A DNA stretch of 64,000 nt from positions 1 to 64,000 of the forward strand of contig NZ_VIRM01000010.1 in assembly GCF_006874475.1 (NCBI RefSeq), read 5' to 3'. The DNA is from Microbispora hainanensis (GTDB lineage Bacteria > Actinomycetota > Actinomycetes > Streptosporangiales > Streptosporangiaceae). The translations under genes and the position numbers were made by a program. Shown here one piece after another: positions 1-64,000 of the stretch (position 1 is the stretch's first letter; each line of letters begins with the position of its first letter). The notes beneath the pieces were generated by a model that ran no database searches, was not told the origin of the DNA, and saw nothing but the letters and a program-made list of their open reading frames with translations.

Positions 1-378
1 GCTAAGAGCCACGACGCTTGTGGCTTGTGGCTAGTGGCTTGGCCTAGAGATCCAGCAGGCGCATGCGAAATTTTATGTTGAGTCATAAAATCGCAGTCAA
101 TGCAATGTCGTCGCATTCTCACCATCTGAGAACCCTCAGCTCAGCCCCCTATTCACTGGGACCGCGATCACGGGCGGAGCCGTCAGTTCGTCCGATTTGC
201 CCCGATAATCGGAGAGACGTCCGACAGGGTGCGGCGAGGAGGATGTCGCGACCAAGATGCGGCCCCCAGGACATCACTTGACGTATCGTCAGCGGCGAGC
301 GCGGCGCGGCCGGCGGCAGATAACAGATCACCAGCCGGTCTTTGACCGGCGAATCCAGGTCAATACCCGTCGACTTCG
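1..378. other. 5' flank without a supported gene
   Basis: No reading frame here has convincing coding character; the short frames present do not look like any family I know. It begins with imperfect repeats of a GTGGCTT-like unit (about 20-42). An AT-rich inverted repeat lies at 70-77/84-91 (ATTTTATG and CATAAAAT, 6-base loop), and a 7-bp-stem hairpin at 334-340/344-350 (GCCGGTC, loop TTT). The first could be an operator or a stem-loop. The second lies just before the dehydratase start and could affect its expression. Neither is followed by a T-run, so I do not call terminators. Confidence 0.5.
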
Positions 379-2238
379 TTGACCCGCTACGCTGACCCGG
401 ACCCCAGGTCGAAAGGGCCAATTCTCGAACGCCCCGATGTCGACATCCTGGGGCGAGCGCTACGGAGGATTGCGGTGCACGAGGCAGCGGAATGGAAGCC
501 GGGGCAAGATACTCAAATGGTCGCCACGGCGCGACTGCTGGGCCAGGATCCCGACAAGATCCACTGTCCGGCCTGGGGACTCATCGGCAACCTGGGCGAC
601 AGCATCTGCTACGCGGGCGTCCCCGCGAAGGTCGAGGCGATCCAGGATGAACTACGTCGCCGCGTGGTTGACGCCGATCTCCCGGTGCGGGTGATCGCAC
701 CCAACTTCTCGGGCGGGATCTCCGACGGACAGCGCAATGGCACACCCCAGATGCGCTACTCGTTGATCGGCCGGGAAACCACCAACGACGGTGTGTGTCT
801 CCACCTCGAGGGGAGCGACGTCCAGGGCGTGATAGCCGTCGTTGCCTGCGACAAGCCTCCGGTAGGGACCCTCGCCGCGATCCTGGAGCGCAACGTCCCC
901 GCGGTGATCATGTCCGACGGCTCGATCCGCCCCGGCATCGACTCCCGCACCGGTAAGCCGATCGACATCATCTACTGCTACCAGGCGGGGGCCGCGCCGC
1001 CGGCCGAACGGCGGCGGGTGGCATTGGAGGCCTCGCCGGGCCACGGCAGTTGCGGCGGCATGTTCACGTACAACACCATGCAGTCGTTCATCGCCACGTG
1101 CGGCATGGAACCGCTGCACATGGTGAGCCCAGCCTCCGAGGATCCACGCCGCATCAAGGAGTTCCCCGGCGAACTGCTCGACGTGCTCCAGCTGCTCACC
1201 GAGCGCGGCATCAGACCGCGTGACATCGTCACCCCCGCGGCCCTGCGCAACGCCACCCTGGTCGCCATCGCCATGGGCGGCTCCACCAACGTCGTGCTGC
1301 ACGCGCCCGAGCTGGCGCGTGCCGCGGGTATCGACTACTGGTGCGATGTGATCACCCAGGAGGAGTTCAACCGGATGGCACGCAAGCTGCCCGTGCTGGT
1401 GAACGCCTGGCCTTTCGGGCGCTATTCGATGGTCGACATCGACGCCAAGGGCGGCCTGCCGGTGATCGTGAACGAGTTGCTCGCCGCGGGCGTGCTCGAC
1501 GGCTCCTGCCTGACCTGTACCGGTGAAACGCTCGCCGAGCAGGTCGCGCGCCTCAGCCCGGTCGCACCCGACGGGGATGTGATCCGTCCGGTTTCGGCGC
1601 CGTTCAAGCCGACCGGCGGACTCAGGCTGCTCCGCGGCAATCTCGCGCCCGAGGGCGGTGCCGTCATCAAGCTCGCGGGTGTCGAGCGCGGAATGGAGGA
1701 CGGCCGGTTCGTCGGCCGTGCTCGCGTGTTCGACAGCGAGAAGGCGCTCCTGGAGTCACTGACCACGGAGCCGGAAGGATTTCAGGACCGCGACATCGCC
1801 GTGATCCGGTACGAGGGGCCGCGCGGAGCACCGGGCATGCCTGAGATGCTCGATCCCACCTCGCGGATCACGGCACTCTGCAGGCAACGCGACATCACCG
1901 TCGCGCTGATGACCGATGCCCGCTTCTCGGGCGGCTCGGTCGGCCTGGTGATCGGTCACGTATCGCCCGAGGCGGCGCAGGGCGGGCCGATCGCCCTTGT
2001 CGAGGACGGCGATACGATCGTCGTGGACGTCAACGAGGACACGCTGGACTGCATCGAGCTCAACGATCCGGCGACCGAGGCCGAGCGCCGTTCACGTTGG
2101 CAGGCCGAGACGGACCGCAACGAAGGGACCCACCCGAAGGTCAGGCCGGTCACCGCCCGGCTGCTCCGGCGGATGCGCGGCAGTGCCCTTCCGCCGCTCC
2201 AGGGCGGCGGGATGTCGGACGGCCTGGTCCCCCGCTAG
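379..2238 (+). CDS. IlvD/Edd-family dehydratase, divergent member
   Basis: Predicted Fe-S dehydratase of the dihydroxy-acid/sugar-acid dehydratase family, which removes water from 2,3-dihydroxy acids to give 2-keto acids. Visible family motifs: VACDKPPVG near residues 155-163 (family form CDKxxPG), GHGSCGGMFTYNTM near 221-234, and TDARFSGGSVGLVIGHVSPEA near 512. Cys157 and Cys225 match two of the three cluster ligands known in the family; the third is probably near residue 77 but the local sequence is unusual. 619 residues is a normal length. The N-terminal 60 residues differ from the classical IlvD start. The longest frame starts at a TTG (379); a GTG at 475 with a good GGAGG 6 bases upstream is an alternative that would shorten it by 32 residues. 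Its place before a carrier-protein gene suggests a pathway-specific dehydratase, which is inference. Confidence 0.85.
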   Translation: MTRYADPDPRSKGPILERPDVDILGRALRRIAVHEAAEWKPGQDTQMVATARLLGQDPDKIHCPAWGLIGNLGDSICYAGVPAKVEAIQDELRRRVVDADLPVRVIAPNFSGGISDGQRNGTPQMRYSLIGRETTNDGVCLHLEGSDVQGVIAVVACDKPPVGTLAAILERNVPAVIMSDGSIRPGIDSRTGKPIDIIYCYQAGAAPPAERRRVALEASPGHGSCGGMFTYNTMQSFIATCGMEPLHMVSPASEDPRRIKEFPGELLDVLQLLTERGIRPRDIVTPAALRNATLVAIAMGGSTNVVLHAPELARAAGIDYWCDVITQEEFNRMARKLPVLVNAWPFGRYSMVDIDAKGGLPVIVNELLAAGVLDGSCLTCTGETLAEQVARLSPVAPDGDVIRPVSAPFKPTGGLRLLRGNLAPEGGAVIKLAGVERGMEDGRFVGRARVFDSEKALLESLTTEPEGFQDRDIAVIRYEGPRGAPGMPEMLDPTSRITALCRQRDITVALMTDARFSGGSVGLVIGHVSPEAAQGGPIALVEDGDTIVVDVNEDTLDCIELNDPATEAERRSRWQAETDRNEGTHPKVRPVTARLLRRMRGSALPPLQGGGMSDGLVPR

Positions 2239-2429
2239 CGGCTGCTTCGCATGAGCAGTCAGGCGTCCATCCCGTGATCGTCATATCCGCTGAGAGCGCC
2301 ACTGTGGCCGCTGTCCTCCGCGATCTCACGATCCGGGAGGGCTGTTGTCACATATGGACGGCCTGTTTACGGTAAGCCCCGATCGACTCTCGCAGATCAG
2401 CGAATGGGGAACTTTGGCATGGAGTTCTC

Positions 2430-2669
2430 ATGATGTCTGCGCAATCTCCTGAAGCGATCATCCAAGCCCACTGGTGTGACGTGCTGGGCGTGGAGGAGGC
2501 CCTGCCCGAGGACGGGTTCTTCGAGCTGGGAGGGCATTCGCTGCTGGCGATCGAACTGCTTGAGCGGATCGAGTCGGAGCTGGGCATCGAGATCCCGGCC
2601 GATGTTCTGTTCGTCGAAGGAACGCTGTCAGCGGTCCTCAACGCCGCCGGGAAGGCGATGGCGCAGTGA
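2430..2669 (+). CDS. free-standing acyl/peptidyl carrier protein
   Basis: A 79-residue phosphopantetheine-binding protein. The attachment motif FELGGHSLLA puts the carrier serine at residue 37; the LGGHSL form is more typical of peptidyl carrier proteins than of fatty-acid ACPs. Its role is to hold an acyl or aminoacyl group as a thioester for pathway enzymes. GGAG lies 5 bases before the ATG at 2430 (an adjacent ATG at 2433 is possible). The TGA overlaps the GTG of a following truncated frame (GTGA), so the two were once translationally coupled. Free carriers of this size occur next to acyl-AMP ligases in isonitrile lipopeptide loci (ScoB, Rv0100), and this window has such a ligase at 8676. 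Confidence 0.88.
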   Translation: MMSAQSPEAIIQAHWCDVLGVEEALPEDGFFELGGHSLLAIELLERIESELGIEIPADVLFVEGTLSAVLNAAGKAMAQ

Positions 2670-2785
2670 GGCCGCGCGTCGGGGTGCTCTTCTCGCCCCG
2701 AGGCGCCGCCTCCGCCCGCGATGTACTGGTTGCAGCGGGCGAAGACATCGAGATCGTGCCACTGCTGCGGGTCGGCTCTGGGAAG
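2666..2785 (+). pseudogene. N-terminal fragment resembling an ATP-grasp ligase
   Basis: A GTG overlapping the carrier-protein stop opens a frame starting MRPRVGVLFSPRGAA and continuing through DIEIVPLLR, a first beta strand and helix of the kind seen at the start of ATP-grasp ligases. After roughly residue 35 the sequence stops looking like protein and runs into DNA that makes sense only on the opposite strand. The frame ends at 2860 without any ATP-grasp catalytic motif. I read it as the first 100 bases or so of a gene cut off by a rearrangement; the 3' boundary is approximate. The family assignment rests on fold-like pattern only and is weak. Confidence 0.35.
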
Positions 2786-2890
2786 CGATGGCCCGGGCTC
2801 ACCCCGCTGATCCTGGTCCCGGCCACCGCTCTCTTGAGCCGGTCCGGGAGCGCGGCATAGGCGCGGCCCATGTCGATGAAGTACGTTATC
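2785..2890 (-). pseudogene. internal piece of a ScoE/Rv0097-like Fe(II) oxygenase
   Basis: Read on the minus strand this gives TYFIDMGRAYAALPDRLKRA followed by a stretch ending SPGHR. As I remember the M. tuberculosis Rv0097 sequence, it has TYFIDLARVWQSLP at the equivalent position of the TauD/TfdA fold. The fragment has no start, neither half of the HxD iron motif and no stop of its own. Its downstream end would join almost exactly onto the oxygenase C-terminal piece at 3820-4206 (SPGHR then RVQPTDVF), keeping the spacing of the family. The two halves are therefore one split gene whose parts are in the wrong order. Boundaries are good to about 10 bases. Confidence 0.6.
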
Positions 2891-3025
2891 GGGGTCCGGG
2901 TCGCCGTCGAACAGAGCGGTGTCGGTCGCGAGCAGATGTGCCGCCGTGTAGGTGGAGGGGAGGGGCGTCCGCTCGAGTGCCGCGGGCGGCGCGTCCGCGA
3001 TGACGGCTTCGGCCAGGGGATCCAT
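2891..3025 (-). pseudogene. N-terminal fragment of crotonyl-CoA carboxylase/reductase
   Basis: An ATG at 3025, 3 bases after the thioesterase stop, opens a frame with ALERTPLPSTYTAAHLLATD followed by TALFDG. This fits the N-terminus of crotonyl-CoA carboxylase/reductases (family pattern LPLPESYRAITVHKDETEMF), which make ethylmalonyl- or other alkylmalonyl-CoA extender units for polyketide synthases. About 45 residues remain of roughly 445, and none of the reductase or nucleotide-binding core is present. The frame then runs into the displaced oxygenase piece. Tight coupling to the thioesterase says it was the next gene of that operon before truncation. Confidence 0.5.
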
Positions 3026-3028
3026 GGG

Positions 3029-3823
3029 TTATTCCTCTCTGTCCACGGGCAGGTCCTCGGGATGCGAAAGGACGGCTCGCCGGATGGTCGACATGACCTC
3101 GTGATGCCGATCTCGCAGGTAGAAGTGTCCGCCGGGGAAGAGCCGCAGCCCGGGCTCGCGGCGGCTGTGTGCGCGCCACCCGTCGAGTTCGCCGGAGAGC
3201 GAGTCGTCGGCGCCCCCGAGCAGGGTCATCGGCACGTCCAGCGGCTCGGCGGGCTCGTAGCGGTAGCGGGCGACCATCGTGAGGTCGGCCCGGTAGGCGG
3301 GCGCCACCAGCTTGACCAGCTCGGGGTCCTCGCGTACGGCCGCGGGCACGGTCCCGTACGCCACGTCCACGTAGGCGAGGAGCTCCGCGTCCGGCAACCT
3401 GCCCACGTCCGGCCGGGCGAATTCCAGCTGGGGCGCGGGCATCGCCGACAGCAGCAGATGCGCCGGCGCCCGCCCGCCTCGCGCGACCAGCAGTCGCGCC
3501 GCCTCGAAAGCGAGCAGTGCGCCCAGGCTGTGCCCGAAGAAGGCGAACGGCGCCACCGGCTCCACGGCGCGGACGAAGGCCCGGACGGCCTCACGCACCT
3601 CCAGGTGCGGGGCCTCGGCCAGCCGGCCGCCTCGCCCGGGCAGCTGCACGCCCCATATCTCGGCCTCGGGCAGGTCGTCGGCCCAGCACAGATACTCGGC
3701 GGGCGAGCCGCCGCTGTGCGGGAAGCAGTAGATCCGTATCCGCGCGTCGGGGTTGCGCCGACGGCACAGCAGCCAGGGGGAGGCAGGAGAGGCCCCCTGG
3801 GCCGACGGGCGCTCGGTGATCAC
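3029..3823 (-). CDS. type II thioesterase (alpha/beta hydrolase)
   Basis: A 264-residue editing thioesterase of the PKS/NRPS type II class, which hydrolyses stalled or wrong acyl groups from carrier domains. The frame has the opening IYCFPHSGGSPAEY, the nucleophile elbow FGHSLGA with Ser99, a likely acid Asp206 in GGADDS and the catalytic His233 in PGGHFYL. Length is normal and the gene looks intact. It starts at a GTG that overlaps the stop of the upstream oxygenase fragment (GTGA), so it was translated together with that oxygenase. It is the only complete gene between the carrier protein and the FcoT fusion; whether it is still transcribed after loss of its promoter-proximal gene is unclear. 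Confidence 0.9.
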   Translation of the reverse strand: MITERPSAQGASPASPWLLCRRRNPDARIRIYCFPHSGGSPAEYLCWADDLPEAEIWGVQLPGRGGRLAEAPHLEVREAVRAFVRAVEPVAPFAFFGHSLGALLAFEAARLLVARGGRAPAHLLLSAMPAPQLEFARPDVGRLPDAELLAYVDVAYGTVPAAVREDPELVKLVAPAYRADLTMVARYRYEPAEPLDVPMTLLGGADDSLSGELDGWRAHSRREPGLRLFPGGHFYLRDRHHEVMSTIRRAVLSHPEDLPVDREE

Positions 3824-4206
3824 CAGGCGTGGCCGTCCATCACGGTGACCCGGAACGAGACCGCGGGCTCGGGAGTGGTGGTGTGCAGCGCCCGGTGGAT
3901 CAGGGAGCGGTTGTCCCAGATCAGCAGGTCGCCTTCGTCGAAGGTCTGCAGATGGATGTTCTCGTGGGTGAACGTCATGTCCCGCTGCCCGGTGGCCTCC
4001 AGGAGCTCCGTCAGCACGGAACCGTCCAACGGGGTGCCGTCCTCGTGCAGCAGCTCGTGGGCCAGAGCGTCGCTCACGTAGAGGATCTCCTCGCCGGTCA
4101 CCGGGTGGACGACAACGGTCGGGTGGAAGACGTCGGGGGTCTCCCGCTCGATCTCGGCGAGCACCTCCCCGATCGGCCGGAAGACGTCCGTGGGCTGAAC
4201 ACGACC
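3820..4206 (-). pseudogene. C-terminal half of a ScoE/Rv0097-like isonitrile-forming oxygenase
   Basis: About 127 residues ending in TAG-free TGA at 3820: RVQPTDVFRPIGEV, HPVTGEEILYV, LLEATGQ, FDEGDLLIWDNRSLIHRALH. These follow, from memory, Rv0097 and ScoE (RPSDVYRPIGEV, HPKTGQEILYI, LWDNRVLMHRAKH), Fe(II)/2-oxoglutarate enzymes that convert an N-carboxymethyl beta-amino acid into an isonitrile. The distal iron-binding His (IHRA) and the 2-oxoglutarate-binding Arg region are present. The HxD part and everything before it are missing: homology stops at about 4203-4206, where the + strand begins to encode the truncated FcoT. It cannot be active as it stands. The rest of the middle region lies at 2785-2890. 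Confidence 0.7.
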
Positions 4207-5010
4207 CTGCTGGAAACCGACCACGACCTGCTGGATCGAGTTCTCACGCCGTACAAGGAGCACTGCCGCTATCTGAGGACCGCCATGGTCGAGCGGAGTC
4301 CGGTGGACGGGGCCCTGAGCCTGCACTGCACCTTCGAGATACCCGAGTCCTGTTACATCACCGATACCGGGCACTTCAACTCGGTGGAATTCAACATCTG
4401 TTACAACCAGATGGCGTATTTCCTCATCGCCAAGGCCGTCAAGGAGTCGCTCGTGGAGCCCTTCGACGCCTGGACACTCGACGACTACTGGGAGCGCCAG
4501 CTTCCGAACATCCTCATCACCGACTTCCAGAGCCGGTTCCGTCGCCCCATCGACGCCGCCTCTTTCTCCGGCGTCTTCGAACTCCGCCGGGTCACCGTCC
4601 GCAACAGCGCCCGCCCGCTGATCGTCCTCGGCACCGCCTGCCGCTTCGAGGACGCCGCCGGTGGTCTCTCCGAGGGCACCGTGAAACTCGCCATCACCGA
4701 CCCACCGTTGCCCCTGCACCAGTTGCCCACCCTCGCGCGCGCCGACCGGGAACGGCTCCTGGAACGGGTCGTGCTTCAGGAGTTCCGCAACCATATGTTC
4801 ATGGAGGAGTCCGAGGAACTGGACACCACCAAGACCTACTTCGACCTCGGGCTCACCTCGCTGCAGCTCACCGAGGTGAAGGAGGCCCTGGAGCGGCGCC
4901 TCGACTGCGAGGTCGACACCACCCGCCTGTTCAACAACCCCACCATCGCGCATCTCCTGGAGCACCTCGATGACGTCGTCACCCGATCCGCGGGAATCAC
5001 CGATGCCTAG
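4207..5010 (+). CDS. FcoT-like thioesterase fused to a C-terminal carrier domain, N-truncated
   Basis: From about 4207 the frame reads DLLDRVLTPYKEHCRYL, then TGHFNSVEFNICYNQMAYF, WTLDDYWERQL and SRFRRPIDAASF, the pattern of the hot-dog thioesterase FcoT (Rv0098) and of ScoD in isonitrile biosynthesis. In those pathways this enzyme helps add glycine to an enoyl thioester and release the product. After about residue 180 a carrier domain follows (YFDLGLTSLQL, Ser in DLGLTS), ending at the TAG at 5008. Rv0098 itself, as I recall it, has no carrier domain, so the fusion is unusual. No ATG or GTG start lies at the homology boundary; the open frame continues upstream to 3829 through antisense of the oxygenase. 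The true N-terminus is lost at the same point as that of the oxygenase piece. Confidence 0.72.
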   Translation: MLETDHDLLDRVLTPYKEHCRYLRTAMVERSPVDGALSLHCTFEIPESCYITDTGHFNSVEFNICYNQMAYFLIAKAVKESLVEPFDAWTLDDYWERQLPNILITDFQSRFRRPIDAASFSGVFELRRVTVRNSARPLIVLGTACRFEDAAGGLSEGTVKLAITDPPLPLHQLPTLARADRERLLERVVLQEFRNHMFMEESEELDTTKTYFDLGLTSLQLTEVKEALERRLDCEVDTTRLFNNPTIAHLLEHLDDVVTRSAGITDA

Positions 5011-8000
5011 GACGTACGAGAACGCGCCCATCGCGATCGTCGGCATGGGGATCCGCTTCCCGGGCGGCAACGACGAACCCGCCGGATTCCAGCGGTTCCT
5101 GCGGGAGGGCCGCTCGGCTATCGGCCCGCTGCCCGAGGGGCGGCTGCCAGGACTCCCCGAGGATGTCACGGCGGCGGGCGGCTACCTGGATTCCATCGAG
5201 GGCTTCGACGCCGGGTTCTTCAACATCTCGCCGAAGGAGGCCGCCTGGGTCGACCCGCAGCACCGGCTGACCCTTGAGACCGCCTGGGAGGCGCTGGAGG
5301 ACGCCGGCATCGACCCCACATCCCTGCGCCACGGCGACACCGGTGTGTATGTCGCCGTCACCGGCATGGACTACGCCATGGAGATCGCCAGGCTTCCGGT
5401 CGACCAGGTCGAACTGTACGCGGGCACCGGCATGTTCCACTGCGGAGCCTCGGGCCGCATCTCGTACTTCCTCGGCCTGCGCGGGCCGAGCATGAGCGTC
5501 GACGGCGCCGCCGTGATCGCGCTCAAGCGGCTCGCCGACGCCCGCAGGGACGGCGATCGGGTCCTCGCGGTCATCCGAGGCTCCGCCGTGCGTCAGGACG
5601 GCGAGAGCGCCGCGCTGATGGCACCGAACGGCGAGGCTCAGGCCCTGCTGATGCGGGCTGCGCTCGACGATGCGGGGCTCGACGCGGCCGACATCCAGTA
5701 CGTGGAGGCGCACGGGACCGGCACGGCGCTCGGGGACCCCATCGAGATGAGCGGGATCGCCGAGGTGTTCTCCGCCTCCCATACCAAGGACAATCCCGTC
5801 CTGGTCGGGTCGGTGAAGACCAACTTCGGTCATCTCGAGTCCACGGCGGGCCTCGCAGGGCTTGTCAAGACCGTGCTTCAGCTGCGCGACCGCACGGTCT
5901 ATCCGCACATCAACTTCACGACACCGTCCCGCAAGATCCCCTGGGAGCGCATCCCGGTGCGGGTGCCGGTGACCGCGACGCCGTGGGAGGCCGCCGGCGC
6001 CCGCCTCGCCCTCGTCAACTCCTACGGGGCCACCGGTACGATCGCCTCCGTCGTCCTCGAAGAGGCGGACGAGCGGGAACCGGCGCCCGAGGCACGGGAT
6101 CGGGAGTCCGGTCCCGTCCCCGGCATCTTCACCCTGTCCGCGAAGAGCGCCCGGTCCCTGCAGCTCCAACTCGACGCCTACGCGGCCTTCATGGCGGACC
6201 GAACCGACGATGAGGTCGCGGACATCTGCCGCACCACGAACGTCGGCCGCGCACACCACCTCTGGCGGGTATCCGCACCCGTGACGACCGCGGCGGAGCT
6301 GGTCGACTTCATCGACCGACGGCGCGCCCGGCCCGCGGGGCCACGCCCGTCGGCGGGCCGCAAGAACATCGCCCTGATGTTCGCCGGCGGCGGCTCGCAG
6401 TACGCGGGCATGGGGCTCTCGCTGTACCGGAGGTTCCCGGTCTTCCGGGAGCACCTCGATCGCTGCGACGAGCTGTTCGCTCCGCTGGTGGACTCGGTGC
6501 GGGACGACATCCTGACGGACGGACCCCCGGACCGCGAACAGGTGGAGAGCGCCACCGTCCTGACGGCGCGCCTGTTCTCGCTGGAATACGCGCTGGCCCG
6601 GCTGTGGCTGTCGCTGGGCGTACGGCCCGGGGTCCTGCTCGGGCACAGCCTCGGCGAGATCGTCGCCGCCGCGGTGTCCGGCGTCCTCACCTTGGAGGAC
6701 GCCGTCCGGCTGGTGTCCGCACGCGGCACACTCCTGGACCGGACCTCCGCCGGGTCCATGGCCGCGGTGGATGCCTCCCGGGAGGAGGTGCTGCCCTTCC
6801 TCGCCGGCCGCCCAGACGCCTCCCTCGGCGCCGTCAACGGCCCCACCCAGTGCGTGATCTCGGGTGCCGGCAGATCCGTCGCGGAGGTCGCGTCGCTCCT
6901 GGAGGCACGCGGCGTCAAGGTGAAGTTACTGCGGGTGCCGTGCGCCTCGCACTCCCCGCTGATGGACGAGATCGCCGAGGAGTACCGCGCGGTGCTCGAC
7001 GGGATCCGGTTCGGCGAGCCGGAGTTCCCCATCGCCTCCGCCGTGCTCGGCCGGATGGCTGCCAACGGCGAGATGAGCACACCGGAGTTCTGGCTGCGCC
7101 ATCTGCGCTCCACCGTGAACTTCGCGGATGCGGTGCGCGCCGTCGAGGAGCGCGGGCGGCACATCTTCCTGGAGGTCGGCCCCGGGGCGGAACTCCTCGG
7201 CATGGGCCGCGAGTGCGTGACCGACGACGGCCATCTGTGGCTCGGCAGCCTGCACCGGGGCGATTTGAGCGGGGAGACGATGCGGCTCACCGTGTCCCGC
7301 CTCTACAACGCCGGGGTGCCGATCTCCTGGACGGCCTGGCACGAGGGCACGGCCGGCGCCCGCGTCTCGCTCCCGAAGTACGCCTTCGACCGCAAGCCGT
7401 ACTGGCTTCCAGCCCCCGCGGACACGGGGGCCTCGCCGGATCCGGCGGAGTACCACCCGCTGCTGGGCCGCGAGGCGCCCCCCACGCCATCCCCGGCCGG
7501 CACAGAGGCCGTCTTCGTGTCCCGGATCAACGCCTCCCGGCCGTCGTACCTCGCCGAGCACGATCTGAACGGCACCTCCGTCTTCCCCGGCACCGGCTTC
7601 GTCGAGATGCTGTTCGCCGTCCAGGACGCGCTGTTCGGGGAGACGATCCGGCCGGTCGAGGATCTCGCCTTCCACGAACCGCTCTTCCTCTCGGCCGAGT
7701 TCGTGTCCGTGCGCACCCGTGTACGCGCCGAGCCCGACGGCACCCGGCAGGTCGAGATCAGCAGCCTGCTGGGCCCGGCGGAGGCCTCCGTGGAACGAGT
7801 ACATGTCACCGCACGTATCGGCCACGCTGCGGACCTGGCCGTCGTACGCCCGGACATCCCTGCCGGGGAAGCCGGCCTGACCCTGTCCCGGGACGAGTTG
7901 AGCGCCTACTACCGCGATCACGGGGCGAGGTACGGGCCGACATTCCAGACCCTGGAGCGGGCCGTCCGGTACGGCGAGGATGGCGACGGGACAACAGTGG

Positions 8001-8674
8001 TGGGCCAGATCCACGGACGCCGACCCGCGTCGTCCGACTTCCTGCACCCCGCCCTGCTCGCCGGAGCCCTGCAGAGCGCGGCGGCCCTGTTCGCGGACCG
8101 GCGGACGGAGGGCTTCGCGTACGTACTCGTCAGCGCGGAGCGCGCCCGGCTGCTGCGCAAACCACGGGGCACGTCCCTGCGGAGCGTGCTGCGTGTGATC
8201 GCCCGCGAGGAACAGCGGGTCGGGGCCGATCTCACGCTCCTCGACGAGGAGGGAGCCGTGGTCTTCGCCATGAGCGGCCTGTCCTTCCGGCGTGTGTCCG
8301 TCGCCGGCCCCCGTCCGGTTGGTGCCGGTGGGCCGATCGACACCAACCGGACGACCGGCGCCACGCCCGCGATCGACGCAGCCGCCTGGAACGAGCTGGA
8401 CGAGCCGCGGCGCACGGAGATCGCCCGCGCCTTCCTGCTCTCCCGCGTCGCTGAGCTCCTCTGCTTCGATGACCCGGGTGACATCCCCGAGAACGCGTCG
8501 TTCTTCGAACTGGGCATGGACTCGCTCATCGCCGTCAAGCTCAAGAGCGCCGCGGAGACGGCGTTCCGCGTCCCCCTGGAGGCGCGGACCCTGTTCGAGA
8601 ACGCCACGGTCGAAGCCCTGGCCACCGCCCTCGCGGCGAAGGCGCCCTCCGCCCCGTCCACGGAACGAGTCTGA
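5003..8674 (+). CDS. type I polyketide synthase module (KS-AT-DH-ACP) with defective KS
   Basis: A 1223-residue PKS protein whose ATG overlaps the FcoT-ACP stop. KS: starts IAIVGMGIRFPGG near residue 10 and keeps the two catalytic histidines (VEAHGTGT His237, NFGHLES His277). The segment that should carry TACSSS is missing: MSVD (to 167) runs directly into GAAVIALKRL, an in-frame loss of about 75-80 residues. AT: FAGGGSQYAGMG near 459, GHSLGE with Ser549, specificity motif CASH at 647-650, which is neither the malonyl HAFH nor the methylmalonyl YASH. DH: HDLNGTSVFPG with His853, but the second motif is LLAGALQ, with Ala1020 where Asp is usual. ACP: GMDSL with Ser1174. There is no KR, ER or TE. 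As read it can load and carry an acyl group but cannot condense. Confidence 0.9.
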   Translation: MPRTYENAPIAIVGMGIRFPGGNDEPAGFQRFLREGRSAIGPLPEGRLPGLPEDVTAAGGYLDSIEGFDAGFFNISPKEAAWVDPQHRLTLETAWEALEDAGIDPTSLRHGDTGVYVAVTGMDYAMEIARLPVDQVELYAGTGMFHCGASGRISYFLGLRGPSMSVDGAAVIALKRLADARRDGDRVLAVIRGSAVRQDGESAALMAPNGEAQALLMRAALDDAGLDAADIQYVEAHGTGTALGDPIEMSGIAEVFSASHTKDNPVLVGSVKTNFGHLESTAGLAGLVKTVLQLRDRTVYPHINFTTPSRKIPWERIPVRVPVTATPWEAAGARLALVNSYGATGTIASVVLEEADEREPAPEARDRESGPVPGIFTLSAKSARSLQLQLDAYAAFMADRTDDEVADICRTTNVGRAHHLWRVSAPVTTAAELVDFIDRRRARPAGPRPSAGRKNIALMFAGGGSQYAGMGLSLYRRFPVFREHLDRCDELFAPLVDSVRDDILTDGPPDREQVESATVLTARLFSLEYALARLWLSLGVRPGVLLGHSLGEIVAAAVSGVLTLEDAVRLVSARGTLLDRTSAGSMAAVDASREEVLPFLAGRPDASLGAVNGPTQCVISGAGRSVAEVASLLEARGVKVKLLRVPCASHSPLMDEIAEEYRAVLDGIRFGEPEFPIASAVLGRMAANGEMSTPEFWLRHLRSTVNFADAVRAVEERGRHIFLEVGPGAELLGMGRECVTDDGHLWLGSLHRGDLSGETMRLTVSRLYNAGVPISWTAWHEGTAGARVSLPKYAFDRKPYWLPAPADTGASPDPAEYHPLLGREAPPTPSPAGTEAVFVSRINASRPSYLAEHDLNGTSVFPGTGFVEMLFAVQDALFGETIRPVEDLAFHEPLFLSAEFVSVRTRVRAEPDGTRQVEISSLLGPAEASVERVHVTARIGHAADLAVVRPDIPAGEAGLTLSRDELSAYYRDHGARYGPTFQTLERAVRYGEDGDGTTVVGQIHGRRPASSDFLHPALLAGALQSAAALFADRRTEGFAYVLVSAERARLLRKPRGTSLRSVLRVIAREEQRVGADLTLLDEEGAVVFAMSGLSFRRVSVAGPRPVGAGGPIDTNRTTGATPAIDAAAWNELDEPRRTEIARAFLLSRVAELLCFDDPGDIPENASFFELGMDSLIAVKLKSAAETAFRVPLEARTLFENATVEALATALAAKAPSAPSTERV

Positions 8675-8675
8675 G

Positions 8676-10217
8676 ATGCCCACCACCCTTGCCGCATCGA
8701 TCCGGCGCAATGCCCGGATGTTCCCGGACCGCACGGCGCTGCGGTGCGAGGACCACTCCTTGAGCTATGCCGAGCTCGACCACGAGAGCGACCGCACCGC
8801 GGCCGCGCTGCACGCCGCCGGGTTGGGCGCCGGATCCCGTGTCGCCTATCTGGGCAAGGAGCCCACGCACTACTACGACGTGCTGTTCGGCTGCGCGAAG
8901 ACCGGCGCGGTCCTCGTTCCGATCAACTGGCGTCTCACCGCGGCGGAGATCCGGCACATCCTGGCCGACTCCACCGCCCGGCTCCTGTTCGTGGAGAAGG
9001 AGTTCCTGGCCGCCGTCGAGGAGCTCGCCCCCGCGCTGCCCGACCTCGGCCGGCTCGTCGTCCTGGAGGACCTCGAGACCTGGAAGTCCGCCGCCCCGAT
9101 CTCCATGCCGCAGACCGCACCCCTCGGCCCCGACACCCCGGTCGCCCAGATCTACACCAGCGGCACCACAGGGCTGCCCAAGGGCGTCGTCCTGGCCCAC
9201 CGCACCTTCTTCGCCGTACGGGAGATGCTGGACCGCGCCGGACTGGACTGGATCGACTGGCGGGACGGTGACCGGAGCCTGATCGGGTTGCCCGGCTTCC
9301 ACATCGGCGGTCTGTGGTGGGCGGTGCAGGGACTGAACGCCGGGGTCACCAACATCGCGCTGCGTTCGTTCGTCAGCGGCGAGGTCCTCCGGCTGATCCG
9401 GGACGAGGGCGTGACCACCACCTGCATGGTCCCGGCCATGCTCCACATGCTGACCACCGAACGCAACGCCACACCGGCCCACTTCGCCACGCTCCGCAAG
9501 GTGGTCTACGGCGGTTCGCCGATCTCGGAGGCCCTGCTGGGGCGTTGCCTCGCCCTCATGGGCTGCGACTTCGCCCAGATCTACGGTCTGACGGAGACCG
9601 GCAACACGGCCGTCTGTCTCCCCCCGGAGGCCCACACCCGGGGCGGAGCACTCCTCAAGGCCGCGGGCCGTCCGTACCCGGGCGTCGACGTCGTGGTGAC
9701 CGACCGACACGGCGAGCCGCTGCCCATGGGGTCGATCGGGGAGATCCGCATCCGCACCCCGGCGCGCATGACGGAGTACTGGAACCTCCCCCAGGCGACC
9801 GAGGAGACCGTCGACGACGGCTGGATCCGCACCGGCGACGCCGGCTACCTGGACGCGGAAGGGCACGTCTATATCTGCGACCGCATCAAGGATGTCGTCA
9901 TCGTCGCCGGCGAGAAAGCCTACCCGGCCGAGATCGAAAAGGCCCTCGAAGGACTTCCCGCCGTCGCCGAGGCGGCGGTCGTCGGCATCCCCGACGACCG
10001 CTGGGGCGAACGGCTCCACGCGGTCGTCGTCCTGGCCCCCGGCGCGACGGCGACCCCTCGCACCCTGACCCTCGGCCTGCGCACCGCCCTTGCCGCCTAC
10101 AAGATCCCCACAAGCTGGGCGTTTGCCGACTCGATCCCCCGGAACCCGAGCGGCAAGATCCTCCGCCGCCTCCTGCGGGAACCGTTCTGGGCCGACCGCG
10201 ACCGAAACGTCGGCTGA
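8676..10217 (+). CDS. acyl-AMP ligase / fatty acyl-CoA synthetase (ANL family)
   Basis: A 513-residue adenylate-forming enzyme that activates a carboxylic acid with ATP and passes it to CoA or a carrier protein. P-loop YTSGTTGLPKG at 160-170, YGLTETG, GWIRTGDAGYL, and the C-terminal lysine motif NPSGKILRR with Lys494. The ATG at 8676 follows the PKS stop by one base, so the two are co-translated. In isonitrile lipopeptide loci a ligase of this class (FadD10, ScoC) loads a fatty acid on a free carrier protein like the one at 2430. The family cannot be pinned to fatty acid versus other acid from motifs alone. It is the last gene of the cluster; the next gene has its own control region. Confidence 0.9.
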   Translation: MPTTLAASIRRNARMFPDRTALRCEDHSLSYAELDHESDRTAAALHAAGLGAGSRVAYLGKEPTHYYDVLFGCAKTGAVLVPINWRLTAAEIRHILADSTARLLFVEKEFLAAVEELAPALPDLGRLVVLEDLETWKSAAPISMPQTAPLGPDTPVAQIYTSGTTGLPKGVVLAHRTFFAVREMLDRAGLDWIDWRDGDRSLIGLPGFHIGGLWWAVQGLNAGVTNIALRSFVSGEVLRLIRDEGVTTTCMVPAMLHMLTTERNATPAHFATLRKVVYGGSPISEALLGRCLALMGCDFAQIYGLTETGNTAVCLPPEAHTRGGALLKAAGRPYPGVDVVVTDRHGEPLPMGSIGEIRIRTPARMTEYWNLPQATEETVDDGWIRTGDAGYLDAEGHVYICDRIKDVVIVAGEKAYPAEIEKALEGLPAVAEAAVVGIPDDRWGERLHAVVVLAPGATATPRTLTLGLRTALAAYKIPTSWAFADSIPRNPSGKILRRLLREPFWADRDRNVG

Positions 10218-10263
10218 GCCGGGGCGCGCGCCACGGGGACGACGAGGGCCCACAGGGCGTTGA

Positions 10264-10313
10264 CTTTGTCGCAAGTTATGACGCACCATGCTGCTACAAA
10301 GCTTGCGACAAAG
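10264..10313. promoter_or_regulatory. perfect 12-bp inverted repeat, probable GntR/YtrA operator
   Basis: CTTTGTCGCAAG (10264-10275) and its exact complement CTTGCGACAAAG (10302-10313) flank a 26-base spacer, just before the membrane-protein ATG at 10322. A TTGACT at 10260-10265 overlaps the left arm and may be a -35 box, so a bound regulator would block the promoter. The GntR regulator encoded second in this operon is the natural ligand. The right arm also leaves AAGGGGG as a possible ribosome binding site. Confidence 0.6.
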
Positions 10314-10321
10314 GGGGCGTT

Positions 10322-10855
10322 ATGACCCGTGAACCGTTACCGGACGCCGGCCCGCCGGCGCGTGCGGCCGATCTGCAACTGGCGGGCACGTGGCTGGCCC
10401 GGCACGACTTGGCCGGCGCCCGCCCGACCCCGCTGCTGGCCAGCCGGCTGGCGGTCCGGAGACGCGCCCGCCGCGCCGCTCACGTCATCCTGGCCGTGCT
10501 GATCCTCGCGAGCGCGCTCGCCGCGGCCTACGACCGGCTCGCCAGTTCCGCCTTCGGCGGCTTCCAGCCGCATCGACCGCTGCCGCTGCTGGCCCTGACC
10601 GCGCTGGTGGCCGGGCTGCTGCCGGCACAGTCGCTGACCGCCGACGTCATCATGCGCGTCGAGGACGCCCGCGACCTCACCACGCCGAACGTGCAGTGGT
10701 CGCTGCCCATGGTGCTGCTGTTCGGCACCGCGCCCGGCTGGTGGAGCGCTGCTTCGGTCGCCTACCTGATCCTGGGCCTGGTCGCGTGCGTCGCGCTCCA
10801 TACCAGGACGCCGTCGAGCGCGACGGTGGCCCGGCGGGCCATGAGCGTCCGATGA
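10322..10855 (+). CDS. membrane protein of unknown function in a GntR operon
   Basis: A 177-residue protein I do not recognise. The first half is soluble and basic (LASRLAVRRRARRAAH). Then come a hydrophobic segment (VILAVLILASALAAAY), a second (LPLLALTALVAGLLPAQS) and a pair near the C-terminus (WSLPMVLLFGTAPGWWSA and SVAYLILGLVACVAL), giving about four membrane spans. There is no ABC signature or transporter motif. Its ATG stop overlap with the downstream GntR (ATGA) shows a two-gene operon. YtrA-type GntR regulators commonly sit with membrane and ABC genes responding to cell-wall stress; here the ATPase is absent. It is likely repressed through the inverted repeat just upstream. Confidence 0.7.
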   Translation: MTREPLPDAGPPARAADLQLAGTWLARHDLAGARPTPLLASRLAVRRRARRAAHVILAVLILASALAAAYDRLASSAFGGFQPHRPLPLLALTALVAGLLPAQSLTADVIMRVEDARDLTTPNVQWSLPMVLLFGTAPGWWSAASVAYLILGLVACVALHTRTPSSATVARRAMSVR

Positions 10856-11229
10856 TCGTCATCGATGCGGCCTCGCCGGTGCCGCCGTTCGAGCAGCTGC
10901 GGGCCCAACTCGCCCGGCAGATCCAGGACCGCACGCTGGCCGTGGGCACCCGGCTGCCGACCATCCGCCACCTCGCGGCCGACCTCGGCCTGGCCGTCAA
11001 CACGGTCGGCCGGGCCTACCGGGAGCTGGAGGAGGCGGGGCTGATCGAGACGCGCGGGCGGGCGGGCTCGTTCGTGTCGGCCGCCGGCGAGGAGGGCCGG
11101 GAGCGAGCCCGCCGGGCCGCCGCCGACTACGCGGCCGTGATCGCCAGCGTCGGCATCGACGCAGGCGAGGCGATCCGCATCGTACAGGCGGCTCTGACGT
11201 CCGGCGCGGCAGCACCGGCCTCGTCATGA
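10852..11229 (+). CDS. GntR-family regulator, YtrA subfamily
   Basis: A 125-residue DNA-binding protein. The N-terminal winged helix reads PPFEQLRAQLARQI, GTRLPTIRHLAADLGLAVNT, RAYRELEEAGLIETR, RGRAGSFV, as in GntR proteins. The C-terminal part is only about 45 residues, too short for a FadR or HutC effector domain, which is the mark of the YtrA subfamily (dimerisation helices only). It begins at an ATG overlapping the stop of the membrane protein. It probably represses its own operon by binding the repeat at 10264-10313. Confidence 0.88.
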   Translation: MIVIDAASPVPPFEQLRAQLARQIQDRTLAVGTRLPTIRHLAADLGLAVNTVGRAYRELEEAGLIETRGRAGSFVSAAGEEGRERARRAAADYAAVIASVGIDAGEAIRIVQAALTSGAAAPASS

Positions 11230-11255
11230 CCGCGACCCGGCCGCGGGGTCATGAC
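11223..11255. terminator. inverted repeat at end of the GntR gene
   Basis: GTCATGACC (11223-11231) and GGTCATGAC (11247-11255) are exact complements around a 15-base GC-rich spacer; the left arm includes the gntR stop codon. It could form a stable hairpin and end transcription, although no T-run follows, which is common in actinomycetes. It could equally be a regulatory site. Confidence 0.4.
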
Positions 11256-11393
11256 GCCGGGCGCACGACGCGGGCGTAGCGGCCGATCAGGCGGCGTCCG
11301 AGCCGCTTCAGGTTCCAGGTGCGGTGCCGACAGCACCAACCACCGCCAGGAGTGCCTGGTTTTCTGAACAACCGAGCGCCTTTACAGCGTAGA

Positions 11394-12137
11394 TCACGGA
11401 AGGAATTCGCTCAGCAGACGGGTGACCTCGGCGGGGCGCTCCAGGCTCGGCAGGTGACCCGCCCAGTCGAGTTCGAGCAGCGTGGCGTCCGGCAGCTCCT
11501 CCGCCAGGTGACGTCCGCTCTCCCGGAAGTACGGCAGGTCGTGCCCACCCGTGACCACCAGCGTGGGCGCGGTGACCACCGTCAGGTCGATCGGATCCCT
11601 GCGCCGCTCAGGCTCGGGCTCGGCGGCCAGCTGCACCTCGAACGCGTGCCGCTGCATCGCCGCCACCCGCGCCCTGACCGGTTCGTCCGCCTCGGGGCCC
11701 AGCCACGTGCGGACGTTGAGGTCCACCGCTCCCCCGACGTCGCCCGCCTCGATCAGCCGGTCCTCCTCCGTCCCGAACGCTTCGAGGTCGGGAGTGGGCG
11801 GCAGGCCGCAGCCCGCGTTCAGCAGCACGAGCCGCGAGACGAGGCCGGGATGCCCGGTCGCGAGCTCCAGCGCGACCCGCCCGCCGTACGACGATCCGAC
11901 GAGCCTGACCTGGCGCAGCCCGAGGGCGGCGAGCAGGTCCGCGACGTCGCCGGCGTCCGTGTAGGGCCCGTCGGCGACGCACGGCGTGCGCCCGTGCCCC
12001 CGGAAGTCGAGCCGGATGACGCGGAACCGCTCGCCCAGCGGCTTCCACTGGGGGTCCCACATGCCCGAGTCGGCGACGCTGGAGTGCAGCAGGACGACGG
12101 GCTCGCCGGAGCCGGTTTCCTCATGCCAGACGGTCAT
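11394..12137 (-). CDS. alpha/beta-fold hydrolase
   Basis: A 247-residue hydrolase of the general alpha/beta fold. Visible elements: PVVLLHSSVADSGMWDPQW (oxyanion strand), RVIRLDFRGHGRT, nucleophile elbow VGSSYGG with the serine in GSSYGG, an acid in TGGHDLP and the terminal histidine in WAGHLPS. The set is complete, so it is likely an active esterase or lyase; substrate unknown. It starts at an ATG (12137) that overlaps the end of the LysE-like gene, so both form one minus-strand operon. It lies next to the rifamycin-inducible helR gene but is transcribed away from it, and I see no functional link. Confidence 0.85.
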   Translation of the reverse strand: MTVWHEETGSGEPVVLLHSSVADSGMWDPQWKPLGERFRVIRLDFRGHGRTPCVADGPYTDAGDVADLLAALGLRQVRLVGSSYGGRVALELATGHPGLVSRLVLLNAGCGLPPTPDLEAFGTEEDRLIEAGDVGGAVDLNVRTWLGPEADEPVRARVAAMQRHAFEVQLAAEPEPERRRDPIDLTVVTAPTLVVTGGHDLPYFRESGRHLAEELPDATLLELDWAGHLPSLERPAEVTRLLSEFLP

Positions 12138-12541
12138 CGGGCCTCCAAAGCGACGCGGACGCCGAGGGCGACCAGGACCGTCCCCGACACCTGTTCCAAA
12201 CGGCGGCGGACCGCGGGCCTGCCGAGCACGGCACCGGCCCGGCCGATCAGCCAGATCACCCCGACGTACCAGACGACGTCCACGACCACCCAGACCACCG
12301 CGAGCATGGTCAGGGTCAGCGGCACATGGGCGCCCTGGGGCACGAACTGCGGCAGGAACGACATCGCGAACACGGCGGCCATCGCCCACAGGAAGATGCC
12401 CGTCTCGTTGCCGAGGAGCGCCGCCACACCGGACGAGCGCCCGGACCTGAGCGTCTGTCTCAGGATCACCGCGGTGCTGACACCCGGGATCATCGCGAGC
12501 AGGAAACACGAACCGACAAAAGCGATCCAAATCACGCGCAC
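12134..12541 (-). CDS. LysE/RhtB-family exporter with an internal deletion
   Basis: The N-terminus (FLLAMIPGVSTAVILRQTLRSGRSSGVAALLG) and the C-terminus (FLPQFVPQGA, then RLEQVSGTVLVALGVRVAL) are typical of the LysE/RhtB amino acid exporters. The protein has only 135 residues against about 205. The missing part is central: AMAA near residue 56 runs straight to VFAMSFLPQF, omitting the family's KLAGAAYLxYLG helix and the LLxNPK motif. The frame is kept, which hides the damage. It probably does not work as an exporter. The hydrolase that follows overlaps its stop. Start ATG at 12541. Confidence 0.75.
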   Translation of the reverse strand: MRVIWIAFVGSCFLLAMIPGVSTAVILRQTLRSGRSSGVAALLGNETGIFLWAMAAVFAMSFLPQFVPQGAHVPLTLTMLAVVWVVVDVVWYVGVIWLIGRAGAVLGRPAVRRRLEQVSGTVLVALGVRVALEAR

Positions 12542-12677
12542 ATCGTTTCGGCGGGGCCCGAACGCCGCAACCGCTTTACCAGCCGGTGCACCGCCGGCAG
12601 GTGGCTGTGCCTCCGCAGCGCGAAAAGGAGAAAAGGGGACTATCCTTCCCCTCCATCTTCAACGTATAGCGCCCAGG

Positions 12678-12697
12678 GGGGCTTGCGGCAAGACCCC
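12678..12697 (+). promoter_or_regulatory. rifamycin-associated element (RAE) upstream of helR
   Basis: The run GGGGCTTGCGGCAAGACCCC matches, as I remember it, the 19-bp partly palindromic RAE found before rifamycin-inactivation genes and helR in actinomycetes (GGGGCTTGCGGCAAGGCCC). One base differs by that recollection. It lies 165 bases before the helR start on the same strand, so it predicts induction of helR by rifamycins. The remainder of the 12542-12861 gap shows only a weak hairpin at 12635-12651. Confidence 0.8.
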
Positions 12698-12861
12698 TGC
12701 CATGCTCCACAATCGTCGGCCGGAAGCAGCGCCTGCGGAAAACGGGGGACGCGACGTGCGCGTTGCCGTCGACGCACGGGCCGCGCGGGGACTTCGTCAC
12801 GCCGGTTCGGGCGCCGTGGTGCGTTGAACGGTCGCTAGCGACCCAGATCGGAGCTGATGAC

Positions 12862-15006
12862 GTGAACCCGCTGCCCACCAGCGCGTTCGACCTTCCCGGC
12901 CGCCTCTCTCACAAGGCCGATCCGAGGTTGGTCGCCGCCGACGAGCGGCACTTCGCGGCCATCGCGGAGAGCCTCGAACAGTCGATCGCCGACCTGGCCG
13001 GTCGCCTCGACGCCGAGCTCAAGGCGCCCGGCGGCAAGGGCCGGCAGGCGATGGACCGGGACCTGGAGGTCCATCGGCTGACCGCCCGCCTGCGCGTGCT
13101 GCGTCGTTTCGGCCTCGACCTGTGCCTCGGGCACATGGTCGGCGAGGACGATCCCGAGCCCGTGTACATCGGACGGCTCGGCCTCACCGACAGCGCCGGT
13201 CGCCGGCTGCTGGTCGACTGGCGCTCCCCCGCGGCCGAGCCGTTCTTCGGCGCCACCCACGCCAACCCGATGGGGCTCGCCAGCCGCCGCAGGTATCGCT
13301 GGACCCGGGGCCGGATCAGCGACTACTGGGACGAGGTGTTCACCCCGGACGGGTTCGAAGGGCACGCCGCGCTCGACGACCAGTCCGCTTTCATCGCCAG
13401 CCTGGGCGGCAGCCGGTCACCGCGGATGCGCGACGTGCTCGGCACCATCCAGGCCGACCAGGACGCCGTCATCCGCGCGGGGTCACAGGGCGCCCTCGTC
13501 GTCGACGGCGGTCCGGGCACGGGGAAGACCGTCGTCGCCCTGCACCGCTCCGCCTATCTCCTCTACTCCGACCCTCGCCTCGGTCACCGCCGGGGCGGCG
13601 TACTGTTCGTCGGCCCGCACCAGCCCTACCTGGCGTACGTCGCCGACGTCCTGCCCAGCCTCGGTGAGGAGGGCGTGCAGACCTGCACCCTGCGGGACCT
13701 CGTCCCCGAGGGAGCGGCCGCGACGGTGGAGACCGACCCGGACGTGGCCCGCCTGAAGTCGTCCGCGGATCTGGTGAAGGCGATCGAGCCTGCCGTCAGG
13801 TTCTACGAGAATCCGCCCACCACGCCGATGACGGTCACGACCCCCTGGTCCGGCATCCCGCTCAGTGCCGACGACTGGGCCGAGGCGTTCGACGCACCGG
13901 ACCCGGGCACTCCCCACAACGAGGCGCGTGACCAGATCTGGGCGGAACTGCTCACCATCCTGGTGGACAAGCACGACGGCGACGCGCCGGCCGACCTGGT
14001 CCGCACGTCGCTGCTGCGCGACAGGGACCTGCTCACGACCTTCAACCGCGCCTGGCCGCTGATCGAGCCGGCCGACCTCGTCGGAGACCTGTGGTCGGTG
14101 CCCGCCTACCTGCGGTTGTGCGCACCGTGGCTCAGCCCCGAGGAGGTGCGGAAGCTGCAGCGCGCGGACGCCCAGGCCTGGACGGTCTCCGACCTGCCGC
14201 TCCTTGACGCGGCGCGGCAGCGGCTCGGCGACCCGGAGGCGTCGCGGCACAGGCGACGCAGGGAGGCCGCGCTCGCCGCCCAGCGCGAGCACATGGCGCA
14301 GGTCGTCGAGAACCTGATCGAAGCCGACGACGACGGCGAGGGCCTGGTGACGCAGCTGCGCCGGGAGGACCTCCAGCGCAATCTGGTCGACGAGTCCGAG
14401 CTGCCCACGCTCGATCCGGACCGGCTCGCCGGCCCGTTCGCGCACGTCGTCGTGGACGAGGCGCAGGAGCTCACCGACGCGGAATGGCAGATGCTGCTGC
14501 TCCGCTGCCCGTCCCGGAGCTTCACGATCGTCGGAGATCGCGCCCAGGCCAGGCACGGGTTCACCGAGTCGTGGCAGGAACGGCTCAAGCGGATCGGGCT
14601 CGACCGGATCGAACTCGCCTCCCTGAGCATCAACTACCGGACGCCGGAAGAGGTCATGGCGGAGGCCGAGCCGGTCATCCGGGCCGTGCTCCCGGACGCC
14701 AACGTGCCGGCCTCCGTCCGCGGCAGCGGCGTCCCCGTCGTACACGGCTCGGTTTCGGAACTGCGCTCGATCCTCGACAGCTGGCTCGCCGCCAACGCCG
14801 AGGGGATCGCCTGCGTCATCGGCCATCCCGCGTTCCAGGGCAGCGCGCGCGTCCGTTCGCTGTCCCCGGAGCTGTCGAAGGGGCTCGAGTTCGACCTGGT
14901 CGTCCTCGTCGACCCGGAGAAGTTCGGCGAAGGCATCGAAGGAGCGGTCGACCGCTATGTCGCCATGACCAGGGCGACCCAGCGGCTCGTCATCCTCACG
15001 AGCTGA
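12862..15006 (+). CDS. helR: HelR, HelD-like RNA polymerase recycling ATPase (rifamycin tolerance)
   Basis: A 714-residue superfamily-1 helicase-like protein. N-terminal coiled region (ADERHFAAIAESLEQSIADL), then VDWRSPAAEPFF and RYRWTRGRISDYWDEVF, then Walker A GGPGTGKTVVALHR with Lys222, VVVDEAQELT with Asp532/Glu533, GDRAQARHGF, SINYRTPEEV and the C-terminal SKGLEFDLVVLVD with AMTRATQRL. This is the HelD class; HelR is the actinomycete form that displaces rifamycin from RNA polymerase. The GTG at 12862 has GGAG nine bases upstream; a longer frame opens at 12763 without a good site. The RAE at 12678 supports the HelR reading over a generic HelD. The organism probably tolerates low rifamycin. 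Confidence 0.92.
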   Translation: MNPLPTSAFDLPGRLSHKADPRLVAADERHFAAIAESLEQSIADLAGRLDAELKAPGGKGRQAMDRDLEVHRLTARLRVLRRFGLDLCLGHMVGEDDPEPVYIGRLGLTDSAGRRLLVDWRSPAAEPFFGATHANPMGLASRRRYRWTRGRISDYWDEVFTPDGFEGHAALDDQSAFIASLGGSRSPRMRDVLGTIQADQDAVIRAGSQGALVVDGGPGTGKTVVALHRSAYLLYSDPRLGHRRGGVLFVGPHQPYLAYVADVLPSLGEEGVQTCTLRDLVPEGAAATVETDPDVARLKSSADLVKAIEPAVRFYENPPTTPMTVTTPWSGIPLSADDWAEAFDAPDPGTPHNEARDQIWAELLTILVDKHDGDAPADLVRTSLLRDRDLLTTFNRAWPLIEPADLVGDLWSVPAYLRLCAPWLSPEEVRKLQRADAQAWTVSDLPLLDAARQRLGDPEASRHRRRREAALAAQREHMAQVVENLIEADDDGEGLVTQLRREDLQRNLVDESELPTLDPDRLAGPFAHVVVDEAQELTDAEWQMLLLRCPSRSFTIVGDRAQARHGFTESWQERLKRIGLDRIELASLSINYRTPEEVMAEAEPVIRAVLPDANVPASVRGSGVPVVHGSVSELRSILDSWLAANAEGIACVIGHPAFQGSARVRSLSPELSKGLEFDLVVLVDPEKFGEGIEGAVDRYVAMTRATQRLVILTS

Positions 15007-15064
15007 CGTCTCGCCCGCGTACGGCGTGGATGCCGCGACGCCCGGGCCGCTCCTCTCGCGGGGC

Positions 15065-15877
15065 TCAGAACCGGTAGCGGAGAATGCGTGCCCCTTGCCG
15101 GGACAAGGCCGTGCTGCGGGCCATGAGACGGGTCAGCGCGCGCAGGGGTTGCGGGAACAGGGCGGTTTCCGGCGCGCGGGTGATGAACTGCTCCTCGACC
15201 AGTTCGAGGCCGGCGTGCCAGGACTCCGGTTCGTGCGGGTCGTCGAAGCCCTGGGCGGCTTTGACGCCGAGTGCCTTGATGGTCGGGTGATACTTCATGG
15301 TCCAGGCGGCGAAGCGGGTGTAGCCGTTGAGCGCGAGCTCGCCCGAAGGGAAACGGCCGGTCAGCGCGCGGGTCAGCGCCTGGAAGGAGTCGCCGGTCAT
15401 GAAGGGGAACAGCCCCTCGGCGACGATCATCGCCGGACGGTCGCCGGGGATGGCTGTGATCCATTCGGAGCCGGTGAGGTCGGCTCCGACCAGGTGGGAA
15501 CGGCCGGGCAGGCATTCGGCCCGCAGCTCCACCACTTCCGGGAAGTCGATGTCGTACCAGTCGACGCCGGGCGGAGGATCACAGCGGAACACCCTGGTGT
15601 CCAGGCCGCAGCCGAGGTCGAGCACCACGCATCCGGGATGAGCGGCCACGTACGCGCGGACGACGTCGTCGAGCTTCTTGGTGCGCAGTGCCGTGCTGAC
15701 GACGAGGCTCGGCTTGACCTTCAGCTTGCCGAAGTCGTAGTCGATGGTGCCGGCCAGGTCGGCGGCGAGCGTGTCGCCGAGGATCGGGCTGGGCCGCCCG
15801 GCGTCCAGGGCCTTGGCGTGGAGAGTGAGCAGCAGCGTTTCCTGGATCAGCCCGAGTCGGGGGCGCACGCGGTGCAT
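15065..15877 (-). CDS. class I SAM-dependent methyltransferase, TcmP/LCMT family
   Basis: A 270-residue methyltransferase. SAM-binding motif VVLDLGCGLDTRVFR, then WYDIDFPEVVELR (acid binding the ribose) and MIVAEGLFPFM, the arrangement of the leucine carboxyl methyltransferase / TcmP group often seen near polyketide genes. It is likely an O-methyltransferase; substrate unknown. It follows the GbsR/MarR-like regulator by 9 bases on the minus strand, so it is co-transcribed and probably under that regulator. The divergent FAD monooxygenase behind the shared operator array suggests that both enzymes act on one induced compound. Confidence 0.85.
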   Translation of the reverse strand: MHRVRPRLGLIQETLLLTLHAKALDAGRPSPILGDTLAADLAGTIDYDFGKLKVKPSLVVSTALRTKKLDDVVRAYVAAHPGCVVLDLGCGLDTRVFRCDPPPGVDWYDIDFPEVVELRAECLPGRSHLVGADLTGSEWITAIPGDRPAMIVAEGLFPFMTGDSFQALTRALTGRFPSGELALNGYTRFAAWTMKYHPTIKALGVKAAQGFDDPHEPESWHAGLELVEEQFITRAPETALFPQPLRALTRLMARSTALSRQGARILRYRF

Positions 15878-15886
15878 GGGGATTCC

Positions 15887-16342
15887 TTAACGGTGTAACG
15901 GATGACGGGCCGCGAGGTCCTGCAGCCACGTCAGGGAGTCGTGGGCGGCCTTGATCCGCTCGGTGCGGCGCCCCTCGCCGCCCACGATGTCGAGCCCTTC
16001 GTCGGCGATCTCGCCGAACGCGCTCAGGCTTTCGAGCTTGCGCTGGATGACCTTCTGCCAGGCGTCGTCTTCGATGCGGTAGTAGGAGACGCGATCGCCG
16101 GGCTTTCTCACCTTCTTGACCAGGCCGATGGCCGTGAGGAAGCGCATGTTCGAGGTGAGCGAGGCCCGGCTGGCCTGGATGACTTCCGCGATCCGGCCGG
16201 CGGACTGCTCGGCGGGATCGCAGATCATGAGCCAGCCGAGGATGCGTCCGGTGATGGGCGGCAGCCCCCACTCCTCGACGCAGAAGGCCGCCACCCGCTC
16301 CACCCAGCGGAGCAGCCGGTCCTGCTGTGCCTCAGTGCTCAT
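15887..16342 (-). CDS. GbsR/MarR-family transcriptional regulator
   Basis: A 151-residue winged-helix protein: FCVEEWGLPPITGRILGWLM, SAGRIAEVIQASRASLTSN (recognition helix), KKVRKPGDRVSYYRIED (wing), then a C-terminal dimerisation helix. WGLPPITGRILG is characteristic of the GbsR group. ATG at 16342. It is divergent from the monooxygenase; three 17-bp palindromes lie in the 228-base gap and are the obvious binding sites. It probably represses both directions until a ligand is present. Confidence 0.88.
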   Translation of the reverse strand: MSTEAQQDRLLRWVERVAAFCVEEWGLPPITGRILGWLMICDPAEQSAGRIAEVIQASRASLTSNMRFLTAIGLVKKVRKPGDRVSYYRIEDDAWQKVIQRKLESLSAFGEIADEGLDIVGGEGRRTERIKAAHDSLTWLQDLAARHPLHR

Positions 16343-16463
16343 CGTCGCGTCCTCCTCGGCCGATCGTGTGCCGGTTCACATGGCGTGCTCCATGCTTGAT
16401 TGCTAGTTGTTTCAACTCTGACTGAAATGTCTATCACTGTCAATCCGCTTGGAACGGCGCGGT

Positions 16464-16517
16464 TTGGAGCATTGTTCCAAGGTGGAGTACGGTTCCACGA
16501 TTGGAGCGATGCTCCAA
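16464..16517. promoter_or_regulatory. array of three 17-bp palindromic operators
   Basis: Three near-identical palindromes in a row: TTGGAGCATTGTTCCAA (16464-16480), GTGGAGTACGGTTCCAC (16482-16498) and TTGGAGCGATGCTCCAA (16501-16517). All fit TGGA-N9-TCCA, with starts 18 and 19 bases apart, a little under two helix turns. A fourth half-site, TTGGAAC, precedes them at 16449. The array lies 54 bases before the monooxygenase start and about 120 bases from the regulator start, so it can control both. Cooperative binding by the GbsR/MarR protein at 15887 is inferred. Confidence 0.8.
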
Positions 16518-16570
16518 AAGCTGCCTCCTGGGGGTTTCCGCCGGGTGGCCCTGGTCGAAGGAGCCTCAAG

Positions 16571-18094
16571 GTGTACGACGTCGTGATCGTGGGTGCCGGT
16601 CCGGTGGGCCTGTTCCTCGCCGGTGAGCTGGCGCTTGCCGACTGCTCGGTCCTCGTGCTGGAGCGGGACGAGGAGCGGTCTTCGCCGTGGAAGACGCTCC
16701 CGCTGGGGATGCGGGGCCTGAACGCCGGATCGGTGGAGACGTTCTACCGCCGCGGGATGCTGGAAGAACTGCTGACAGCCTCAGGCGCCGACGGGTCGCA
16801 GGTCGGCGCGGACCCCGGCGCGCAGGAGGCGCCGGCTCCTCGTGTCGTGAGCCATTTCGCGGGCATGCCGCTCGACCCGGCCGGCATCGACGCCGCCGCC
16901 CTCGCGTTCCGGCTGCCCGGCCCGGCGATGGAGGGCGTCATGACCAGCCTCGACGCGGTCTGCACGGTGCTGGCCGAGCGGGCGGCCCGGCTCGGCGTAC
17001 AGGTGATGCGGGGTGTTGCCGTCGAAGCCGTGGCCCAGGACGGCGACACCGTCGTCGCACGAGCCGGCGGGCGCGACCACCGGGCGCGCTGGCTCGTGGG
17101 ATGCGACGGCGGGCGCAGCACGGTGCGCGAGCTCGCGGGCTTCCGCTTCGCCGGCACCCCGCCGCTGTTCACCGGCTACGTCGCCCACGTCACCTTCGCC
17201 GATCCGCACACGCTGCGCCTGGGCTTCACCCTGACGCCGACCGGCATGTACCTCCGAACGCCCTTCGAGGGACACCTGGGCATGATGGATTTCGACGGCG
17301 GCGCCTTCGACCGTTCGCAGCCGCTGACGCGCGAACACCTCCAGACGGTCCTGCGCCGGGTCTCCGGCACCGGCGCGACCATCACCGAGGTGCACCTCGC
17401 CTCCAGCTTCACCGACCGCGCGATGCAGGCCACGACCTACCGGCACGGCCGCGTCCTGCTCGCCGGCGACGCCGCCCACATCCACTCCCCGCTCGGCGGC
17501 CAGGGCCTCAACCTCGGCATCGGCGACGCCGTCAACCTCGGCTGGAAACTCGCCGCCACCGTCCGCGGCACCGCGCCGGACGACCTGCTCGACACCTACA
17601 CCGCCGAACGCCACCCCGTCGGCGCGGCGATCCTCGACTGGTCACGCGCCCAGGTCGCGACCATGAACCCCGGCCCCAACGCCCCGGCCCTGCGACGCCT
17701 CGTCCACGATCTGCTCGCCACCCGCGACGGCACCACGCACGTGTTCCGCAGCACCTCCGGGCTGTTCCACCGCTACGACCTGGGCGGCGAGCACCCGCTC
17801 GTCGGCCGGACCGCCCCGGACTTCCGCCTCGCCGACGGCACCCGCCTCGGCGACCTGCTGTGCGAAGGACACGGCGTCGCGCTCGACTTCACCACCGGCC
17901 AGTGCCTGCACGACGCGGCGACGAGCTGGAAGGGCCGGATCCGCTACGCGGCCGGGCCGGTGCGCGACGACCTCGGATTCGGCGCCCTGCTGATCCGGCC
18001 CGACGGCATCGTCGCCTGGACCGGCGGACCCGACCCCGATCCCGAGGCGTTCCGGCGCGCCGCGGCCCGCTGGTTCGGCGACCCGACCCCCTGA
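16571..18094 (+). CDS. FAD-dependent aromatic monooxygenase (group A, thioredoxin-fold tail)
   Basis: A 507-residue flavin hydroxylase of the PheA/TfdB type. Dinucleotide motif VIVGAGPVGLFLAGEL, the DG-type motif LVGCDGGRSTVRELAGF, and the GD motif RVLLAGDAAHIHSPLGGQGL followed by DAVNLGWKLA. The last 100 residues (LVGRTAPDFRLADG through LLIRPDGIVAWTGG) are the redox-inactive thioredoxin-like domain of this family. It uses NAD(P)H and O2 to hydroxylate aromatic compounds. Rifampicin hydroxylase Rox belongs to the same family, and helR is near, but there is no RAE here and the substrate end is not diagnostic. The GTG at 16571 has GAAGGAG 8 bases upstream. Probably repressed through the operators at 16464. 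Confidence 0.87.
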   Translation: MYDVVIVGAGPVGLFLAGELALADCSVLVLERDEERSSPWKTLPLGMRGLNAGSVETFYRRGMLEELLTASGADGSQVGADPGAQEAPAPRVVSHFAGMPLDPAGIDAAALAFRLPGPAMEGVMTSLDAVCTVLAERAARLGVQVMRGVAVEAVAQDGDTVVARAGGRDHRARWLVGCDGGRSTVRELAGFRFAGTPPLFTGYVAHVTFADPHTLRLGFTLTPTGMYLRTPFEGHLGMMDFDGGAFDRSQPLTREHLQTVLRRVSGTGATITEVHLASSFTDRAMQATTYRHGRVLLAGDAAHIHSPLGGQGLNLGIGDAVNLGWKLAATVRGTAPDDLLDTYTAERHPVGAAILDWSRAQVATMNPGPNAPALRRLVHDLLATRDGTTHVFRSTSGLFHRYDLGGEHPLVGRTAPDFRLADGTRLGDLLCEGHGVALDFTTGQCLHDAATSWKGRIRYAAGPVRDDLGFGALLIRPDGIVAWTGGPDPDPEAFRRAAARWFGDPTP

Positions 18095-18106
18095 GAGGAG
18101 ACCTCC

Positions 18107-18568
18107 GTGCCGAACGCGAACCCCACGCGGCCCGAGCTGAACAAGGAAGTGGTCCGCCGCTTCTACGAAGCCGTTCTCCGGCCCGGTGGCCCGGACTTCG
18201 CGACGATCGACGAGCTGACCGACGAGCAGGAGGTCGAGCTCAACTGGGGCCACCCCGACAGCGGCGTCCACAGGGAAGCCGCCATCGGGCCGGCGCGGCA
18301 CCGGATGCACGAGCTGACCGGGCTGGACCTCTCGGCTATCAGCGTCGACGAGCTCATCGCCGACGGCCCCACCCGCGTCGTGGTGGTGGCCACGAACAGT
18401 GGCACCGACATCCACGGCACCCCGTGGAGGATGACCGTTCTCGAGCTGGTCGACGTGACGAACGGAAAGATCACCAAGAAGCGGTCGTTCTACCAGGACA
18501 CCGCGCTCCTCCGGGATATCTCACTCGAACGCGAGGCGGCGCTGCCCCAGCGGGCCCGAGAAACCTGA
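18107..18568 (+). CDS. SnoaL-like / NTF2-fold protein
   Basis: A 153-residue single-domain protein with the cone fold of the SnoaL/ketosteroid-isomerase superfamily: NKEVVRRFYEAVLRPGG at the N-terminus, GPARHRMHELTGLDL, then strands RVVVVATNSGT, TPWRMTVLELVDV and NGKITKKRSFYQD. Such proteins can be polyketide cyclases, isomerases or ligand-binding partners; no catalytic residue can be assigned with confidence. The GTG at 18107 follows the monooxygenase by 12 bases behind GAGAGGAG, so it is in the same operon and probably handles the same substrate. Confidence 0.8.
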   Translation: MPNANPTRPELNKEVVRRFYEAVLRPGGPDFATIDELTDEQEVELNWGHPDSGVHREAAIGPARHRMHELTGLDLSAISVDELIADGPTRVVVVATNSGTDIHGTPWRMTVLELVDVTNGKITKKRSFYQDTALLRDISLEREAALPQRARET

Positions 18569-18620
18569 TCATCCAGCCGGCCCGCTTGCGTCACCACTGC
18601 AGAAGGCCGGCGTCCGGCGG

Positions 18621-19364
18621 TCACCACCCGACGGGGCCGAGGCGGTCGGTGAAGATTCCGCTCGGCCCGTCGGGACCGATCATGGCGAGTCCGACGATCG
18701 AGTCGGTGCCCTCGGTGACCGTCAGCTGACCGGTGTGGTTGTTCATGTCGGTGGCGGCGAACGTGTGGTTCGCGACTTCCCCGGGAGTGGTGGCGTTGAA
18801 CTTGATCTCCGGGAGTGCCTGGGCGTACCGGACGGTGATCATGTTCAGTGCCGCCTTCGACGAGGTGTAGGCGAGTTCGTGCATCTTCGAAACGGGCTGC
18901 TCCGGATCGGTCACGACCGCGAAGGACCCGGCGGCGCTCGACACCATCACCACCCGGGGGCTGTGCGCCGCCCGCAGGAGGGGAAGGAACGCGTTCGTGA
19001 CCCTGATCGGTCCGTAGACGTTGACGTCGTAGACGGAATGGATCTCGTCCGCCGTCGTCTCCGCGGGCGGGGTGACCCTTCCCGGCGCGCCCGCGTTGTT
19101 GATCAGCACGTCCAGGTGGTCGGTGCGCTCACGGACGAGCCGTACGGCGCGGGCCACCGACGCGTCCGATGTCACGTCCAGCGGGACCACGACCACCTCG
19201 ACGCCGTCCGCGGCCAGCTTGCCGGCGGCCGCCCGTCCCCGGCTCTCGTCGCGCGAGCCGAGGAATACCGTCCATCCCTCCGTCCCGAGCCGGCGGGCCG
19301 CTTCGAGACCGAGACCCTTGTTGCCTCCGGTGACCAGCACGAAGGTCTGCTCCGAATTCGTCAT
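18621..19364 (-). CDS. short-chain dehydrogenase/reductase
   Basis: A 247-residue classical SDR. Cofactor motif TGGNKGLG, DVTSDASV (adenine pocket), NNAGAPG, active-site SSAAG serine and YTSSKAALN (YxxxK). The Arg after TGGNKGLG strand 2 (GSRDES) favours NADPH. Substrate unknown. It is divergent from the ECF41-like sigma factor at 19562. Genes of this oxidoreductase type are frequent neighbours and targets of such sigma factors, so it may be the sigma factor's main target. Confidence 0.88.
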   Translation of the reverse strand: MTNSEQTFVLVTGGNKGLGLEAARRLGTEGWTVFLGSRDESRGRAAAGKLAADGVEVVVVPLDVTSDASVARAVRLVRERTDHLDVLINNAGAPGRVTPPAETTADEIHSVYDVNVYGPIRVTNAFLPLLRAAHSPRVVMVSSAAGSFAVVTDPEQPVSKMHELAYTSSKAALNMITVRYAQALPEIKFNATTPGEVANHTFAATDMNNHTGQLTVTEGTDSIVGLAMIGPDGPSGIFTDRLGPVGW

Positions 19365-19480
19365 CCGTCCTCACTTCTGTGGAGTCGCGTGCCGCTCGGA
19401 TCGTCCGTGCGGCGTCCTGACGAACACGAGATGCCGGGGCACCGCAGCCTGTGACGGCGCGGTTGTGTGACGTACGCCAC

Positions 19481-19498
19481 CTGTCACCGTGGTCACAG
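19481..19498. promoter_or_regulatory. imperfect palindrome in the SDR-sigma factor intergenic region
   Basis: CTGTCACCGTGGTCACAG matches its own complement in 7 of 9 positions per arm and contains TGTCAC, close to the TGTCACA -35 element I recall for ECF41 promoters. The matching CGTC -10 is not at a standard distance, so this is either a regulator site or a weak autoregulatory promoter. It lies 64 bases before the sigma factor start. Confidence 0.35.
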
Positions 19499-19561
19499 AA
19501 TGCCGAGTGCAGGCATCTTGTGCGTGTGGCACAGTCGGGAGCGATCGGGCAGGAGCCGGCG

Positions 19562-20491
19562 ATGGGCGAGGGACAGGTGGGCGCGGCCGGGCCGCTCGCT
19601 CATGGGGAGTCGGTGGACCGGGCCACCGAGGCGTTCGTCGCCCATCGCAAGCTGCTGTTCACCGTGGCCTACGAGATGCTCGGCTCGGCCGCCGACGCCG
19701 AGGACGTGCTGCAGGAGACCTGGCTGCGCTGGGCGGGCGTCGATCTCGATACGGTGCGGGATCAGCGTGCCTATCTGGTGCGGATCACCACCCGGCAGGC
19801 GTTGATGCGGCTGCGCGCGCTCGGCCGGCGCAGGGAGTCCTACGTCGGGCCGTGGCTGCCGGAGCCGTTGCTGACCGCGCCGGATGTGGCCGAGGACGTC
19901 GAGCTGGCCGAGAGCGTGTCGATGGCGATGCTGCTGGTGCTGGAGACGCTGTCGCCGACCGAGCGGGCGGTGTTCGTGCTGCGCGAGGTGTTCGACCTGG
20001 ACTACGGCGAGATCGCCGACGCCGTCGGCAAGAGCCAGGCCGCCGTCCGCCAGATCGCCCACCGCGCCCGCTCCCACGTCGCCGCCCGCCGCCCCCGCGA
20101 CGCCGTCACCCCGGACGAGACCCGCGACGCGCTGGACGCCTTCCGGCGTGCCGTCGAGACCGGTGACCTGCAACGTCTGCTCGACATCCTCGCCCCCGAC
20201 GTCGTCCTCCTGAGCGACGGCGGCGGGATCAAGAAGGCGCTGGCCCACCCCGTCGTGGGGGCCGGCAAGGTGGCTCGTCTCCTCGCCGCCGGCCTGGACA
20301 GGTTCGGCGCCCGGGTGCGGATCGAGCCGGTGCAGGTCAACGGCTGTCCGGGCCTCGTCATGCGGATCGACGGGGAGATCGACGGCGTGGTGGCGTTGCA
20401 GATCGAGGACGGCCTCGTCACCGGGGTCTACTTCGTGCGCAATCCCGCCAAGCTGACGCATGTGGAACGCCAGACCGCGCTGAGCCGCTGA
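19562..20491 (+). CDS. sigJ: ECF sigma factor, SigJ/ECF41 type, with C-terminal SnoaL-like domain
   Basis: A 309-residue sigma factor. Region 2: AFVAHRKLLFTVAYEMLGSAADAEDVLQETWLRW. Region 4: LETLSPTERAVFVLREVFDLDYGEIADAVGKSQAAVRQIAHRAR. After it comes a 110-residue NTF2-like domain (ALDAFRRAVETGDLQRLLDILAPDVVLLSDGG), the hallmark of ECF41, in which this tail replaces an anti-sigma factor. The extended linker and tail regulate activity intrinsically. ATG at 19562 with AGGAG 6 bases upstream; earlier starts in the same frame lack a site. The divergent SDR is a likely target. Confidence 0.9.
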   Translation: MGEGQVGAAGPLAHGESVDRATEAFVAHRKLLFTVAYEMLGSAADAEDVLQETWLRWAGVDLDTVRDQRAYLVRITTRQALMRLRALGRRRESYVGPWLPEPLLTAPDVAEDVELAESVSMAMLLVLETLSPTERAVFVLREVFDLDYGEIADAVGKSQAAVRQIAHRARSHVAARRPRDAVTPDETRDALDAFRRAVETGDLQRLLDILAPDVVLLSDGGGIKKALAHPVVGAGKVARLLAAGLDRFGARVRIEPVQVNGCPGLVMRIDGEIDGVVALQIEDGLVTGVYFVRNPAKLTHVERQTALSR

Positions 20492-20506
20492 CGCGCCGTC
20501 CGCGCC

Positions 20507-20569
20507 GGGTCCCTGCCGCACTGGGTCCCTGCCGCACTGGGTCCCTGCCCACGGGGTCCCTGCCGCATC
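20507..20569. repeat. 16-bp tandem repeat, four copies
   Basis: The unit GGGTCCCTGCCGCACT occurs twice exactly (20507-20522, 20523-20538), then as two altered copies to 20569. It fills the gap between convergent sigJ and the WYL regulator gene. The unit itself contains GGGTCCC, so the copies can pair into hairpins and may act as a bidirectional terminator. Confidence 0.8.
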
Positions 20570-20612
20570 GGGGACGGGTGCCGTCCGCTTCAGGGTCGCT
20601 TCAGGGACCGCC

Positions 20613-21611
20613 TCAGGGAGCATCCGCGGCGGCGGACTCGTCCTCCGTGCCGTACAGGCGGGACAGGTCCGCGACGGCCTCGGCCATCAGCGCGCGCAGC
20701 TCGGGCGGCTCCAGCACCTCGACGAGCACGCCCATGCGCAGGAACAGCCACCGGGCGTGTGTGAGGGACTCGATCGGCAGCGTCAGCCTGGTCCAGCCGC
20801 CGGGCTCCGCCCGTCCGTCGGCAAGCGCCTTGTCGACGACGTCCTGCCCGACGGTGTATCGGAGCAGGCCCTCCGCGCCCGGCGCGAGCCGCACCACCGC
20901 CTCGGCCGTGTACATGCGCGAGGCGAAATCCGCGGCGAAACCGCGCCAGAACTCGGCGAGGTCGAAGTCCGGCGGCCGTTCGAAGCGCTCCGGCAGCACC
21001 TCGGCCTCGATGATGCGGCCCACCCGGTAGGTCCGCACGGTGCCCGAGCAGGCGGCGGCGAGATACCAGGAACCCCCCTTGAGAACCAGTCCGTAGGGAT
21101 GCACCAGCCGTTCCACCTCGGTCGGCCCCCATCGGCGGTAGCGCAGCCGGAGCACCCGCTCATCCCACACCGCCTCCGCGACCTCCGTGAGGAACGGCGC
21201 CTCGTCGGCGCTGCGATACCAGCCCGGCACGTCGAGGTGGAACCTCTCCCGCATCCTGGCCGCATGAGAGCGCGGCTCGGGCGGCAGCGCGGCCAGCAGC
21301 TTCAGCTCCGCCGCCGCGGCGAAGTCGGCGAGCCCGAGCTCGGCGGCGGGGCCGGGCAGCCCCGCCAGGAACAGCGACGACGCCTCCTCCACTGTCAGCC
21401 CGTTAAGCCGGGTACGGTAGCCGTCGAGCAGCCGATATCCGCCGAGCGGCCCGCGGTCGGCGTAGACGGGCACACCGGCGGCCGAGAGGGCCTCGACGTC
21501 CCTGTAGACGGTGCGGACCGACACCTCCAGCTCTTCGGCGATCTCCGTGGCGGTCATCCTGCCGCGTGTCTGCAGAAGGAGCAGCAGGGACAGCAACCGG
21601 CTCGCGCGCAT
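20613..21611 (-). CDS. YafY-type transcriptional regulator (HTH + WYL domains)
   Basis: A 332-residue regulator. N-terminal HTH_11: RLLSLLLLLQTRGRMTATEIAEELEVSVRTVYRDVEAL, then YADRGPLGGYRLLDGY, the usual wing. The middle contains a WYL ligand domain (LRLRYRRWGPTEVERLVHPYGLVLKGGSWYLAA) and the C-terminal extension (WTRLTLPIESLTHARWLFLRMG). WYL proteins sense ligands such as nucleic acids or small metabolites and mostly repress neighbours. It is divergent from the DeoR gene across only 70 bases. The ATG at 21611 is the only good start. Confidence 0.9.
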   Translation of the reverse strand: MRASRLLSLLLLLQTRGRMTATEIAEELEVSVRTVYRDVEALSAAGVPVYADRGPLGGYRLLDGYRTRLNGLTVEEASSLFLAGLPGPAAELGLADFAAAAELKLLAALPPEPRSHAARMRERFHLDVPGWYRSADEAPFLTEVAEAVWDERVLRLRYRRWGPTEVERLVHPYGLVLKGGSWYLAAACSGTVRTYRVGRIIEAEVLPERFERPPDFDLAEFWRGFAADFASRMYTAEAVVRLAPGAEGLLRYTVGQDVVDKALADGRAEPGGWTRLTLPIESLTHARWLFLRMGVLVEVLEPPELRALMAEAVADLSRLYGTEDESAAADAP

Positions 21612-21681
21612 GCGACCAGTCTGCCACCTTTACAAAGTAGATTTATTTGCTTTCGCACATGGACTGTGTTCGAATGCACGC

Positions 21682-22461
21682 ATGGAAGGTGCCGATCGGA
21701 TCCGGGCCATCATGAACGCGCTGCGTACGTCCGACAGCGTCTCCGTGGCCGAACTCGCGCTGGCGTACGGCGTCTCGGAGATGACCATCCGGCGTGACCT
21801 GGACGAGCTCGCCCAGCAAGGCGTGGTGCGGCGCGTCCGCGGCGGCGCCCTGAGCCTGCTGCTGCGCGGCGAGGAGCCGCCGTTCGGCGTGCGCGAGCGG
21901 GAGGCGATCGACGCCAAGCGCCGCATCGCCGCGGAGGTCGCCGGCCTGCTGGCCGACGGCGAGGCCGTGCTGCTCGACGGCGGCACGACCGCGCTCGAAG
22001 TCGCCCGAGCCGTGCGCGAACGCCGGCTGACCATCCTGCCGCTGGCACTGCAGGCGGCACAGGAGCTGGCGGGCGCGCCCCGCATCCGCCTCGTCCTGCC
22101 CGGCGGGGAGGTGCGGCACGGGGAGATGAACTTCGTGGGGCCGCTCACGGAGACGTCGATCAAGGCCCTCCGGTTCGACACCGCGGTGATCGGCTGCTGC
22201 GGCCTGTCGGCCGAACACGGCCTGACCGCGCACGATCTGCCCGAGGTGGCCATCAAGCAGGCCGCGATCGCCTCGGCCCGCCGCGTCGTCGTCGCGTGCG
22301 ACTCGGGCAAGTTCACCCGTACGGCCTTCGGCGCCGTCTGCGGGCTCGACCGGCTCGACGTGGTCGTGACCGACGAGAACATCCCCCGAGATCAGCACGA
22401 CGCCCTCACCGCCGCGGGCGTCACCGTACGCACCGTCCCCGCCTCCGTTCCGGTCGGCTGA
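21682..22461 (+). CDS. DeoR/GlpR-family regulator
   Basis: A 259-residue sugar-phosphate-responsive regulator. N-terminal HTH: RIRAIMNALRTSDSVSVAELALAYGVSEMTIRRDLDEL, then VVRRVRGGAL. The C-terminal DeoRC domain shows LLDGGTTALEVARAV, FDTAVIGCCGLS and VVVACDSGKFTRTAFG. Such proteins repress sugar or polyol genes and are released by a phosphorylated sugar. No sugar catabolic gene follows; the next gene is an MFS exporter 400 bases away. The ATG at 21682 is 70 bases from the WYL gene, so the two regulators share a control region. Confidence 0.9.
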   Translation: MEGADRIRAIMNALRTSDSVSVAELALAYGVSEMTIRRDLDELAQQGVVRRVRGGALSLLLRGEEPPFGVREREAIDAKRRIAAEVAGLLADGEAVLLDGGTTALEVARAVRERRLTILPLALQAAQELAGAPRIRLVLPGGEVRHGEMNFVGPLTETSIKALRFDTAVIGCCGLSAEHGLTAHDLPEVAIKQAAIASARRVVVACDSGKFTRTAFGAVCGLDRLDVVVTDENIPRDQHDALTAAGVTVRTVPASVPVG

Positions 22462-22714
22462 CCATCGCCTCCGCTCCCCGGGAAACCGGCGTCACCGGTG
22501 TCGCGGCCCGCCGACGTCCAGGTATCGCCCCAGGCCGCACCTGCACCCGACCCCGGAGGCACCCGCGCCGGATTCCGCGCTATCGGCAGCCCCACGGGCG
22601 GCGTCCGCCGTCGCCTCGGCTCCAGGCCATGCCCGGGCCCCCGGGCGCGCCGGGAGGCGCGAACACCTCCCGTGATCGTTCGCACAGATCGCCGGCAGAT
22701 CCGGCTTCGCGACC

Positions 22715-22806
22715 CCACCCTGCATTCCACCCTGCAATTCCACCCTGCAATTTCACCCGTGATCCCACTGGCGACGACACCCGCGACGACACCCGCGACG
22801 ACACCC
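22715..22806. repeat. two short tandem repeats in the gap before the MFS gene
   Basis: CCACCCTGCA followed by ATT-rich tails is repeated three times with 12-13 base spacing (22715-22752). Then GCGACGACACCC is repeated three times exactly (22771-22806), with a decayed fourth copy. They lie in the 403-base gap 22462-22864, where I see no gene, and end close to the MFS translation start. Confidence 0.8.
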
Positions 22807-22864
22807 GTTACGACACGGACGAACCTTCCGGCATGAACCTCCCAGCCGCCCCGAGGAGCACCAC

Positions 22865-24079
22865 ATGGTCGTGTCCGCCCCCGCCCGCCCGGCGCTTCTG
22901 CGCGCTCGCGTGGCCGTCTACGGGCTGTTCCTGCTGTCCGGCATGGCCATGGGCACGTGGACCAGCCGGATCCCCGCCATCAAGGCGGCCCTCGGGCTGA
23001 GCGACGGCGCGCTCAGCCTGGGACTGCTCGGCATCGCGGCCGGGGCCATCACCGGCATGCAGGTCGTCGGCAGGCTGGTGGACCGCTACGGCAGCTACCG
23101 GACCATGCTGCCGGTGGCCATGGCCCAGGGCCTCGTCCTCGTGTTGCCCGCCTACATGCCGAACCTGCCCGCGCTCGCGCTCTCCCTTTTCGTGTTCGGC
23201 GCGGTCTGCGGCACGCTCGACGTCGCGATGAACGCCAACGCCGTGGTCGTGGAACGGGCGTCCGGAAAGTCGATCATGTCGTCCTTCCACGCCGTGTTCA
23301 GCGTCGGAGGGTTCGTGGGGGCGTCCGCCGGCGGCATGTTCGCCCACGCCGGGATGAGCCCCGGCGTCACCTTCGCGGCGATGGGCGCGGTCATCCTGCT
23401 CATCGCCCTGCTGAGCGCCCGCTGGGCGACGCGCGACGCCCCGGCGCGGGAGACGGCGAAGGCGGGCTCCCCCGAAGCGCGGCCCGCACGCCGGCGCGTC
23501 GGCGCCACCGTGCTGCTCCTCGGCGTCCTCGCGTTCTGCTGCATGATCGGCGAAGGCGCGGCGGCCGACTGGAGCTCGGTCTACCTGCGGGACAACCTGG
23601 GCTCCTCCCCCGGCTTCGCCGCCGCCGCGTACGCGGCGTTCTCGATCATGATGACGGCGGGCCGGTTCGCCGGGGACCGCCTCGCCGCCTGGCTGGGCCA
23701 GGTCACGCTGGTGCGCTGCTGCGGAGGGCTCGCCGGGGCGGGTCTCGCGGCCGGGATCCTCATCGACGAGCCGGTCGCCGGGGTCGCCGGATTCGGCCTG
23801 TTCGGCGCGGGTCTTTCGTGCATCATCCCGCAGGTGTTCTCGGCCGCCGGGCACCGCGACCCGGCCCAGTCGGGGCGCGCGCTCGCCGCCGTGGCGAGCC
23901 TCGGCTACACCGGTTTCCTGGCCGGTCCCGTTCTCATCGGCGGGCTGGCCGAGGCCGTCACCCTGCCCTACGCGCTGCTGGTGCCCGCCGTGCTCGCGTT
24001 GTTCGTGGCCCTCACCGCTCCGGCGCTGCGCTCGCCCCGTCCCGCGCCCGATCGCCGCGCCGAGCCCGCCCGCGACTGA
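22865..24079 (+). CDS. MFS transporter (YbjJ-like)
   Basis: A 404-residue major facilitator with about 12 membrane spans: YGLFLLSGMAMGTWTSRIPAIKAALGLSDGAL at the start, GRLVDRYGSYRTM (the MFS loop 2-3 motif) and GRFAGDRLAAWLG at the matching second-half loop. The TSRIPAIK opening is seen in YbjJ-like MFS proteins of unknown or sugar-efflux function. A central charged loop (ATRDAPARETAKAGSPEARPARRR) joins the halves. The ATG at 22865 follows GAGGAGC. No regulator is adjacent on the same operon; the DeoR gene upstream may control it. Confidence 0.88.
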   Translation: MVVSAPARPALLRARVAVYGLFLLSGMAMGTWTSRIPAIKAALGLSDGALSLGLLGIAAGAITGMQVVGRLVDRYGSYRTMLPVAMAQGLVLVLPAYMPNLPALALSLFVFGAVCGTLDVAMNANAVVVERASGKSIMSSFHAVFSVGGFVGASAGGMFAHAGMSPGVTFAAMGAVILLIALLSARWATRDAPARETAKAGSPEARPARRRVGATVLLLGVLAFCCMIGEGAAADWSSVYLRDNLGSSPGFAAAAYAAFSIMMTAGRFAGDRLAAWLGQVTLVRCCGGLAGAGLAAGILIDEPVAGVAGFGLFGAGLSCIIPQVFSAAGHRDPAQSGRALAAVASLGYTGFLAGPVLIGGLAEAVTLPYALLVPAVLALFVALTAPALRSPRPAPDRRAEPARD

Positions 24080-24130
24080 GGCGTACGGCGCCCGATGGTT
24101 GGATCGCGCGGGGCCGGGCAGTGGAGGGGC

Positions 24131-24391
24131 GTGGTCGTCAGCAACGATCCCGGGGACCCGGTCCCCGCGCACCGGCGGCTCGCGGCGATGCTCCGGGAGG
24201 AGATCGTCCACGGCCGGATCGAGCCCGATCGCCCGCTGCCGTCGGAGGAGTTCCTCGTGCGCGAGTACGGGTTCGCCCCCGACGACGTACGCCGCGCCGT
24301 CGAGACGCTCAGCGGCGAGGGGCTCGTTTACACGGTGGAGGGACAGGGGGCGTACGTGTCCACCCGGGCCGAGGAGACGGGCGGCGGCTGA
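24131..24391 (+). CDS. short GntR-family DNA-binding protein (HTH only)
   Basis: An 86-residue protein consisting of a GntR winged helix: PVPAHRRLAAMLREEIVHGRI, RPLPSEEFLVREYGFAPDDV, RRAVETLSGEGLVYTVEGQGAYV. It has no effector or dimerisation domain beyond a short tail, so it is either a minimal regulator or a truncated one. I place the start at the GTG 24131, four bases after GAGGGG; the frame is open from 24095. The MFS gene ends 51 bases upstream on the same strand. Confidence 0.75.
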   Translation: MVVSNDPGDPVPAHRRLAAMLREEIVHGRIEPDRPLPSEEFLVREYGFAPDDVRRAVETLSGEGLVYTVEGQGAYVSTRAEETGGG

Positions 24392-24418
24392 CAGGCCGGC
24401 CGCCGCCCGCCCCCACAC

Positions 24419-25024
24419 CTACGACTGCGCGCCCTGTGCCGGCGAGCGGGGCTCGCGCCACATGGGGTACATGACCGGGCCGCCGGGCAGCCGCACCAGC
24501 TCGGGCATGTCGGCGTAGCCGTGGCGGAGGTAGAGCCGCCGGCTCGCCTCGCTGCTCGCCTCCAGGTAGGCGGGGATCCCTTCCGCGTCGAGCCTGCGGT
24601 GATGCTCCTGCAGCAGCCGGGTGCCGAGGCCGCGGCCGATCCTCGCCCTCTCCAGCGCGAGGAACGCCAGGTAGTGATGCGGGTCCTGGGGGTGGATCTT
24701 CTCTGTCACCTCCCCGAAGAGGCGGTAGCGCTCGGCGTTGTCGCCCGCGAAGGACGCGATCGCCTCCTGCTCCCCCGGGATCTCGGGGAACGGCGCGGCG
24801 AACCAGACCGCCACACCGGCCAGCTCGCCCGACTCGTGGATGCCGTAGACGTCGCCGTGCTCAAGTGCGTGCGCGGACCACATGGTGAAGAACCGCCGCT
24901 GGATCGGCAGCCGGTCTTCCGCCTGCGGGATGAGCCACCGGGTGATCTCGTCGGTGTGGAAGGTCTCGGCGATGAGCCCGCCGGCCGCCGCGGCGTCCGT
25001 CATCCGGGTGATCTCGATCGTCAC
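24419..25024 (-). CDS. GNAT-family N-acetyltransferase
   Basis: A 201-residue acetyltransferase. Acetyl-CoA binding motif A is ALERARIGRGLGTRLLQEH (R/QxxGxG), with YLEASSEASRRLYLRHGY as motif B. The N-terminal half (TEITRWLIPQAEDRLPIQRRFFTMW) matches the GNATs that act on small molecules. It starts at a GTG overlapping the stop of the APC permease (GTGA), so it is translationally coupled to the transporter and probably acetylates an amine or amino acid that the permease brings in. Confidence 0.85.
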   Translation of the reverse strand: MTIEITRMTDAAAAGGLIAETFHTDEITRWLIPQAEDRLPIQRRFFTMWSAHALEHGDVYGIHESGELAGVAVWFAAPFPEIPGEQEAIASFAGDNAERYRLFGEVTEKIHPQDPHHYLAFLALERARIGRGLGTRLLQEHHRRLDAEGIPAYLEASSEASRRLYLRHGYADMPELVRLPGGPVMYPMWREPRSPAQGAQS

Positions 25025-26493
25025 TTGGCGCCCCCGCCGACGGCCTGGGCGCCCAGGCCGATGTTGGCGTACACCTCGGGCCTGGTCGACTTCAGCACCC
25101 GGCCCCAGATGAGGCCGAAGACGATCGCGACGACGAAGATGCCGGGCAGGATCCAGCGGAGGATCGAGTCGGGCTCGACCCCGAGAACCGTGTCGAAGTT
25201 GACCAGGGTGAGCGCGATGATCACGCACAGCGCCACGATCGCCAGAGCCGGGGCGATGCGGGTGCGCCAGATCGTCTCCCCCCGCGCGTCGCGCGAGAAG
25301 AACACGATCACCGAGATCGAGGTGACGGTGAGCAGGGTCAGCAGCCCGAGGCCGCCGAAGGTGCCGAAAATGAAGAACATCTTGGTGACCGGGTCGAGGC
25401 CGGAGACCGCGTAGACGACGATCACGATCAGGCCGAGCACGGTCTGCAGCAACGACCCGGAGATCGGGGCGGCGGTGCGGGCCGAGGTGCGGCCGAAGAT
25501 CGAGGGCAGGACGTTCTCCCGGCCGAGGGCGAAGATGTAGCGGGCCGTGGTGTTGTGGAAGGCGATCATGCAGGCGATGCTGCTGGTCACGAACAGCACC
25601 GAGCCGATCGTCGAGACGGCGCCGCCCAGATGGAGGGCGGCCTGGTTGAAGATGAGCTCGGTCCCCTGCTCCGAGGCGGCCTTGACGATGCCGTCCGGCC
25701 CGGTCGGCACGGTCTGGGCCCAGGCGGAGAACGCGTACAGCAGGGCGATGATCGCGATGCCCAGGTAGGTGGCGATCGGCACGGTCCGGTGACGGTCCTT
25801 GGACTCCTCGGCGAAGACCACCGACGACTCGATGCCGGCGAACCCCGCGACGACGGTGGCGAGCGCGGCGCCCACGCCGGGCACGAACAGGGCGCCGGGG
25901 GTGAAGCCCTCGAAGCTGAGGCCGGCCGGGGCGGCGTGGGCCACGTCGCCGAGGTCGAACAGCAGCACGATGGCGATCTCACTGACGAGCAGGACGGACA
26001 GGATCTTTCCGTTGACGTCCACCCGCAGCAGGCCGAGCACGCCGGTCAGCGCCCACGCCACGAGCGCGATCACCCACCACGGCGGCGAGCCGCCGAACCA
26101 GTCGACCAGCAGCGGCTCGGCCGCCGAACCGATGATTCCGTAGAGGCCGAGTTGCAGCGCGTTGTACGCCAGCAGCGCCACCCAGGCGGTCGCGACTCCC
26201 TGGGTGCGGCCGAGCCCCTGTGCGGCATAGGCATAAAAGGCGCCCGCGTTCACGACGTGCCGCGCCATCGTCACATATCCGACGGCGAACAGTGCGAAAA
26301 CCGCGCCCAGCATCAGGAATGCGAATGGGACACCGATGACGCCGGTCACCGTGTACGCCGTGGGAACCGAACCCGCGACGACCATCAGCGGCGCCGCCGC
26401 GGAGATGACGAAGAACACAATGGACGGCACGCCGAGCCGGTCCTCGGCCAGTGCGGCGGTGACGGCACTCGGCCGTTGTTGTGTGAGGGACAC
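25021..26493 (-). CDS. APC-family amino acid/amine permease
   Basis: A 490-residue permease with about 12 membrane segments: GVPSIVFFVISAAAPLMVVAG at the start (APC motif), VVNAGAFYAYAAQGLG, GFAGIESSVVFAEESKDRHRTVP and FHNTTARYIFALGRENVLP, all typical of the APC superfamily. It probably imports an amino acid or amine by cation symport. I chose the GTG at 26493 because GGAG lies 7 bases before it; the frame continues up to a GTG overlapping the GPP34 stop. It sits between a GPP34 gene and the GNAT gene in one minus-strand operon. Confidence 0.88.
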   Translation of the reverse strand: MSLTQQRPSAVTAALAEDRLGVPSIVFFVISAAAPLMVVAGSVPTAYTVTGVIGVPFAFLMLGAVFALFAVGYVTMARHVVNAGAFYAYAAQGLGRTQGVATAWVALLAYNALQLGLYGIIGSAAEPLLVDWFGGSPPWWVIALVAWALTGVLGLLRVDVNGKILSVLLVSEIAIVLLFDLGDVAHAAPAGLSFEGFTPGALFVPGVGAALATVVAGFAGIESSVVFAEESKDRHRTVPIATYLGIAIIALLYAFSAWAQTVPTGPDGIVKAASEQGTELIFNQAALHLGGAVSTIGSVLFVTSSIACMIAFHNTTARYIFALGRENVLPSIFGRTSARTAAPISGSLLQTVLGLIVIVVYAVSGLDPVTKMFFIFGTFGGLGLLTLLTVTSISVIVFFSRDARGETIWRTRIAPALAIVALCVIIALTLVNFDTVLGVEPDSILRWILPGIFVVAIVFGLIWGRVLKSTRPEVYANIGLGAQAVGGGAK

Positions 26494-26522
26494 CTGAAAA
26501 CTCCGTGTGAGGGGGGTGGAGG

Positions 26523-27164
26523 TCACCGGCGGCTGATGACGGCCTGGCCGACGGCGACCTTGGTCTGGGCGATGAGCCTCCGCAGCGGCATGGGGAGCAT
26601 GGCGGTCGCGGCGGCCTCGAAGCGGGGATCGTGCTCGGACAGGACCCGCTGGGCGCAGCCTGCCGCGGCCAGGAGCCCCAGGAGGACGCAGTCGCGGTCC
26701 ACCGGCGGCTTGCGCCGCTGGATGGCGAGATTCAGGCGGGCGAGCGGCCACGCGGCGGTGTTCATGTCCGCGGGGGCCGCAGGCTGCTGCTTCAGCAGGT
26801 GCCTGACCGGCGGCTTGAGCAGCTTCGCGGCGATCATCCTGGCGGTGACGTCGGCGTAGATCGTCCGGGCGAAGAAGAGGAGCCACGTGCCGATCGGGTG
26901 GTGCGGTTCGGCGATGACGTGCCCGAGCACCGCACTGGTGAGCGGGTCGCCGGTGGCCTTCTGGACCGTGACGTAGAGGCGTTCGGGGTCCGCCGCGAAG
27001 TCGAGCGCCACGTGCTCGGCGAGCATCAGTTCACCGAGGATCCCACCGGCGAGCGCCAGCCCCGTGAGCCGGGGATGAAGCAACGGATGCCCCGTCACAT
27101 TGTCGTGCAGGACAAAGTACAGGTCATCGACAAGGGACGGGCTCGAAAGATCGCTTTCAGCCAC
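26523..27164 (-). CDS. GPP34-family phosphoprotein
   Basis: A 213-residue protein of the GOLPH3/GPP34 family: LSSPSLVDDLYFVLHDNVTG, LGLALAGGILGELMLAEHVAL-like start (LTGLALAGGILGEL), ATGDPLTSAVLGHVIAE, RRKPPVDRDCVLLGLLAAAG. The eukaryotic members bind phosphatidylinositol-4-phosphate; the many actinobacterial ones have no firm function and tend to be accessory to membrane or secondary-metabolism genes. The best start is the GTG at 27164; the longer frame opens with a TTG at 27254 without a good ribosome binding site. It is followed 29 bases later by the permease start. Confidence 0.85.
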   Translation of the reverse strand: MAESDLSSPSLVDDLYFVLHDNVTGHPLLHPRLTGLALAGGILGELMLAEHVALDFAADPERLYVTVQKATGDPLTSAVLGHVIAEPHHPIGTWLLFFARTIYADVTARMIAAKLLKPPVRHLLKQQPAAPADMNTAAWPLARLNLAIQRRKPPVDRDCVLLGLLAAAGCAQRVLSEHDPRFEAAATAMLPMPLRRLIAQTKVAVGQAVISRR

Positions 27165-27410
27165 GGTCGGCGATGATATAGGCGAAATGTTCCATCTGTC
27201 ATCGCGCAAATTCACGTTCTTGCGATCTCTGACGGAATAGGAGAATTGTGCCAACCGGAACGTAGTTTTCGGTTAATGCGCTTACGGTCCGCCTCCATCA
27301 GGGTCACGACGGGCGACGGAACCCGCCCGGAGACCGGCGCGGCCCAAGACCGGCGATCGGACCGGGACGATGAAGGCGGCCCGCCGCCCGCGATGAGCGT
27401 GCCGGGCCTC

Positions 27411-27530
27411 TCATCGGATCAGGGCGTTGGCCAGGATCGTGAGCACGATCGACGCCACGATCGAGATGATGATCATCAGGAGACAGCCCACCGCTCCCCC
27501 GAGTGGCCGAATCTTGATATTTCCGGGCAT
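27411..27530 (-). CDS. 39-residue membrane peptide
   Basis: A small open frame with a very good ribosome site, GGGGAGG 6 bases before the ATG at 27530. The peptide starts MPGNIKIRPLGG and then has one hydrophobic segment (CLLMIIISIVASIVLTILAN), ending ALIR. That is one membrane span with a basic cytoplasmic N-terminus. I do not know a function; similar tiny proteins occur in actinomycetes as unnamed frames. The strong ribosome site and clean hydrophobic block are what support it. It lies between the GPP34 operon and the divergent membrane protein at 27704. Confidence 0.65.
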   Translation of the reverse strand: MPGNIKIRPLGGAVGCLLMIIISIVASIVLTILANALIR

Positions 27531-27703
27531 GGCGTCCTCCCCCGCGGTCGTTCCTGCGCCAACCCGGATACACCTGACCCGGAATACGCCCGCGCCCGAT
27601 GTATCCGAGAGAGGCGCGTCCGCCCCCCCAGATGCGCCTACCCCTGGCGCTCCTGCCGAACCAAGCCCGGTTTGTCTGTTTTGCCGCCGGGCATCGACGG
27701 CCT

Positions 27704-28243
27704 ATGACCATCCAGGACGACAGGGGCGCGGCGGCCCTGGCCCGCGCCCAGGGGCTTTTCAACGTCGCGGGCGGGCTGTGGCCGCTGCTGCACCTGCAGA
27801 GCTTCGAGAAGGTGTTCGGCGCGAAGACCGACCGGTGGCTGGAGCGCACCGTCGCCGGGCTGCTCGTGGGGATCGGATGGACGCAGATCAGGGCCGCGTC
27901 CACGCCCGCCGGCGCCGACCACGCGCGCCGTCTCGGCGTCGCGACGGCGGCGACGCTGCTCGCCGCCGACCTGATCTACGTGCCCGCGGGCCGCATCCCG
28001 CCCACGTATCTGCTCGACGCGGCGGCCGAGGCCATGTGGCTGCGCGCCTGGCGGGCCCGCGCCGTACGGCCGGAGCCTCCGTCCACCCGCGCCGGTGCGG
28101 CGTTCGCCGCGGCGGCGGCGCTGGCCGCCGGGTGCGTCGCGGGCGGTGTGCTGGCCGCGCGGCTGCTGCGGCGGCGACGGGCGGAGCCGGACGAGTCCGA
28201 GCTCACCCGGGCCCGGTACATACGTCACCCCGCGGCGCGATGA
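27704..28243 (+). CDS. small membrane protein of unknown function
   Basis: A 179-residue protein. It begins ALARAQGLFNVAGGLWPLLHLQSFEKVFG, then ERTVAGLLVGIGWTQIRAA, RRLGVATAATLLAADLIYV and PPTYLLDAAAEAMWLRAW, and closes with a long hydrophobic segment (AAFAAAAALAAGCVAGGVLAARLLRRRR). I count about four membrane spans. The pattern resembles unnamed actinobacterial membrane proteins with similar FEKVFG and DRWL elements; no function is known. The stop lies within a tandem repeat (28234-28281). Confidence 0.72.
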   Translation: MTIQDDRGAAALARAQGLFNVAGGLWPLLHLQSFEKVFGAKTDRWLERTVAGLLVGIGWTQIRAASTPAGADHARRLGVATAATLLAADLIYVPAGRIPPTYLLDAAAEAMWLRAWRARAVRPEPPSTRAGAAFAAAAALAAGCVAGGVLAARLLRRRRAEPDESELTRARYIRHPAAR

Positions 28244-28281
28244 ACGGCGCGATGAACGGCGCGATGAACGGCGCGATGAGC
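28234..28281. repeat. 12-bp tandem repeat, four copies
   Basis: GGCGCGATGAAC is repeated three times exactly, with a fourth copy ending ATGAGC. The first copy contains the stop of the upstream gene; each copy carries an ATG. It lies between convergent genes, so no start codon role is likely. Confidence 0.85.
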
Positions 28282-28307
28282 ACAGGGGACGCAGAGCGAG
28301 CACGCCG

Positions 28308-29171
28308 TCATCCGGGCAGGGTCTCGCCGCCGATCGGGGCGAGGATCTCACCGGTGTAGTACGACGACAGCCGGTTGGCGGCGAAGAACACGTACGAGGG
28401 GGCGATCTCGTCCGGGTCGGCCGGCCGTCCCATCGGCACCTGCTCGCCGAACTTCTCCACCTTCTCCTCGGGGAACGTGGACGGGATGAGCGGCGTCCAG
28501 ACCGGGCCGGGTGCCACGGCGTTGATCCTGATCCCCCGCTCGACCAGCGCCTGCGCCATGGAGTAGGTGAACGCGTTGATCGCGCCCTTGGTGGCGGAGT
28601 AGTCGATCAGGGTCTTGTTCCCGCGCAACCCGTTGATCGACGAGGTGTTGACGATCGAGCCGCCCTCGGGCATGTGCCGCAGCGCGGCCTTGGTCACCCG
28701 GAAGTAGCTGTGGATGTTGACCGCGAAGGTGCGCTCCCACTGCTCGTCCGGCAGCTCCTCCAGTGACCGCACCGGCGTCTGCGTGGCCACGTTGTTCACG
28801 AGCACGTCGATGCCGCCGAACTCGCGGACGGTGCGTTCCACGACCTCCTCGCAGTGACGGGGATCGGCGAGGTCGCCCGGGATGGTCAGGCAGCGGCGGC
28901 CCTCCTGCTCGACCAGCTTCCTCGTGTGCTCGGCGTCGTCGTGCTCGGTCAGGTAGGCGATCGCGACGTCCGCGCCCTCCTTGGCGAACGCCACGGCGAC
29001 GGCCCGCCCGATGCCGGAGTCGCCGCCGGTGACGAGGGCGCGCTTGCCCGCCAGCAGGTCGCGCCCGATGTAGTCGCGCATCTCGTCCCTCGGCTCGGGC
29101 GTCATCTCGCCCGTCCGGCCGGGGTACGGCTGCGTCTGCGGTGGCGGTGTGGATTTCGGCTGCTCGGACAT
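28308..29171 (-). CDS. SDR oxidoreductase, YhdF/GsiB-type general-stress family
   Basis: A 287-residue extended-N-terminus SDR. It starts MSEQPKSTPPPQTQPYPG, with a DYIGRDLLAGKRALVTGGD core, cofactor motif TGGDSGIGRAVAVAFAKEGA, NNVATQTPV, active-site NTSSINGLRG and YSATKGAIN (YxxxK), and ends YTGEILAPIGGETLPG. This form, with the proline-rich head, is the common glucose/ribitol dehydrogenase-like stress SDR. Substrate unknown. It is divergent from the pentapeptide-like gene across 143 bases. Confidence 0.9.
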   Translation of the reverse strand: MSEQPKSTPPPQTQPYPGRTGEMTPEPRDEMRDYIGRDLLAGKRALVTGGDSGIGRAVAVAFAKEGADVAIAYLTEHDDAEHTRKLVEQEGRRCLTIPGDLADPRHCEEVVERTVREFGGIDVLVNNVATQTPVRSLEELPDEQWERTFAVNIHSYFRVTKAALRHMPEGGSIVNTSSINGLRGNKTLIDYSATKGAINAFTYSMAQALVERGIRINAVAPGPVWTPLIPSTFPEEKVEKFGEQVPMGRPADPDEIAPSYVFFAANRLSSYYTGEILAPIGGETLPG

Positions 29172-29314
29172 GCAGGTCGGCTACCCCCGCCTGTCCGCGG
29201 CAAACGGCCGGCCCGCCGAGCGGCCGTGTGGATGCGCTCGCCCGATGGATACACACTGTTACCTATCCATCACGCTTTACCGTAACTAGAAGGGACATCG
29301 GGTATGACGTTGCC

Positions 29315-30853
29315 ATGACTTCCCGGTCGCGGTTCGCTCCGCTCGACGTGGTCTGGAGAACGTGCGACGCCGCGCCCGAGTGCCTGGGCGTCGTCCACGA
29401 GCCGTACGGGAGATGCCTGGCGCACCTCACCCCGGCCGAGGCGGCGGCGTTCCTGCGCGGCCTGACGCCCGGCCAGGCCCTCGACCTGCGCGGCACCCTC
29501 CTGCCCGAGGAGATGGTCACGCGGGTCCTCGACGGCGTGGAGCGCCGTGTCGGCAGGGCGAGGTTCGACCGCGCGGTCTTCATGGGCCCGGCCCGCTTCG
29601 GCGACGTCGTCTTCGCCGCCGACGCGACCTTCGACCACGCCAGGTTCGACCGCCTCGCCTCGTTCTACGGCGCCCGGTTCCTCTGCAACGTCTCCTTCCG
29701 CGAGGCCCGGTTCCAGCGCGAGTTGTCCCTGCACGACGCGCGGGTGCGCGGCCATGCGGCGTTCGACCACGTCACGGTGCGCGGCGACGCCCTGTTCGGC
29801 GCGGCGCGGTTCGGCGCGGCACTGTTCGGTGCGGCGGGGTTCGGCGGCCCGGGGAACACCCGGTTTCAGCGGGCCTCGTTCCAGAAAGCGCAGTTTCACG
29901 GATTCGCCGTGTTCGACGCGGCCGTCTTCCACGGGGACGCGGCCTTCCGCGGCGCCCGGTTCCACCGGGCCGTCTCCTTCCGGGACGCGGACTGCGGGGC
30001 GAGCGCCGAGTTCCAGGGCGCTCACTTCGAGGGGGCGGCCTACCTCGGCCCGATGCGGATCGCGCGGCGCCTGTCACTCGCGGGCGTACGGGCCTGCGCG
30101 CGGTTGCACGTCGACACAGGCGGGTGCCGTGTGGTGCTTCGCTCGGCGGCCGTCCTGGGGCGGCTCGCCGCACGGCTGTCCGACGCCGAGCTCGACCTGG
30201 ACGGCGCGAGGGTCGCCGGGCTGTCCGAGGTGACCCGGCGCTCCGGCCGGCTGCGGGTGACCTCGCTCGACGGCCTCGACGCGGACGCGCTCACGCTGAC
30301 CGGGGCGGACCTGCGGACGTGCGGGTTCGGCGGGCTGCACCGCCCCGAGGGCCTGCGCCTGCGGGAGTGCGTGTTCGCCGCGCCCCCGGGCGGGCTCGGG
30401 CTGCGCCTGGGCTGGCCGCCCGTACGGTGGTGGGGCCGCCGCCGGGTCATCGCCGACGAGCGCCTGTGGCGGGGCTGGGGAGCGCAGGGTCCGGACGAGC
30501 CCGCGCCCGACCCGGCGCGCCTGGCGGTGCTGTACGAGCGGCTGGGGCCGGGCGTCGACGACGCGCGGGTCGCGGCCGATTTCGCGTTCGGCGCCATGGA
30601 GATGCGGCGGCTGGGCAGCCCGCGCGGCCGGATGCGGCTGCTGCTGTCGCTCTACTGGCTCGCCTGCGGGTACGGCCTGCGCGCGGGGCGGGCCCTCGGA
30701 TGGGTCGTGCTGGTGGCGGCCGTCGCCGTGGGCGCGGTGTGCTGGGCCGCCGGGGTGCGCCCGCCGGACAAGCCCGCCGTCCAGCGTGTCCGGGTCGGTG
30801 TCGTACGGCCCGTGGCGTCCTTCTCCCACCCGGCGCGCGGGCTCGGGGGCTGA
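29315..30853 (+). CDS. pentapeptide-repeat-like beta-helix protein with C-terminal membrane segment
   Basis: A 512-residue protein. From about residue 90 there are repeats with Phe every five or ten residues (ARFDRAVFMGPARFGDVVF, ATFDHARFDRLASFYGARF, RFQRASFQKAQFHGFAVF), the AxFxx pattern of right-handed quadrilateral beta helices. The N-terminal 80 residues hold a Cys pair (VWRTCDAAPECLG) and a globular part (LTPAEAAAFLRGLTPG). Near the end WLACGYGLRAGRALGWVVLV followed by AAVAVGAVCWAAG is one or two membrane spans. Such proteins may shield gyrase or serve as scaffolds; the membrane tail here points to a membrane-linked scaffold. Start ATG at 29315. Confidence 0.82.
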   Translation: MTSRSRFAPLDVVWRTCDAAPECLGVVHEPYGRCLAHLTPAEAAAFLRGLTPGQALDLRGTLLPEEMVTRVLDGVERRVGRARFDRAVFMGPARFGDVVFAADATFDHARFDRLASFYGARFLCNVSFREARFQRELSLHDARVRGHAAFDHVTVRGDALFGAARFGAALFGAAGFGGPGNTRFQRASFQKAQFHGFAVFDAAVFHGDAAFRGARFHRAVSFRDADCGASAEFQGAHFEGAAYLGPMRIARRLSLAGVRACARLHVDTGGCRVVLRSAAVLGRLAARLSDAELDLDGARVAGLSEVTRRSGRLRVTSLDGLDADALTLTGADLRTCGFGGLHRPEGLRLRECVFAAPPGGLGLRLGWPPVRWWGRRRVIADERLWRGWGAQGPDEPAPDPARLAVLYERLGPGVDDARVAADFAFGAMEMRRLGSPRGRMRLLLSLYWLACGYGLRAGRALGWVVLVAAVAVGAVCWAAGVRPPDKPAVQRVRVGVVRPVASFSHPARGLGG

Positions 30854-30866
30854 GGACCGGCCAGGG

Positions 30867-30887
30867 AGCATCGAAGACTTCGATGCT
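30867..30887. promoter_or_regulatory. perfect 21-bp palindrome before the ABC/D-aminoacylase operon
   Basis: AGCATCGAAG-A-CTTCGATGCT is an exact palindrome with 10-base arms. It contains T-N11-A (TCGAAGACTTCGA), the core recognised by LysR-type regulators, and a LysR gene ends this cluster (36086). It is flanked by direct repeats TGAGGACC. It lies 85 bases before the binding-protein start, a fair operator distance; it could also terminate the pentapeptide gene. Confidence 0.6.
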
Positions 30888-30971
30888 GAGGACCACAAGC
30901 GTTCACGATTGTTACGGCCGTTACCTCCTGTCGCCAGCATAAGCTCAATCGTTCGCAAAACAGGAGGTTCC

Positions 30972-31856
30972 ATGACAAAGCGCCTATATGTGGCCATAGT
31001 CGGCGCGCTGGTCGTGTCGGCGCTCGCCGGCGGCTGCGGGCGTTCGTCGTCTGGAGCCGCCGCGGGCGACAACGCGGCGGCGACGACGGGCAAGACCGCG
31101 AAGGACCTGGTGCCCGAGGACGTGCGCGAGACGGGCACCCTGCGGGTCGCGACGTCCGAGGGCTACCCGCCGATGGAGATGTACAAGAAGGGCACCCAGG
31201 AGCTCACCGGCGTCGACCCCGACCTCGGCGCCGCCATCGCGGCCAGGCTCGGGCTGAAGTTCTCGATCACCAACGCGGCCTTCGACGGGCTCATCCCCGG
31301 CCTCCAGGGCGGGCGCTGGGACATTGTGATGTCCTCGATGAGCGACACCGAGGAGCGGCGCGCGGCGGTCGACTTCGTCGACTACTTCAACGCCGGCGGC
31401 GCCATCATGGTGAAGAAGGGCAACCCGGACGGCATCAAGAACCTCGACGATCTGTGCGGCCGCACGGTGGTGCTGGCCAAGGGCAGCTCCAACCTCGCCA
31501 TCGGCGAGAAGCAGAACGAGAAGTGCGCCACCAAGATGAAGATCATGCAGAGTGAGGACGCGCCCACCGGCCTGCTGTCGATCGACTCCGGGCGCGCGGT
31601 GGCCACGATCGTCGACTACCCCGTCGCCGTCATGTACGCCAAGGACACCGGCAAGTACGACGTGCTGCCCGAGCAGTACGACGCCGGCCCGTGGGGCATC
31701 GCCGTCGACAAGCGCAAGACGGCGCTGCGCGACGCGGTCGCCAAGGCGATGGAGGAGCTGCAGGCCGACGGCGGCTACAAGGCCGTGCTCGACAAGTACG
31801 GCGTGACCGCCAACGCCGTCGACGGCGTGCTGGTCAACACCCAGCCGTGGAAGTGA
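30972..31856 (+). CDS. ABC transporter substrate-binding lipoprotein (polar amino acid type)
   Basis: A 294-residue exported lipoprotein. Signal peptide [22 protein letters not shown] with the probable lipid-bearing Cys22 (slightly weak lipobox). Mature part: [78 protein letters not shown], which is the family-3 solute-binding fold for amino acids. AGGAGG lies 4 bases before the ATG. It captures the substrate outside and gives it to the permease in the next gene. The downstream D-aminoacylase makes an acylated or D-amino acid a likely ligand. Confidence 0.92.
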
Positions 31857-32782
31857 CGCCGGAGAGGGCGGCCGGCGTCGAGCTGCCGATCGAGGCCGTG
31901 CGCCCCGTGCGGCCCGGCCGGTGGCTGGGGGCCGCCGTCGCCCTCCTCTTCCTCGTCTGGCTGGCCTACACGATCATCGTCAACGAGAACCTGCACTGGG
32001 ACGTCATCGTCGCCTACCTGGCCGACGGCAGGATCCTCGGCGGCCTGTGGGTCACGATCCAGCTCACCGTGCTGTCCATGGCCATCGGCCTGGCCCTGGG
32101 CGTGCTCGCCGCCGTCATGCAGCTGTCGGACAACCCCGTGCTGCGCGGCACCTCCGCCCTCTACACGTGGTTCTTCCGCGGCACGCCGCTGCTGGTGCAG
32201 CTCATCTTCTGGTTCAACATCGGGCTGGTCTTCCCCACCTTCGCCGTCGGCCTGCCGTTCGGCGGGCCCAAGCTGATCGAGTGGCAGGCGAACGCGGTCA
32301 TCACGCCGTTCACCGCCGCGCTGCTCGGCCTGGCCATCAACGAGGGCGCGTACATGGCGGAGATCGTCCGCGCGGGCATCCGCTCGGTCGACCCGGGCCA
32401 GCGGGAGGCGGCCGAGTCGCTCGGCATGTCGCACCGGCAGGTGCTGCGCCGCGTGGTGCTGCCGCAGGCCATGCGGGTGATCATCCCGCCGACCGGCAAC
32501 CAGTTCATCTCGATGCTGAAGACCACGTCGATGGTCTCGGTGATCGCCGGGGCCGAGCTGCTCACCGTGGCGCAGCGCATCTACCTCGGCAACTTCGAGG
32601 TCATCGCGATGCTCATGGTCGCGTCGATCTGGTATCTCGTCCTCACCACGATCGCCAGCGTCGGCCAGCACTTCGTCGAGAAGCGGTTCGAACGCGGCCA
32701 CGTGCGGCTGTCCTCCCGGGTCCGCCGCAACCTGTCGCCCCTGCCCGCCAAAGAGCCGCCGCCGTCGAAGGAGCCGTCATGA
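31853..32782 (+). CDS. ABC amino acid transporter permease
   Basis: A 309-residue inner membrane protein of the HisM/GlnP class. It begins with a membrane span ([20 protein letters not shown]), and the core [35 protein letters not shown] and [23 protein letters not shown] is typical. The last is the EAA loop that contacts the ATPase; [14 protein letters not shown] follows. The GTG start overlaps the binding-protein stop. One permease gene only, so it must work as a homodimer. A proline- and lysine-rich tail ([13 protein letters not shown]) ends it. Confidence 0.92.
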
Positions 32783-33552
32783 GCGCCCCTGACCAGCCCA
32801 TGGTGCGCATCCGCTCCGTCCGCAAGCGCTTCGGGTCGCTGGAGGTGCTCAAGGGCATCGACCTCGACGTCCCCGCCGGGGAGGTGGTGTGCGTCGTGGG
32901 CCCGTCGGGGTCGGGCAAGTCGACCCTGCTGCGCTGCGTCAACCGCCTGGAGAGCATCGACTCGGGGCGGATCTGGGTGAACGGCGAGCTGATGGGCTAC
33001 GCCGAGCGCGGCGGCCGGCTGCACGCGCTGCGCCCCCACGAGCTGTCGCGGCAGCGGCGCGGCATCGGCATGGTGTTCCAGCGCTTCCATCTGTTCCCGC
33101 ACCGCACGGCGATCGAGAACGTCATGGAGGGGCCGGTCACCGTGCTGGGCACGCCCGCCGCCCAGGCCAGGCGGCAGGCGGAGGAGCTGCTGGAGCGGGT
33201 CGGCCTGGCCGACCGGGCCCACCACTACCCGTCACAGCTGTCCGGCGGCCAGCAGCAGCGGGTGGCCATCGCCCGCAGCCTCGCCATGCGGCCCAGCCTG
33301 ATGCTGTTCGACGAGCCGACCAGCGCGCTCGACCCCGAGCTCGTGCAGGAGGTGCTGGCCGTCATGCGGGACCTCGCGGCGACCGGCATGACCATGATGG
33401 TCGTCACCCACGAGATGAACTTCGCCCGCGAGGTCGGCGACCAGCTCGTGTTCATGGACGACGGCGTCGTCGTCGAGCGCGGCGACCCGCGCGAGGTGCT
33501 CGCCGCCCCCCGCCACGAGCGGCTGCGCGCCTTCCTCGGGCAGGTCCAGTGA
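32779..33552 (+). CDS. ABC amino acid transporter ATP-binding protein
   Basis: A 257-residue ATPase of the GlnQ/HisP group. Walker [15 protein letters not shown]-loop [14 protein letters not shown], signature LSGGQQQR, Walker [14 protein letters not shown], switch His VVTHEM. All catalytic residues are present. The ATG overlaps the permease stop (ATGA). It powers import of the captured substrate. Confidence 0.95.
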
Positions 33553-35156
33553 GCGCCCTCGACCTGCTCGTGCGGGGCGGCCTGCTGGTGGACGGCACCG
33601 GCCGCCCCGGCAGGCCCGCCGACGTCGGGGTCGCCGCCGGAAAGGTGACCGTGCTCGCTCCGGGCGAGGCCGCGGCCGCAGGCGCGGCCGAGGTCGTCGA
33701 CGCGCGCGGGCACGTGGTCTCCCCCGGCTTCGTCGACGTGCACACGCACTCCGACGGCGTCACGCTGCTCGGCGCGACCGGCGGCGGCTCGGCGCTGGTG
33801 CGGGCCTCGGTGCTGCAGGGCGTGACCACCGAGATCTGCGGCAACTGCGGGTCCGGCCTCTTCCCCGCTCTGCCGGAGCGGCTGCCCGCCATGCGGGCCG
33901 AGACGCGGATCACGTTCGGCGGCGACGTCGGCGCGTACGCCGACTTCTCGAGTTTCGCCGCCGCCCACGCCGGGGTGCCCCGGGCCAACCATCTGGCCTC
34001 GCTCGTCGGCCACGGCACGCTCCGTGCGGGCGTGCTCGGGCCCGTCGACCGGCCCGCCCGTGCCGACGAGCTGCGCACGATGTGCGCGTTGCTCGACGCC
34101 TGCCTGACGCAGGGCGCGGCCGGGCTGTCCACCGGCCTGATCTACACCCCCGGCTCGTACGCGGGCACCGACGAGGTGGTGGCGCTGGCGGCGGTGGCCG
34201 CCCGGCACGGCAAGCCGTACGTCACCCACCTGCGCGACGAGATGTCACGGGTGGAGGAGGCGCTGGAGGAGGCGGTCGAGATTTCCCAGCGGAGCGGCGC
34301 GGCGCTGCACGTCTCGCATCACAAGACCGCGGGCCGTTACGCCTGGGGCCGCACCGAGCGCACGCTGCCGCGCATCGCCGCGCTGCGCGCCGAGGGCATG
34401 GACGTGACCTGCGACGTCTACCCCTACACGGCGGGCAGCACGGCGCTGTCGGCCATGCTGCCGCCGTGGGCGAACGACGGCGGCCTGGGGGCGCTCACGG
34501 CGCGGCTCGGCGACCCCGCGCAGCGCGACCGGATGCGCCGGGCCATCGCCGAGGGCGTGCCCGGCTGGGAGAACACGGTCGGCAACGGGGGCTGGGACCG
34601 GATCTCGGTGGCGTGCGCGCCCCGCCACCCGCAGACCGAGGGCAGGACCATCGCCGACCTCGCGGCCTCGGCGGGCGCCGACCCTCTCGACGTGGCCGCC
34701 GACCTGCTGGTGGCCGAGGCGGGCGAGGTGACGATCATCAGTCACTCGATGGTCGAGGAGGACGTGCGGCGGGTGCTGGCGGCGCCGTACGCGATGATCG
34801 GCTCGGACGGTGTGCCGAAGCCGGGCGGGCGTCCGCACCCGCGCTGGGCCGGGACGTTCCCCCGGGTGCTGGGGCGCTATGTCCGGGAGCTGGGGCTGCT
34901 GCGGCTGGAGGAGGCGGTGCACAAGATGACCGGGATGGCCGCGGCGCGCTTCGGGCTGGCCGGTCGCGGCGTCATCCGCGACGGCGCGCACGCCGACCTG
35001 GTGGTCTTCAACCCCGCGACGGTGGCCGATCGGGCGACGTTCGCCGACCCGCTGCTGCCGCCCGCCGGGATCGGCGCGGTCGTCGTCGGCGGTGCGGTCG
35101 TGGTGCGCGGCGGCGAGGAGACCGGCGCCCGGCCGGGAAAGGTGCTGGCCCTGTGA
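33549..35156 (+). CDS. N-acyl-D-amino-acid deacylase (amidohydrolase superfamily)
   Basis: A 535-residue metal-dependent hydrolase. [18 protein letters not shown] and [17 protein letters not shown] (HxH metal pair) at the front, then GNCGSGLFP with the cysteine that binds metal in D-aminoacylases, [46 protein letters not shown] and SPLL-free tail [18 protein letters not shown]-like ([17 protein letters not shown]). The enzyme removes acyl groups from N-acyl-D-amino acids. The GTG overlaps the ATPase stop. No signal peptide, so it works inside the cell on what the ABC importer delivers. Confidence 0.92.
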
Positions 35157-35212
35157 CGGACGAGGTGACGGACGAGGTGACGAACGAGGTGACGAACGAG
35201 GTGACGAACGGC
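35153..35212 (+). repeat. 12-bp tandem repeat forming the start of the serine hydrolase
   Basis: GTGACGGACGAG is repeated twice, GTGACGAACGAG twice, and a fifth copy ends GGC. Each copy begins with a GTG that could serve as a start codon, preceded by GAG. The true start is therefore uncertain among five positions; the first overlaps the upstream stop. Confidence 0.9.
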
Positions 35213-36013
35213 ACCGGGCCCGGCCCGCTGGAGCGGGCGGCGGCCGCCTGTCCGGGCACGCTGGCCGTCTGCGTCCCCGGGGTGCTCGCCCTGAACGACG
35301 ACGTGGTGCTGCCGCTGGCCAGCACCGGCAAGGTGCTGCTGCTCGCGGCGCTCGCGCAGGACGTGGCGGCGGGCGTCGTGGACCCCGGCGAGCGCGTGAC
35401 GCTGCTCGACGAGGACTACGCGGGCGGGTCGGGCCTGCTGACCGGCCTGTCGGCCCGCGACTGGACGGCCGGAGACCTCGCGCTGCTCACCGCCGCCGTC
35501 AGCGACAACACCGCGACCAACGCGCTGCTGCGGCGGCTCGGGCTCGGCCGGGTGGACGCGGCCGCCGCCGCGCTCGGGCTGACCGTGACCCGGATCCACG
35601 ACAAGATCCGCGAGCCCCGGCTCCCGGAGCATCCGCCCTCCTTCGCCACGGGGACGGCGCGCGAGCTGGCGGGCCTGATGCGGTCGCTGGCGTACGGGCG
35701 CGAGCCGTGGCGGCGGCTGCTGCTCGGCTGGATGGCGCACAACACCGACCGCGCGCTGGTGCCCGCGCTGCTCCCGCACGAGCCCGAGGACCGCGACCCG
35801 CCGGCGGTCCTGCCGTACGCCGCGGGGGTCTGGGTGGCGAACAAGACCGGCACGGACGCCGGGACGCGGGCCGACGTGGGCGTCATGGCCGGGGCGCGGT
35901 GGGAGGGCTACGCCGTGCTCGCGCACGGGCCGGCGGGCCGCGAGCACGGTCTGGTCGAGGCGATCCGGCAGGCGGGTCTGGCCATTGCGGGCACCGTCCT
36001 CCCTGCCGGATGA
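35153..36013 (+). CDS. cytosolic serine hydrolase of the class A beta-lactamase fold
   Basis: A 286-residue protein with all three penicillin-recognising motifs: STGK (SxxK nucleophile, in LASTGKVLLL), SDN (in AVSDNTATN) and KTG (in VANKTGTDAG). The spacing is that of the class A fold. The usual catalytic Glu of the omega loop may be in the REPRLPEH stretch, but this is not certain. It has no signal peptide, so it is unlikely to guard against beta-lactams; it more likely cleaves an amide or ester in an imported compound. The N-terminus carries five 4-residue repeats (VTDE/VTNE/VTNG). The GTG overlaps the D-aminoacylase stop. Confidence 0.87.
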   Translation: MTDEVTDEVTNEVTNEVTNGTGPGPLERAAAACPGTLAVCVPGVLALNDDVVLPLASTGKVLLLAALAQDVAAGVVDPGERVTLLDEDYAGGSGLLTGLSARDWTAGDLALLTAAVSDNTATNALLRRLGLGRVDAAAAALGLTVTRIHDKIREPRLPEHPPSFATGTARELAGLMRSLAYGREPWRRLLLGWMAHNTDRALVPALLPHEPEDRDPPAVLPYAAGVWVANKTGTDAGTRADVGVMAGARWEGYAVLAHGPAGREHGLVEAIRQAGLAIAGTVLPAG

Positions 36014-36045
36014 ACCGCGTATGACCAGGTCTGACACCGGGTCGC

Positions 36046-36080
36046 CGATACTGTCTCACCGATACTGTGTCACGATACTG
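36046..36080. promoter_or_regulatory. three CGATACTG direct repeats before the LysR gene
   Basis: CGATACTG occurs at 36046, 36060 and 36073, spaced 14 and 13 bases, ending 5 bases before the LysR ATG. It could be a binding array, or simply a short tandem duplication in the leader. The last copy leaves GGGGGA as the ribosome site. Confidence 0.5.
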
Positions 36081-36085
36081 GGGGA

Positions 36086-36997
36086 ATGCTCAGCAGCCAC
36101 CGCCTCAAGGTGCTCCTGGAGGTCTTCAGGACCGGGAGCATCGCCGGAGCCGCCAAGTCCCTGCGGCTGTCGCCCTCCGCCGTCTCCCACCAGCTCGCCC
36201 GGCTGGAGGAGGAGGCGGGGGTCGGGCTGGTGGAGCGGGCCGCGCACAGCCTGCGGCTGACCGCGGCGGGCCGTCGCCTCGCCGGGCGGGCCCAGGAGGT
36301 GCTCGACCTCATCGAATGCGCCGAGAAGGACCTGCTCGCGCAGGCGCGGGCGGACGCCGGGCAGCTGCGCATCGGGTTCTTCGCCTCCGCCGGCTATCGC
36401 CTGCTGCCGATGGCGTTGTCGTCCTTCACCGCGCGCCACCCGGGCGTCGAGCTCGATCTGGTGCTCGGGCAGCCGCACGAGCTGCTGCCCGACGTGGAAC
36501 GCGGCGAGCTCGACGTGCTGGTCGTGTTCGAGCACGCGCTCGATCCGTGGAAGGCGCCGAAGGGCGTGGAGGTCGTCCACCTGTTCGACGAGCCGCAGCT
36601 CCTCGTCCTGCCGCTCGGCCATCCGGCGGGGCACCGGCCCCGGGTGCGGCTGACCGACCTGGCCGACGAGCCGTGGATCACGACGTTCGGCACCGAGACC
36701 CCGGTGTCGGTGCTGGAGCGGGCCGGCGCGCTGGAGGGGATGACGCCCACCATCCGCTGCCGCAGCGACCACTACGAGGTGACGCTCGGCCTGGTGCGGG
36801 CCGGGCTCGGCGTGGCCCTCGTGCCGAGCCTCGGCGTGCAGGGCGCGGCGGGCATCCAGGTGTGCCAGGTGGACGGGCCCAAGCTCTACCGGCGGGTGGG
36901 CGCCGCGCTGCGCCCCACCAATCCCAATCCCGCGCTGCGCGCGTTCGTCGACTACCTGAGGGACGCCTCGGCCCGCCTCAGCGTGACCCTCCGGTAG
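36086..36997 (+). CDS. LysR-family transcriptional regulator
   Basis: A 303-residue regulator. N-terminal HTH: HRLKVLLEVFRTGSIAGAAKSLRLSPSAVSHQLARLEEEAGVGLVERA. The C-terminal periplasmic-binding-like sensor domain shows LRIGFFASAGYRLLP, ARHPGVELDLVLGQPHELLPDVERGELDVLVVF and VTLGLVRAGLGVALVPSLG. The ATG at 36086 is 72 bases after the hydrolase stop, on the same strand. The likely function is control of the transporter/aminoacylase operon in response to its substrate, with 30867-30887 as candidate operator. Confidence 0.9.
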   Translation: MLSSHRLKVLLEVFRTGSIAGAAKSLRLSPSAVSHQLARLEEEAGVGLVERAAHSLRLTAAGRRLAGRAQEVLDLIECAEKDLLAQARADAGQLRIGFFASAGYRLLPMALSSFTARHPGVELDLVLGQPHELLPDVERGELDVLVVFEHALDPWKAPKGVEVVHLFDEPQLLVLPLGHPAGHRPRVRLTDLADEPWITTFGTETPVSVLERAGALEGMTPTIRCRSDHYEVTLGLVRAGLGVALVPSLGVQGAAGIQVCQVDGPKLYRRVGAALRPTNPNPALRAFVDYLRDASARLSVTLR

Positions 36998-37043
36998 ACA
37001 TGCGGCGCCCGGCCCACCGTGCGGTGGGCCGGGCGCCGGTCCG

Positions 37044-37511
37044 TCACCAGTTGCCGAGCCTGCGCGAGCCGTGCTCGCCACGCTCGTGCCGGCGGTACGC
37101 CTGCGCCATCGCGAGTGTGGCGGCTCCCAGCGCCACGGTCACGATGCCGATCGCGACGTTGTTCCAAATCGTCGTCGTGGTGGCCTCACGTCCCCCGCGC
37201 ACCACAAACGGCGAGACGATCGCCCACACGCCGAGCAGCGGGAGAAGCCAGCCCATGCCGTAGGTGCGCCCGAAGGCGGACGCGAGCCCCAGAGCGAGGG
37301 CGCTGATCACGAGGCCGGTGATCAGGTTGTTGACGGTCATGCCCCGGAATCCGAAGAACCCGACGATCCATGGCGATAGGGCCAGATACAGGCCGGCCAG
37401 GAAGGCTAGCCCCTCCAGCACCTGGGCGGGGGCCGTCGAGCCCGCCCGATCGTACGTCTGGCGTAGCTCGCTCACGTCGGAATGACGTTCGAGGCCGGTG
37501 GGTCCAACCAT
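37044..37511 (-). CDS. SPW-repeat membrane protein
   Basis: A 155-residue protein with four membrane segments. It has the SPW repeat: LSPWIVGFFGF in the first half and IVSPFVVRG in the second, each between two helices (GLAFLAGLYLALSPW, TVNNLITGLVISALALGLA, GWLLPLLGVWAIVSP, WNNVAIGIVTVALGAATLA). Function unknown; widespread in actinomycetes and rhizobia. The ATG at 37511 follows AGGAAAGG; the frame is open further upstream to 37589. Confidence 0.85.
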   Translation of the reverse strand: MVGPTGLERHSDVSELRQTYDRAGSTAPAQVLEGLAFLAGLYLALSPWIVGFFGFRGMTVNNLITGLVISALALGLASAFGRTYGMGWLLPLLGVWAIVSPFVVRGGREATTTTIWNNVAIGIVTVALGAATLAMAQAYRRHERGEHGSRRLGNW

Positions 37512-37598
37512 GTCTGGTTCCGCCTTTCCTGCTGCGTACGTTTGCGCAAACGGCCATACCCCGCTAAATCTCGGCATTCTCGATTTCAATTAATATTC

Positions 37599-37632
37599 CC
37601 GTATTTATTCGGCAATCGCCGGACAAATACGG
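37599..37632. promoter_or_regulatory. 34-bp inverted repeat in an AT-rich divergent promoter region
   Basis: CCGTATTTATTCGGC and GCCGGACAAATACGG pair in 13 of 15 positions around a 4-base loop. This is the most AT-rich stretch for kilobases, between the divergent SPW and DMT genes. It is a good candidate for an operator or RNA hairpin of the DMT transcript. Confidence 0.5.
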
Positions 37633-37738
37633 TTGGGAGCGTTCAAGGCGACATGCGGCGGGAATGGCCGGGCAGGGTAGCGGTGGGGCCTCGACGAGAG
37701 GCGCCGCAACGAGAGCCCGAGACGGGGCGCTGGGGGTC

Positions 37739-38650
37739 ATGATCGCTGTAGTCCTGGCGTTGCTCGCCGCGGCGGCCAACGCCGTCGCGTCCGTACTGCA
37801 GCGCCGGGCCGCCCGCAACGCCCCGGCCGACGAGGCGTTCCGGATCGGCCTGATGTGGGACCTCATGCGGCGGCCCACCTGGCTGGGCGGCATCGGCGCG
37901 CTCATCGCGGGCTTCCTGCTGCAGGCGGCCGCCCTGACCTCCGGGGGGCTCGCGCTCGTCCAGCCCCTGCTGGTCGCGGAACTGCCGATCACGATGCTCG
38001 TGGGGGGCTGGATGTTCCAGGTTCGGGTCACCCCCCAGACGTGGCTGGCCGTCGGTGCGCTGACGGTGGGACTCGCCGGGTTCCTCGTGTCGGCGTCGCC
38101 CACCCCCGGTGATCGGCTTCCCGGCCCCCTGACCTGGGTCGTCTCGGCGGGGGTGACCGCCGGGCTGCTCGCCTGCTGCGTGGCCGCCGCGATCGTCTGC
38201 GGCGGGCCCGCCCGCGCCGTGCTGCTCGGGGTCGCCGCCGGGCTCGGCTTCGCCTACACCGCCGTGCTCATGAAGCGCACGGTGGAGGAGTTGCCGGCGG
38301 ACCCGCGGACGCTCGCCGGCTCCTGGTCGCTGTGGGCCATGGTGGCGGCCGGTTTGTGCAGCCTGTTCCTGCTGCAGAACGCCCTGCACAGCGGTCCGCT
38401 CGTCGCCGTGCAGCCCGCGCTGACCGTGACCGACCCCGTGGCGAGCACGGCGTACGGCGTGGCCATGTTCGGCGAGGACATCCGCACCGGCCCGTGGGTG
38501 GTGCCCGAGCTGACCGGCATGGCCCTCATCGCCTACGGCAGCGTGCTGCTGTCGAGGTACGCCCCGCTCAGGGAGCAGGCTCACATGGCCGGGGCTCATC
38601 CCGGAGCGGGAGGTCAGGGAGAAGAAGGGACTCGGCCGGCGCCGTGGTGA
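37739..38650 (+). CDS. DMT-superfamily (EamA/NIPA-like) membrane transporter
   Basis: A 303-residue protein with about nine to ten membrane spans: VVLALLAAAANAVASVLQRRAARNAP, WLGGIGALIAGFLLQAAAL, ALVQPLLVAELPITMLV, FAYTAVLMKRTVEEL, LFLLQNALHSGPLVAVQPALTVTDPVAS, VVPELTGMALIAYGSVLL. The NALHSGPLVAVQPA repeat of the first-half LVQPLL motif is typical of the NIPA-like DMT proteins. Substrate unknown (magnesium in eukaryotic relatives). The last 25 residues are hydrophilic and overlap the 3' end of the opposite-strand glycosyltransferase by 83 bases. Start ATG at 37739. Confidence 0.83.
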   Translation: MIAVVLALLAAAANAVASVLQRRAARNAPADEAFRIGLMWDLMRRPTWLGGIGALIAGFLLQAAALTSGGLALVQPLLVAELPITMLVGGWMFQVRVTPQTWLAVGALTVGLAGFLVSASPTPGDRLPGPLTWVVSAGVTAGLLACCVAAAIVCGGPARAVLLGVAAGLGFAYTAVLMKRTVEELPADPRTLAGSWSLWAMVAAGLCSLFLLQNALHSGPLVAVQPALTVTDPVASTAYGVAMFGEDIRTGPWVVPELTGMALIAYGSVLLSRYAPLREQAHMAGAHPGAGGQGEEGTRPAPW

Positions 38651-39719
38651 ACAGGGCGGCCGCTCGCGCGGTGAGCGCGGCCCGCCCGGGCAGGCCGGGT
38701 TCGAGCCGGTCGAGCGCCCGCAGCAGGTCGGCGCGGCGGCGCGCGTGGACGCCGACCCCGGCGTGTGCCATCGCGAGCACGCCGTCCCTGCCGTGGCCCG
38801 CGATCGGCCGGTGGGTGACGACCGGCACTCCCGCCGCGAACGCCTCCCGGCAGGTCAGCCCGCCCGCGTTGTCCACCAGCGCGTACGCGCAGGCGAGCAG
38901 GTCCGCCAGGTCGTCCCGCCAGCCGAGGGCGACCCCCGTTCCGGCACGGCCGAGCAGCCGCCCGAGGCGGCGGCGCAGGCGCTCGTTGCGCCCGCACAGC
39001 ACGACGGGCGCGTAGCGGCCCGAGCGGGCCACGAGCCGGGCGGTCGCCGCGACCCTGCCGACCCCCCAGGAGCCCGCGCAGACGAGCACGATCCGGTCGG
39101 CGTCGCGCAGGCCGATGCGGGCCCGCACGTCCGCCGCCGCACCTGCGCCGGTCCCGGGCGCGCCGGAAACAGGCACGGCGAACTCGGGGCGGACGATCGG
39201 GGCGCAGCGGAAGGCCGGGCGGCCGAGGGCGGCCGTCACCGCGAGGGCCGTGGACGTGTCCGGGCACAGGTAGCGGTCGTTGCCGGGGTGCAGCCAGAGG
39301 CGGTGCACGGCGAAGTCGGTCAGCACGACCACGCTCGGCACGGCCAGCCGTCCCCGCTCGCGCAGATGCCCGGCGGCCTGCGCGGCCACGTGGAAGACCG
39401 GCACCACCAGGGAGGGCCGCACGCGGCGCACCGCACGGGCCAGCCCGGCCGCGGCCAGGGCCGTCAGCGGCGAGGTGGAGGGGGCCCGGCGGGAGACGAA
39501 GAAGACGCGGTAGACCAGCGCGTACAGCCACGGCGACCGCAGCATCACGCCGCGATACCACCACCGCAGGAGCGCGCCCAGCCGCAGCGGCAGCAGGGCG
39601 AGCACGTCCACGACCTCCGCACGCGTGCCGGCGGCGGCCAGGCGGCGGGCCAGCTCGGCGGCCACCGCGTCGTGGCCCGCGCCCATCGAGGCGCTGACGA
39701 TCAAAGCCCTGTCCCTCAT
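38568..39719 (-). CDS. glycosyltransferase, MGDG-synthase type (GT28-like)
   Basis: A 383-residue transferase. The N-terminus RALIVSASMGAGHDAVAAEL is the GxGH motif of the monogalactosyl-diacylglycerol synthase domain; PVFHVAAQAAGHLRERG and VVLTDFAVHRLWLHPGNDRYLCP follow. The C-terminal half has GSWGVGRVAAT and YALVDNAGGLTCREAFAAGVPVV, the NDP-sugar binding part. It probably adds a sugar to a lipid acceptor at the membrane. The ATG at 39719 lies 8 bases after GGAGGG. The neighbouring deacetylase and hopanoid operon suggest modification of envelope lipids. Confidence 0.83.
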   Translation of the reverse strand: MRDRALIVSASMGAGHDAVAAELARRLAAAGTRAEVVDVLALLPLRLGALLRWWYRGVMLRSPWLYALVYRVFFVSRRAPSTSPLTALAAAGLARAVRRVRPSLVVPVFHVAAQAAGHLRERGRLAVPSVVVLTDFAVHRLWLHPGNDRYLCPDTSTALAVTAALGRPAFRCAPIVRPEFAVPVSGAPGTGAGAAADVRARIGLRDADRIVLVCAGSWGVGRVAATARLVARSGRYAPVVLCGRNERLRRRLGRLLGRAGTGVALGWRDDLADLLACAYALVDNAGGLTCREAFAAGVPVVTHRPIAGHGRDGVLAMAHAGVGVHARRRADLLRALDRLEPGLPGRAALTARAAALFTTAPAESLLLPDLPLRDEPRPCEPAP

Positions 39720-39772
39720 GCTCACGACCCTCCTTCCGGGGCGGGGGGAGGCGTGACGGACACTGGAACGCG

Positions 39773-40546
39773 ATGAGACCTCACGCGCTGGTCGTCGCCG
39801 GGCTGGCCCTGGTCCACGCCGGGCCGGGAGCCGCCTGGCTGCCCGCGGTCCGCCGCCTGCTGCCGTCGCTCGCGGGCGAGGGCGATCCCGGGCACGTGGC
39901 GCTCACCTTCGACGACGGGCCCGACCCGCGATCGACCCCGCTGTTCCTCGACGAGCTTGACCGGCTCGGATGCCGGGCGACCTTCTTCCTCCTCGGCGAG
40001 ATGCTCGACCGCCGTCCGGAGCTCGGGCGGAGCATCGCGAGGGCCGGGCACGAGGTGGCCGTGCACGGCTGGCGGCACGACAACGCCCTGGTCACCCGGC
40101 CGGGCCGGGTCGCGGCCGAGATGGGCAGGGCCGCACGCCTCGTCGCCGCCGTCACCGGCACACGCCCCTCGTGGTATCGCCCGCCGTACGGCGTGCTGAG
40201 CGCGGAGGCGCTGGTCGCGGCCCGGTGGCACGGCCTGCGCCCGGTGCTGTGGACGGCCTGGGGCGAGGACTGGACGCGCCGGGCCACGCCCGGCTCGGTG
40301 CTGCGCACCCTGGAGCCCGGCCTGCGCGGCGGGGCGACGCTGCTGCTGCACGACTGCGACCACACCTCCGCCCCGGGTTCGTGGCGCTCGGCGCTGGGCG
40401 CGCTCGCCGGCGTGGTCGCGCGCTGCCGCGCCGCCGGACTGCGTGTCGGACCGCTCGGCGCCCACGGCGTGGGTGTACCCGGCGGCGGCGCACGGCCCCA
40501 CCGGCTCCCGGCATCGGCAAGCTTTTACCTGCGGACGGAAGCCTAA
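39773..40546 (+). CDS. polysaccharide deacetylase-family protein (CE4-like)
   Basis: A 257-residue protein. N-terminal membrane-like segment (ALVVAGLALVHAGPGAAWL), then motif 1 ALTFDDGPDPRSTPLFLDEL (catalytic Asp pair), GCRATFFLLGEM, motif 2 VAVHGWRHDNA (metal histidines, slightly variant), motif 3 WYRPPYGVLSAE and motif 4/5 LLLHDCDHT. This is the NodB fold that removes N- or O-acyl groups from glycans. It is divergent from the glycosyltransferase, with 53 bases between them. A sugar-lipid deacetylase partner is possible. Confidence 0.85.
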   Translation: MRPHALVVAGLALVHAGPGAAWLPAVRRLLPSLAGEGDPGHVALTFDDGPDPRSTPLFLDELDRLGCRATFFLLGEMLDRRPELGRSIARAGHEVAVHGWRHDNALVTRPGRVAAEMGRAARLVAAVTGTRPSWYRPPYGVLSAEALVAARWHGLRPVLWTAWGEDWTRRATPGSVLRTLEPGLRGGATLLLHDCDHTSAPGSWRSALGALAGVVARCRAAGLRVGPLGAHGVGVPGGGARPHRLPASASFYLRTEA

Positions 40547-40718
40547 AAGCCCGGAAAAAGGAACGCTCGTCATCAGCATCCTTTTCAGCTACACTTTTGC
40601 GCTTTTTTCCGAATATCGTCCGGCGCAGTACGCCGCTTTTCCCGCCGGGTTGCCCACGTAAAAGCGCCCGCCCGGCCTGTCGGGGTTTGTGGTGAATTGC
40701 GGTGGAGATTCTTCAGGC

Positions 40719-41570
40719 ATGTCCGCAGCGGACGTACGCGACGCCGCGCACCGGGAGAACTTCCCGGTGGCCTCCCGCCTGCTTCCGCGCGCGTACCGCC
40801 GCGACCTGATGGCGGTGTACGGCTTCGCCCGCTATGTGGACGACGTCGGCGACGAGGGGGACCCCGCCGGGCGGTCCGCCCTGCTCGACGAGGTGGAGGC
40901 CGACCTCGGCCGCCTGTACGCCGGAGGGAGCCCGCGGCTGCCCGCCGTGCGGGCGCTGGGGCCGCTGGTCGCCGGGCGGGGCGTGCCGCGGACGCCCTTC
41001 CTCCATCTCGTGGAGGCCAACCGGCGCGACCAGGCGGTGCGGCGCTACGACACCTTCGCGCAGTTGCTGGCCTACTGCGAGCTGTCCGCCAACCCCGTCG
41101 GGCGGATCGTCCTGCACGTCTTCGGCGTGGCCACCCCGGAGCGGGCGCGGCTGTCGGACCGCATCTGCTCGGCGCTGCAGGTGATCGAGCACTGCCAGGA
41201 CGTGGGCGAGGACCACGCCCGCGGCCGCGTCTACCTCCCCGGCGAGGACCTGCGCAGGTTCGGCTGCCGCGAGGCAGACCTGGACGCGCCGCGCACCTCC
41301 CCGCGACTGCGCCGGGCCGTGGCGCTGCAGGCCCGCCGCGCCGCCACCCTGCTGGACGAGGGCATGCCGCTGCTGGAGACGCTGAGCGGGTTCGCGCGCA
41401 CCGCGGTCGCCGGCTATGTCGCGGGCGGCCGGGCGGCGCTCGCGGCGCTGGAGCGGGGCCGGCACGACGTCCTCGGCGGGGCGGTCCGCGCGCGCCGCCG
41501 CGCGGTGCTGAGCGAGTGGGTGCGCGTGCTGAAGGAGGTGAACGGTGACGGTTCCCGGCGCGATTCCTGA
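40719..41570 (+). CDS. hpnC: squalene synthase HpnC
   Basis: A 283-residue trans-isoprenyl diphosphate synthase-type protein, first of the hopanoid operon. HRENFPVASRLLPRAYRRDLMAVYGFARYVDDVGDEG contains the first Asp-rich motif (DDVGD), and EHCQDVGEDHARGRVYLPGEDL the second. In the HpnC/D/E route, hydroxysqualene forms from presqualene diphosphate; HpnC catalyses that hydrolytic step. ATG at 40719; GGAG lies 12 bases upstream, rather far. The next gene starts inside it, 26 bases before its stop. Confidence 0.92.
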   Translation: MSAADVRDAAHRENFPVASRLLPRAYRRDLMAVYGFARYVDDVGDEGDPAGRSALLDEVEADLGRLYAGGSPRLPAVRALGPLVAGRGVPRTPFLHLVEANRRDQAVRRYDTFAQLLAYCELSANPVGRIVLHVFGVATPERARLSDRICSALQVIEHCQDVGEDHARGRVYLPGEDLRRFGCREADLDAPRTSPRLRRAVALQARRAATLLDEGMPLLETLSGFARTAVAGYVAGGRAALAALERGRHDVLGGAVRARRRAVLSEWVRVLKEVNGDGSRRDS

Positions 41571-42561
41571 TCCCGTTCCCGATCGCCCGCCCGGCCCCGC
41601 CCCGCATCGCGCGGGGGACGACCCGCCCGGTCCCGCGCTGCGCCCCCTCACGCCCATTCCCGTGCCGATGCCGGTAGCGGTGCCCGTTCCCGTGGCCTAC
41701 CGGTATTGCGAGCGCGTCGTCCGCACCCGCGCGCGCAACTTCGCCTACGGCATCCGCCTGCTCGCCCCGCCCAAGCGCCGCGCGCTCAGCGCGCTCTACG
41801 CCTTCGCCCGCCGGATCGACGACATCGGCGACGCGGCCGGGCCGGTGGACGCCCGGCTGTCGGCCCTGGAGCAGGCCCGCGCGGGACTGCGGGCCACCCT
41901 GCCGGACCTCGCCGACCCCGTCCTGGTGGCGCTGCGCGACACCGCCGCGCGCTTCCCCGTCCCTCTGGAGGCGTTCGAGGAGCTGATCGACGGATGCGCC
42001 GACGACGTCGCGGGCGCGTGCTACCAGTCGTACGAGGACCTGGTCGGCTACTGCCGGGAGGTCGCCGGGTCGATCGGACGGCTGTCCCTCGGCGTGTTCG
42101 GCCTCGCCGGCGGGGCGGCGGCCGAGCAGCGGGCCCTGCGGCGGGCGGCGCGGCTCGCCGACTCCCTGGGGGTGGCGCTCCAGCTCACCAACGTGCTCAG
42201 GGACCTGCGCGAGGACCGGTGCGCGGGCCGGGTCTACCTGCCCGCCGACGACCTGCGCAGGTTCGGCTGCACCCTCGACCTGGACGCGTCGGGGGCGTTC
42301 GCCGATCCGCCCGAGCGGCTGGCTCGGCTCATCCGCTATGAGGCGGGCAGGGCGCTCGGCTGGTACGCCGAGGGGATGCGCCTGATCCCGCTGCTCGACC
42401 GGCGCAGCGCGGCCTGCACCGCGGCGATGGCGGGCATCTACCGGCGGCTGCTCGCGCGCATCGCCGCCGACCCCGGCCAGGCGCTGGCCGGGCGCGTGTC
42501 GCTCACCCCGTGGGCGAAGGCGATGGTCGCGGCGCGGGCGATCACGGGAGCGTCCCGATGA
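41545..42561 (+). CDS. hpnD: presqualene diphosphate synthase HpnD, with proline-rich head
   Basis: A 338-residue protein. After residue 50 it is normal HpnD: YCERVVRTRARNFAYGIRLL, LYAFARRIDDIGDAAG (first Asp motif), YCREVAGSIGRLSLGVFG, QLTNVLRDLREDRCAGRVYLP (second motif). It joins two farnesyl diphosphates into presqualene diphosphate. The first 50 residues (PDPVPDRPPGPAPH, PIPVPMPVAVPVPVAYR) are low-complexity and rich in Pro and Val, which is not usual. The GTG at 41545 overlaps hpnC; an internal start near 41660 would remove this head. ATGA overlap with hpnE. Confidence 0.92.
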   Translation: MTVPGAIPDPVPDRPPGPAPHRAGDDPPGPALRPLTPIPVPMPVAVPVPVAYRYCERVVRTRARNFAYGIRLLAPPKRRALSALYAFARRIDDIGDAAGPVDARLSALEQARAGLRATLPDLADPVLVALRDTAARFPVPLEAFEELIDGCADDVAGACYQSYEDLVGYCREVAGSIGRLSLGVFGLAGGAAAEQRALRRAARLADSLGVALQLTNVLRDLREDRCAGRVYLPADDLRRFGCTLDLDASGAFADPPERLARLIRYEAGRALGWYAEGMRLIPLLDRRSAACTAAMAGIYRRLLARIAADPGQALAGRVSLTPWAKAMVAARAITGASR

Positions 42562-43910
42562 ACGGCCGGATGAGCAGCCCGAGGGACGTTGCGCCCGTCG
42601 CCGTGGTGGGCGGCGGCCTCGCCGGCATCACCGCGGCCCTCGCGCTCGCGGAGGCCGGATGGCCGGTGACGCTCTACGAGGCGAGGCCCCGGCTCGGGGG
42701 GGCCACCCACTCCTTCGCCCGGGGCGGCCTGACGGCCGACAACGGGCAGCACGTCTTCCTGCGCTGCTGCACGGCCTACCGTGGGCTGCTCGACCGGCTG
42801 GGCGGCACCGGGCGGGTGCGCCTGCAGGAACGCTTCGACGTGTGCGTGCTCACCCCCCACGGCGGGCGGGGCCGGCTGCGCCGGGCCGCGCTGCCCGGGC
42901 CGTTCCACCTGCTGCCCGCGCTCGCGGGCTACCGCCTGCTGTCCCCCGCCGACCGGCTGCGCGCGATGCGCGGCGCGCTCGCGCTGCGCGGGCTCGACCC
43001 GGCGGAGCCCGCCCTCGACCGGGCCGCGCTCGGCGGCTGGCTGGCCGACAACGGCCAGCGGGAGGCCGCGCGGCGGGCGCTGTGGGACCTGTTCGCGGTG
43101 GCGGCGCTCAACATCCCGTCCGACGAGGCGGCGCTGGGACCGGCGGCGATGGTCTTCAGGACGGCCCTGCTCGGCCGCGCCGACGCCGCCGACATCGGGG
43201 TGCCGTCCGTCCCGCTCGGCGAGCTGCACGGCGGCGCCGCGCTGTCCGCGATCACCCGGCTGGGCGGTGAGGTGCGGCCGGCGGCGAAGGTCGACAGGGT
43301 CCTGCCGGGGCCGGCGATCCGCGTGGGCGGCGCGCGCGTCGACGCGTCGGCCGTCGTGGTCGCCACCCCGCACGGCCAGGCCGCGCGGCTCGTGCCGGCG
43401 GAGGCCGCGCCGGACCGGGACGCCTGGGCGGGCCTCGGGGCGAGCCCCATCGTCAACGTGCACGTCGTCTATGACCGGCCCGTCATGCGGCTGCCGTTCG
43501 CCGCCGTGGTCGGCTCGCCGGTGCAGTGGATCTTCGACAGGACCGCCTCGGGCGGCCTCACGCGGGGCCAGTATCTGACGGTCTCGGTGTCGGCGGCGCG
43601 GCACTGGATCGAGGTGCCCACGGCCGTGATGCGCGAGGTGTTCCTGCCCGAGCTGGAGCGGCTGCTCCCCGCCGCGCGTGCGGCCAGGGTCGTGGACCTG
43701 TTCATCACCAGGGAGCGGCGGGCGACCTTCCGGCAGGTCCCGGGCAGCGGGGGGCTGCGCCCGGGCACGGCCACCCGGTGGCCCGGGCTGTTCCTCGCCG
43801 GCGCGTGGACCGACACGGGCTGGCCCGACACGATGGAGGGAGCCGTGCGCAGCGGTCTCCAGGCGGCCCGCCTCGCCAGGCGGCATCTCGAAAAGGAGCA
43901 CGCCCTGTGA
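42558..43910 (+). CDS. hpnE: hydroxysqualene dehydroxylase HpnE
   Basis: A 450-residue flavoprotein that reduces hydroxysqualene to squalene, completing the HpnC/D/E route. FAD motif [21 protein letters not shown] with [12 protein letters not shown], then [50 protein letters not shown] and the C-terminal [20 protein letters not shown], the FAD-anchoring motif. The ATG overlaps the hpnD stop. Complete and normal length. Confidence 0.93.
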
Positions 43911-45874
43911 CCGGCGTCACCACCGGCGTCACCACCGGGGCCGCCGCTGCGGCCGCCGCCGGCGTCACCGCTGGGGTCGCCACCAGCGCCGCCCGCGCCG
44001 CGACCGCCCTGAAGGCGGCGCGCGACCACCTGCTGGGCCTGCAGTCGCCCGAGGGCTGGTGGAAGGGCGAGCTGCAGACCAACGTGACCATGGACGCCGA
44101 AGACCTCCTGCTGCGCGAGTTCCTGGGCGTGCGGACCGCGGAGGAGACCGCCGAGGCCGCCCGGTGGATCAGGTCGCAGCAGCGCGCGGACGGCACGCTT
44201 TCCGGCACCTGGGCGAACTTCCACGAGGGTCCCGCCGACCTGTCCACCACCATCGAGGCGTACGTCGCGCTGCGGCTCGCGGGCGACCCGCCCTCGGCCC
44301 CGCACATGCGCGCCGCGGCGGCGTACGTGCGCGGGGCGGGCGGCATCGAGTCGGCCCGGGTCTTCACCCGGATCTGGCTCGCCATGTTCGGGCAGTGGCG
44401 GTGGGAGGACCTGCCGGTCATCCCACCGGAGATCATGTTCCTGCCGCCGTGGTGCCCGCTGAACGTGTACGACTGGGCGTGCTGGGCCCGGCAGACCATC
44501 GTCCCGCTCACGATCGTGACCGCGCACCGGCCGGTCCGGCCGCTGCCGTTCGGGCTGCCGGAGCTGCGTACGGGACGGCCCGCGCCACGGCCCCCGCGGA
44601 CCGGCTGGGACGCGGCGTTCGCGGCCCTCGACCGCGCCCTGCACCGCTACGAACGGCATCCGGTCGCCGGGCTCCGCCGCGCCGCGCTGCGGCGGGCCGT
44701 CGAGTGGGTGGTCGCCCGGCAGGAGGCGGACGGCTCGTGGGGCGGCATCCAGCCCCCCTGGGTCTACTCGCTGATCGCGCTGCACCTGAGCGGGTACGGC
44801 ATCGGCCACCCCGTCATGCGCGCCGGCCTGGCCGGGCTGGACAGGTTCACCATCAGAGAGGACGGCACGCGCCGGCTGGAGGCGTGCCAGTCGCCGGTCT
44901 GGGACACCGCGCTCGCGATGACCGCCCTCCTCGACGCGGGCCTGCCCCCCGACCACGCCGCGCTGAGCCGGGCGGGCGAGTGGCTGCTGCGCGAGGAGAT
45001 CCGTGGGCCGGGCGACTGGGCGGTGCGGCGCCCCGGTCTCGCGCCGGGCGGCTGGGCCTTCGAGTTCGACAACGACGGCTATCCCGACGTCGACGACACG
45101 GCCGAGGTGATCCTCGCGCTGCGCCGCTTGGGCCGGCCCGACGCCCGGCCGGCCCTGGAGCGGGGGCTGCGCTGGACGGCCGGGATGGCCTGCCGCGACG
45201 GCGGGTTCGCCGCTTTCGACGCCGACAACACCCGCGAGCTGTGCCTGCGGCTGCCGTTCTGCGACTTCGGCGCGGTCATCGACCCGCCGTCGGCCGACGT
45301 GACCGCGCACGTGGTCGAGGCGCTCGCGGCCGAGGGGATGGCCCGCTCCCCCGTCGTACGGCGGGCGGTGGTGTGGCTGCTGCGGGCGCAGGAGCCCGAC
45401 GGCTCGTGGTTCGGCCGGTGGGGGGCCAACCACGTGTACGGCACGGGGGCGGTGCTGCCCGCCCTCGCCGCGGCCGGGGTGCGGCCGGAGGCCCCCTGCG
45501 TGCGGCGCGCCGTGGCGTGGCTGGAGGCGCACCAGCACCCCTGCGGCGGCTGGGGCGAGGACCTGCGCTCCTACCGCGACCCCGCCTGGATCGGGCGGGG
45601 CGAGCCGACCGCCTCGCAGACGGCCTGGGCCCTCATCGGCCTGCTCGCGGCCGGGGAACGGGGCCCGTCCGTGGACCGGGGCGTCGCCTGGCTCGCCGAC
45701 AGCCAGCGCCCCGACGGCACCTGGGACGAGCCCTACTACACCGGGACGGGCTTCCCCGGCGACTTCGCCATCAACTACCACCTCTACCGCCTCGTCTTCC
45801 CGGTCAGCGCGCTCGGCCGCTACCTGCGCCTGCACGAGACGGCCGGACCGGAGGCGACGCCATGTCCGATCTGA
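43907..45874 (+). CDS. shc: squalene-hopene cyclase
   Basis: A 655-residue cyclase that converts squalene into hopene at the membrane. Catalytic DVDDTAE at 394-400, with Asp396/Asp397 as the proton donors. QW repeats: [59 protein letters not shown]. FxxDFxINYxxY-like end [18 protein letters not shown]. The first 30 residues are a Gly/Thr/Ala/Val run from short nucleotide repeats (GGCGTCACCACC twice). The GTG overlaps the hpnE stop. Confidence 0.95.
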
Positions 45875-47409
45875 CCGATCTGATCGTGTGCACCGCGCTG
45901 GGGATGGAGGCCCGGGCCGTCGCCCGCGGCCTGCGCTCCCGGCCGGACCCCGGCGGCGGCCACCCGCTGGTCCGGGTCGTCCGGATGGGCATGGGGCCCG
46001 AACGGGCCGCGCGCGCGGCGGCCCTGCTCCCGCCCGCCGCCGCCCTCGCCGTCACCGGCTTCGGCGGGGCGCTCCACGACGGACTGCGCCCCGGGGACGT
46101 GCTCGTCGCCACCGAGGTCCGCTCCGGCGACCGGGTCTGGCCGTGCCCGTCGGCTCCGCTGCTCGCCGGAGAGCTCGTGCGCGCCGGGCTGCCCGCCCGC
46201 ACCGGCCCGCTCGTCACCTCTCCGCGCATCGTGACCGGCCGTGGCCGCCGGGCGCTGGCCCGCGAGGGCGCGTACGCCGTCGACATGGAGAGCGCCCCGA
46301 TGGCGGCCGCCGCGGGGGCCCGGCCGTTCGCGGCCGTGCGGGTCATCGTGGACACCCCCGACGCCCCGCTGCTGAACCTCGCCACGATGGGCGGCGCGGT
46401 CGCCGCGCGGCGCACGCTCGCCCGGATCGGCCCGGTGCTGGCCCGGTGGGCGGCGGCGACCGGCCCGCGGCGGGTCCTGCTGGCCTCGCCCCGCTCGTTC
46501 TGCGCCGGGGTCGAACGGGCCATCGAGATCGTGGAGCGCGCGCTCGACCGGTTCGGCGCGCCCGTGTACGTGCGCAAGCAGATCGTGCACAACATTCACG
46601 TCGTACGCGACCTGGAGCGGCGCGGCGCGGTGTTCGTCGACGACCTGGCCGAGGTGCCGGAGGGCGCGGTCACGGTCTTCTCCGCGCACGGGGTCGCGCC
46701 CGCCGTACGCGAGGAGGCGGGGCGGCGCGGGCTGCGCGTCGTCGACGCGACGTGCCCGCTGGTGGCGAAGGTGCACGCGGAGGCCCGCAGGTTCGCCGCG
46801 CGGGGCGACCTCGTCATGCTCATCGGCCACGCCGGGCACGAGGAGGTCGAGGGCGTGCTCGGGGAGGTGCCCGGCGCGGGCGTGCTGGTCGAGGACGAAG
46901 CGGGAGTGGCGGACGCGGTGGCGGCCGTGCCGCCGGGGCGCGGGGTCGCCTACCTCACCCAGACCACGCTGGCGGCCGACGAGGCGGGGCGGGTCGCCGC
47001 GGCGGTGCGGCGGCGCTTCCCCGACGCCGAGGGGCCGCGCGGCGACGACATCTGCTACGCGACGACCAACCGGCAGCACGCGGTGCGGGCCGTCGCCGAG
47101 GAGGCCGACCTGGTGCTGGTCGTCGGCTCGGCCAACTCCTCCAACGCGCTGCGCCTCACCGAGGTCGCCGCGCGCTCCGGTCACGGCGGGGCTCCGCTCG
47201 CCCGCCTGGTCGACGGCCCCGGCGACATCGCGCTCGACTGGCTGCGCGGCGCGCGGACGGTCGGGGTGACCGCCGGGGCGTCCACGCCCGGCGCGATGGT
47301 GGACGCCATCGTGGCCGCCCTCGGCGGGCTCGGCCCGCTGGAGACGGAGGAACGGAGGGTGACCGAGGAGAACGTCGAGTTCACGTTGCCGAAGGAGGTG
47401 CGGCCCTGA
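45862..47409 (+). CDS. hpnG-ispH: fusion of HpnG nucleoside phosphorylase and IspH
   Basis: A 515-residue two-domain protein. Residues 1-200 are a nucleoside phosphorylase of the hopanoid type ([61 protein letters not shown]), which in the hopanoid pathway cleaves adenine from adenosylhopane. Residues 203-500 are IspH (LytB): three Fe-S cysteines Cys214 ([10 protein letters not shown]), Cys298 (DATCPLV) and Cys398 (ICYATTN), HEEVEGV, and TAGASTPG. IspH makes IPP/DMAPP from HMBPP. Both halves look complete. The fusion joins precursor supply and side-chain processing. The ATG overlaps the shc stop by 13 bases. Confidence 0.9.
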
Positions 47410-48413
47410 TGCCGATGCCCGTACGCCAGAGTCTGCGCGTCGGGGCCTACATCCTGGCCCAGCGGCTGCGCCGGCGGGAGAGGTTCCCGCTGCTGGTCGA
47501 GCTTGAGCCGTTGTTCGCGTGCAACCTGAAGTGCGCGGGCTGCGGGAAGATCCAGCACCCGGCCGGCGTGCTGAAGCAGCGCATGCCGGTCGAGCAGGCG
47601 GTGGCCGCCGTCGAGGAGTGCGGCGCCCCGATGGTGTCGATCGCGGGCGGGGAACCGCTCATGCACCCCCAGATCGGGGAGATGGTCGAGGAACTGGTGG
47701 CGCGCAGGAAGTACGTCTTCCTGTGCACCAACGCGCTGCTGATCCCGCGCAAGATCGACCGGTTCACGCCCTCGCCCTACTTCGCGTGGGCGGTCCACAT
47801 CGACGGCCTGCGCGAGCGGCACGACGCGTCGGTGTGCAAGGAGGGCGTGTTCGACGAGGCGGTCGCGGCGGTGCGCGAGTGCCGGCGGCGCGGCTTCCGC
47901 GTCACCACCAACACCACGTTCTTCGCCGGCGACAGCCCGCGCACCGTGATCGAGGTGCTCAACTTCCTCAACGACGACCTGTGCGTCGACCAGATGATGA
48001 TCTCGCCCGGGTACGCGTACGAGAAGGCGCCCGACCAGGACTGCTTCCTGGGGGTGCGGCAGACGCGGGAGCTGTTCCGCGCCGCGTTCGCGGGCGGCAA
48101 CCGCAGGCGCTGGCGGTTCAACCACTCGCCGCTGTTCCTGGACTTCCTGGAGGGGAAGGCCGACTTCCCGTGCACGGCCTGGGCGATCCCGTCCTATTCG
48201 GTGTTCGGCTGGCAGCGGCCCTGCTACCTGATGGCGGACGGGTATGCGCAGAGCTACCGGGAGCTGGCCGAGGAGACCGACTGGGACGCCTACGGCCGGG
48301 GGCGCGACCCGCGCTGCGCCAACTGCATGGCCCACTGCGGCTACGAGCCGACGGCGGTCTTCGCCACCCTCGGCTCGCTGCGCGAGTCCCTGCGCGCTCT
48401 GCGCGGGACGTAG
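47409..48413 (+). CDS. hpnH: adenosylhopane synthase HpnH (radical SAM)
   Basis: A 334-residue radical SAM enzyme. LVELEPLFACNLKCAGCGK contains the CxxxCxxC cluster motif at Cys38, Cys42, Cys45; then SIAGGEPLMHPQIGEMV (SAM-binding GGE), LCTNALLIPRKI, HIDGLRERHD, SPGYAYEKAPDQ and the C-terminal CANCMAHCGYEPTAV. It adds the adenosyl group to hopene. The start overlaps the fusion gene's stop by one base (TGATG). Last gene of the operon; the next gene is convergent. Confidence 0.95.
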   Translation: MPMPVRQSLRVGAYILAQRLRRRERFPLLVELEPLFACNLKCAGCGKIQHPAGVLKQRMPVEQAVAAVEECGAPMVSIAGGEPLMHPQIGEMVEELVARRKYVFLCTNALLIPRKIDRFTPSPYFAWAVHIDGLRERHDASVCKEGVFDEAVAAVRECRRRGFRVTTNTTFFAGDSPRTVIEVLNFLNDDLCVDQMMISPGYAYEKAPDQDCFLGVRQTRELFRAAFAGGNRRRWRFNHSPLFLDFLEGKADFPCTAWAIPSYSVFGWQRPCYLMADGYAQSYRELAEETDWDAYGRGRDPRCANCMAHCGYEPTAVFATLGSLRESLRALRGT

Positions 48414-48420
48414 GTAACTC

Positions 48421-49185
48421 TCAGGGACGGCCGAAGCGGCGGGCCAGCACGCGGAACACGCCGGGCGCGGCCCCGTGCAGGCGGGCGGGCACCCGCAGCC
48501 AGGCGGGGACGTACACCTCGGCGCGGTCGCGCTCGACGGCCGTCGCGATGGCGCGGGCCACCCGCTCGGGCGGGACGGGCTCGGGCCTGCGGCGGGTGTA
48601 GGGCCTGCCGCGCCGGGCGAAGAACGGCGTGTCGACGACCCCCGGCACCACGGCCGTCACGCCGACGCCCTTCCCGTCGACGCCGGCCCCGTCGACGGGG
48701 GGAAGCTCGTAGCGCAGGCTCTCGGCGAAGACCAGCAGGCCCGCCTTGGTCGCGGCGTACACCGCCTCCTCCCGCACGCCCACCACACCGGCGATCGAGG
48801 CGACGTAGACGAGGTGGCCCCGGCCGCGCTCCAGCATCCCGGGCAGCAGCAGCCGGGTGAGCTGCACGTGGGCCGTCAGGTTGACCGCGATCATGCGCTC
48901 GGCCGTGCCGCCCGACATCCGCGTGAGCGGCCCGCTCCAGCCCTCGCCCGCGCACGCCACCAGAACGTCCACCCGCCCGGCGCGTACGGCGAGGTCGGCC
49001 GAGGGGTCGGACAGGTCCGCGGGCAGCATCTCGCCGCCGGTCCGTGCGGCGACGCCCGCGAGCGCGTCCTGGTCGCGCCCGGACAGCACCAGCCGCGCGC
49101 CGCGCGCCGACAGCTCCAGCGCCGTGGCGGCGCCGATGCCCGACGACGCCCCCGTGACGAGCACCCGTGCCCCCGCCAGCCGCAT
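48421..49185 (-). CDS. SDR oxidoreductase
   Basis: A 254-residue short-chain dehydrogenase: VLVTGASSGIGAATALELSARGARL, ADLSDPSADL, LVACAGEG, YVASIAGVVG and the active site YAATKAGLL (YxxxK). The C-terminal extension (TRRRPEPVPPERVARAIATAVERDRAEVYVPAWLRVPARLHG) is that of the membrane-linked SDRs acting on lipids or steroids. The ATG at 49185 is preceded by a longer open frame to 49374 that contains short repeats and is not likely coding. It converges on hpnH with 7 bases between the stops; a hopanoid or lipid substrate is possible but unproven. Confidence 0.87.
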   Translation of the reverse strand: MRLAGARVLVTGASSGIGAATALELSARGARLVLSGRDQDALAGVAARTGGEMLPADLSDPSADLAVRAGRVDVLVACAGEGWSGPLTRMSGGTAERMIAVNLTAHVQLTRLLLPGMLERGRGHLVYVASIAGVVGVREEAVYAATKAGLLVFAESLRYELPPVDGAGVDGKGVGVTAVVPGVVDTPFFARRGRPYTRRRPEPVPPERVARAIATAVERDRAEVYVPAWLRVPARLHGAAPGVFRVLARRFGRP

Positions 49186-49208
49186 CCGCGCCCACCCCCT
49201 CGTCGCCT

Positions 49209-49232
49209 GCTCGTCACCCCGCTCGTCACCCC
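49209..49232. repeat. 12-bp direct repeat, two copies
   Basis: GCTCGTCACCCC twice in tandem, with a partial third copy (GCTCGCCC). It lies in the leader of the SDR and before the antitoxin gene. The complement reads GGGGTGACGAGC, sharing GGTGACGA with the repeat at 35153. Confidence 0.8.
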
Positions 49233-49309
49233 GCTCGCCCAAGGGTGTACCCCTGTGGTTTCCGCGAACCGGTGGACCGCCGGTGGTATGACTGGGTAAC
49301 CTGCCGAGT

Positions 49310-49543
49310 ATGACCAAGAAGATTACGATCTCTTTGCCGGACGAACTGGCCGACGAGGCGCAGGCGTCCGGCAACGCCTCGGCCTACATCGCCGCGGCGC
49401 TGCGGGAGCGGCGGCGCATCCAGGGCGACCTGGCCATCATGGCCGATTTATGGGGGCCGGGCTGGCAGGACGGCATCACCGATGACGACAGCGCCCGCGC
49501 GGCGCGCCTGATGAACGGCGACGCCAAGGCGGACGCCGCGTGA
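49310..49543 (+). CDS. antitoxin-like ribbon-helix-helix protein (VapB/CopG type)
   Basis: A 77-residue protein: MTKKITISLPDELADEAQAS is a ribbon-helix-helix DNA-binding strand and helix, followed by AYIAAALRERRRIQGDL and an acidic C-terminal tail (WQDGITDDDSARAARLM) of the sort that wraps a toxin. The downstream gene overlaps the stop (GTGA) and looks like a PIN-fold protein, so this is a toxin-antitoxin arrangement. It would repress its own operon. ATG at 49310. Confidence 0.8.
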   Translation: MTKKITISLPDELADEAQASGNASAYIAAALRERRRIQGDLAIMADLWGPGWQDGITDDDSARAARLMNGDAKADAA

Positions 49544-49989
49544 CCGACCCCGTCCCACCGGCCGGCGTCCTGTCCGGCCACGTGCTGGACCTCGACGCCG
49601 TCGTCCACCTGATCGAGGGCAAGAGCATGTACGGCAGGGCCGTCGTGCGGCAGTCCTCGGCGCACGGCGTCACCCTCCTCGTCCCCGCGCTCGCCGTCCA
49701 GGTGTTGTCGCTCGGTCCCATCCAGCCCCGGCTCGAACGCTTCCTGCGGATGTCGATGGTGGTCAGCGGCGCGCTCTCCCCCGGCGACGCCGTCGAAGGC
49801 GGGCCGTACGCGCAGGCCATCATGACGAGCCTGCGGCGTCACCGGCCGGCCGCCGCCGACGCGCTCCTGCCCGACGTCCTGGTCGCCGCCCACGCGGCCG
49901 TCCACGCCACCCGCCGCAACTGGCGGATCATCACCGCGACCCCCTACCTGTACGAGGGCCTCGACGTCCGCCTGGAGATCCTCCCCTAG
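49540..49989 (+). CDS. PIN-domain-like VapC toxin, degenerate
   Basis: A 149-residue protein. VLDLDAVVHLIEG places the first catalytic Asp and LLPDVLVAAHAAVHATRRNWRIITATP the later acidic region, as in PIN ribonucleases. The middle ALAVQVLSLG has Gln where a catalytic Glu (AxxE) is expected, and TATP has Thr where TxD is usual. It is therefore either a divergent or an inactive PIN toxin. The GTG overlaps the antitoxin stop. Other RNA-binding folds cannot be excluded. Confidence 0.65.
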   Translation: MTDPVPPAGVLSGHVLDLDAVVHLIEGKSMYGRAVVRQSSAHGVTLLVPALAVQVLSLGPIQPRLERFLRMSMVVSGALSPGDAVEGGPYAQAIMTSLRRHRPAAADALLPDVLVAAHAAVHATRRNWRIITATPYLYEGLDVRLEILP

Positions 49990-49992
49990 CCC

Positions 49993-50031
49993 CTGCGACC
50001 AGGTCCTGCGACCAGGTCCTGCGACCAGGTC
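49993..50031. repeat. 13-bp tandem repeat, three copies
   Basis: CTGCGACCAGGTC is repeated three times exactly, 4 bases after the stop of the PIN-like gene. It sits at the edge of the remnant region 50046-50176. Confidence 0.9.
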
Positions 50032-50045
50032 CTGATCCGGCCCGG

Positions 50046-50114
50046 TCAACGGCGAAGGGACTGCACGCGGTCGAGGATCGAGTCGAGCGCGGCCTGCAAG
50101 GGGGCGATGTCGCG
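50046..50114 (-). pseudogene. C-terminal remnant of an unidentified gene
   Basis: On the minus strand the codons RDIAPLQAALDSILDRVQ, then SLRR and a TGA at 50046, look like the C-terminal helix of a protein. Upstream (above 50114) this reading is interrupted by the SDR remnant on the other strand. Family not identifiable from 22 residues. Confidence 0.35.
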
Positions 50115-50116
50115 GC

Positions 50117-50176
50117 GTGGCCTCCTACCTCACGGGCGCCACCATCCCCGTCGACGGCGGACGAACGATCGCCTAG
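50117..50176 (+). pseudogene. C-terminal remnant of an SDR gene
   Basis: VASYLTGATIPVDGGRTIA followed by TAG is the closing segment of a classical SDR (the TGxxxPVDGG motif). The preceding 230 residues are missing. It lies head to head with the remnant at 50046-50114; both have lost their N-terminal parts at about 50115, as if the middle of a divergent pair were deleted. Confidence 0.75.
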
Positions 50177-50197
50177 CGGAAGCCGCCCACCCCGTCC

Positions 50198-50818
50198 CTA
50201 GATGAGCCCTCGCTCCATGGCGACGACGACGGCCGCGGCCCTGCTGTCGACACCGAGCTTGGCGAAGACGTGCTTGAGATGCGTCTTCACCGTCGTCTCG
50301 CTGATCAGCAGGGCCCGGGCGATCTCCTTGTTCGCCGAGCCCCGCGCCACCAGGCGCAGCACCTCCAGCTCGCGCGGGCTCGGCTCCTGGGCCGCGGGCC
50401 TGCCCATCAGTGCGGACGCGACCGACGGCGCCAGGACCGCGCCGCCGGCGGCGGCCGTGCGGACCGCTCTGTGCAGCTCCTCGCGCGGGGCGTCCTTCAG
50501 CAGGTAGCCCGCCACCCCGGCGGCCATGGCCCGGGCCACGTCGGCGTCCGTGTCGTAGGTGGTGAGCACGACCACCTTGATCTCCGGGTGGTCGGCCCGG
50601 AGCCGCTGGATCGCCCCGACGCCGTCCAGGCCGGGCATGCGAAGGTCCATCAGCACCACATGCGGCCGGGCCTGCCTGGCCATGGCCAGCGCCTCGAACC
50701 CGTCGGACGCCTCCGCCACCACCTCGATGTCCGCCACGTGGTCGAACATCCCGCGCAGCCCGTCGCGGACCACCGGATGGTCGTCGACGATCATCAGTTT
50801 GAGGGGATCCGCAGGCAC
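50198..50818 (-). CDS. NarL/LuxR-family response regulator
   Basis: A 206-residue regulator. Receiver: MIVDDHPVVRDGLRGMF, HVVLMDLRMPGLDG (phosphorylated Asp), VVLTTYDTDADVARAMAAGVAGYLLKD. The output HTH reads RELEVLRLVARGSANKEIARALLISETTVKTHLKHVFAKLGV. It pairs with the histidine kinase encoded just upstream on the same strand, whose stop overlaps its GTG start (50818) by 25 bases. The ABC exporter genes come first in the same operon, so it likely controls their expression. Confidence 0.93.
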   Translation of the reverse strand: MPADPLKLMIVDDHPVVRDGLRGMFDHVADIEVVAEASDGFEALAMARQARPHVVLMDLRMPGLDGVGAIQRLRADHPEIKVVVLTTYDTDADVARAMAAGVAGYLLKDAPREELHRAVRTAAAGGAVLAPSVASALMGRPAAQEPSPRELEVLRLVARGSANKEIARALLISETTVKTHLKHVFAKLGVDSRAAAVVVAMERGLI

Positions 50819-51906
50819 AGCGCCGTTCCCTCTCCCGGTGCGGACTCCACGGTCAGCGTCCCCCCGACGCCGCCGGCCCGCTCCCGCATGGCCGCCAGGC
50901 CGTACCCCGCGCCGGGCGCGTCCGGGTCGAATCCCGCCCCGTCGTCGAACACGTCGAGCGTCACCTCGTCGTCCATGTACGTCAGCGTGATCGCGACCCT
51001 GCCCGCCCGGGCGTGCCTGGCCGCGTTCGACAGTCCCTCCTGCGCCGCCCGCAGCAGCGTCGTCTGCACCTCACCGGGCAGTGGCCGGGGCGTCCCCTCC
51101 ACCGACACGGTCGCCGCCACCCCCGACGTCCGCGACCACCGGGCGGCCACCTCCGCGAGCGCCGCCTCGGGGCCCGCGCCGGAGAGAGGGCCCGGCCGCA
51201 GCGCGTCGACCGAGCGCCGCGCCTCCCGCAGGTTGTCGCGTGCCAGCTCCTTGGCCAGCGCGATCCTCTTCTGTACGGCGCCCAGGTCGGGCATCGCCTG
51301 CTCGGCCGCCTCCAGCTGGGTGATGATCCCGCTCAACCCCTGCGCGAGGGTGTCGTGGATCTCCCTGGCCAGCCTCGCCCGCTCCTCCAGCACCCCGACC
51401 GTCCGGTTCTGCGCGCTCTGCCGGGACACGTAGTCGACGAACAGCCCGATCGCCACGACGAGGCCGGAGCTCCCGGCCAGCCGCCACACGGCGCCGGGGT
51501 CGTCCAGATAGCCCCTGGCGGCGAACGTGCTGAGGACCGTCGCCACCGCCCCCACGTACGACCAGGGGCTCGGCAGCATCAGGTAGGGCTGGGGCATCAG
51601 CCCGAAGACGACCACGTCGAACGACCGGTCCAGCGACACCAGCGCGATGTAGAGCGCGCAGACGACCGCCAGGTGGAACGCCATCGGGTTGAGCCGCCCG
51701 AGTAGACGAGACCGGCGTGCGACGAAGAAACCGTGCCAGCCGGCCATGAGCGCGACGATTCCGAGTGTCAGCGGGCCTGGGACCCCGCTCTCACCGGTGC
51801 CCTCGCCGGACGAGAGGACCAGCCCGAGCGCCAGGCAGGCGTAGTACAGCAGGTGGAAGGCGCGCAGCCAGCGCGCCTCCCAGACGTTCACGTCCCTCAC
51901 TCCCAT
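50794..51906 (-). CDS. sensor histidine kinase (HisKA_3 type)
   Basis: A 370-residue kinase. The N-terminal half has five or six membrane spans (AFHLLYYACLALGLVLSSG, TLGIVALMAGWHGFFV, PMAFHLAVVCALYIALVSL, YVGAVATVLSTFAARGY). Then the phosphoacceptor region ARLAREIHDTLAQGLSGI (His), DLGAVQKRIALAKELARDNL, and ATP-binding AAQEGLSNAARHARAGRV with FDDGAGFDPD and GYGLAAMRERAGGVGG. Senses an unknown membrane signal, likely related to the exporter cargo. ATG at 51906 within the permease's last codons. Confidence 0.92.
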   Translation of the reverse strand: MGVRDVNVWEARWLRAFHLLYYACLALGLVLSSGEGTGESGVPGPLTLGIVALMAGWHGFFVARRSRLLGRLNPMAFHLAVVCALYIALVSLDRSFDVVVFGLMPQPYLMLPSPWSYVGAVATVLSTFAARGYLDDPGAVWRLAGSSGLVVAIGLFVDYVSRQSAQNRTVGVLEERARLAREIHDTLAQGLSGIITQLEAAEQAMPDLGAVQKRIALAKELARDNLREARRSVDALRPGPLSGAGPEAALAEVAARWSRTSGVAATVSVEGTPRPLPGEVQTTLLRAAQEGLSNAARHARAGRVAITLTYMDDEVTLDVFDDGAGFDPDAPGAGYGLAAMRERAGGVGGTLTVESAPGEGTALCLRIPSN

Positions 51907-52586
51907 CGGAACAGCGCGGCGCCGGCGGCCGTGGCCGCCACGATTATCCCGGCCAGGATCAGCAGGGGGAAGACCGCGGCGGTGCCGGACCAGGCGTTCC
52001 CCAGGGCCTCCACGGCCGGGGTCAGGGGCAGGACGTCGCCGATCTGACGCAGCGAGCCGGGCAGGGCCTTCCTGGGCACGGCCGCGCCCGACAGGAAGAT
52101 CATGGGGAACATGACCAGCATGCCGATCAGGCTCGCGCCCCTGGTGTTGCGCACGACCGCGGCGATCACGAAGCCCAGGGCGCAGACCATCACCGAGCAG
52201 AGCAGGAAGGCGGCGGCCAGCAGGACGACGTTCCCGGGGGGCTCGGCGCCGAACACCGTGATCGTGACGACCACCAGCAGCACGGAGCCCGCCAGTCCTG
52301 CGGCGATCTGGGCCACGAGCTGGGCGCCGAGCAGCAGAACCGGGGAGATCGGCGTGGTGGCCAGCCGCTTGAGCACCTTGCGCTCCCGGTAGGAGGCCAG
52401 CAGGCCGGGCAGCGCGCCCATCCCGCCGATAGCGGCGATCATCGCGAGATAGCCGGGCACCGCCCCGCTGTCGCCGCGCTTGAGCACCAGCAGCATGAGG
52501 GGGAAGGCCACCATGAAGAACAGCGAGGCGGGATCGCGCGCCAGCAGCCTGAGCTCGGCCGCCGCCAGAGCCGTGAACGCCCTCAT
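51897..52586 (-). CDS. ABC-2 type exporter permease
   Basis: A 229-residue membrane protein with six spans: ELRLLARDPASLFFMVAFPLMLLVL, GAVPGYLAMIAAIGGMGALPGLLASYRERKVLKRLATTPI, LGAQLVAQIAAGLAGSVLLVVVT, LLAAAFLLCSVMVCALGFVIAAVV, LIGMLVMFPMIFLSGAAVP and a final span. The LFFMVAFPL and YRERKVLKRLATTP elements are typical of ABC-2 drug or lipid exporters. The ATG overlaps the ATPase stop. Confidence 0.92.
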   Translation of the reverse strand: MRAFTALAAAELRLLARDPASLFFMVAFPLMLLVLKRGDSGAVPGYLAMIAAIGGMGALPGLLASYRERKVLKRLATTPISPVLLLGAQLVAQIAAGLAGSVLLVVVTITVFGAEPPGNVVLLAAAFLLCSVMVCALGFVIAAVVRNTRGASLIGMLVMFPMIFLSGAAVPRKALPGSLRQIGDVLPLTPAVEALGNAWSGTAAVFPLLILAGIIVAATAAGAALFRWE

Positions 52587-53296
52587 CGGTCCGCTCCTTC
52601 CAGCGCGAGGTAGGCCTCTTCCAGCGAGGCGGTTCCGGTGCGGGCGACGAGCTCGCCCGCGGTGCCCGTCGCCACCACCCGACCGCGGGCGAGGACGGCG
52701 ACCCGGTCGCAGAGCGCCTCTATCTCGTCGAAGTAGTGGCTGACCAGCACCACCGTGGTGCCCGCCGCCTTCAGGTCGCCGATCAGCCGCCACGTCTCGC
52801 GGCGCGCGATCGGGTCCAGGCCCGTGGTCAGCTCGTCGAGCACGACGACCTCGGGGTCGCCGACCAGGGCGAGCGCGAGCATCAGCCGCTGCTTCTGCCC
52901 GCCGGACAGGTCGCCGAATGCCTTCCTCGCCAGCGGCCGCAGGCCCCAGCGTTCCATCACCCGCCGCCAGTCGGCCGCGTCGCTGTAGAAGGCGCCGAAC
53001 ATGCGCAGCGCCTCGGCCACCTTTATCCGCTCGGGCAGGGAGCTGTCCTGCAGCTGCACGCCGAGGCGGTGGGCCAGGGCGCGCCGCCTGCGCGCCGGAT
53101 CCTCGCCGAGCACCCGGACGCTGCCCGCGTCGGCCCGCCTGAGCCCGATCAGGCACTCGACGGTCGTGGTCTTGCCGGCGCCGTTGTGGCCGATGATCCC
53201 GAACGTCTCACCGGCGCGGACCGTGAACGTCACCCCGTCCACGGCGAGGGTGTCCCCGTACGATTTGCGGAGGTCTGTCACCTCGATGGCTTCCAT
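52583..53296 (-). CDS. ABC exporter ATP-binding protein
   Basis: A 237-residue ATPase of the DrrA/CcmA class. Walker A GHNGAGKTTTVECL, LGVQLQDSSLPERI (Q-loop), signature LSGGQKQR, Walker B VVVLDELTTGLDP (an unusual Leu in place of Pro after the DE), and switch VLVSHYFDE. It drives the permease at 51897; probable cargo is a drug or lipid. First of four genes of the exporter and two-component operon (minus strand). ATG at 53296. Confidence 0.93.
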   Translation of the reverse strand: MEAIEVTDLRKSYGDTLAVDGVTFTVRAGETFGIIGHNGAGKTTTVECLIGLRRADAGSVRVLGEDPARRRRALAHRLGVQLQDSSLPERIKVAEALRMFGAFYSDAADWRRVMERWGLRPLARKAFGDLSGGQKQRLMLALALVGDPEVVVLDELTTGLDPIARRETWRLIGDLKAAGTTVVLVSHYFDEIEALCDRVAVLARGRVVATGTAGELVARTGTASLEEAYLALEGADR

Positions 53297-53429
53297 GCGT
53301 CAAGGGTCGCGGCGGCGCCGATCATGCGGCATCACCCGTCACGTCGCCCTCCATCCCCCTTTTGGAGGATGGGGCATCTGCCGCCCCAGGTCAGGGGTAC
53401 TGCGGGGCAGGCCGGGGTACCAGCAGGGC

Positions 53430-54398
53430 ATGGCCGCCCTTCCGGCGTACGCGCCGATGTTGGCCCAGCTCGGGCCGCTGCCCGAGCCCGACAGCGACTA
53501 CGCGCACGAGATGAAGTGGGACGGCGTCCGCGCCCTCGGCTACGTCGAGGACGGCAGGCTGCGGCTGGTCTCCCGCAACGGGAAGGACGTCACCGTCGCC
53601 TATCCCGAGCTCGCCGGCCTGGCCGGCGCCACGGGCGGGCACGCGGCGGTGCTCGACGGGGAGATCGTCGCGTTCGACCAGCAGGGCAGGCCGTCGTTCA
53701 CGGCGCTGCAGCCGCGCATGCACCAGCGCAACCCGTTCAAGATCAGGCAGCTCCTGGTGACCACGCCCGTGACGTACCTGCTGTTCGACGTGCTGCACGT
53801 CGACACCGCGACCACGATCGCGCTGCCCTACACCGAACGGCGGCGCCGCCTGGAGGACCTCGTCCACGCCGGGCACCACTGGGCCGTCCCGCCCTACTTC
53901 ACCCATGGCGGCGAGCACACGCTGGCCGACTCCCGGCGGCTGGGGCTGGAAGGCGTCGTGGCCAAGCGGCTCACCTCGCCCTACCGCCCCGGCCGCCGCT
54001 CATCCGACTGGGTGAAGGTGAAGAACGTCCGTACGCAGGAGGTCGTCATCGGCGGGTGGCGGCCCGGGGAGGGCCGCCGGGCGAACACCATCGGATCGCT
54101 GCTCCTGGGCGTCAACGACGAAAGCGGGCGCCTGCGGTACGTCGGCAGCGTCGGCACCGGCTTCACCGACGAGGCGCTGCGGTGGCTCGGCGAGCGCCTG
54201 GCCCCGCTGGAGCGGGACACGCCCCCGTTCGAGGGCATCACCCGGGAGGAGGCCAAGGGCTGCCACTGGGTGGAGCCGGTCCTGGTCGGCGAGGTGCAGT
54301 TCACCGAATGGACGAGCGAGGGGCGGCTGCGCCACCCCTCGTGGCGGGGCCTGCGCGATGACAAGGAGCCCAGCGAGGTCGTCCGAGAGGAGGGCTGA
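53430..54398 (+). CDS. ATP-dependent DNA ligase (LigC/LigD-ligase type)
   Basis: A 322-residue ligase. The nucleotidyl motif EMKWDGVRALGYV has the adenylated lysine; then VSRNGKDVTVAYPEL, AVLDGEIVAF, LLFDVLHVD, LGLEGVVAKRLTSPYRPGRRSSDWVKVKNV, and the OB-fold end (EVVIGGWRPGEGRRANTIGSLLLGV). It lacks the polymerase and nuclease domains of LigD. Such stand-alone ligases take part in NHEJ or base-excision repair. The ATG at 53430 follows CAGCAGGGC only, so the ribosome site is weak. Confidence 0.9.
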   Translation: MAALPAYAPMLAQLGPLPEPDSDYAHEMKWDGVRALGYVEDGRLRLVSRNGKDVTVAYPELAGLAGATGGHAAVLDGEIVAFDQQGRPSFTALQPRMHQRNPFKIRQLLVTTPVTYLLFDVLHVDTATTIALPYTERRRRLEDLVHAGHHWAVPPYFTHGGEHTLADSRRLGLEGVVAKRLTSPYRPGRRSSDWVKVKNVRTQEVVIGGWRPGEGRRANTIGSLLLGVNDESGRLRYVGSVGTGFTDEALRWLGERLAPLERDTPPFEGITREEAKGCHWVEPVLVGEVQFTEWTSEGRLRHPSWRGLRDDKEPSEVVREEG

Positions 54399-54470
54399 AC
54401 CGCACCGCCTCACGCACCGTGTCATGCGGCGCCGCGCCGCCAGGACGCCGAGCGGCACCGCGCCCGCGGG

Positions 54471-54704
54471 TCACGCGTCCTCATCGCGCCTCCACGCGGC
54501 GGCGAGGACGACGGCGCCGACGACCGCGACGAGCAGGTTGGCGTAGATCTCGTAGCCGGTGAGGAAGCCCAGGCGCGGGATGACCTGGCGGTTGAAGACG
54601 TTCAGTATCGCGCCCCAGAACGGCTGCACGGCCAGGTGGTCGATGGTCCCGCTGATGCCCGCGGCGACCAGGAACGCCCCGGCGAGCCGGATGACTTCAC
54701 GCAT
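54471..54704 (-). CDS. small membrane protein of unknown function
   Basis: A 77-residue protein with two membrane spans: IRLAGAFLVAAGISGTIDHLA and GYEIYANLLVAVVGAVVLAAAW, joined by NVFNRQVIPRLG. No motif I recognise. It is divergent from the histidine kinase gene; the shared 180-base gap has a 16-bp palindrome at 54799. A long frame on this strand upstream is an antisense shadow of the kinase. Confidence 0.6.
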   Translation of the reverse strand: MREVIRLAGAFLVAAGISGTIDHLAVQPFWGAILNVFNRQVIPRLGFLTGYEIYANLLVAVVGAVVLAAAWRRDEDA

Positions 54705-54798
54705 GCCGCCGACGTTAGGGACCGGCCCGCCCGGCGGGGATCGGGCGTCGGCATGCTTTCGTCCGGCGAAGGTCGCCGGTGCACGGCGTGCCCGCCGA

Positions 54799-54814
54799 CC
54801 GAAGCCGGCTTCGG
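54799..54814. promoter_or_regulatory. 16-bp perfect palindrome
   Basis: CCGAAGCCGGCTTCGG, followed by a further CTTCGG half-site at 54820-54825. It is 71 bases before the kinase ATG at 54885 and about 95 bases from the divergent small membrane gene. Possible operator for the response regulator at 56111. Confidence 0.45.
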
Positions 54815-54884
54815 CCCGACTTCGGTATGGTCCTCGCGCTCGGCCGTTCGCGGGCCTCGCGCCGGGCCGTACGCTGCGGGGGAT

Positions 54885-56114
54885 ATGGATTCCCCCGCCG
54901 CCCCCCGGCACCGGCGCAGCCGGCGCGACTGGTTCGTGGACACGGCGATGTTCGTCCTCGCCGTCGCCTTCGGCTTCTACACGTCGGTGGAGCGCCTGCA
55001 CATCTCGCCCCTGCCACCGGCCTGGCTGTTCACCCTCGACCAGGCCGTGAGCATGCTCGGCTGCGCGGCGTTGTGGCTGCGCCGCAGATGGCCGGTCGGG
55101 CTCGCGGTGACGCTCGTCGCGTTGTCGGCCGTCTTCGAGATGATCGCGGGCCCGATGCTGGCCGCGCTCTTCTCCGTCGCGGTCCACCGCCGCCCGCGGA
55201 CCTCGGGAACGGTGTTCGCGCTCAGCGTCGTCGCCGCGGTCGTCTTCACCTATCTGCGCCCCGACCCGGACATGCCGCCGCTCGCGCTGCTGACACTGGG
55301 CCTGGCCCTTCAGGGCGCGGCGGTCGGCTGGGGGCTCTTCGTTCACCACCGGCGCCGCCTCGTGCTGGCGCAGCGCGACCGCGCGGCCCGGATGGAGACC
55401 GAGGCGAGGCTGCGGGCCGAGCAGGCGCAGCACCAGGTCCGCGAGGCCATCGCCCGCAAGATCCACGATGTGCTCGGCCACCGGCTGTCGCTGCTGAGCG
55501 TGCACGCGGGGGCGCTGGAGTTCAACCCCGGAGCCGACCCGGCCGACGTCGCCCGGGCGGCGCGGGTGATCAGGGAGAGCGCCCACCAGGCCCTGCAGGA
55601 CCTGCGCGAGGTGATCGGCGTGCTGCGCGCACCGACCGCCGAGTCGTCCGAGCCGTCCGCGCCCACCCGGCCCGGTCTGCCCGCCCTTGCCGACCTTGAC
55701 GCGCTCGTCGCGGAGTCGGGCCGGGCCGGCATGCGGGTCGAGTTGTGCGACGACCTCGGCGTGCGCGAGGCCGCCGTCCCGGACCGGACGGGCCGCACCG
55801 CCTACCGCGTCGTGCAGGAGGCCCTCACCAACGCCCGCAAGCACGCGCCGGGCGCCGCGGTCCGCGTACGGGTGACGGGGGCGCCCGGCGAGGGCCTGAC
55901 GGTCGAGGTGGTCAACGACGCTCCCGCCGCCGCGCCGGAGGCCGCCGGTGGGGGCCATGGCCTGGCCGGCCTCGCCGAGCGCGTCACGCTGACGGGGGGA
56001 CGGCTGGAGCACGGGCCGGCAGGCCCGGGTGACGGCGGCCCGGATAACGGCGGCCCGGGTGACGGCGGCCCGGGTGGCTGGCGCGTGCGGGCCTGGCTAC
56101 CGTGGCCGGCATGA
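54885..56114 (+). CDS. sensor histidine kinase (HisKA_3 type)
   Basis: A 409-residue kinase. Four to five membrane spans in the first half (TAMFVLAVAFGFYTSVERL, GLAVTLVALSAVFEMIAGPMLAALFSVAV, GTVFALSVVAAVVFTY, LALLTLGLALQGAAVGWGLFV). Coiled linker (RRRLVLAQRDRAARMETEARLRAEQAQ), phosphoacceptor VREAIARKIHDVLGHRLSLL and ATPase RVVQEALTNARKHAPGAAVR, GHGLAGLAERVTLTGG. The C-terminal tail carries a DNA repeat (GDGGPDNGGPGDGGPGG). ATG at 54885; its stop overlaps the regulator start (ATGA). Confidence 0.93.
   Translation: MDSPAAPRHRRSRRDWFVDTAMFVLAVAFGFYTSVERLHISPLPPAWLFTLDQAVSMLGCAALWLRRRWPVGLAVTLVALSAVFEMIAGPMLAALFSVAVHRRPRTSGTVFALSVVAAVVFTYLRPDPDMPPLALLTLGLALQGAAVGWGLFVHHRRRLVLAQRDRAARMETEARLRAEQAQHQVREAIARKIHDVLGHRLSLLSVHAGALEFNPGADPADVARAARVIRESAHQALQDLREVIGVLRAPTAESSEPSAPTRPGLPALADLDALVAESGRAGMRVELCDDLGVREAAVPDRTGRTAYRVVQEALTNARKHAPGAAVRVRVTGAPGEGLTVEVVNDAPAAAPEAAGGGHGLAGLAERVTLTGGRLEHGPAGPGDGGPDNGGPGDGGPGGWRVRAWLPWPA
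56024..56078 (+). repeat. 15-bp tandem repeat inside the kinase tail
   Basis: CCCGGGTGACGGCGG occurs at 56024-56038 and 56054-56068, with an altered copy between and a partial copy after. It encodes the Gly/Asp-rich tail of the kinase and does not disrupt the frame. Confidence 0.85.
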
Positions 56115-56815
56115 CCGTGCCGCGTGCCGTGCCCGACGCCCCTATCGGTGTGCTCATCGCCGACGACGACCCCCTGGTGCGGGCCGGGCTGGAGATGATG
56201 CTCGGCGGCGCCCCCGACATCCGGGTCCTCGCCCAGGCCGGGGACGGCGCCGAGGTGCTGCCCCTGGCCGGCCGGCACCGCCCGGACGTGGTGCTGATGG
56301 ACATCCGGATGCCGGTGATGGACGGCCTGGCCGCCACCGAGGCGCTGCGCGCCCGCGACGGCGCGCCCGAGGTGATCGTGCTGACCACCTTCGACGCCGA
56401 CGAGCACGTGCTGCGCGCCCTGCGCGCGGGGGCCGCCGGGTTCCTGCTCAAGGACACCCCGCCGCGCGAGATCGTGGACGCCATCCGCCGGGTGGCCGCC
56501 GGCCATCCGGTCCTTTCCCCGGCGGTGACCCGGCGGCTCATCGCCCGGGTCGCCGAGGACGGCCGGGACCGGCGCCGGGCCCGCGCCCGGGAGCGCCTGG
56601 CACTGCTCAACGACCGGGAGCGTGAGGTCGCGGTGGCGGTCGGCCAGGGCAGGCCGAACGCCGAGATCGGCGCCCTGCTGCACCTCAGCGTCCCCACCGT
56701 CAAAACGCACGTGTCGAGCGTCCTGGCCAAGCTCGGCCTCAACAACCGCGTCCAGATCGCGCTGCTCGTCCACGACGCCGGTCTGCTCGACGACCCGTTC
56801 CACACATACGACTGA
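56111..56815 (+). CDS. NarL/LuxR-family response regulator
   Basis: A 234-residue regulator. Receiver: VLIADDDPLVRAGLEMML, VVLMDIRMPVMDGL (Asp), VIVLTTFDADEHVLRALRAGAAGFLLKDTPP. HTH: LNDREREVAVAVGQGRPNAEIGALLHLSVPTVKTHVSSVLAKLGL. It pairs with the kinase immediately before it. The targets are not apparent; no transporter is adjacent. Confidence 0.93.
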   Translation: MTVPRAVPDAPIGVLIADDDPLVRAGLEMMLGGAPDIRVLAQAGDGAEVLPLAGRHRPDVVLMDIRMPVMDGLAATEALRARDGAPEVIVLTTFDADEHVLRALRAGAAGFLLKDTPPREIVDAIRRVAAGHPVLSPAVTRRLIARVAEDGRDRRRARARERLALLNDREREVAVAVGQGRPNAEIGALLHLSVPTVKTHVSSVLAKLGLNNRVQIALLVHDAGLLDDPFHTYD

Positions 56816-56879
56816 AAAGGCCGCCGGCTCACGTCCCTTCGCCGCATCTCGGTTAGCTGAAATCGCGTTATTTCGGCTT

Positions 56880-57534
56880 TGATTCGGCTTGTGCGACATC
56901 CGCCCGCAGTGGGAGCCGCCCATCACCCAAATCTCCGGAAATGCGCGGAGCGATTCGGCAATATGGTGGAGCACCGCTCTGCGGCGGCTGGTCACCCGGC
57001 GGGGTGTCACCTACCGGGTGCGGGGACACGGATCCCGGGACCCGATCGCCACGAACGAGAACGCCGAAGGCCGCCGGGTCAACCGGCGGGTGACCGTCCA
57101 GTTCGCCAAGCCGAAGCCGCGGCCGCCGCACCGCCGCCGCCCGCCTCCCCCGCCCCGGCGACCACCGGCGAACTCCCGGTCCTGGAAACCGCGCCCAGCG
57201 GCACTCCCCCGTGGATCGAATCCGAATACTGGCCCGCCAGGGCCGATGTCCGCGTCAACGAGCTCAGGCGGGACCGCAACGGTTACGTCTCTCCCTGGTC
57301 TCGACCGTCCGCAACGACGACGACCAGCCCCTGAACGTCTGGACGTCGTCCCACGACTACAGCCGCGTCTACGCCGAGGCCAGCACCAGTGCGGCGGCCA
57401 TCGTCTCGGGGCGGTACCGCTACCGGCCGCTACGGGATTCGGTGCACAACGTGACGCTGGGCCCTTACCTGTTCGTCACGAGCCAGGACGAGTACGTGGT
57501 CGCGGATGACCGCACGGCCTACGCGACGCGGTAG
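56880..57534 (+). pseudogene. frameshifted OmpA-like gene remnant
   Basis: One frame gives YRVRGHGSRDPIATNENAEG and RRVNRRVTVQF, the closing part of an OmpA peptidoglycan-binding domain. The protein continues, one frame over, as SPAPATTGELPVLETAPSG to NELRRDRNGY, and another frame over as LSLVSTVRNDDDQPLNVWTS to the TAG at 57534. The shifts fall near 57115 (a GCC/CCG-rich run) and 57285. The first part of the gene is missing or too changed to read. The end overlaps the enolase-family gene on the opposite strand. A pseudogene or sequence errors in GC-rich runs. Confidence 0.55.
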
Positions 57535-58622
57535 AGCTCGGCCACGGCGGCGCGCAGCGTCAGGCCGTGGCCCGGCGCGTCCGGCGGGAGTACGGCGCCG
57601 CCCGCGGGGTCGGCCGCGCCGTCGAACAGGTCGCCCTCGATGCGCACGTGGTCGTGGAACCACTCCATGTGGCGCAGGTTGGGGGTCGCCGCGGCGACCG
57701 GCGCGTGCAGGTTGGGCGCGCAGTGCGCCGACACCTCAAGCCCGTGCCCGGCGGCGATGGCCGCCGCGCCGGACCAGCCCGTGTAGCCGCCGCAGCGGGT
57801 CGCGTCGATCTGCAGGCAGTCGACCGCGCCCGCCGCGCACATGCGGGTGAAGTAGACGAGGTCGCCGCCGTACTCCCCGGCCGCGACGTCGGCGTCGGAC
57901 CGCTCGCGCACCAGGCGCAGCCCGGCCAGGTCGTCGGAGGACACCGGCTCCTCGAACCACCGCACGTCGTGGTCGCGCATCCGGCGTTCCAGCCGTACGG
58001 CCTGTTTCGCGCCGTAGCCGCCGTTGGCGTCCACGTACAGCTCGGCGGCGTCCCCGATGACGCAGCGGGCGAGCGCGACGCGGTGCAGGTCGCGGGCGGG
58101 CATGGCGCCCGCGGACTCCCCGATCTTGATCTTGACGCGGGGGATGCCCTGCTCGTGCACCCAGTGCGCGAGCTGCGCCGTCGTGACGTCGTCGTCGTAC
58201 GTGGTGAACCCGCCCGAGCCGTAGACGGGCACGGACGGCCAGGCCAGGCCGAACAGTCGGGCGAGAGGCACGCCGAGCAGCCGGGCCTTGAGGTCCCAGA
58301 GCGCCACGTCGACCGCGGAGATCGCATACCCGGCGACGCCCGTGCGGCCCGCGTTGCGCACCCGGCGGACCATCCCGGTCCACAGGCCCGGCACGTCCAT
58401 CGGATCGCCGCCGCACACGACCGGCGCGAGCAGGTCGGTGACGACCCGCGCGGCGGCGGCGGGCGCGTAGGTCCAGCCGAGCCCGGCCGCCTCGCCCGCG
58501 TCCGCGTGGACCACCACCATCGTGGTCGCGTCCCAGCTCAGGGTGCCGTCGGCCTCCGGGCGGTCGGTCGGCACGCGGTACGCCGACACGTGAAGGTCCC
58601 TGATCACGAGGTCCCCGATCAC
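57519..58622 (-). CDS. enolase-superfamily enzyme (mandelate racemase/muconate cycloisomerase group)
   Basis: A 367-residue enzyme that abstracts a proton next to a carboxylate. HEQGIPRVKIKIG gives the KxK catalytic pair; metal ligands are in LYVDANGGYGAK (Asp), VRWFEEPV (Glu) and VAAGEYGGD (Glu); the other-face base is in SAHCAPNLHAP. This is the mandelate racemase-like arrangement; substrate unknown, likely a sugar acid. The GTG at 58622 follows AGGGAG by 7 bases. It is divergent from the ThDP enzyme gene. Confidence 0.88.
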   Translation of the reverse strand: MIGDLVIRDLHVSAYRVPTDRPEADGTLSWDATTMVVVHADAGEAAGLGWTYAPAAAARVVTDLLAPVVCGGDPMDVPGLWTGMVRRVRNAGRTGVAGYAISAVDVALWDLKARLLGVPLARLFGLAWPSVPVYGSGGFTTYDDDVTTAQLAHWVHEQGIPRVKIKIGESAGAMPARDLHRVALARCVIGDAAELYVDANGGYGAKQAVRLERRMRDHDVRWFEEPVSSDDLAGLRLVRERSDADVAAGEYGGDLVYFTRMCAAGAVDCLQIDATRCGGYTGWSGAAAIAAGHGLEVSAHCAPNLHAPVAAATPNLRHMEWFHDHVRIEGDLFDGAADPAGGAVLPPDAPGHGLTLRAAVAELYRVA

Positions 58623-58725
58623 ACGCGTCTCCCTACCCGGGCGTGACCCCGGGACTCCGGATCGGAGGAAAGATTTTCCCTGGGGCGAGTGTTCGGCTTC
58701 CCATTCCAAGGGCAGCGCGCCACAT

Positions 58726-60492
58726 ATGACGGAAATCGCCTCAGAAATACTCATCACGCGGCTCGCCGACTGGGGTGTCGACACCGTCTTCGGGCTTCCC
58801 GGTGACGGCATCAACGGCATCATGGAAGGGCTGCGCCGCCACTCCGACCGTGTCCGGTTCGTGCTGGTGCATCACGAGGAGGCGGCCGCCTTCATGGCGG
58901 CGGCGCACGCGAAGGCCACCGGTCGCATCGGGGTGTGCCTGGCCACCTCGGGCCCCGGCGGGATCCACCTGCTCAACGGCCTGTACGACGCCAAGCTCGA
59001 CCACCAGCCGGTGCTGGCCATCACGGGCATGCAGGAGACCAGCGTGCTGGGCACCGGCTATCAGCAGGAGGTCCACCTCGACCGGCTGTACGAGGACGTG
59101 GCCGAGTACAACCTCGTGGTGGACAACCCGGCCCAGCTGCCTGGCGTGGTGGACATCGCCATCCGCACGGCGTACGCGCGCCGCGGGGTGGCCCACCTGT
59201 GCCTGCCCAACGACGTCCAGGTGGCCCCCGCCGACGCCGACCCCTACCAGCACGTCGCCCCCGCACGGCCGCCCGCGACCGCCCCCGTCTACCTGCCCCC
59301 GCCCGGCGTGCCGCGCCAGGAGGACCTCCGGGCCGCCGCCGAGGTGCTCAACGCGGCCCGGCGACCCGCGATCCTGGCCGGCGCCGGCGCCCTGCACGCC
59401 CGCGAGGAGGTGCTGGCCGCCGCCGAGACGCTGGGCGCCCCCGTGATCAAGACGCTTCCCGGCAAGGCGGTCATCCCCGACGACTCGCCGTACGCGGTGG
59501 GCGGGATCGGCCTGCTCGGCACGAAGCCGGGCGAGGAGCTGGTCGAGGACTGCGACACCCTGCTGATGGTCGGCACCAACTTCCCCTACACCAAGCACCT
59601 GCCCGAGCCCGGCAGGGTCCGCGTCGTGCAGATCGACGCCGATCCCGCCCGCGCGGGCGTGCGCATGCCGACCGAGGTGCCGATGATCGGGGACGCCAAG
59701 GAGGGGCTCGCCGCGCTGCTGCCGCTGCTGCACCGCAACGACGACCGGGCGCACCTGGACAAGCACCGGAAGGCCATGGCCGCATGGCGGGAGGACATGG
59801 CCGCCCTGGAGAACCCGCAGCGCACCCCGATCGCCCCGCAGTATCTGATCGGCTGCGTGGACCGGGCCGCCTCCGACGACGCCATCCTCACCTGCGACTC
59901 CGGCACGATCGCCACCTGGGCGGCCCGGCACTGGACGATCCGCGGCGACCGGGAGTTCTACCTGTCGGGCAACCTCGCCACGATGGCCCCCGGCCTGCCG
60001 TACGCGATCGCGGCGCAGCTCGCCCACCCCGGCCGGCAGGTGATCGCGTTCATCGGCGACGGCGGCTTCGCGATGCTCATGGCCGAGTTCCTCACCGCGG
60101 CCCGGCTCGGCCTGCCGATCACCGTGGTCGTGAACAACAACGACTCGCTCGGCCAGATCCTGTGGGAGCAGATGGTGCTGGGATATCCCGAGCACGGGGT
60201 CAGGTTCGGCGCGCCGTCCTCCGACTTCTCCGCCTGGGCCCGCTCCTGCGGCGGCTACGGCCGCAAGGTCACCGACCCCGCGGAGGTGGACGAGGCCGTA
60301 CGGCAGGCCCTCGCCCATCCGGGGCCGGCGCTGGTGGACGTGGCCGTCGACCCGAACGAGCCGCCGATGCCGGGCAAGGTCGCCCGCGACCAGGCGGTCA
60401 GGTTCGCCGAGGCGTTCCTGAAGGGGCAGCCGCACAAGGCGGCCATCGCGACGACGCTGTTCAAGGACAAGATCTCTCAACTGGGGCGGTGA
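58726..60492 (+). CDS. ThDP-dependent enzyme, pyruvate oxidase/acetolactate synthase-like
   Basis: A 588-residue enzyme of the POX/AHAS family. Domain 1: GVDTVFGLPGDGINGIMEGL, VHHEEAAAFMAAAHAKATG with the catalytic Glu, GPGGIHLLNGLYDA. The middle domain binds nucleotide (IPDDSPYAVGGIGLLGTKPGEEL). Domain 3: SGNLATMAPGLPYAIAAQ and the ThDP motif IGDGGFAMLMAEFLTAARLGLPITVVVNNN. It is nearer PoxB-type pyruvate oxidases than acetolactate synthase in its HHEEA region and lacks a regulatory partner. The ATG at 58726 starts a pair with the next gene (4 bases apart). Confidence 0.88.
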   Translation: MTEIASEILITRLADWGVDTVFGLPGDGINGIMEGLRRHSDRVRFVLVHHEEAAAFMAAAHAKATGRIGVCLATSGPGGIHLLNGLYDAKLDHQPVLAITGMQETSVLGTGYQQEVHLDRLYEDVAEYNLVVDNPAQLPGVVDIAIRTAYARRGVAHLCLPNDVQVAPADADPYQHVAPARPPATAPVYLPPPGVPRQEDLRAAAEVLNAARRPAILAGAGALHAREEVLAAAETLGAPVIKTLPGKAVIPDDSPYAVGGIGLLGTKPGEELVEDCDTLLMVGTNFPYTKHLPEPGRVRVVQIDADPARAGVRMPTEVPMIGDAKEGLAALLPLLHRNDDRAHLDKHRKAMAAWREDMAALENPQRTPIAPQYLIGCVDRAASDDAILTCDSGTIATWAARHWTIRGDREFYLSGNLATMAPGLPYAIAAQLAHPGRQVIAFIGDGGFAMLMAEFLTAARLGLPITVVVNNNDSLGQILWEQMVLGYPEHGVRFGAPSSDFSAWARSCGGYGRKVTDPAEVDEAVRQALAHPGPALVDVAVDPNEPPMPGKVARDQAVRFAEAFLKGQPHKAAIATTLFKDKISQLGR

Positions 60493-60496
60493 CGCC

Positions 60497-63400
60497 ATGT
60501 CGGACGAGGTGCTCGTTCCTCCGCCCGTGACGATCCGGCCGCGGCGCCCGTACGTGCGGGTGCGCGACCTGGAGCGGGACCTCGCCGCCCGGGTGGACGG
60601 CGAGGTCAGGTTCGACCCGGGCAGCCGGGGCGCCTACTCCACCGACGGGTCGAACTACCGGCAGGTGCCGCTCGGGGTGGTGGCGCCGCGCACGGTGGAC
60701 GCGGCGGCCGAGGCGATCGCGGTCTGCCGGGAGCACGACGCGCCCGTCACGTCGCGGGGCGGGGGGACGAGCCTGGCCGGTCAGACCTGCAACACCGCCG
60801 TGATCATCGACTGGTCGAAGTACTGCCACCGGCTGGTGTCGGTGGACGCCGCGGCGCGCACCTGCGTGGTCGAGCCCGGCATCGTGCTCGACGTGCTGAA
60901 CCGGCTGCTGGCCGATACCGGCCTGATGTTCGGGCCGCGCCCGTCCACCCACTCCCAGTGCACGCTCGGCGGCATGATCGGCAACAACTCCTGCGGCTCG
61001 ACCGCCCAGGCGTACGGCAAGACCGCCGAAAACGTCGCACGACTGGAGATCCTCACCTACAACGGCCAGCGCATGTGGGTGGGGCCGACCACGGACGAGG
61101 AGTTCGACCGGATCGTCGCCCAGGGCGGGCCTCGGGCGCGGATCTACCGGGAGCTGCGCGCGATCGCCGACGAGCACGCCGACGAGATCCGCCGCCGCTT
61201 CCCCGACATCCCCCGCCGGGTGTCGGGCTACAACCTCGACCAGCTCCTGCCCGAGGCCGGGTTCGACCTGGCCAGGGCGCTGGTCGGATCGGAGGGCACC
61301 CTGGTCACCGTGCTGCGGGCCGAGCTGCGCCTGGTGCCCGTACCCGAGGCCGAGTGCCTCGTCCTGCTCGGCTACCACGACATCGGCGTGGCCGCCGAGG
61401 CGGTGCCGCGCATCGCCCGCTACGGCCCGCTCCAGCTCGAAGGGGTGGACGACAAGCTCGTGGACTTCGAGCGGCGCAAGCACATGCACCCCGACGCCCT
61501 CAGGCGACTGCCGGAGGGCGGCGGCTGGCTCATGGTCTCCTTCGGCGGCCGCTCCCAGAAGGAGGCGGACGACAAGGCCCGTGACCTGCTGAACGAGCTG
61601 AAGGGCAGCGAGCACGCGCCGCACGTCTGCTTCATCGACGAGGCGAAGATCGAAAAGGAGCTGTGGGAGGTCCGCGAGTCCGGGCTCGGCGCCACCGCCC
61701 GCGTGCCCGGCATGCGCGAGACGTGGGAGGGGTTCGAGGACTCGGCCGTCCCGCCCGACCGGCTCGGCGCCTACCTGCGCGACCTGCGCCGCCTGCTGGA
61801 GGAGTTCGACTACGCCGACGCCTCCCTGTACGGGCACTTCGGGCAGGGCTGCGTGCACACCCGCATCCCGTTCGACCTGGTGACGGCCGACGGGGTGGCG
61901 GCCTTCCGGGCCTTCCTCGAACGCGCCGCCGACCTCGTCGTCTCCTACGGCGGCTCGCTGTCCGGCGAGCACGGCGACGGGCAGGCCAGGGGCGAGCTGC
62001 TGCCGAAGATGTTCGGGCCTGCGATCATGACCGCCTTCGAGCAGGTCAAGGCCGTCTTCGACCCCGGCGACCGGATGAATCCCGGCAAGGTCGTCGCACC
62101 GTACCGGCTGGACGAGAACCTGCGGCTCGGCCCCGGGTGGACGCCCGCCGACCCGCCCGTCCACTTCGACTACCCGGACGACGAGGGCAGCTTCCAGCGG
62201 GCGGTGATGCGGTGCGTGGGCGTCGGCCAATGCCGCCGGCACACCGGCGGGGTGATGTGCCCGTCCTACCGGGCCACAGGCGAGGAGGAGCACTCCACCC
62301 GCGGGCGCGCACGGCTGCTGTTCGAGATGCTGAACGGCCACGCCGACTCCGTGGTCAAGGACGGCTGGCGTTCCACCGCCGTACGCGATGCGCTCGACCT
62401 GTGCCTGGCCTGCAAGGGCTGCCGGCACGACTGCCCGATGCAGGTCGACATGGCGACGTACAAGGCCGAGTTCCTCGCCCACCACTACGCCCGCAGAATC
62501 AGGCCGATGGACCACTACGCCATGGGGTGGCTGCCGGTGTGGGCCCGCGTGGCCGCGCTCGCCCCGGGTGTGGTGAACGCGCTGGCGCACGCGCCCCTGC
62601 TGTCGGGCCTGGCCAAGGGCCTGGCGGGGATCGAACCGGCCCGGCCGGCGCCGGACTTCGCCCGGCTGCGCTTCAGCGACTGGTATCGGCACCGCGGGCC
62701 GCGCGGCGGGGGCGAGCGAGGGCCCGTGCTGCTGTGGCCCGACACGTTCACCGACAACTTCCACCCGTACATCGGCCGCGCCGCCGTCTGGGTGCTGGAG
62801 TCGGCGGGCTATCGGGTGCTGATCCCGCCGCGCACGCTGTGCTGCGGCCTGACGTGGATATCGACCGGTCAGCTCAGCGTGGCGCGGCAGGTGCTGCGCC
62901 GCACCCTGCGCACCCTCGCTCCGGCGCTGCGCCGCGGCATTCCGATCGTCGGGCTGGAGCCGAGCTGCACGGCGGTGTTCCGGACCGACGCGCCCGAGCT
63001 GTTCGCCCACGACCGGGACTTCGCCCGGCTGCGCGAGCAGACCAGGACCCTCGCCGAGCTGCTGAGCGCGACCGACGGGTGGGAGCCGCCCCGCATCGAC
63101 CGGGACGCCGTCGCTCAGCCGCACTGCCACCACCACGCGGTGCTCGGCTTCGACACCGACCGGGCGCTGCTGTCCCGTGCCGGGGTGCGGGTGGAGGCGG
63201 CAGGCGGCTGCTGCGGCCTCGCCGGGAACTTCGGCTTCACCGCCGGGCACCTGGAGGTGTCGACGACCTGCGCGGAGCACGAGATCCTGCCGGCCGTCCG
63301 CGCCGCCGACGCCCGCGCGGTCGTCCTCGCCGACGGCTTCAGCTGCCGTACGCAGATCGAGCAGGCGGGGGTGGGACGCCGGGCGGTGCACCTGGCGGAG

Positions 63401-63499
63401 CTGCTGGCGGCCGGGTTGCGCGGCACCCCGCTGAACGAACGTCCCGAGTGCCGCATCGCGCGCAGGCCCGGCCCGGCGCGGGTGCTGGGAACGCGTTAG
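60497..63499 (+). CDS. FAD/Fe-S D-2-hydroxyacid dehydrogenase (YdiJ-like fusion)
   Basis: A 1000-residue respiratory-type dehydrogenase. N-terminal FAD domain (PVTSRGGGTSLAGQTCNTAVII, CTLGGMIGNNSCGS, GYNLDQLLPE, ALVGSEGTL), the FAD-oxidase C domain (GHFGQGCVHTRIPF, LSGEHGDGQARGELL, VFDPGDRMNPGKVV), then two 4Fe-4S motifs (CVGVGQCRRHTGGVMCPSY and CLACKGCRHDCPMQVDM) and CCG domains (PRTLCCGLTWI, GGCCGLAGNFGF). This domain order is that of YdiJ, a D-2-hydroxyglutarate dehydrogenase, and GlcD-GlcF fusions. It oxidises a D-2-hydroxy acid and passes electrons to the chain. It is co-transcribed with the ThDP enzyme. Confidence 0.92.
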   Translation: MSDEVLVPPPVTIRPRRPYVRVRDLERDLAARVDGEVRFDPGSRGAYSTDGSNYRQVPLGVVAPRTVDAAAEAIAVCREHDAPVTSRGGGTSLAGQTCNTAVIIDWSKYCHRLVSVDAAARTCVVEPGIVLDVLNRLLADTGLMFGPRPSTHSQCTLGGMIGNNSCGSTAQAYGKTAENVARLEILTYNGQRMWVGPTTDEEFDRIVAQGGPRARIYRELRAIADEHADEIRRRFPDIPRRVSGYNLDQLLPEAGFDLARALVGSEGTLVTVLRAELRLVPVPEAECLVLLGYHDIGVAAEAVPRIARYGPLQLEGVDDKLVDFERRKHMHPDALRRLPEGGGWLMVSFGGRSQKEADDKARDLLNELKGSEHAPHVCFIDEAKIEKELWEVRESGLGATARVPGMRETWEGFEDSAVPPDRLGAYLRDLRRLLEEFDYADASLYGHFGQGCVHTRIPFDLVTADGVAAFRAFLERAADLVVSYGGSLSGEHGDGQARGELLPKMFGPAIMTAFEQVKAVFDPGDRMNPGKVVAPYRLDENLRLGPGWTPADPPVHFDYPDDEGSFQRAVMRCVGVGQCRRHTGGVMCPSYRATGEEEHSTRGRARLLFEMLNGHADSVVKDGWRSTAVRDALDLCLACKGCRHDCPMQVDMATYKAEFLAHHYARRIRPMDHYAMGWLPVWARVAALAPGVVNALAHAPLLSGLAKGLAGIEPARPAPDFARLRFSDWYRHRGPRGGGERGPVLLWPDTFTDNFHPYIGRAAVWVLESAGYRVLIPPRTLCCGLTWISTGQLSVARQVLRRTLRTLAPALRRGIPIVGLEPSCTAVFRTDAPELFAHDRDFARLREQTRTLAELLSATDGWEPPRIDRDAVAQPHCHHHAVLGFDTDRALLSRAGVRVEAAGGCCGLAGNFGFTAGHLEVSTTCAEHEILPAVRAADARAVVLADGFSCRTQIEQAGVGRRAVHLAELLAAGLRGTPLNERPECRIARRPGPARVLGTR

Positions 63500-64000
63500 C
63501 GGTCGCGGTCGGCGGCCAGGCGGGCCAGGGCTTCAAGACCCGCCGCCGGTCCGGGCGCCAGCTCCGCCGACCGCAGCGCCTCCATCGCCTCGGACAGCAG
63601 GTCGTCCACCCTGGCCAGGCACCACGCCCGGCCGCCCGCCTCGTCGACCAGGCGCGCGGCCCGCGCGAGGTCGGTCTGGGCGAGCGGGCGGCGATACATC
63701 GCGGCGAGCGCGCCGCCGGCCGCCGTGCCCGACGTCAGCGCGGCGACGACCGGCAGGGACTTCTTCCGGTTGCGCAGGTCGGAGTGGACCGGTTTGCCGG
63801 TGACGGCCGGGTCGCCCCAGATGCCCAGCAGGTCGTCCACGATCTGGAACGCCAGCCCCACACGCTCGCCGAACACCCGCAGGAAGGACACCTGCTCGGT
63901 GGTGGCGCCCCCCGGGAGCCCGGCGGCCTGCAGTGCGCCGAGGGCGCAGGCGCAGCCGAACAGCGCGCCCGTCTTCCCCTCCGCCATGCGCACGCACTCC
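63496..64000 (-). CDS. polyprenyl diphosphate synthase, C-terminal part (runs off the window)
   Basis: About 167 C-terminal residues are in the window: MAEGKTGALFGCACALGALQ (substrate Lys), RVGLAFQIVDDLLGIWGD (second Asp-rich motif), KPVHSDLRNRKKSLPVVAAL. This is a trans-prenyltransferase of the FPP/GGPP type; the first Asp motif lies beyond the right edge. It supplies prenyl diphosphates and may feed the hopanoid operon 15 kb away. The stop overlaps the end of the dehydrogenase gene on the other strand by 3 bases. Confidence 0.9.
   Translation of the reverse strand, partial: ECVRMAEGKTGALFGCACALGALQAAGLPGGATTEQVSFLRVFGERVGLAFQIVDDLLGIWGDPAVTGKPVHSDLRNRKKSLPVVAALTSGTAAGGALAAMYRRPLAQTDLARAARLVDEAGGRAWCLARVDDLLSEAMEALRSAELAPGPAAGLEALARLAADRDR

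Follow-up and report, generated by a model that had tools for sequence, protein, structure and literature searches.

Isonitriles are rare metal-binding chemical groups, and lipids that bear them complex copper and have antibiotic activity. At the end of one contig of Microbispora hainanensis, genes resembling those of isonitrile lipopeptide clusters adjoin a polyketide synthase (PKS), which raises the question of what kind of pathway the locus represents and whether this copy can still work. The stretch analysed, termed the window, comprises positions 1 to 64,000 of contig NZ_VIRM01000010.1 (GCF_006874475.1, a draft of 251 contigs) and begins at the contig end. The locus is likely the remnant of a ScoE/ScoD-type isonitrile cluster, broken probably not long ago, that has a single non-reducing type I PKS module in place of the NRPS and belongs to a subtype with an intact member in Nocardia brevicatena. 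Its features are collected in Table 1.

Table 1. Features of the isonitrile-type locus in the window, with positions, strand and supporting matches.
Feature	Position	Strand	Evidence
Free carrier protein, PCP type, LGGHSLL, intact ORF	2430-2669	+	PP-binding 2.3e-16; ATG at 2430
ScoE-type oxygenase, middle piece (model 128-153)	2812-2889	-	NF049937 E 2.3e-5, 5.2e-4 in genome search
Crotonyl/octenoyl-CoA carboxylase/reductase (CCR), N-terminal 44 residues, cut off	2894-3025	-	phmmer vs PDB, 4a0s
Type II thioesterase (TEII), alpha/beta hydrolase, intact ORF	3029-3823	-	Pfam Thioesterase 5.2e-40
ScoE/Rv0097-type oxygenase, C-terminal piece (model 163-288)	3820-4203	-	NCBIfam ScoE NF049937 2.3e-56
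FcoT/ScoD-type thioesterase + ACP fusion	4207-5010	+	Pfam FcoT 2.1e-61; PP-binding 7.2e-12
KS-AT-DH-ACP PKS; AT motif CASH; no ER/KR	4970-8674	+	domain search of ORFs
Acyl-AMP/CoA ligase, intact ORF	8676-10217	+	AMP-binding 1.3e-79; start ATG 8676

The gene inventory of a preliminary description, made from the letters alone, was borne out by these searches: a free carrier protein, a ScoE/Rv0097-like oxygenase in pieces, an FcoT/ScoD-like thioesterase, an acyl-AMP ligase, a CCR fragment, and a KS-AT-DH-ACP protein in place of an NRPS. No NRPS condensation domain was found in the window, and hence no NRPS adjoining the isonitrile genes; the nearest on the contig, by genome search, lies at 142 kb and scores 43.7 bits. 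The TEII, which that description lacks, sits between the two oxygenase pieces; the KS deletion, the missing FcoT start and the DH substitution treated below are likewise absent from it. The order of the pieces is permuted (C-terminal oxygenase, TEII, CCR start, middle oxygenase), and the middle oxygenase piece and the CCR piece preceding it lie in different frames. At the junctions, only short or weak repeats able to explain a rearrangement were seen, and none of 14 plasmid records compared covered 80% of the query.

Among PDB chains, the C-terminal oxygenase piece matches ScoE at E 2.4e-46. Entry 6l86, deposited as "Taurine catabolism dioxygenase", follows at 1.6e-44, ranked between ScoE entries, and is taken here for a ScoE relative; the next chain deposited as taurine dioxygenase type, 3r1j, reaches only 9.4e-9. 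These matches rule out a taurine dioxygenase origin of the pieces. Ordinary taurine dioxygenases or unrelated hot-dog proteins as best matches, either of which the preliminary description had named as grounds for rejecting its reading, did not appear in the PDB searches. Against NF049937, the pieces score 191 and 23.6 bits, below a curated cut-off of 400 for which they are far too short. The C-terminal piece is 78% identical to residues 178-304 of the complete N. brevicatena oxygenase, and the middle piece is 76% identical over 25 residues to positions 144-168. The counterpart of residues 1-143, including the HxD motif, is missing in the window, so that the 2-His-1-Asp triad given as the ScoE iron site in PMC7949033 is incomplete.

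The thioesterase belongs to the FcoT domain family (Pfam PF10862, 206.5 bits, cut-off 27) and is the single FcoT of the genome. On the ScoD equivalog model NF049938 it scores 224.6 bits (5.6e-67), under the curated cut-off of 250, as do the FcoT proteins of N. brevicatena (192 bits) and of locus L025 (217.4 bits). Its closest PDB chains, 5wsy/5wsx (E 5.5e-54), are deposited as uncharacterized and are presumably SAV606. A start-codon scan found no start in the natural N-terminal region of the window FcoT; the nearest in-frame candidates are a GTG at 4123, antisense to the oxygenase piece, and an ATG at 4285, within a conserved block.

The PKS is likewise damaged. Its KS is short by exactly 68 codons, in frame, at junction 5503/5504, and the active-site Cys is among them, whereas the Cys loop is present in all 22 relative rows (19 distinct loci). 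The missing segment had no match elsewhere in the genome, by a search that shows little when empty. On the sequence as it stands, this copy cannot function, because its oxygenase lacks the N-terminal part, its KS the active-site Cys and its FcoT a natural start. Apart from these defects, the reading frames of PKS, ligase, PCP and TEII are unbroken, and neither the 1234 codons of the PKS nor the ligase contains a stop, which counts against a long-dead cluster. The copy looks dead, retaining only a relic of the subtype.

The CCR fragment comes from the beginning of a gene of its own and is no part of the PKS. Its 44 residues best match the N-terminus of 4a0s (residues 3-45, E 6.9e-4 by phmmer), an octenoyl-CoA carboxylase/reductase; the sole other PDB match has E 1.2. 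Against NCBIfam there was no match, and thus none at the TIGR01751 cut-off of 378.55.

Two readings would leave the locus, or part of it, functional. Assembly errors over an intact locus could account for the disorder of the oxygenase/CCR region and for the KS gap, in keeping with the many contigs of the draft, the position at a contig end and the permuted gene pieces. This is improbable, since the missing oxygenase part is on no contig: apart from the two pieces, a genome search gave just one distant match of 96 bits, on contig C186, and no ScoE over the cut-off, although control genomes likewise gave none over the cut-off. Nor did any contig yield a CCR over the cut-off (best 88.9 bits), and the KS loss is a whole number of codons. 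There is also a slim chance that the frames left open (PCP, TEII, FcoT-ACP, AT-DH-ACP, ligase) have kept some other role. The lack of stops in the PKS and the ligase favours this, but it is established that a PKS whose KS has lost its Cys is unable to carry out condensation with that domain, and the FcoT is without a nearby start codon. A broken cluster, probably recently so, remains the likely reading.

What the intact form may have looked like is indicated by the cluster of N. brevicatena NBRC 12119 (L022). Both loci hold ScoE, FcoT, ACP, KS-AT-DH-ACP, ligase and CCR, in the window with ScoE as pieces and CCR as a relic, and the proteins are 60% (PKS) and 68% (ligase) identical. Judging by its open frames, the N. 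brevicatena cluster is intact, whereas the window copy is broken. Its complete ScoE (460 bits, cut-off 400) directly precedes FcoT, and its full-length CCR follows the ligase (TIGR01751, 589 bits). There FcoT and ACP are encoded by two ORFs, in the window by one fused ORF, and neither TEII nor free PCP, both present in the window, had a match in it. No condensation domain was found among its scanned ORFs. The CCR of N. brevicatena is AntE-like, AntE being its closest PDB match, while the window fragment matches 4a0s; because the 44-residue relic shows no significant alignment to the N. brevicatena CCR, the two may be of different types.

In both PKSs the DH catalytic Asp is replaced by Ala, as against Asp in all 21 other PKS rows (18 distinct loci). 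The AT motif is CASH/VASH in this pair and HAFH in 16 of the 21 other rows; CASH also occurs in three loci where no CCR was found, so the motif alone is no marker of the subtype. The two PKSs form one branch with 100/100 support in a tree in which the letter make-up of the N. brevicatena sequence is unusual. Support for their FcoT pairing is weak (71/27; 74% of bootstrap trees), in a tree that omits duplicates, L055, L131 and eight rows with alignment across a stop codon. From sequence comparison, the pair forms a separate subtype, marked by no ER or KR, a replaced DH Asp, a non-HAFH AT motif and a CCR. Since only one intact member was found, the CCR link consists of the N. brevicatena gene and the 44-residue relic.

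A search for the gene order in relatives, as the preliminary description had proposed, did find intact loci with the same core order. The order ScoE, FcoT, PKS occurs in 21 distinct loci (22 rows, minus duplicates L085, L086 and L128, plus L022 and the edge-cut L053; L118 and L041 were also dropped as duplicates). A ligase match lies downstream in 19 of the 21, partial and at the locus end in L122 and L129; the exceptions are L052, with its ligase on the other strand, and L053, cut at the edge and ending inside the ER. Two loci, L051 and L052, are PKS-linked isonitrile-type clusters outside actinomycetes. L030 and L033 stand outside the neighbourhood-classification and PKS-motif sets, and "NRPS-linked" in the survey denotes a second, distant adenylation-type match, without a domain scan.

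No further member of the subtype was found among the neighbourhoods classified, which are part of all matches. Searches of the family (341 genomes) and the order (345) returned the same nine genomes besides the window's own, and all nine neighbourhoods were classified; the class search returned 9 of 394 besides the window's own, with five neighbourhoods from four genomes classified and five genomes labelled f4 g71 left out. FcoT had no match in 14 listed same-genus genomes. In the genus of G448, 26 of 295 genomes had a match, and 23 of the 32 matches listed were fetched, together with G741 (the source of L029). Matches were found in 26 of 401 genomes of the G482 family and in 24 of 150 of the G1206 genus, presumed to be Nocardia; among 18 loci examined from these two groups, 16 had a ScoE-type match and none a KS or CCR match. 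A scan of 84,980 species' genomes used short conserved patterns, which pick up close relatives only.

The known systems set the subtype apart in different ways. Isonitrile lipopeptide clusters (scoA-E; rv0097-rv0101) share ScoE, ScoD/FcoT, acyl ligase and carrier protein with the window but contain an NRPS, where the window and N. brevicatena have a PKS and CCR instead. The preliminary description knew of no PKS-linked isonitrile pathway; this does not stand, as amycomicin/aerocyanidin is one (amycomicin BGC0001504; PMC10037901 and PMC9967187). The loci taken to be of this type share the core order of ScoE-type oxygenase, FcoT, type I PKS and ligase; the window has these four components, with ScoE as pieces only, and like them no NRPS. 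Their PKS is a reducing KS-AT-DH-ER-KR-ACP protein (domain scan of L025; the table in PMC9967187), and they carry an additional KS as well as P450(s); neither the window nor N. brevicatena has the reducing PKS or the additional KS, and neither locus gave a P450 match. For Streptomyces sp. JH14, PMC10037901 reports an antiSMASH value of 100% for an amycomicin cluster, and L037, from the same strain, is presumably that cluster.

It could be that the PKS of the pair itself builds the enoyl chain, helped by a KR and an ER in trans, and that FcoT and ScoE work on the finished chain, the sequence of events inferred for the amycomicin type; this would then be a reduced amycomicin-like pathway. The pair's branch nests among reducing PKSs of this class, so its ancestor probably made the enoyl chain itself; the ligase is downstream in both arrangements, and the absence of a P450 is by itself no distinguishing mark of the pair, since other PKS-linked loci (L021, L023, L051, L052) have no P450 match either. 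We nevertheless regard this as unlikely: no PKS-type KR or ER matched in 20 kb of the N. brevicatena locus or in the 64-kb window (at E 1e-3), and both PKSs have lost the DH Asp. Far less probable is that FcoT yields a beta-amino acid starter and no isonitrile, as the CmiS1/SAV606 thioesterases of macrolactam clusters, of the same domain family, do. CmiS1-type chemistry is published (PMC11284099), and many FcoT loci (16 rows, 14 distinct), most of them beside PKS domains, show no ScoE match within 3.5 kb; at loci of that kind, however, ScoE is not matched nearby, whereas the window has its pieces and N. brevicatena the full gene.

Under the preferred reading, of an isonitrile cluster with a non-reducing module, gene anatomy suggests that the ligase would activate an alpha,beta-unsaturated fatty acid and load it onto a carrier protein. 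FcoT/ScoD would add glycine at the beta carbon, and ScoE would convert the N-carboxymethyl amine to the isonitrile; these two steps follow reactions published for the families (PMC11284099). Judging again from gene anatomy, the isonitrile acyl chain would then pass to the PKS, which would add one CCR-supplied alkylmalonyl unit and leave the beta-keto group unreduced. It is possible, and proposed tentatively, that a third kind of ScoE/ScoD pathway exists in N. brevicatena and existed in the ancestor of the window locus. It would begin, as in the lipopeptides, by building a beta-isonitrile acyl chain, and one elongation by a non-reducing, CCR-fed PKS module would then give an alpha-alkyl beta-keto delta-isonitrile product, perhaps a new copper ligand.

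The PKS-linked isonitrile class is known; of the non-reducing, CCR-bearing subtype and its product no account was found. The ScoE/ScoD-made isonitriles found described are peptide-linked or reducing-PKS-linked. The short relic gives a hint that the two CCRs differ in type; if they do, this PKS would have acquired a CCR on two occasions, and selection for the unusual extender would be indicated. The non-reducing, CCR-fed kind, if true, would provide a new chemical scaffold with a predicted isonitrile position, and the N. brevicatena cluster, with six genes at positions 9033-17584 of L022 (~8.5 kb), is small enough to make this directly testable.

The window covers the first 64 kb of a contig 180 kb long, one of 251 in the genome assembly. 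The gene cluster in it, bounded by a dehydratase gene on one side and by the ligase end at 10217 on the other, is very probably an isonitrile-type cluster joined to a polyketide synthase (PKS). The genome search located no NRPS condensation domain within the window; 14 condensation-domain matches lie elsewhere in the genome, the nearest on the same contig at 142 kb (43.7 bits). The dehydratase gene encodes a dihydroxy-acid dehydratase relative whose best NCBIfam score (432.6) is well below the curated cut-off of 644, and it had no match in the relatives' loci searched for it. Beyond the ligase, the product of another gene scores 1302.6 bits against NF041254 (cut-off 750), the model for RNA polymerase recycling ATPases of the HelR type, a family linked to rifamycin tolerance.

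Features of the window cluster, its flanks and two other FcoT loci
Locus	Feature	Position	Strand
Window	Dihydroxy-acid dehydratase relative	379-2238	+
Window	Free carrier protein		+
Window	ScoE-type oxygenase, C-terminal piece	between carrier protein and FcoT	-
Window	Type II thioesterase (TEII)	between carrier protein and FcoT	-
Window	Crotonyl-CoA carboxylase/reductase (CCR), first 44 residues	between carrier protein and FcoT	-
Window	Oxygenase middle piece, 26 residues	between carrier protein and FcoT	-
Window	FcoT-ACP protein		+
Window	KS-AT-DH-ACP protein		+
Window	Acyl ligase		+
Window	HelR-type ATPase	12763-15006	+
L022	ScoE	9033-9944	
L022	FcoT	9965-10510	
L022	ACP	10503-10823	
L022	PKS	10840-14745	
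L022	Ligase	between PKS and CCR in listed order	
L022	CCR	16337-17584	
L160	FcoT	9588-10085	+

In the PDB, the C-terminal oxygenase piece matched solved proteins of ScoE, the isonitrile-forming oxygenase family, at 2.4e-46. Chain 6l86, which bears the deposited name taurine catabolism dioxygenase and is presumably a ScoE relative, matched at 1.6e-44, and chains with the label fatty-acid oxygenase/decarboxylase matched at about 1e-32. Among the other chains carrying a taurine dioxygenase name, the best was 3r1j at 9.4e-9. The window thioesterase matched 5wsy/5wsx (5.5e-54) and Rv0098 (2.8e-26), with no further PDB matches at E 0.01. Ordinary taurine dioxygenases and unrelated hot-dog proteins were not the best matches, and the ScoE-like and FcoT/ScoD-like assignments of the preliminary description held. 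ScoD function is likely from sequence for the window FcoT but carries no formal call because the domain scores 224.6 bits, under the NCBI ScoD equivalog cut-off of 250; the FcoT of two intact relatives likewise falls under it.

The FcoT-ACP protein served as query for a pattern scan across the genomes of 84,980 species, which returned 35 loci; genome searches added others, and neighbourhoods were inspected for part of those. Among the 70 loci classified, 26 combined ScoE with a second adenylation-type match (taken as NRPS-linked), 22 combined ScoE with a PKS bearing a KR match (including duplicates L085, L086 and L128), 16 had FcoT without a ScoE match within 3.5 kb (including duplicates L041 and L118), and 4 were of other kinds. 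The remaining two were labelled as lacking KR, one of them (L053) merely cut by a contig end. The Nocardia brevicatena locus L022 was the sole intact relative of the window's kind among the neighbourhoods inspected. A further 18 loci came from family f4 and from genus g98, which is presumably Nocardia; 16 of them have a ScoE match and none has a KS or CCR match.

Several other arrangements were recorded. Two loci outside actinomycetes, in an Alteromonadaceae bacterium (L051) and a Planctomycetota MAG (L052, ligase on the opposite strand), have the order ScoE, FcoT, ACP, reducing PKS. L088 has ScoE, FcoT and a PKS, and its genome (G526) also carries an NRPS-type-looking cluster, L087. The FcoT of L160 has no ScoE or ligase match in 20 kb, and the same genome holds a second FcoT (L161), which is ScoE-linked. 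In Actinomadura macrotermitis (L014/L041), FcoT lies beside a distant ligase (29%), with no ScoE match.

The window and L022 share several features of the PKS. Their PKSs are identical at 719 of 1205 aligned residues and, in a 20-row tree of the region from the KS C-terminus to the DH N-terminus, are joined at 100/100 beside L024, L053, L054 and L136 (100/99); the tree flags unusual letter make-up in L022 and L051. The FcoT tree joins window and L022 weakly (71/27). Among PKS-linked loci, only these two lack both ER and KR (L088 has KR and no ER match; L053 is cut), and only they have Ala for the DH Asp present in all 21 other aligned rows. The AT motif HAFH marks malonyl, and other motifs mostly mark branched extenders. 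HAFH occurs in 16 of the 21 other rows, CASH in L053, L054 and L136, CAAH in L024 and YASH in L088; the window has CASH and L022 VASH. No CCR match was found in the L024, L053, L054 and L136 neighbourhoods.

PKS-linked isonitrile biosynthesis is already in print for amycomicin in the available text of PMC13273461, PMC10037901 and PMC9967187, and the preliminary idea of an undescribed pathway of this type is not supported in that form. In those texts, amycomicin (BGC0001504) is placed in a type I PKS network, its pathway cited as AmcQ, AmcB and P450s (PMC13273461), an amycomicin cluster is reported in Streptomyces sp. JH14 (PMC10037901), the source of L037, and an amycomicin-like PKS is listed as KS-ATm-DH-ER-KR-ACP (PMC9967187). 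The mycobacterial nrp cluster is described in PMC9600254, as far as its available text goes. Searches of open-licence literature, judged mostly from titles and the start of abstracts, found no account of the window/L022 subtype among the papers listed, and nothing on CCR with isonitrile or on N. brevicatena with a biosynthetic gene cluster.

The window copy is very probably dead. Its KS lacks 68 residues, the gap in the alignment to the L022 PKS starting exactly at the TACSSS active-site motif, which all 22 rows from relatives retain (19 distinct loci). Only model positions 128-153 and 163-288 of the oxygenase remain, apart and in swapped order; it therefore lacks the region holding L022's iron-site HxD (for the ScoE triad, see the available text of PMC7949033). 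The CCR ends after 44 residues. The conserved FcoT block starts a few codons past the junction with the oxygenase piece. Of the two closest start codons in frame, GTG 4123 falls in the antisense of this piece and ATG 4285 comes too late. The genome holds one FcoT, no CCR above cut-off and no ScoE above cut-off; apart from the window pieces, the one ScoE match scores 96 bits and lies on contig C186. The missing KS segment had no match either, an empty answer that by the search tool's own warning shows little. The minus-strand order, with the C-terminal oxygenase piece first, then TEII, the CCR start and the middle oxygenase piece, would fit an oxygenase-TEII-CCR block that was circularly permuted, or duplicated in tandem, and then suffered deletions. 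Frames elsewhere in the cluster are still open, which suggests that the damage is recent.

Alongside the observed gene content, order, losses and motifs of the window and L022, the available text of PMC11284099 gives published reactions for these enzyme families: thioesterases of the CmiS1/SAV606 type add glycine, and the iron oxygenase forms the isonitrile. In a tentative single-extension model, which we consider somewhat doubtful, the ligase would load an enoyl chain that would pass to the PKS; this would add one alkylmalonyl unit and leave the product unreduced, release lying outside the model for L022. The closest PDB match of the L022 CCR is AntE (649.5 bits), which supplies alkylmalonyl units for antimycin. 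The window CCR piece matches an octenoyl-CoA enzyme in the PDB and, at 44 residues only, gave no significant alignment to the L022 CCR. These matches hint that two CCR types may be paired with the same PKS.
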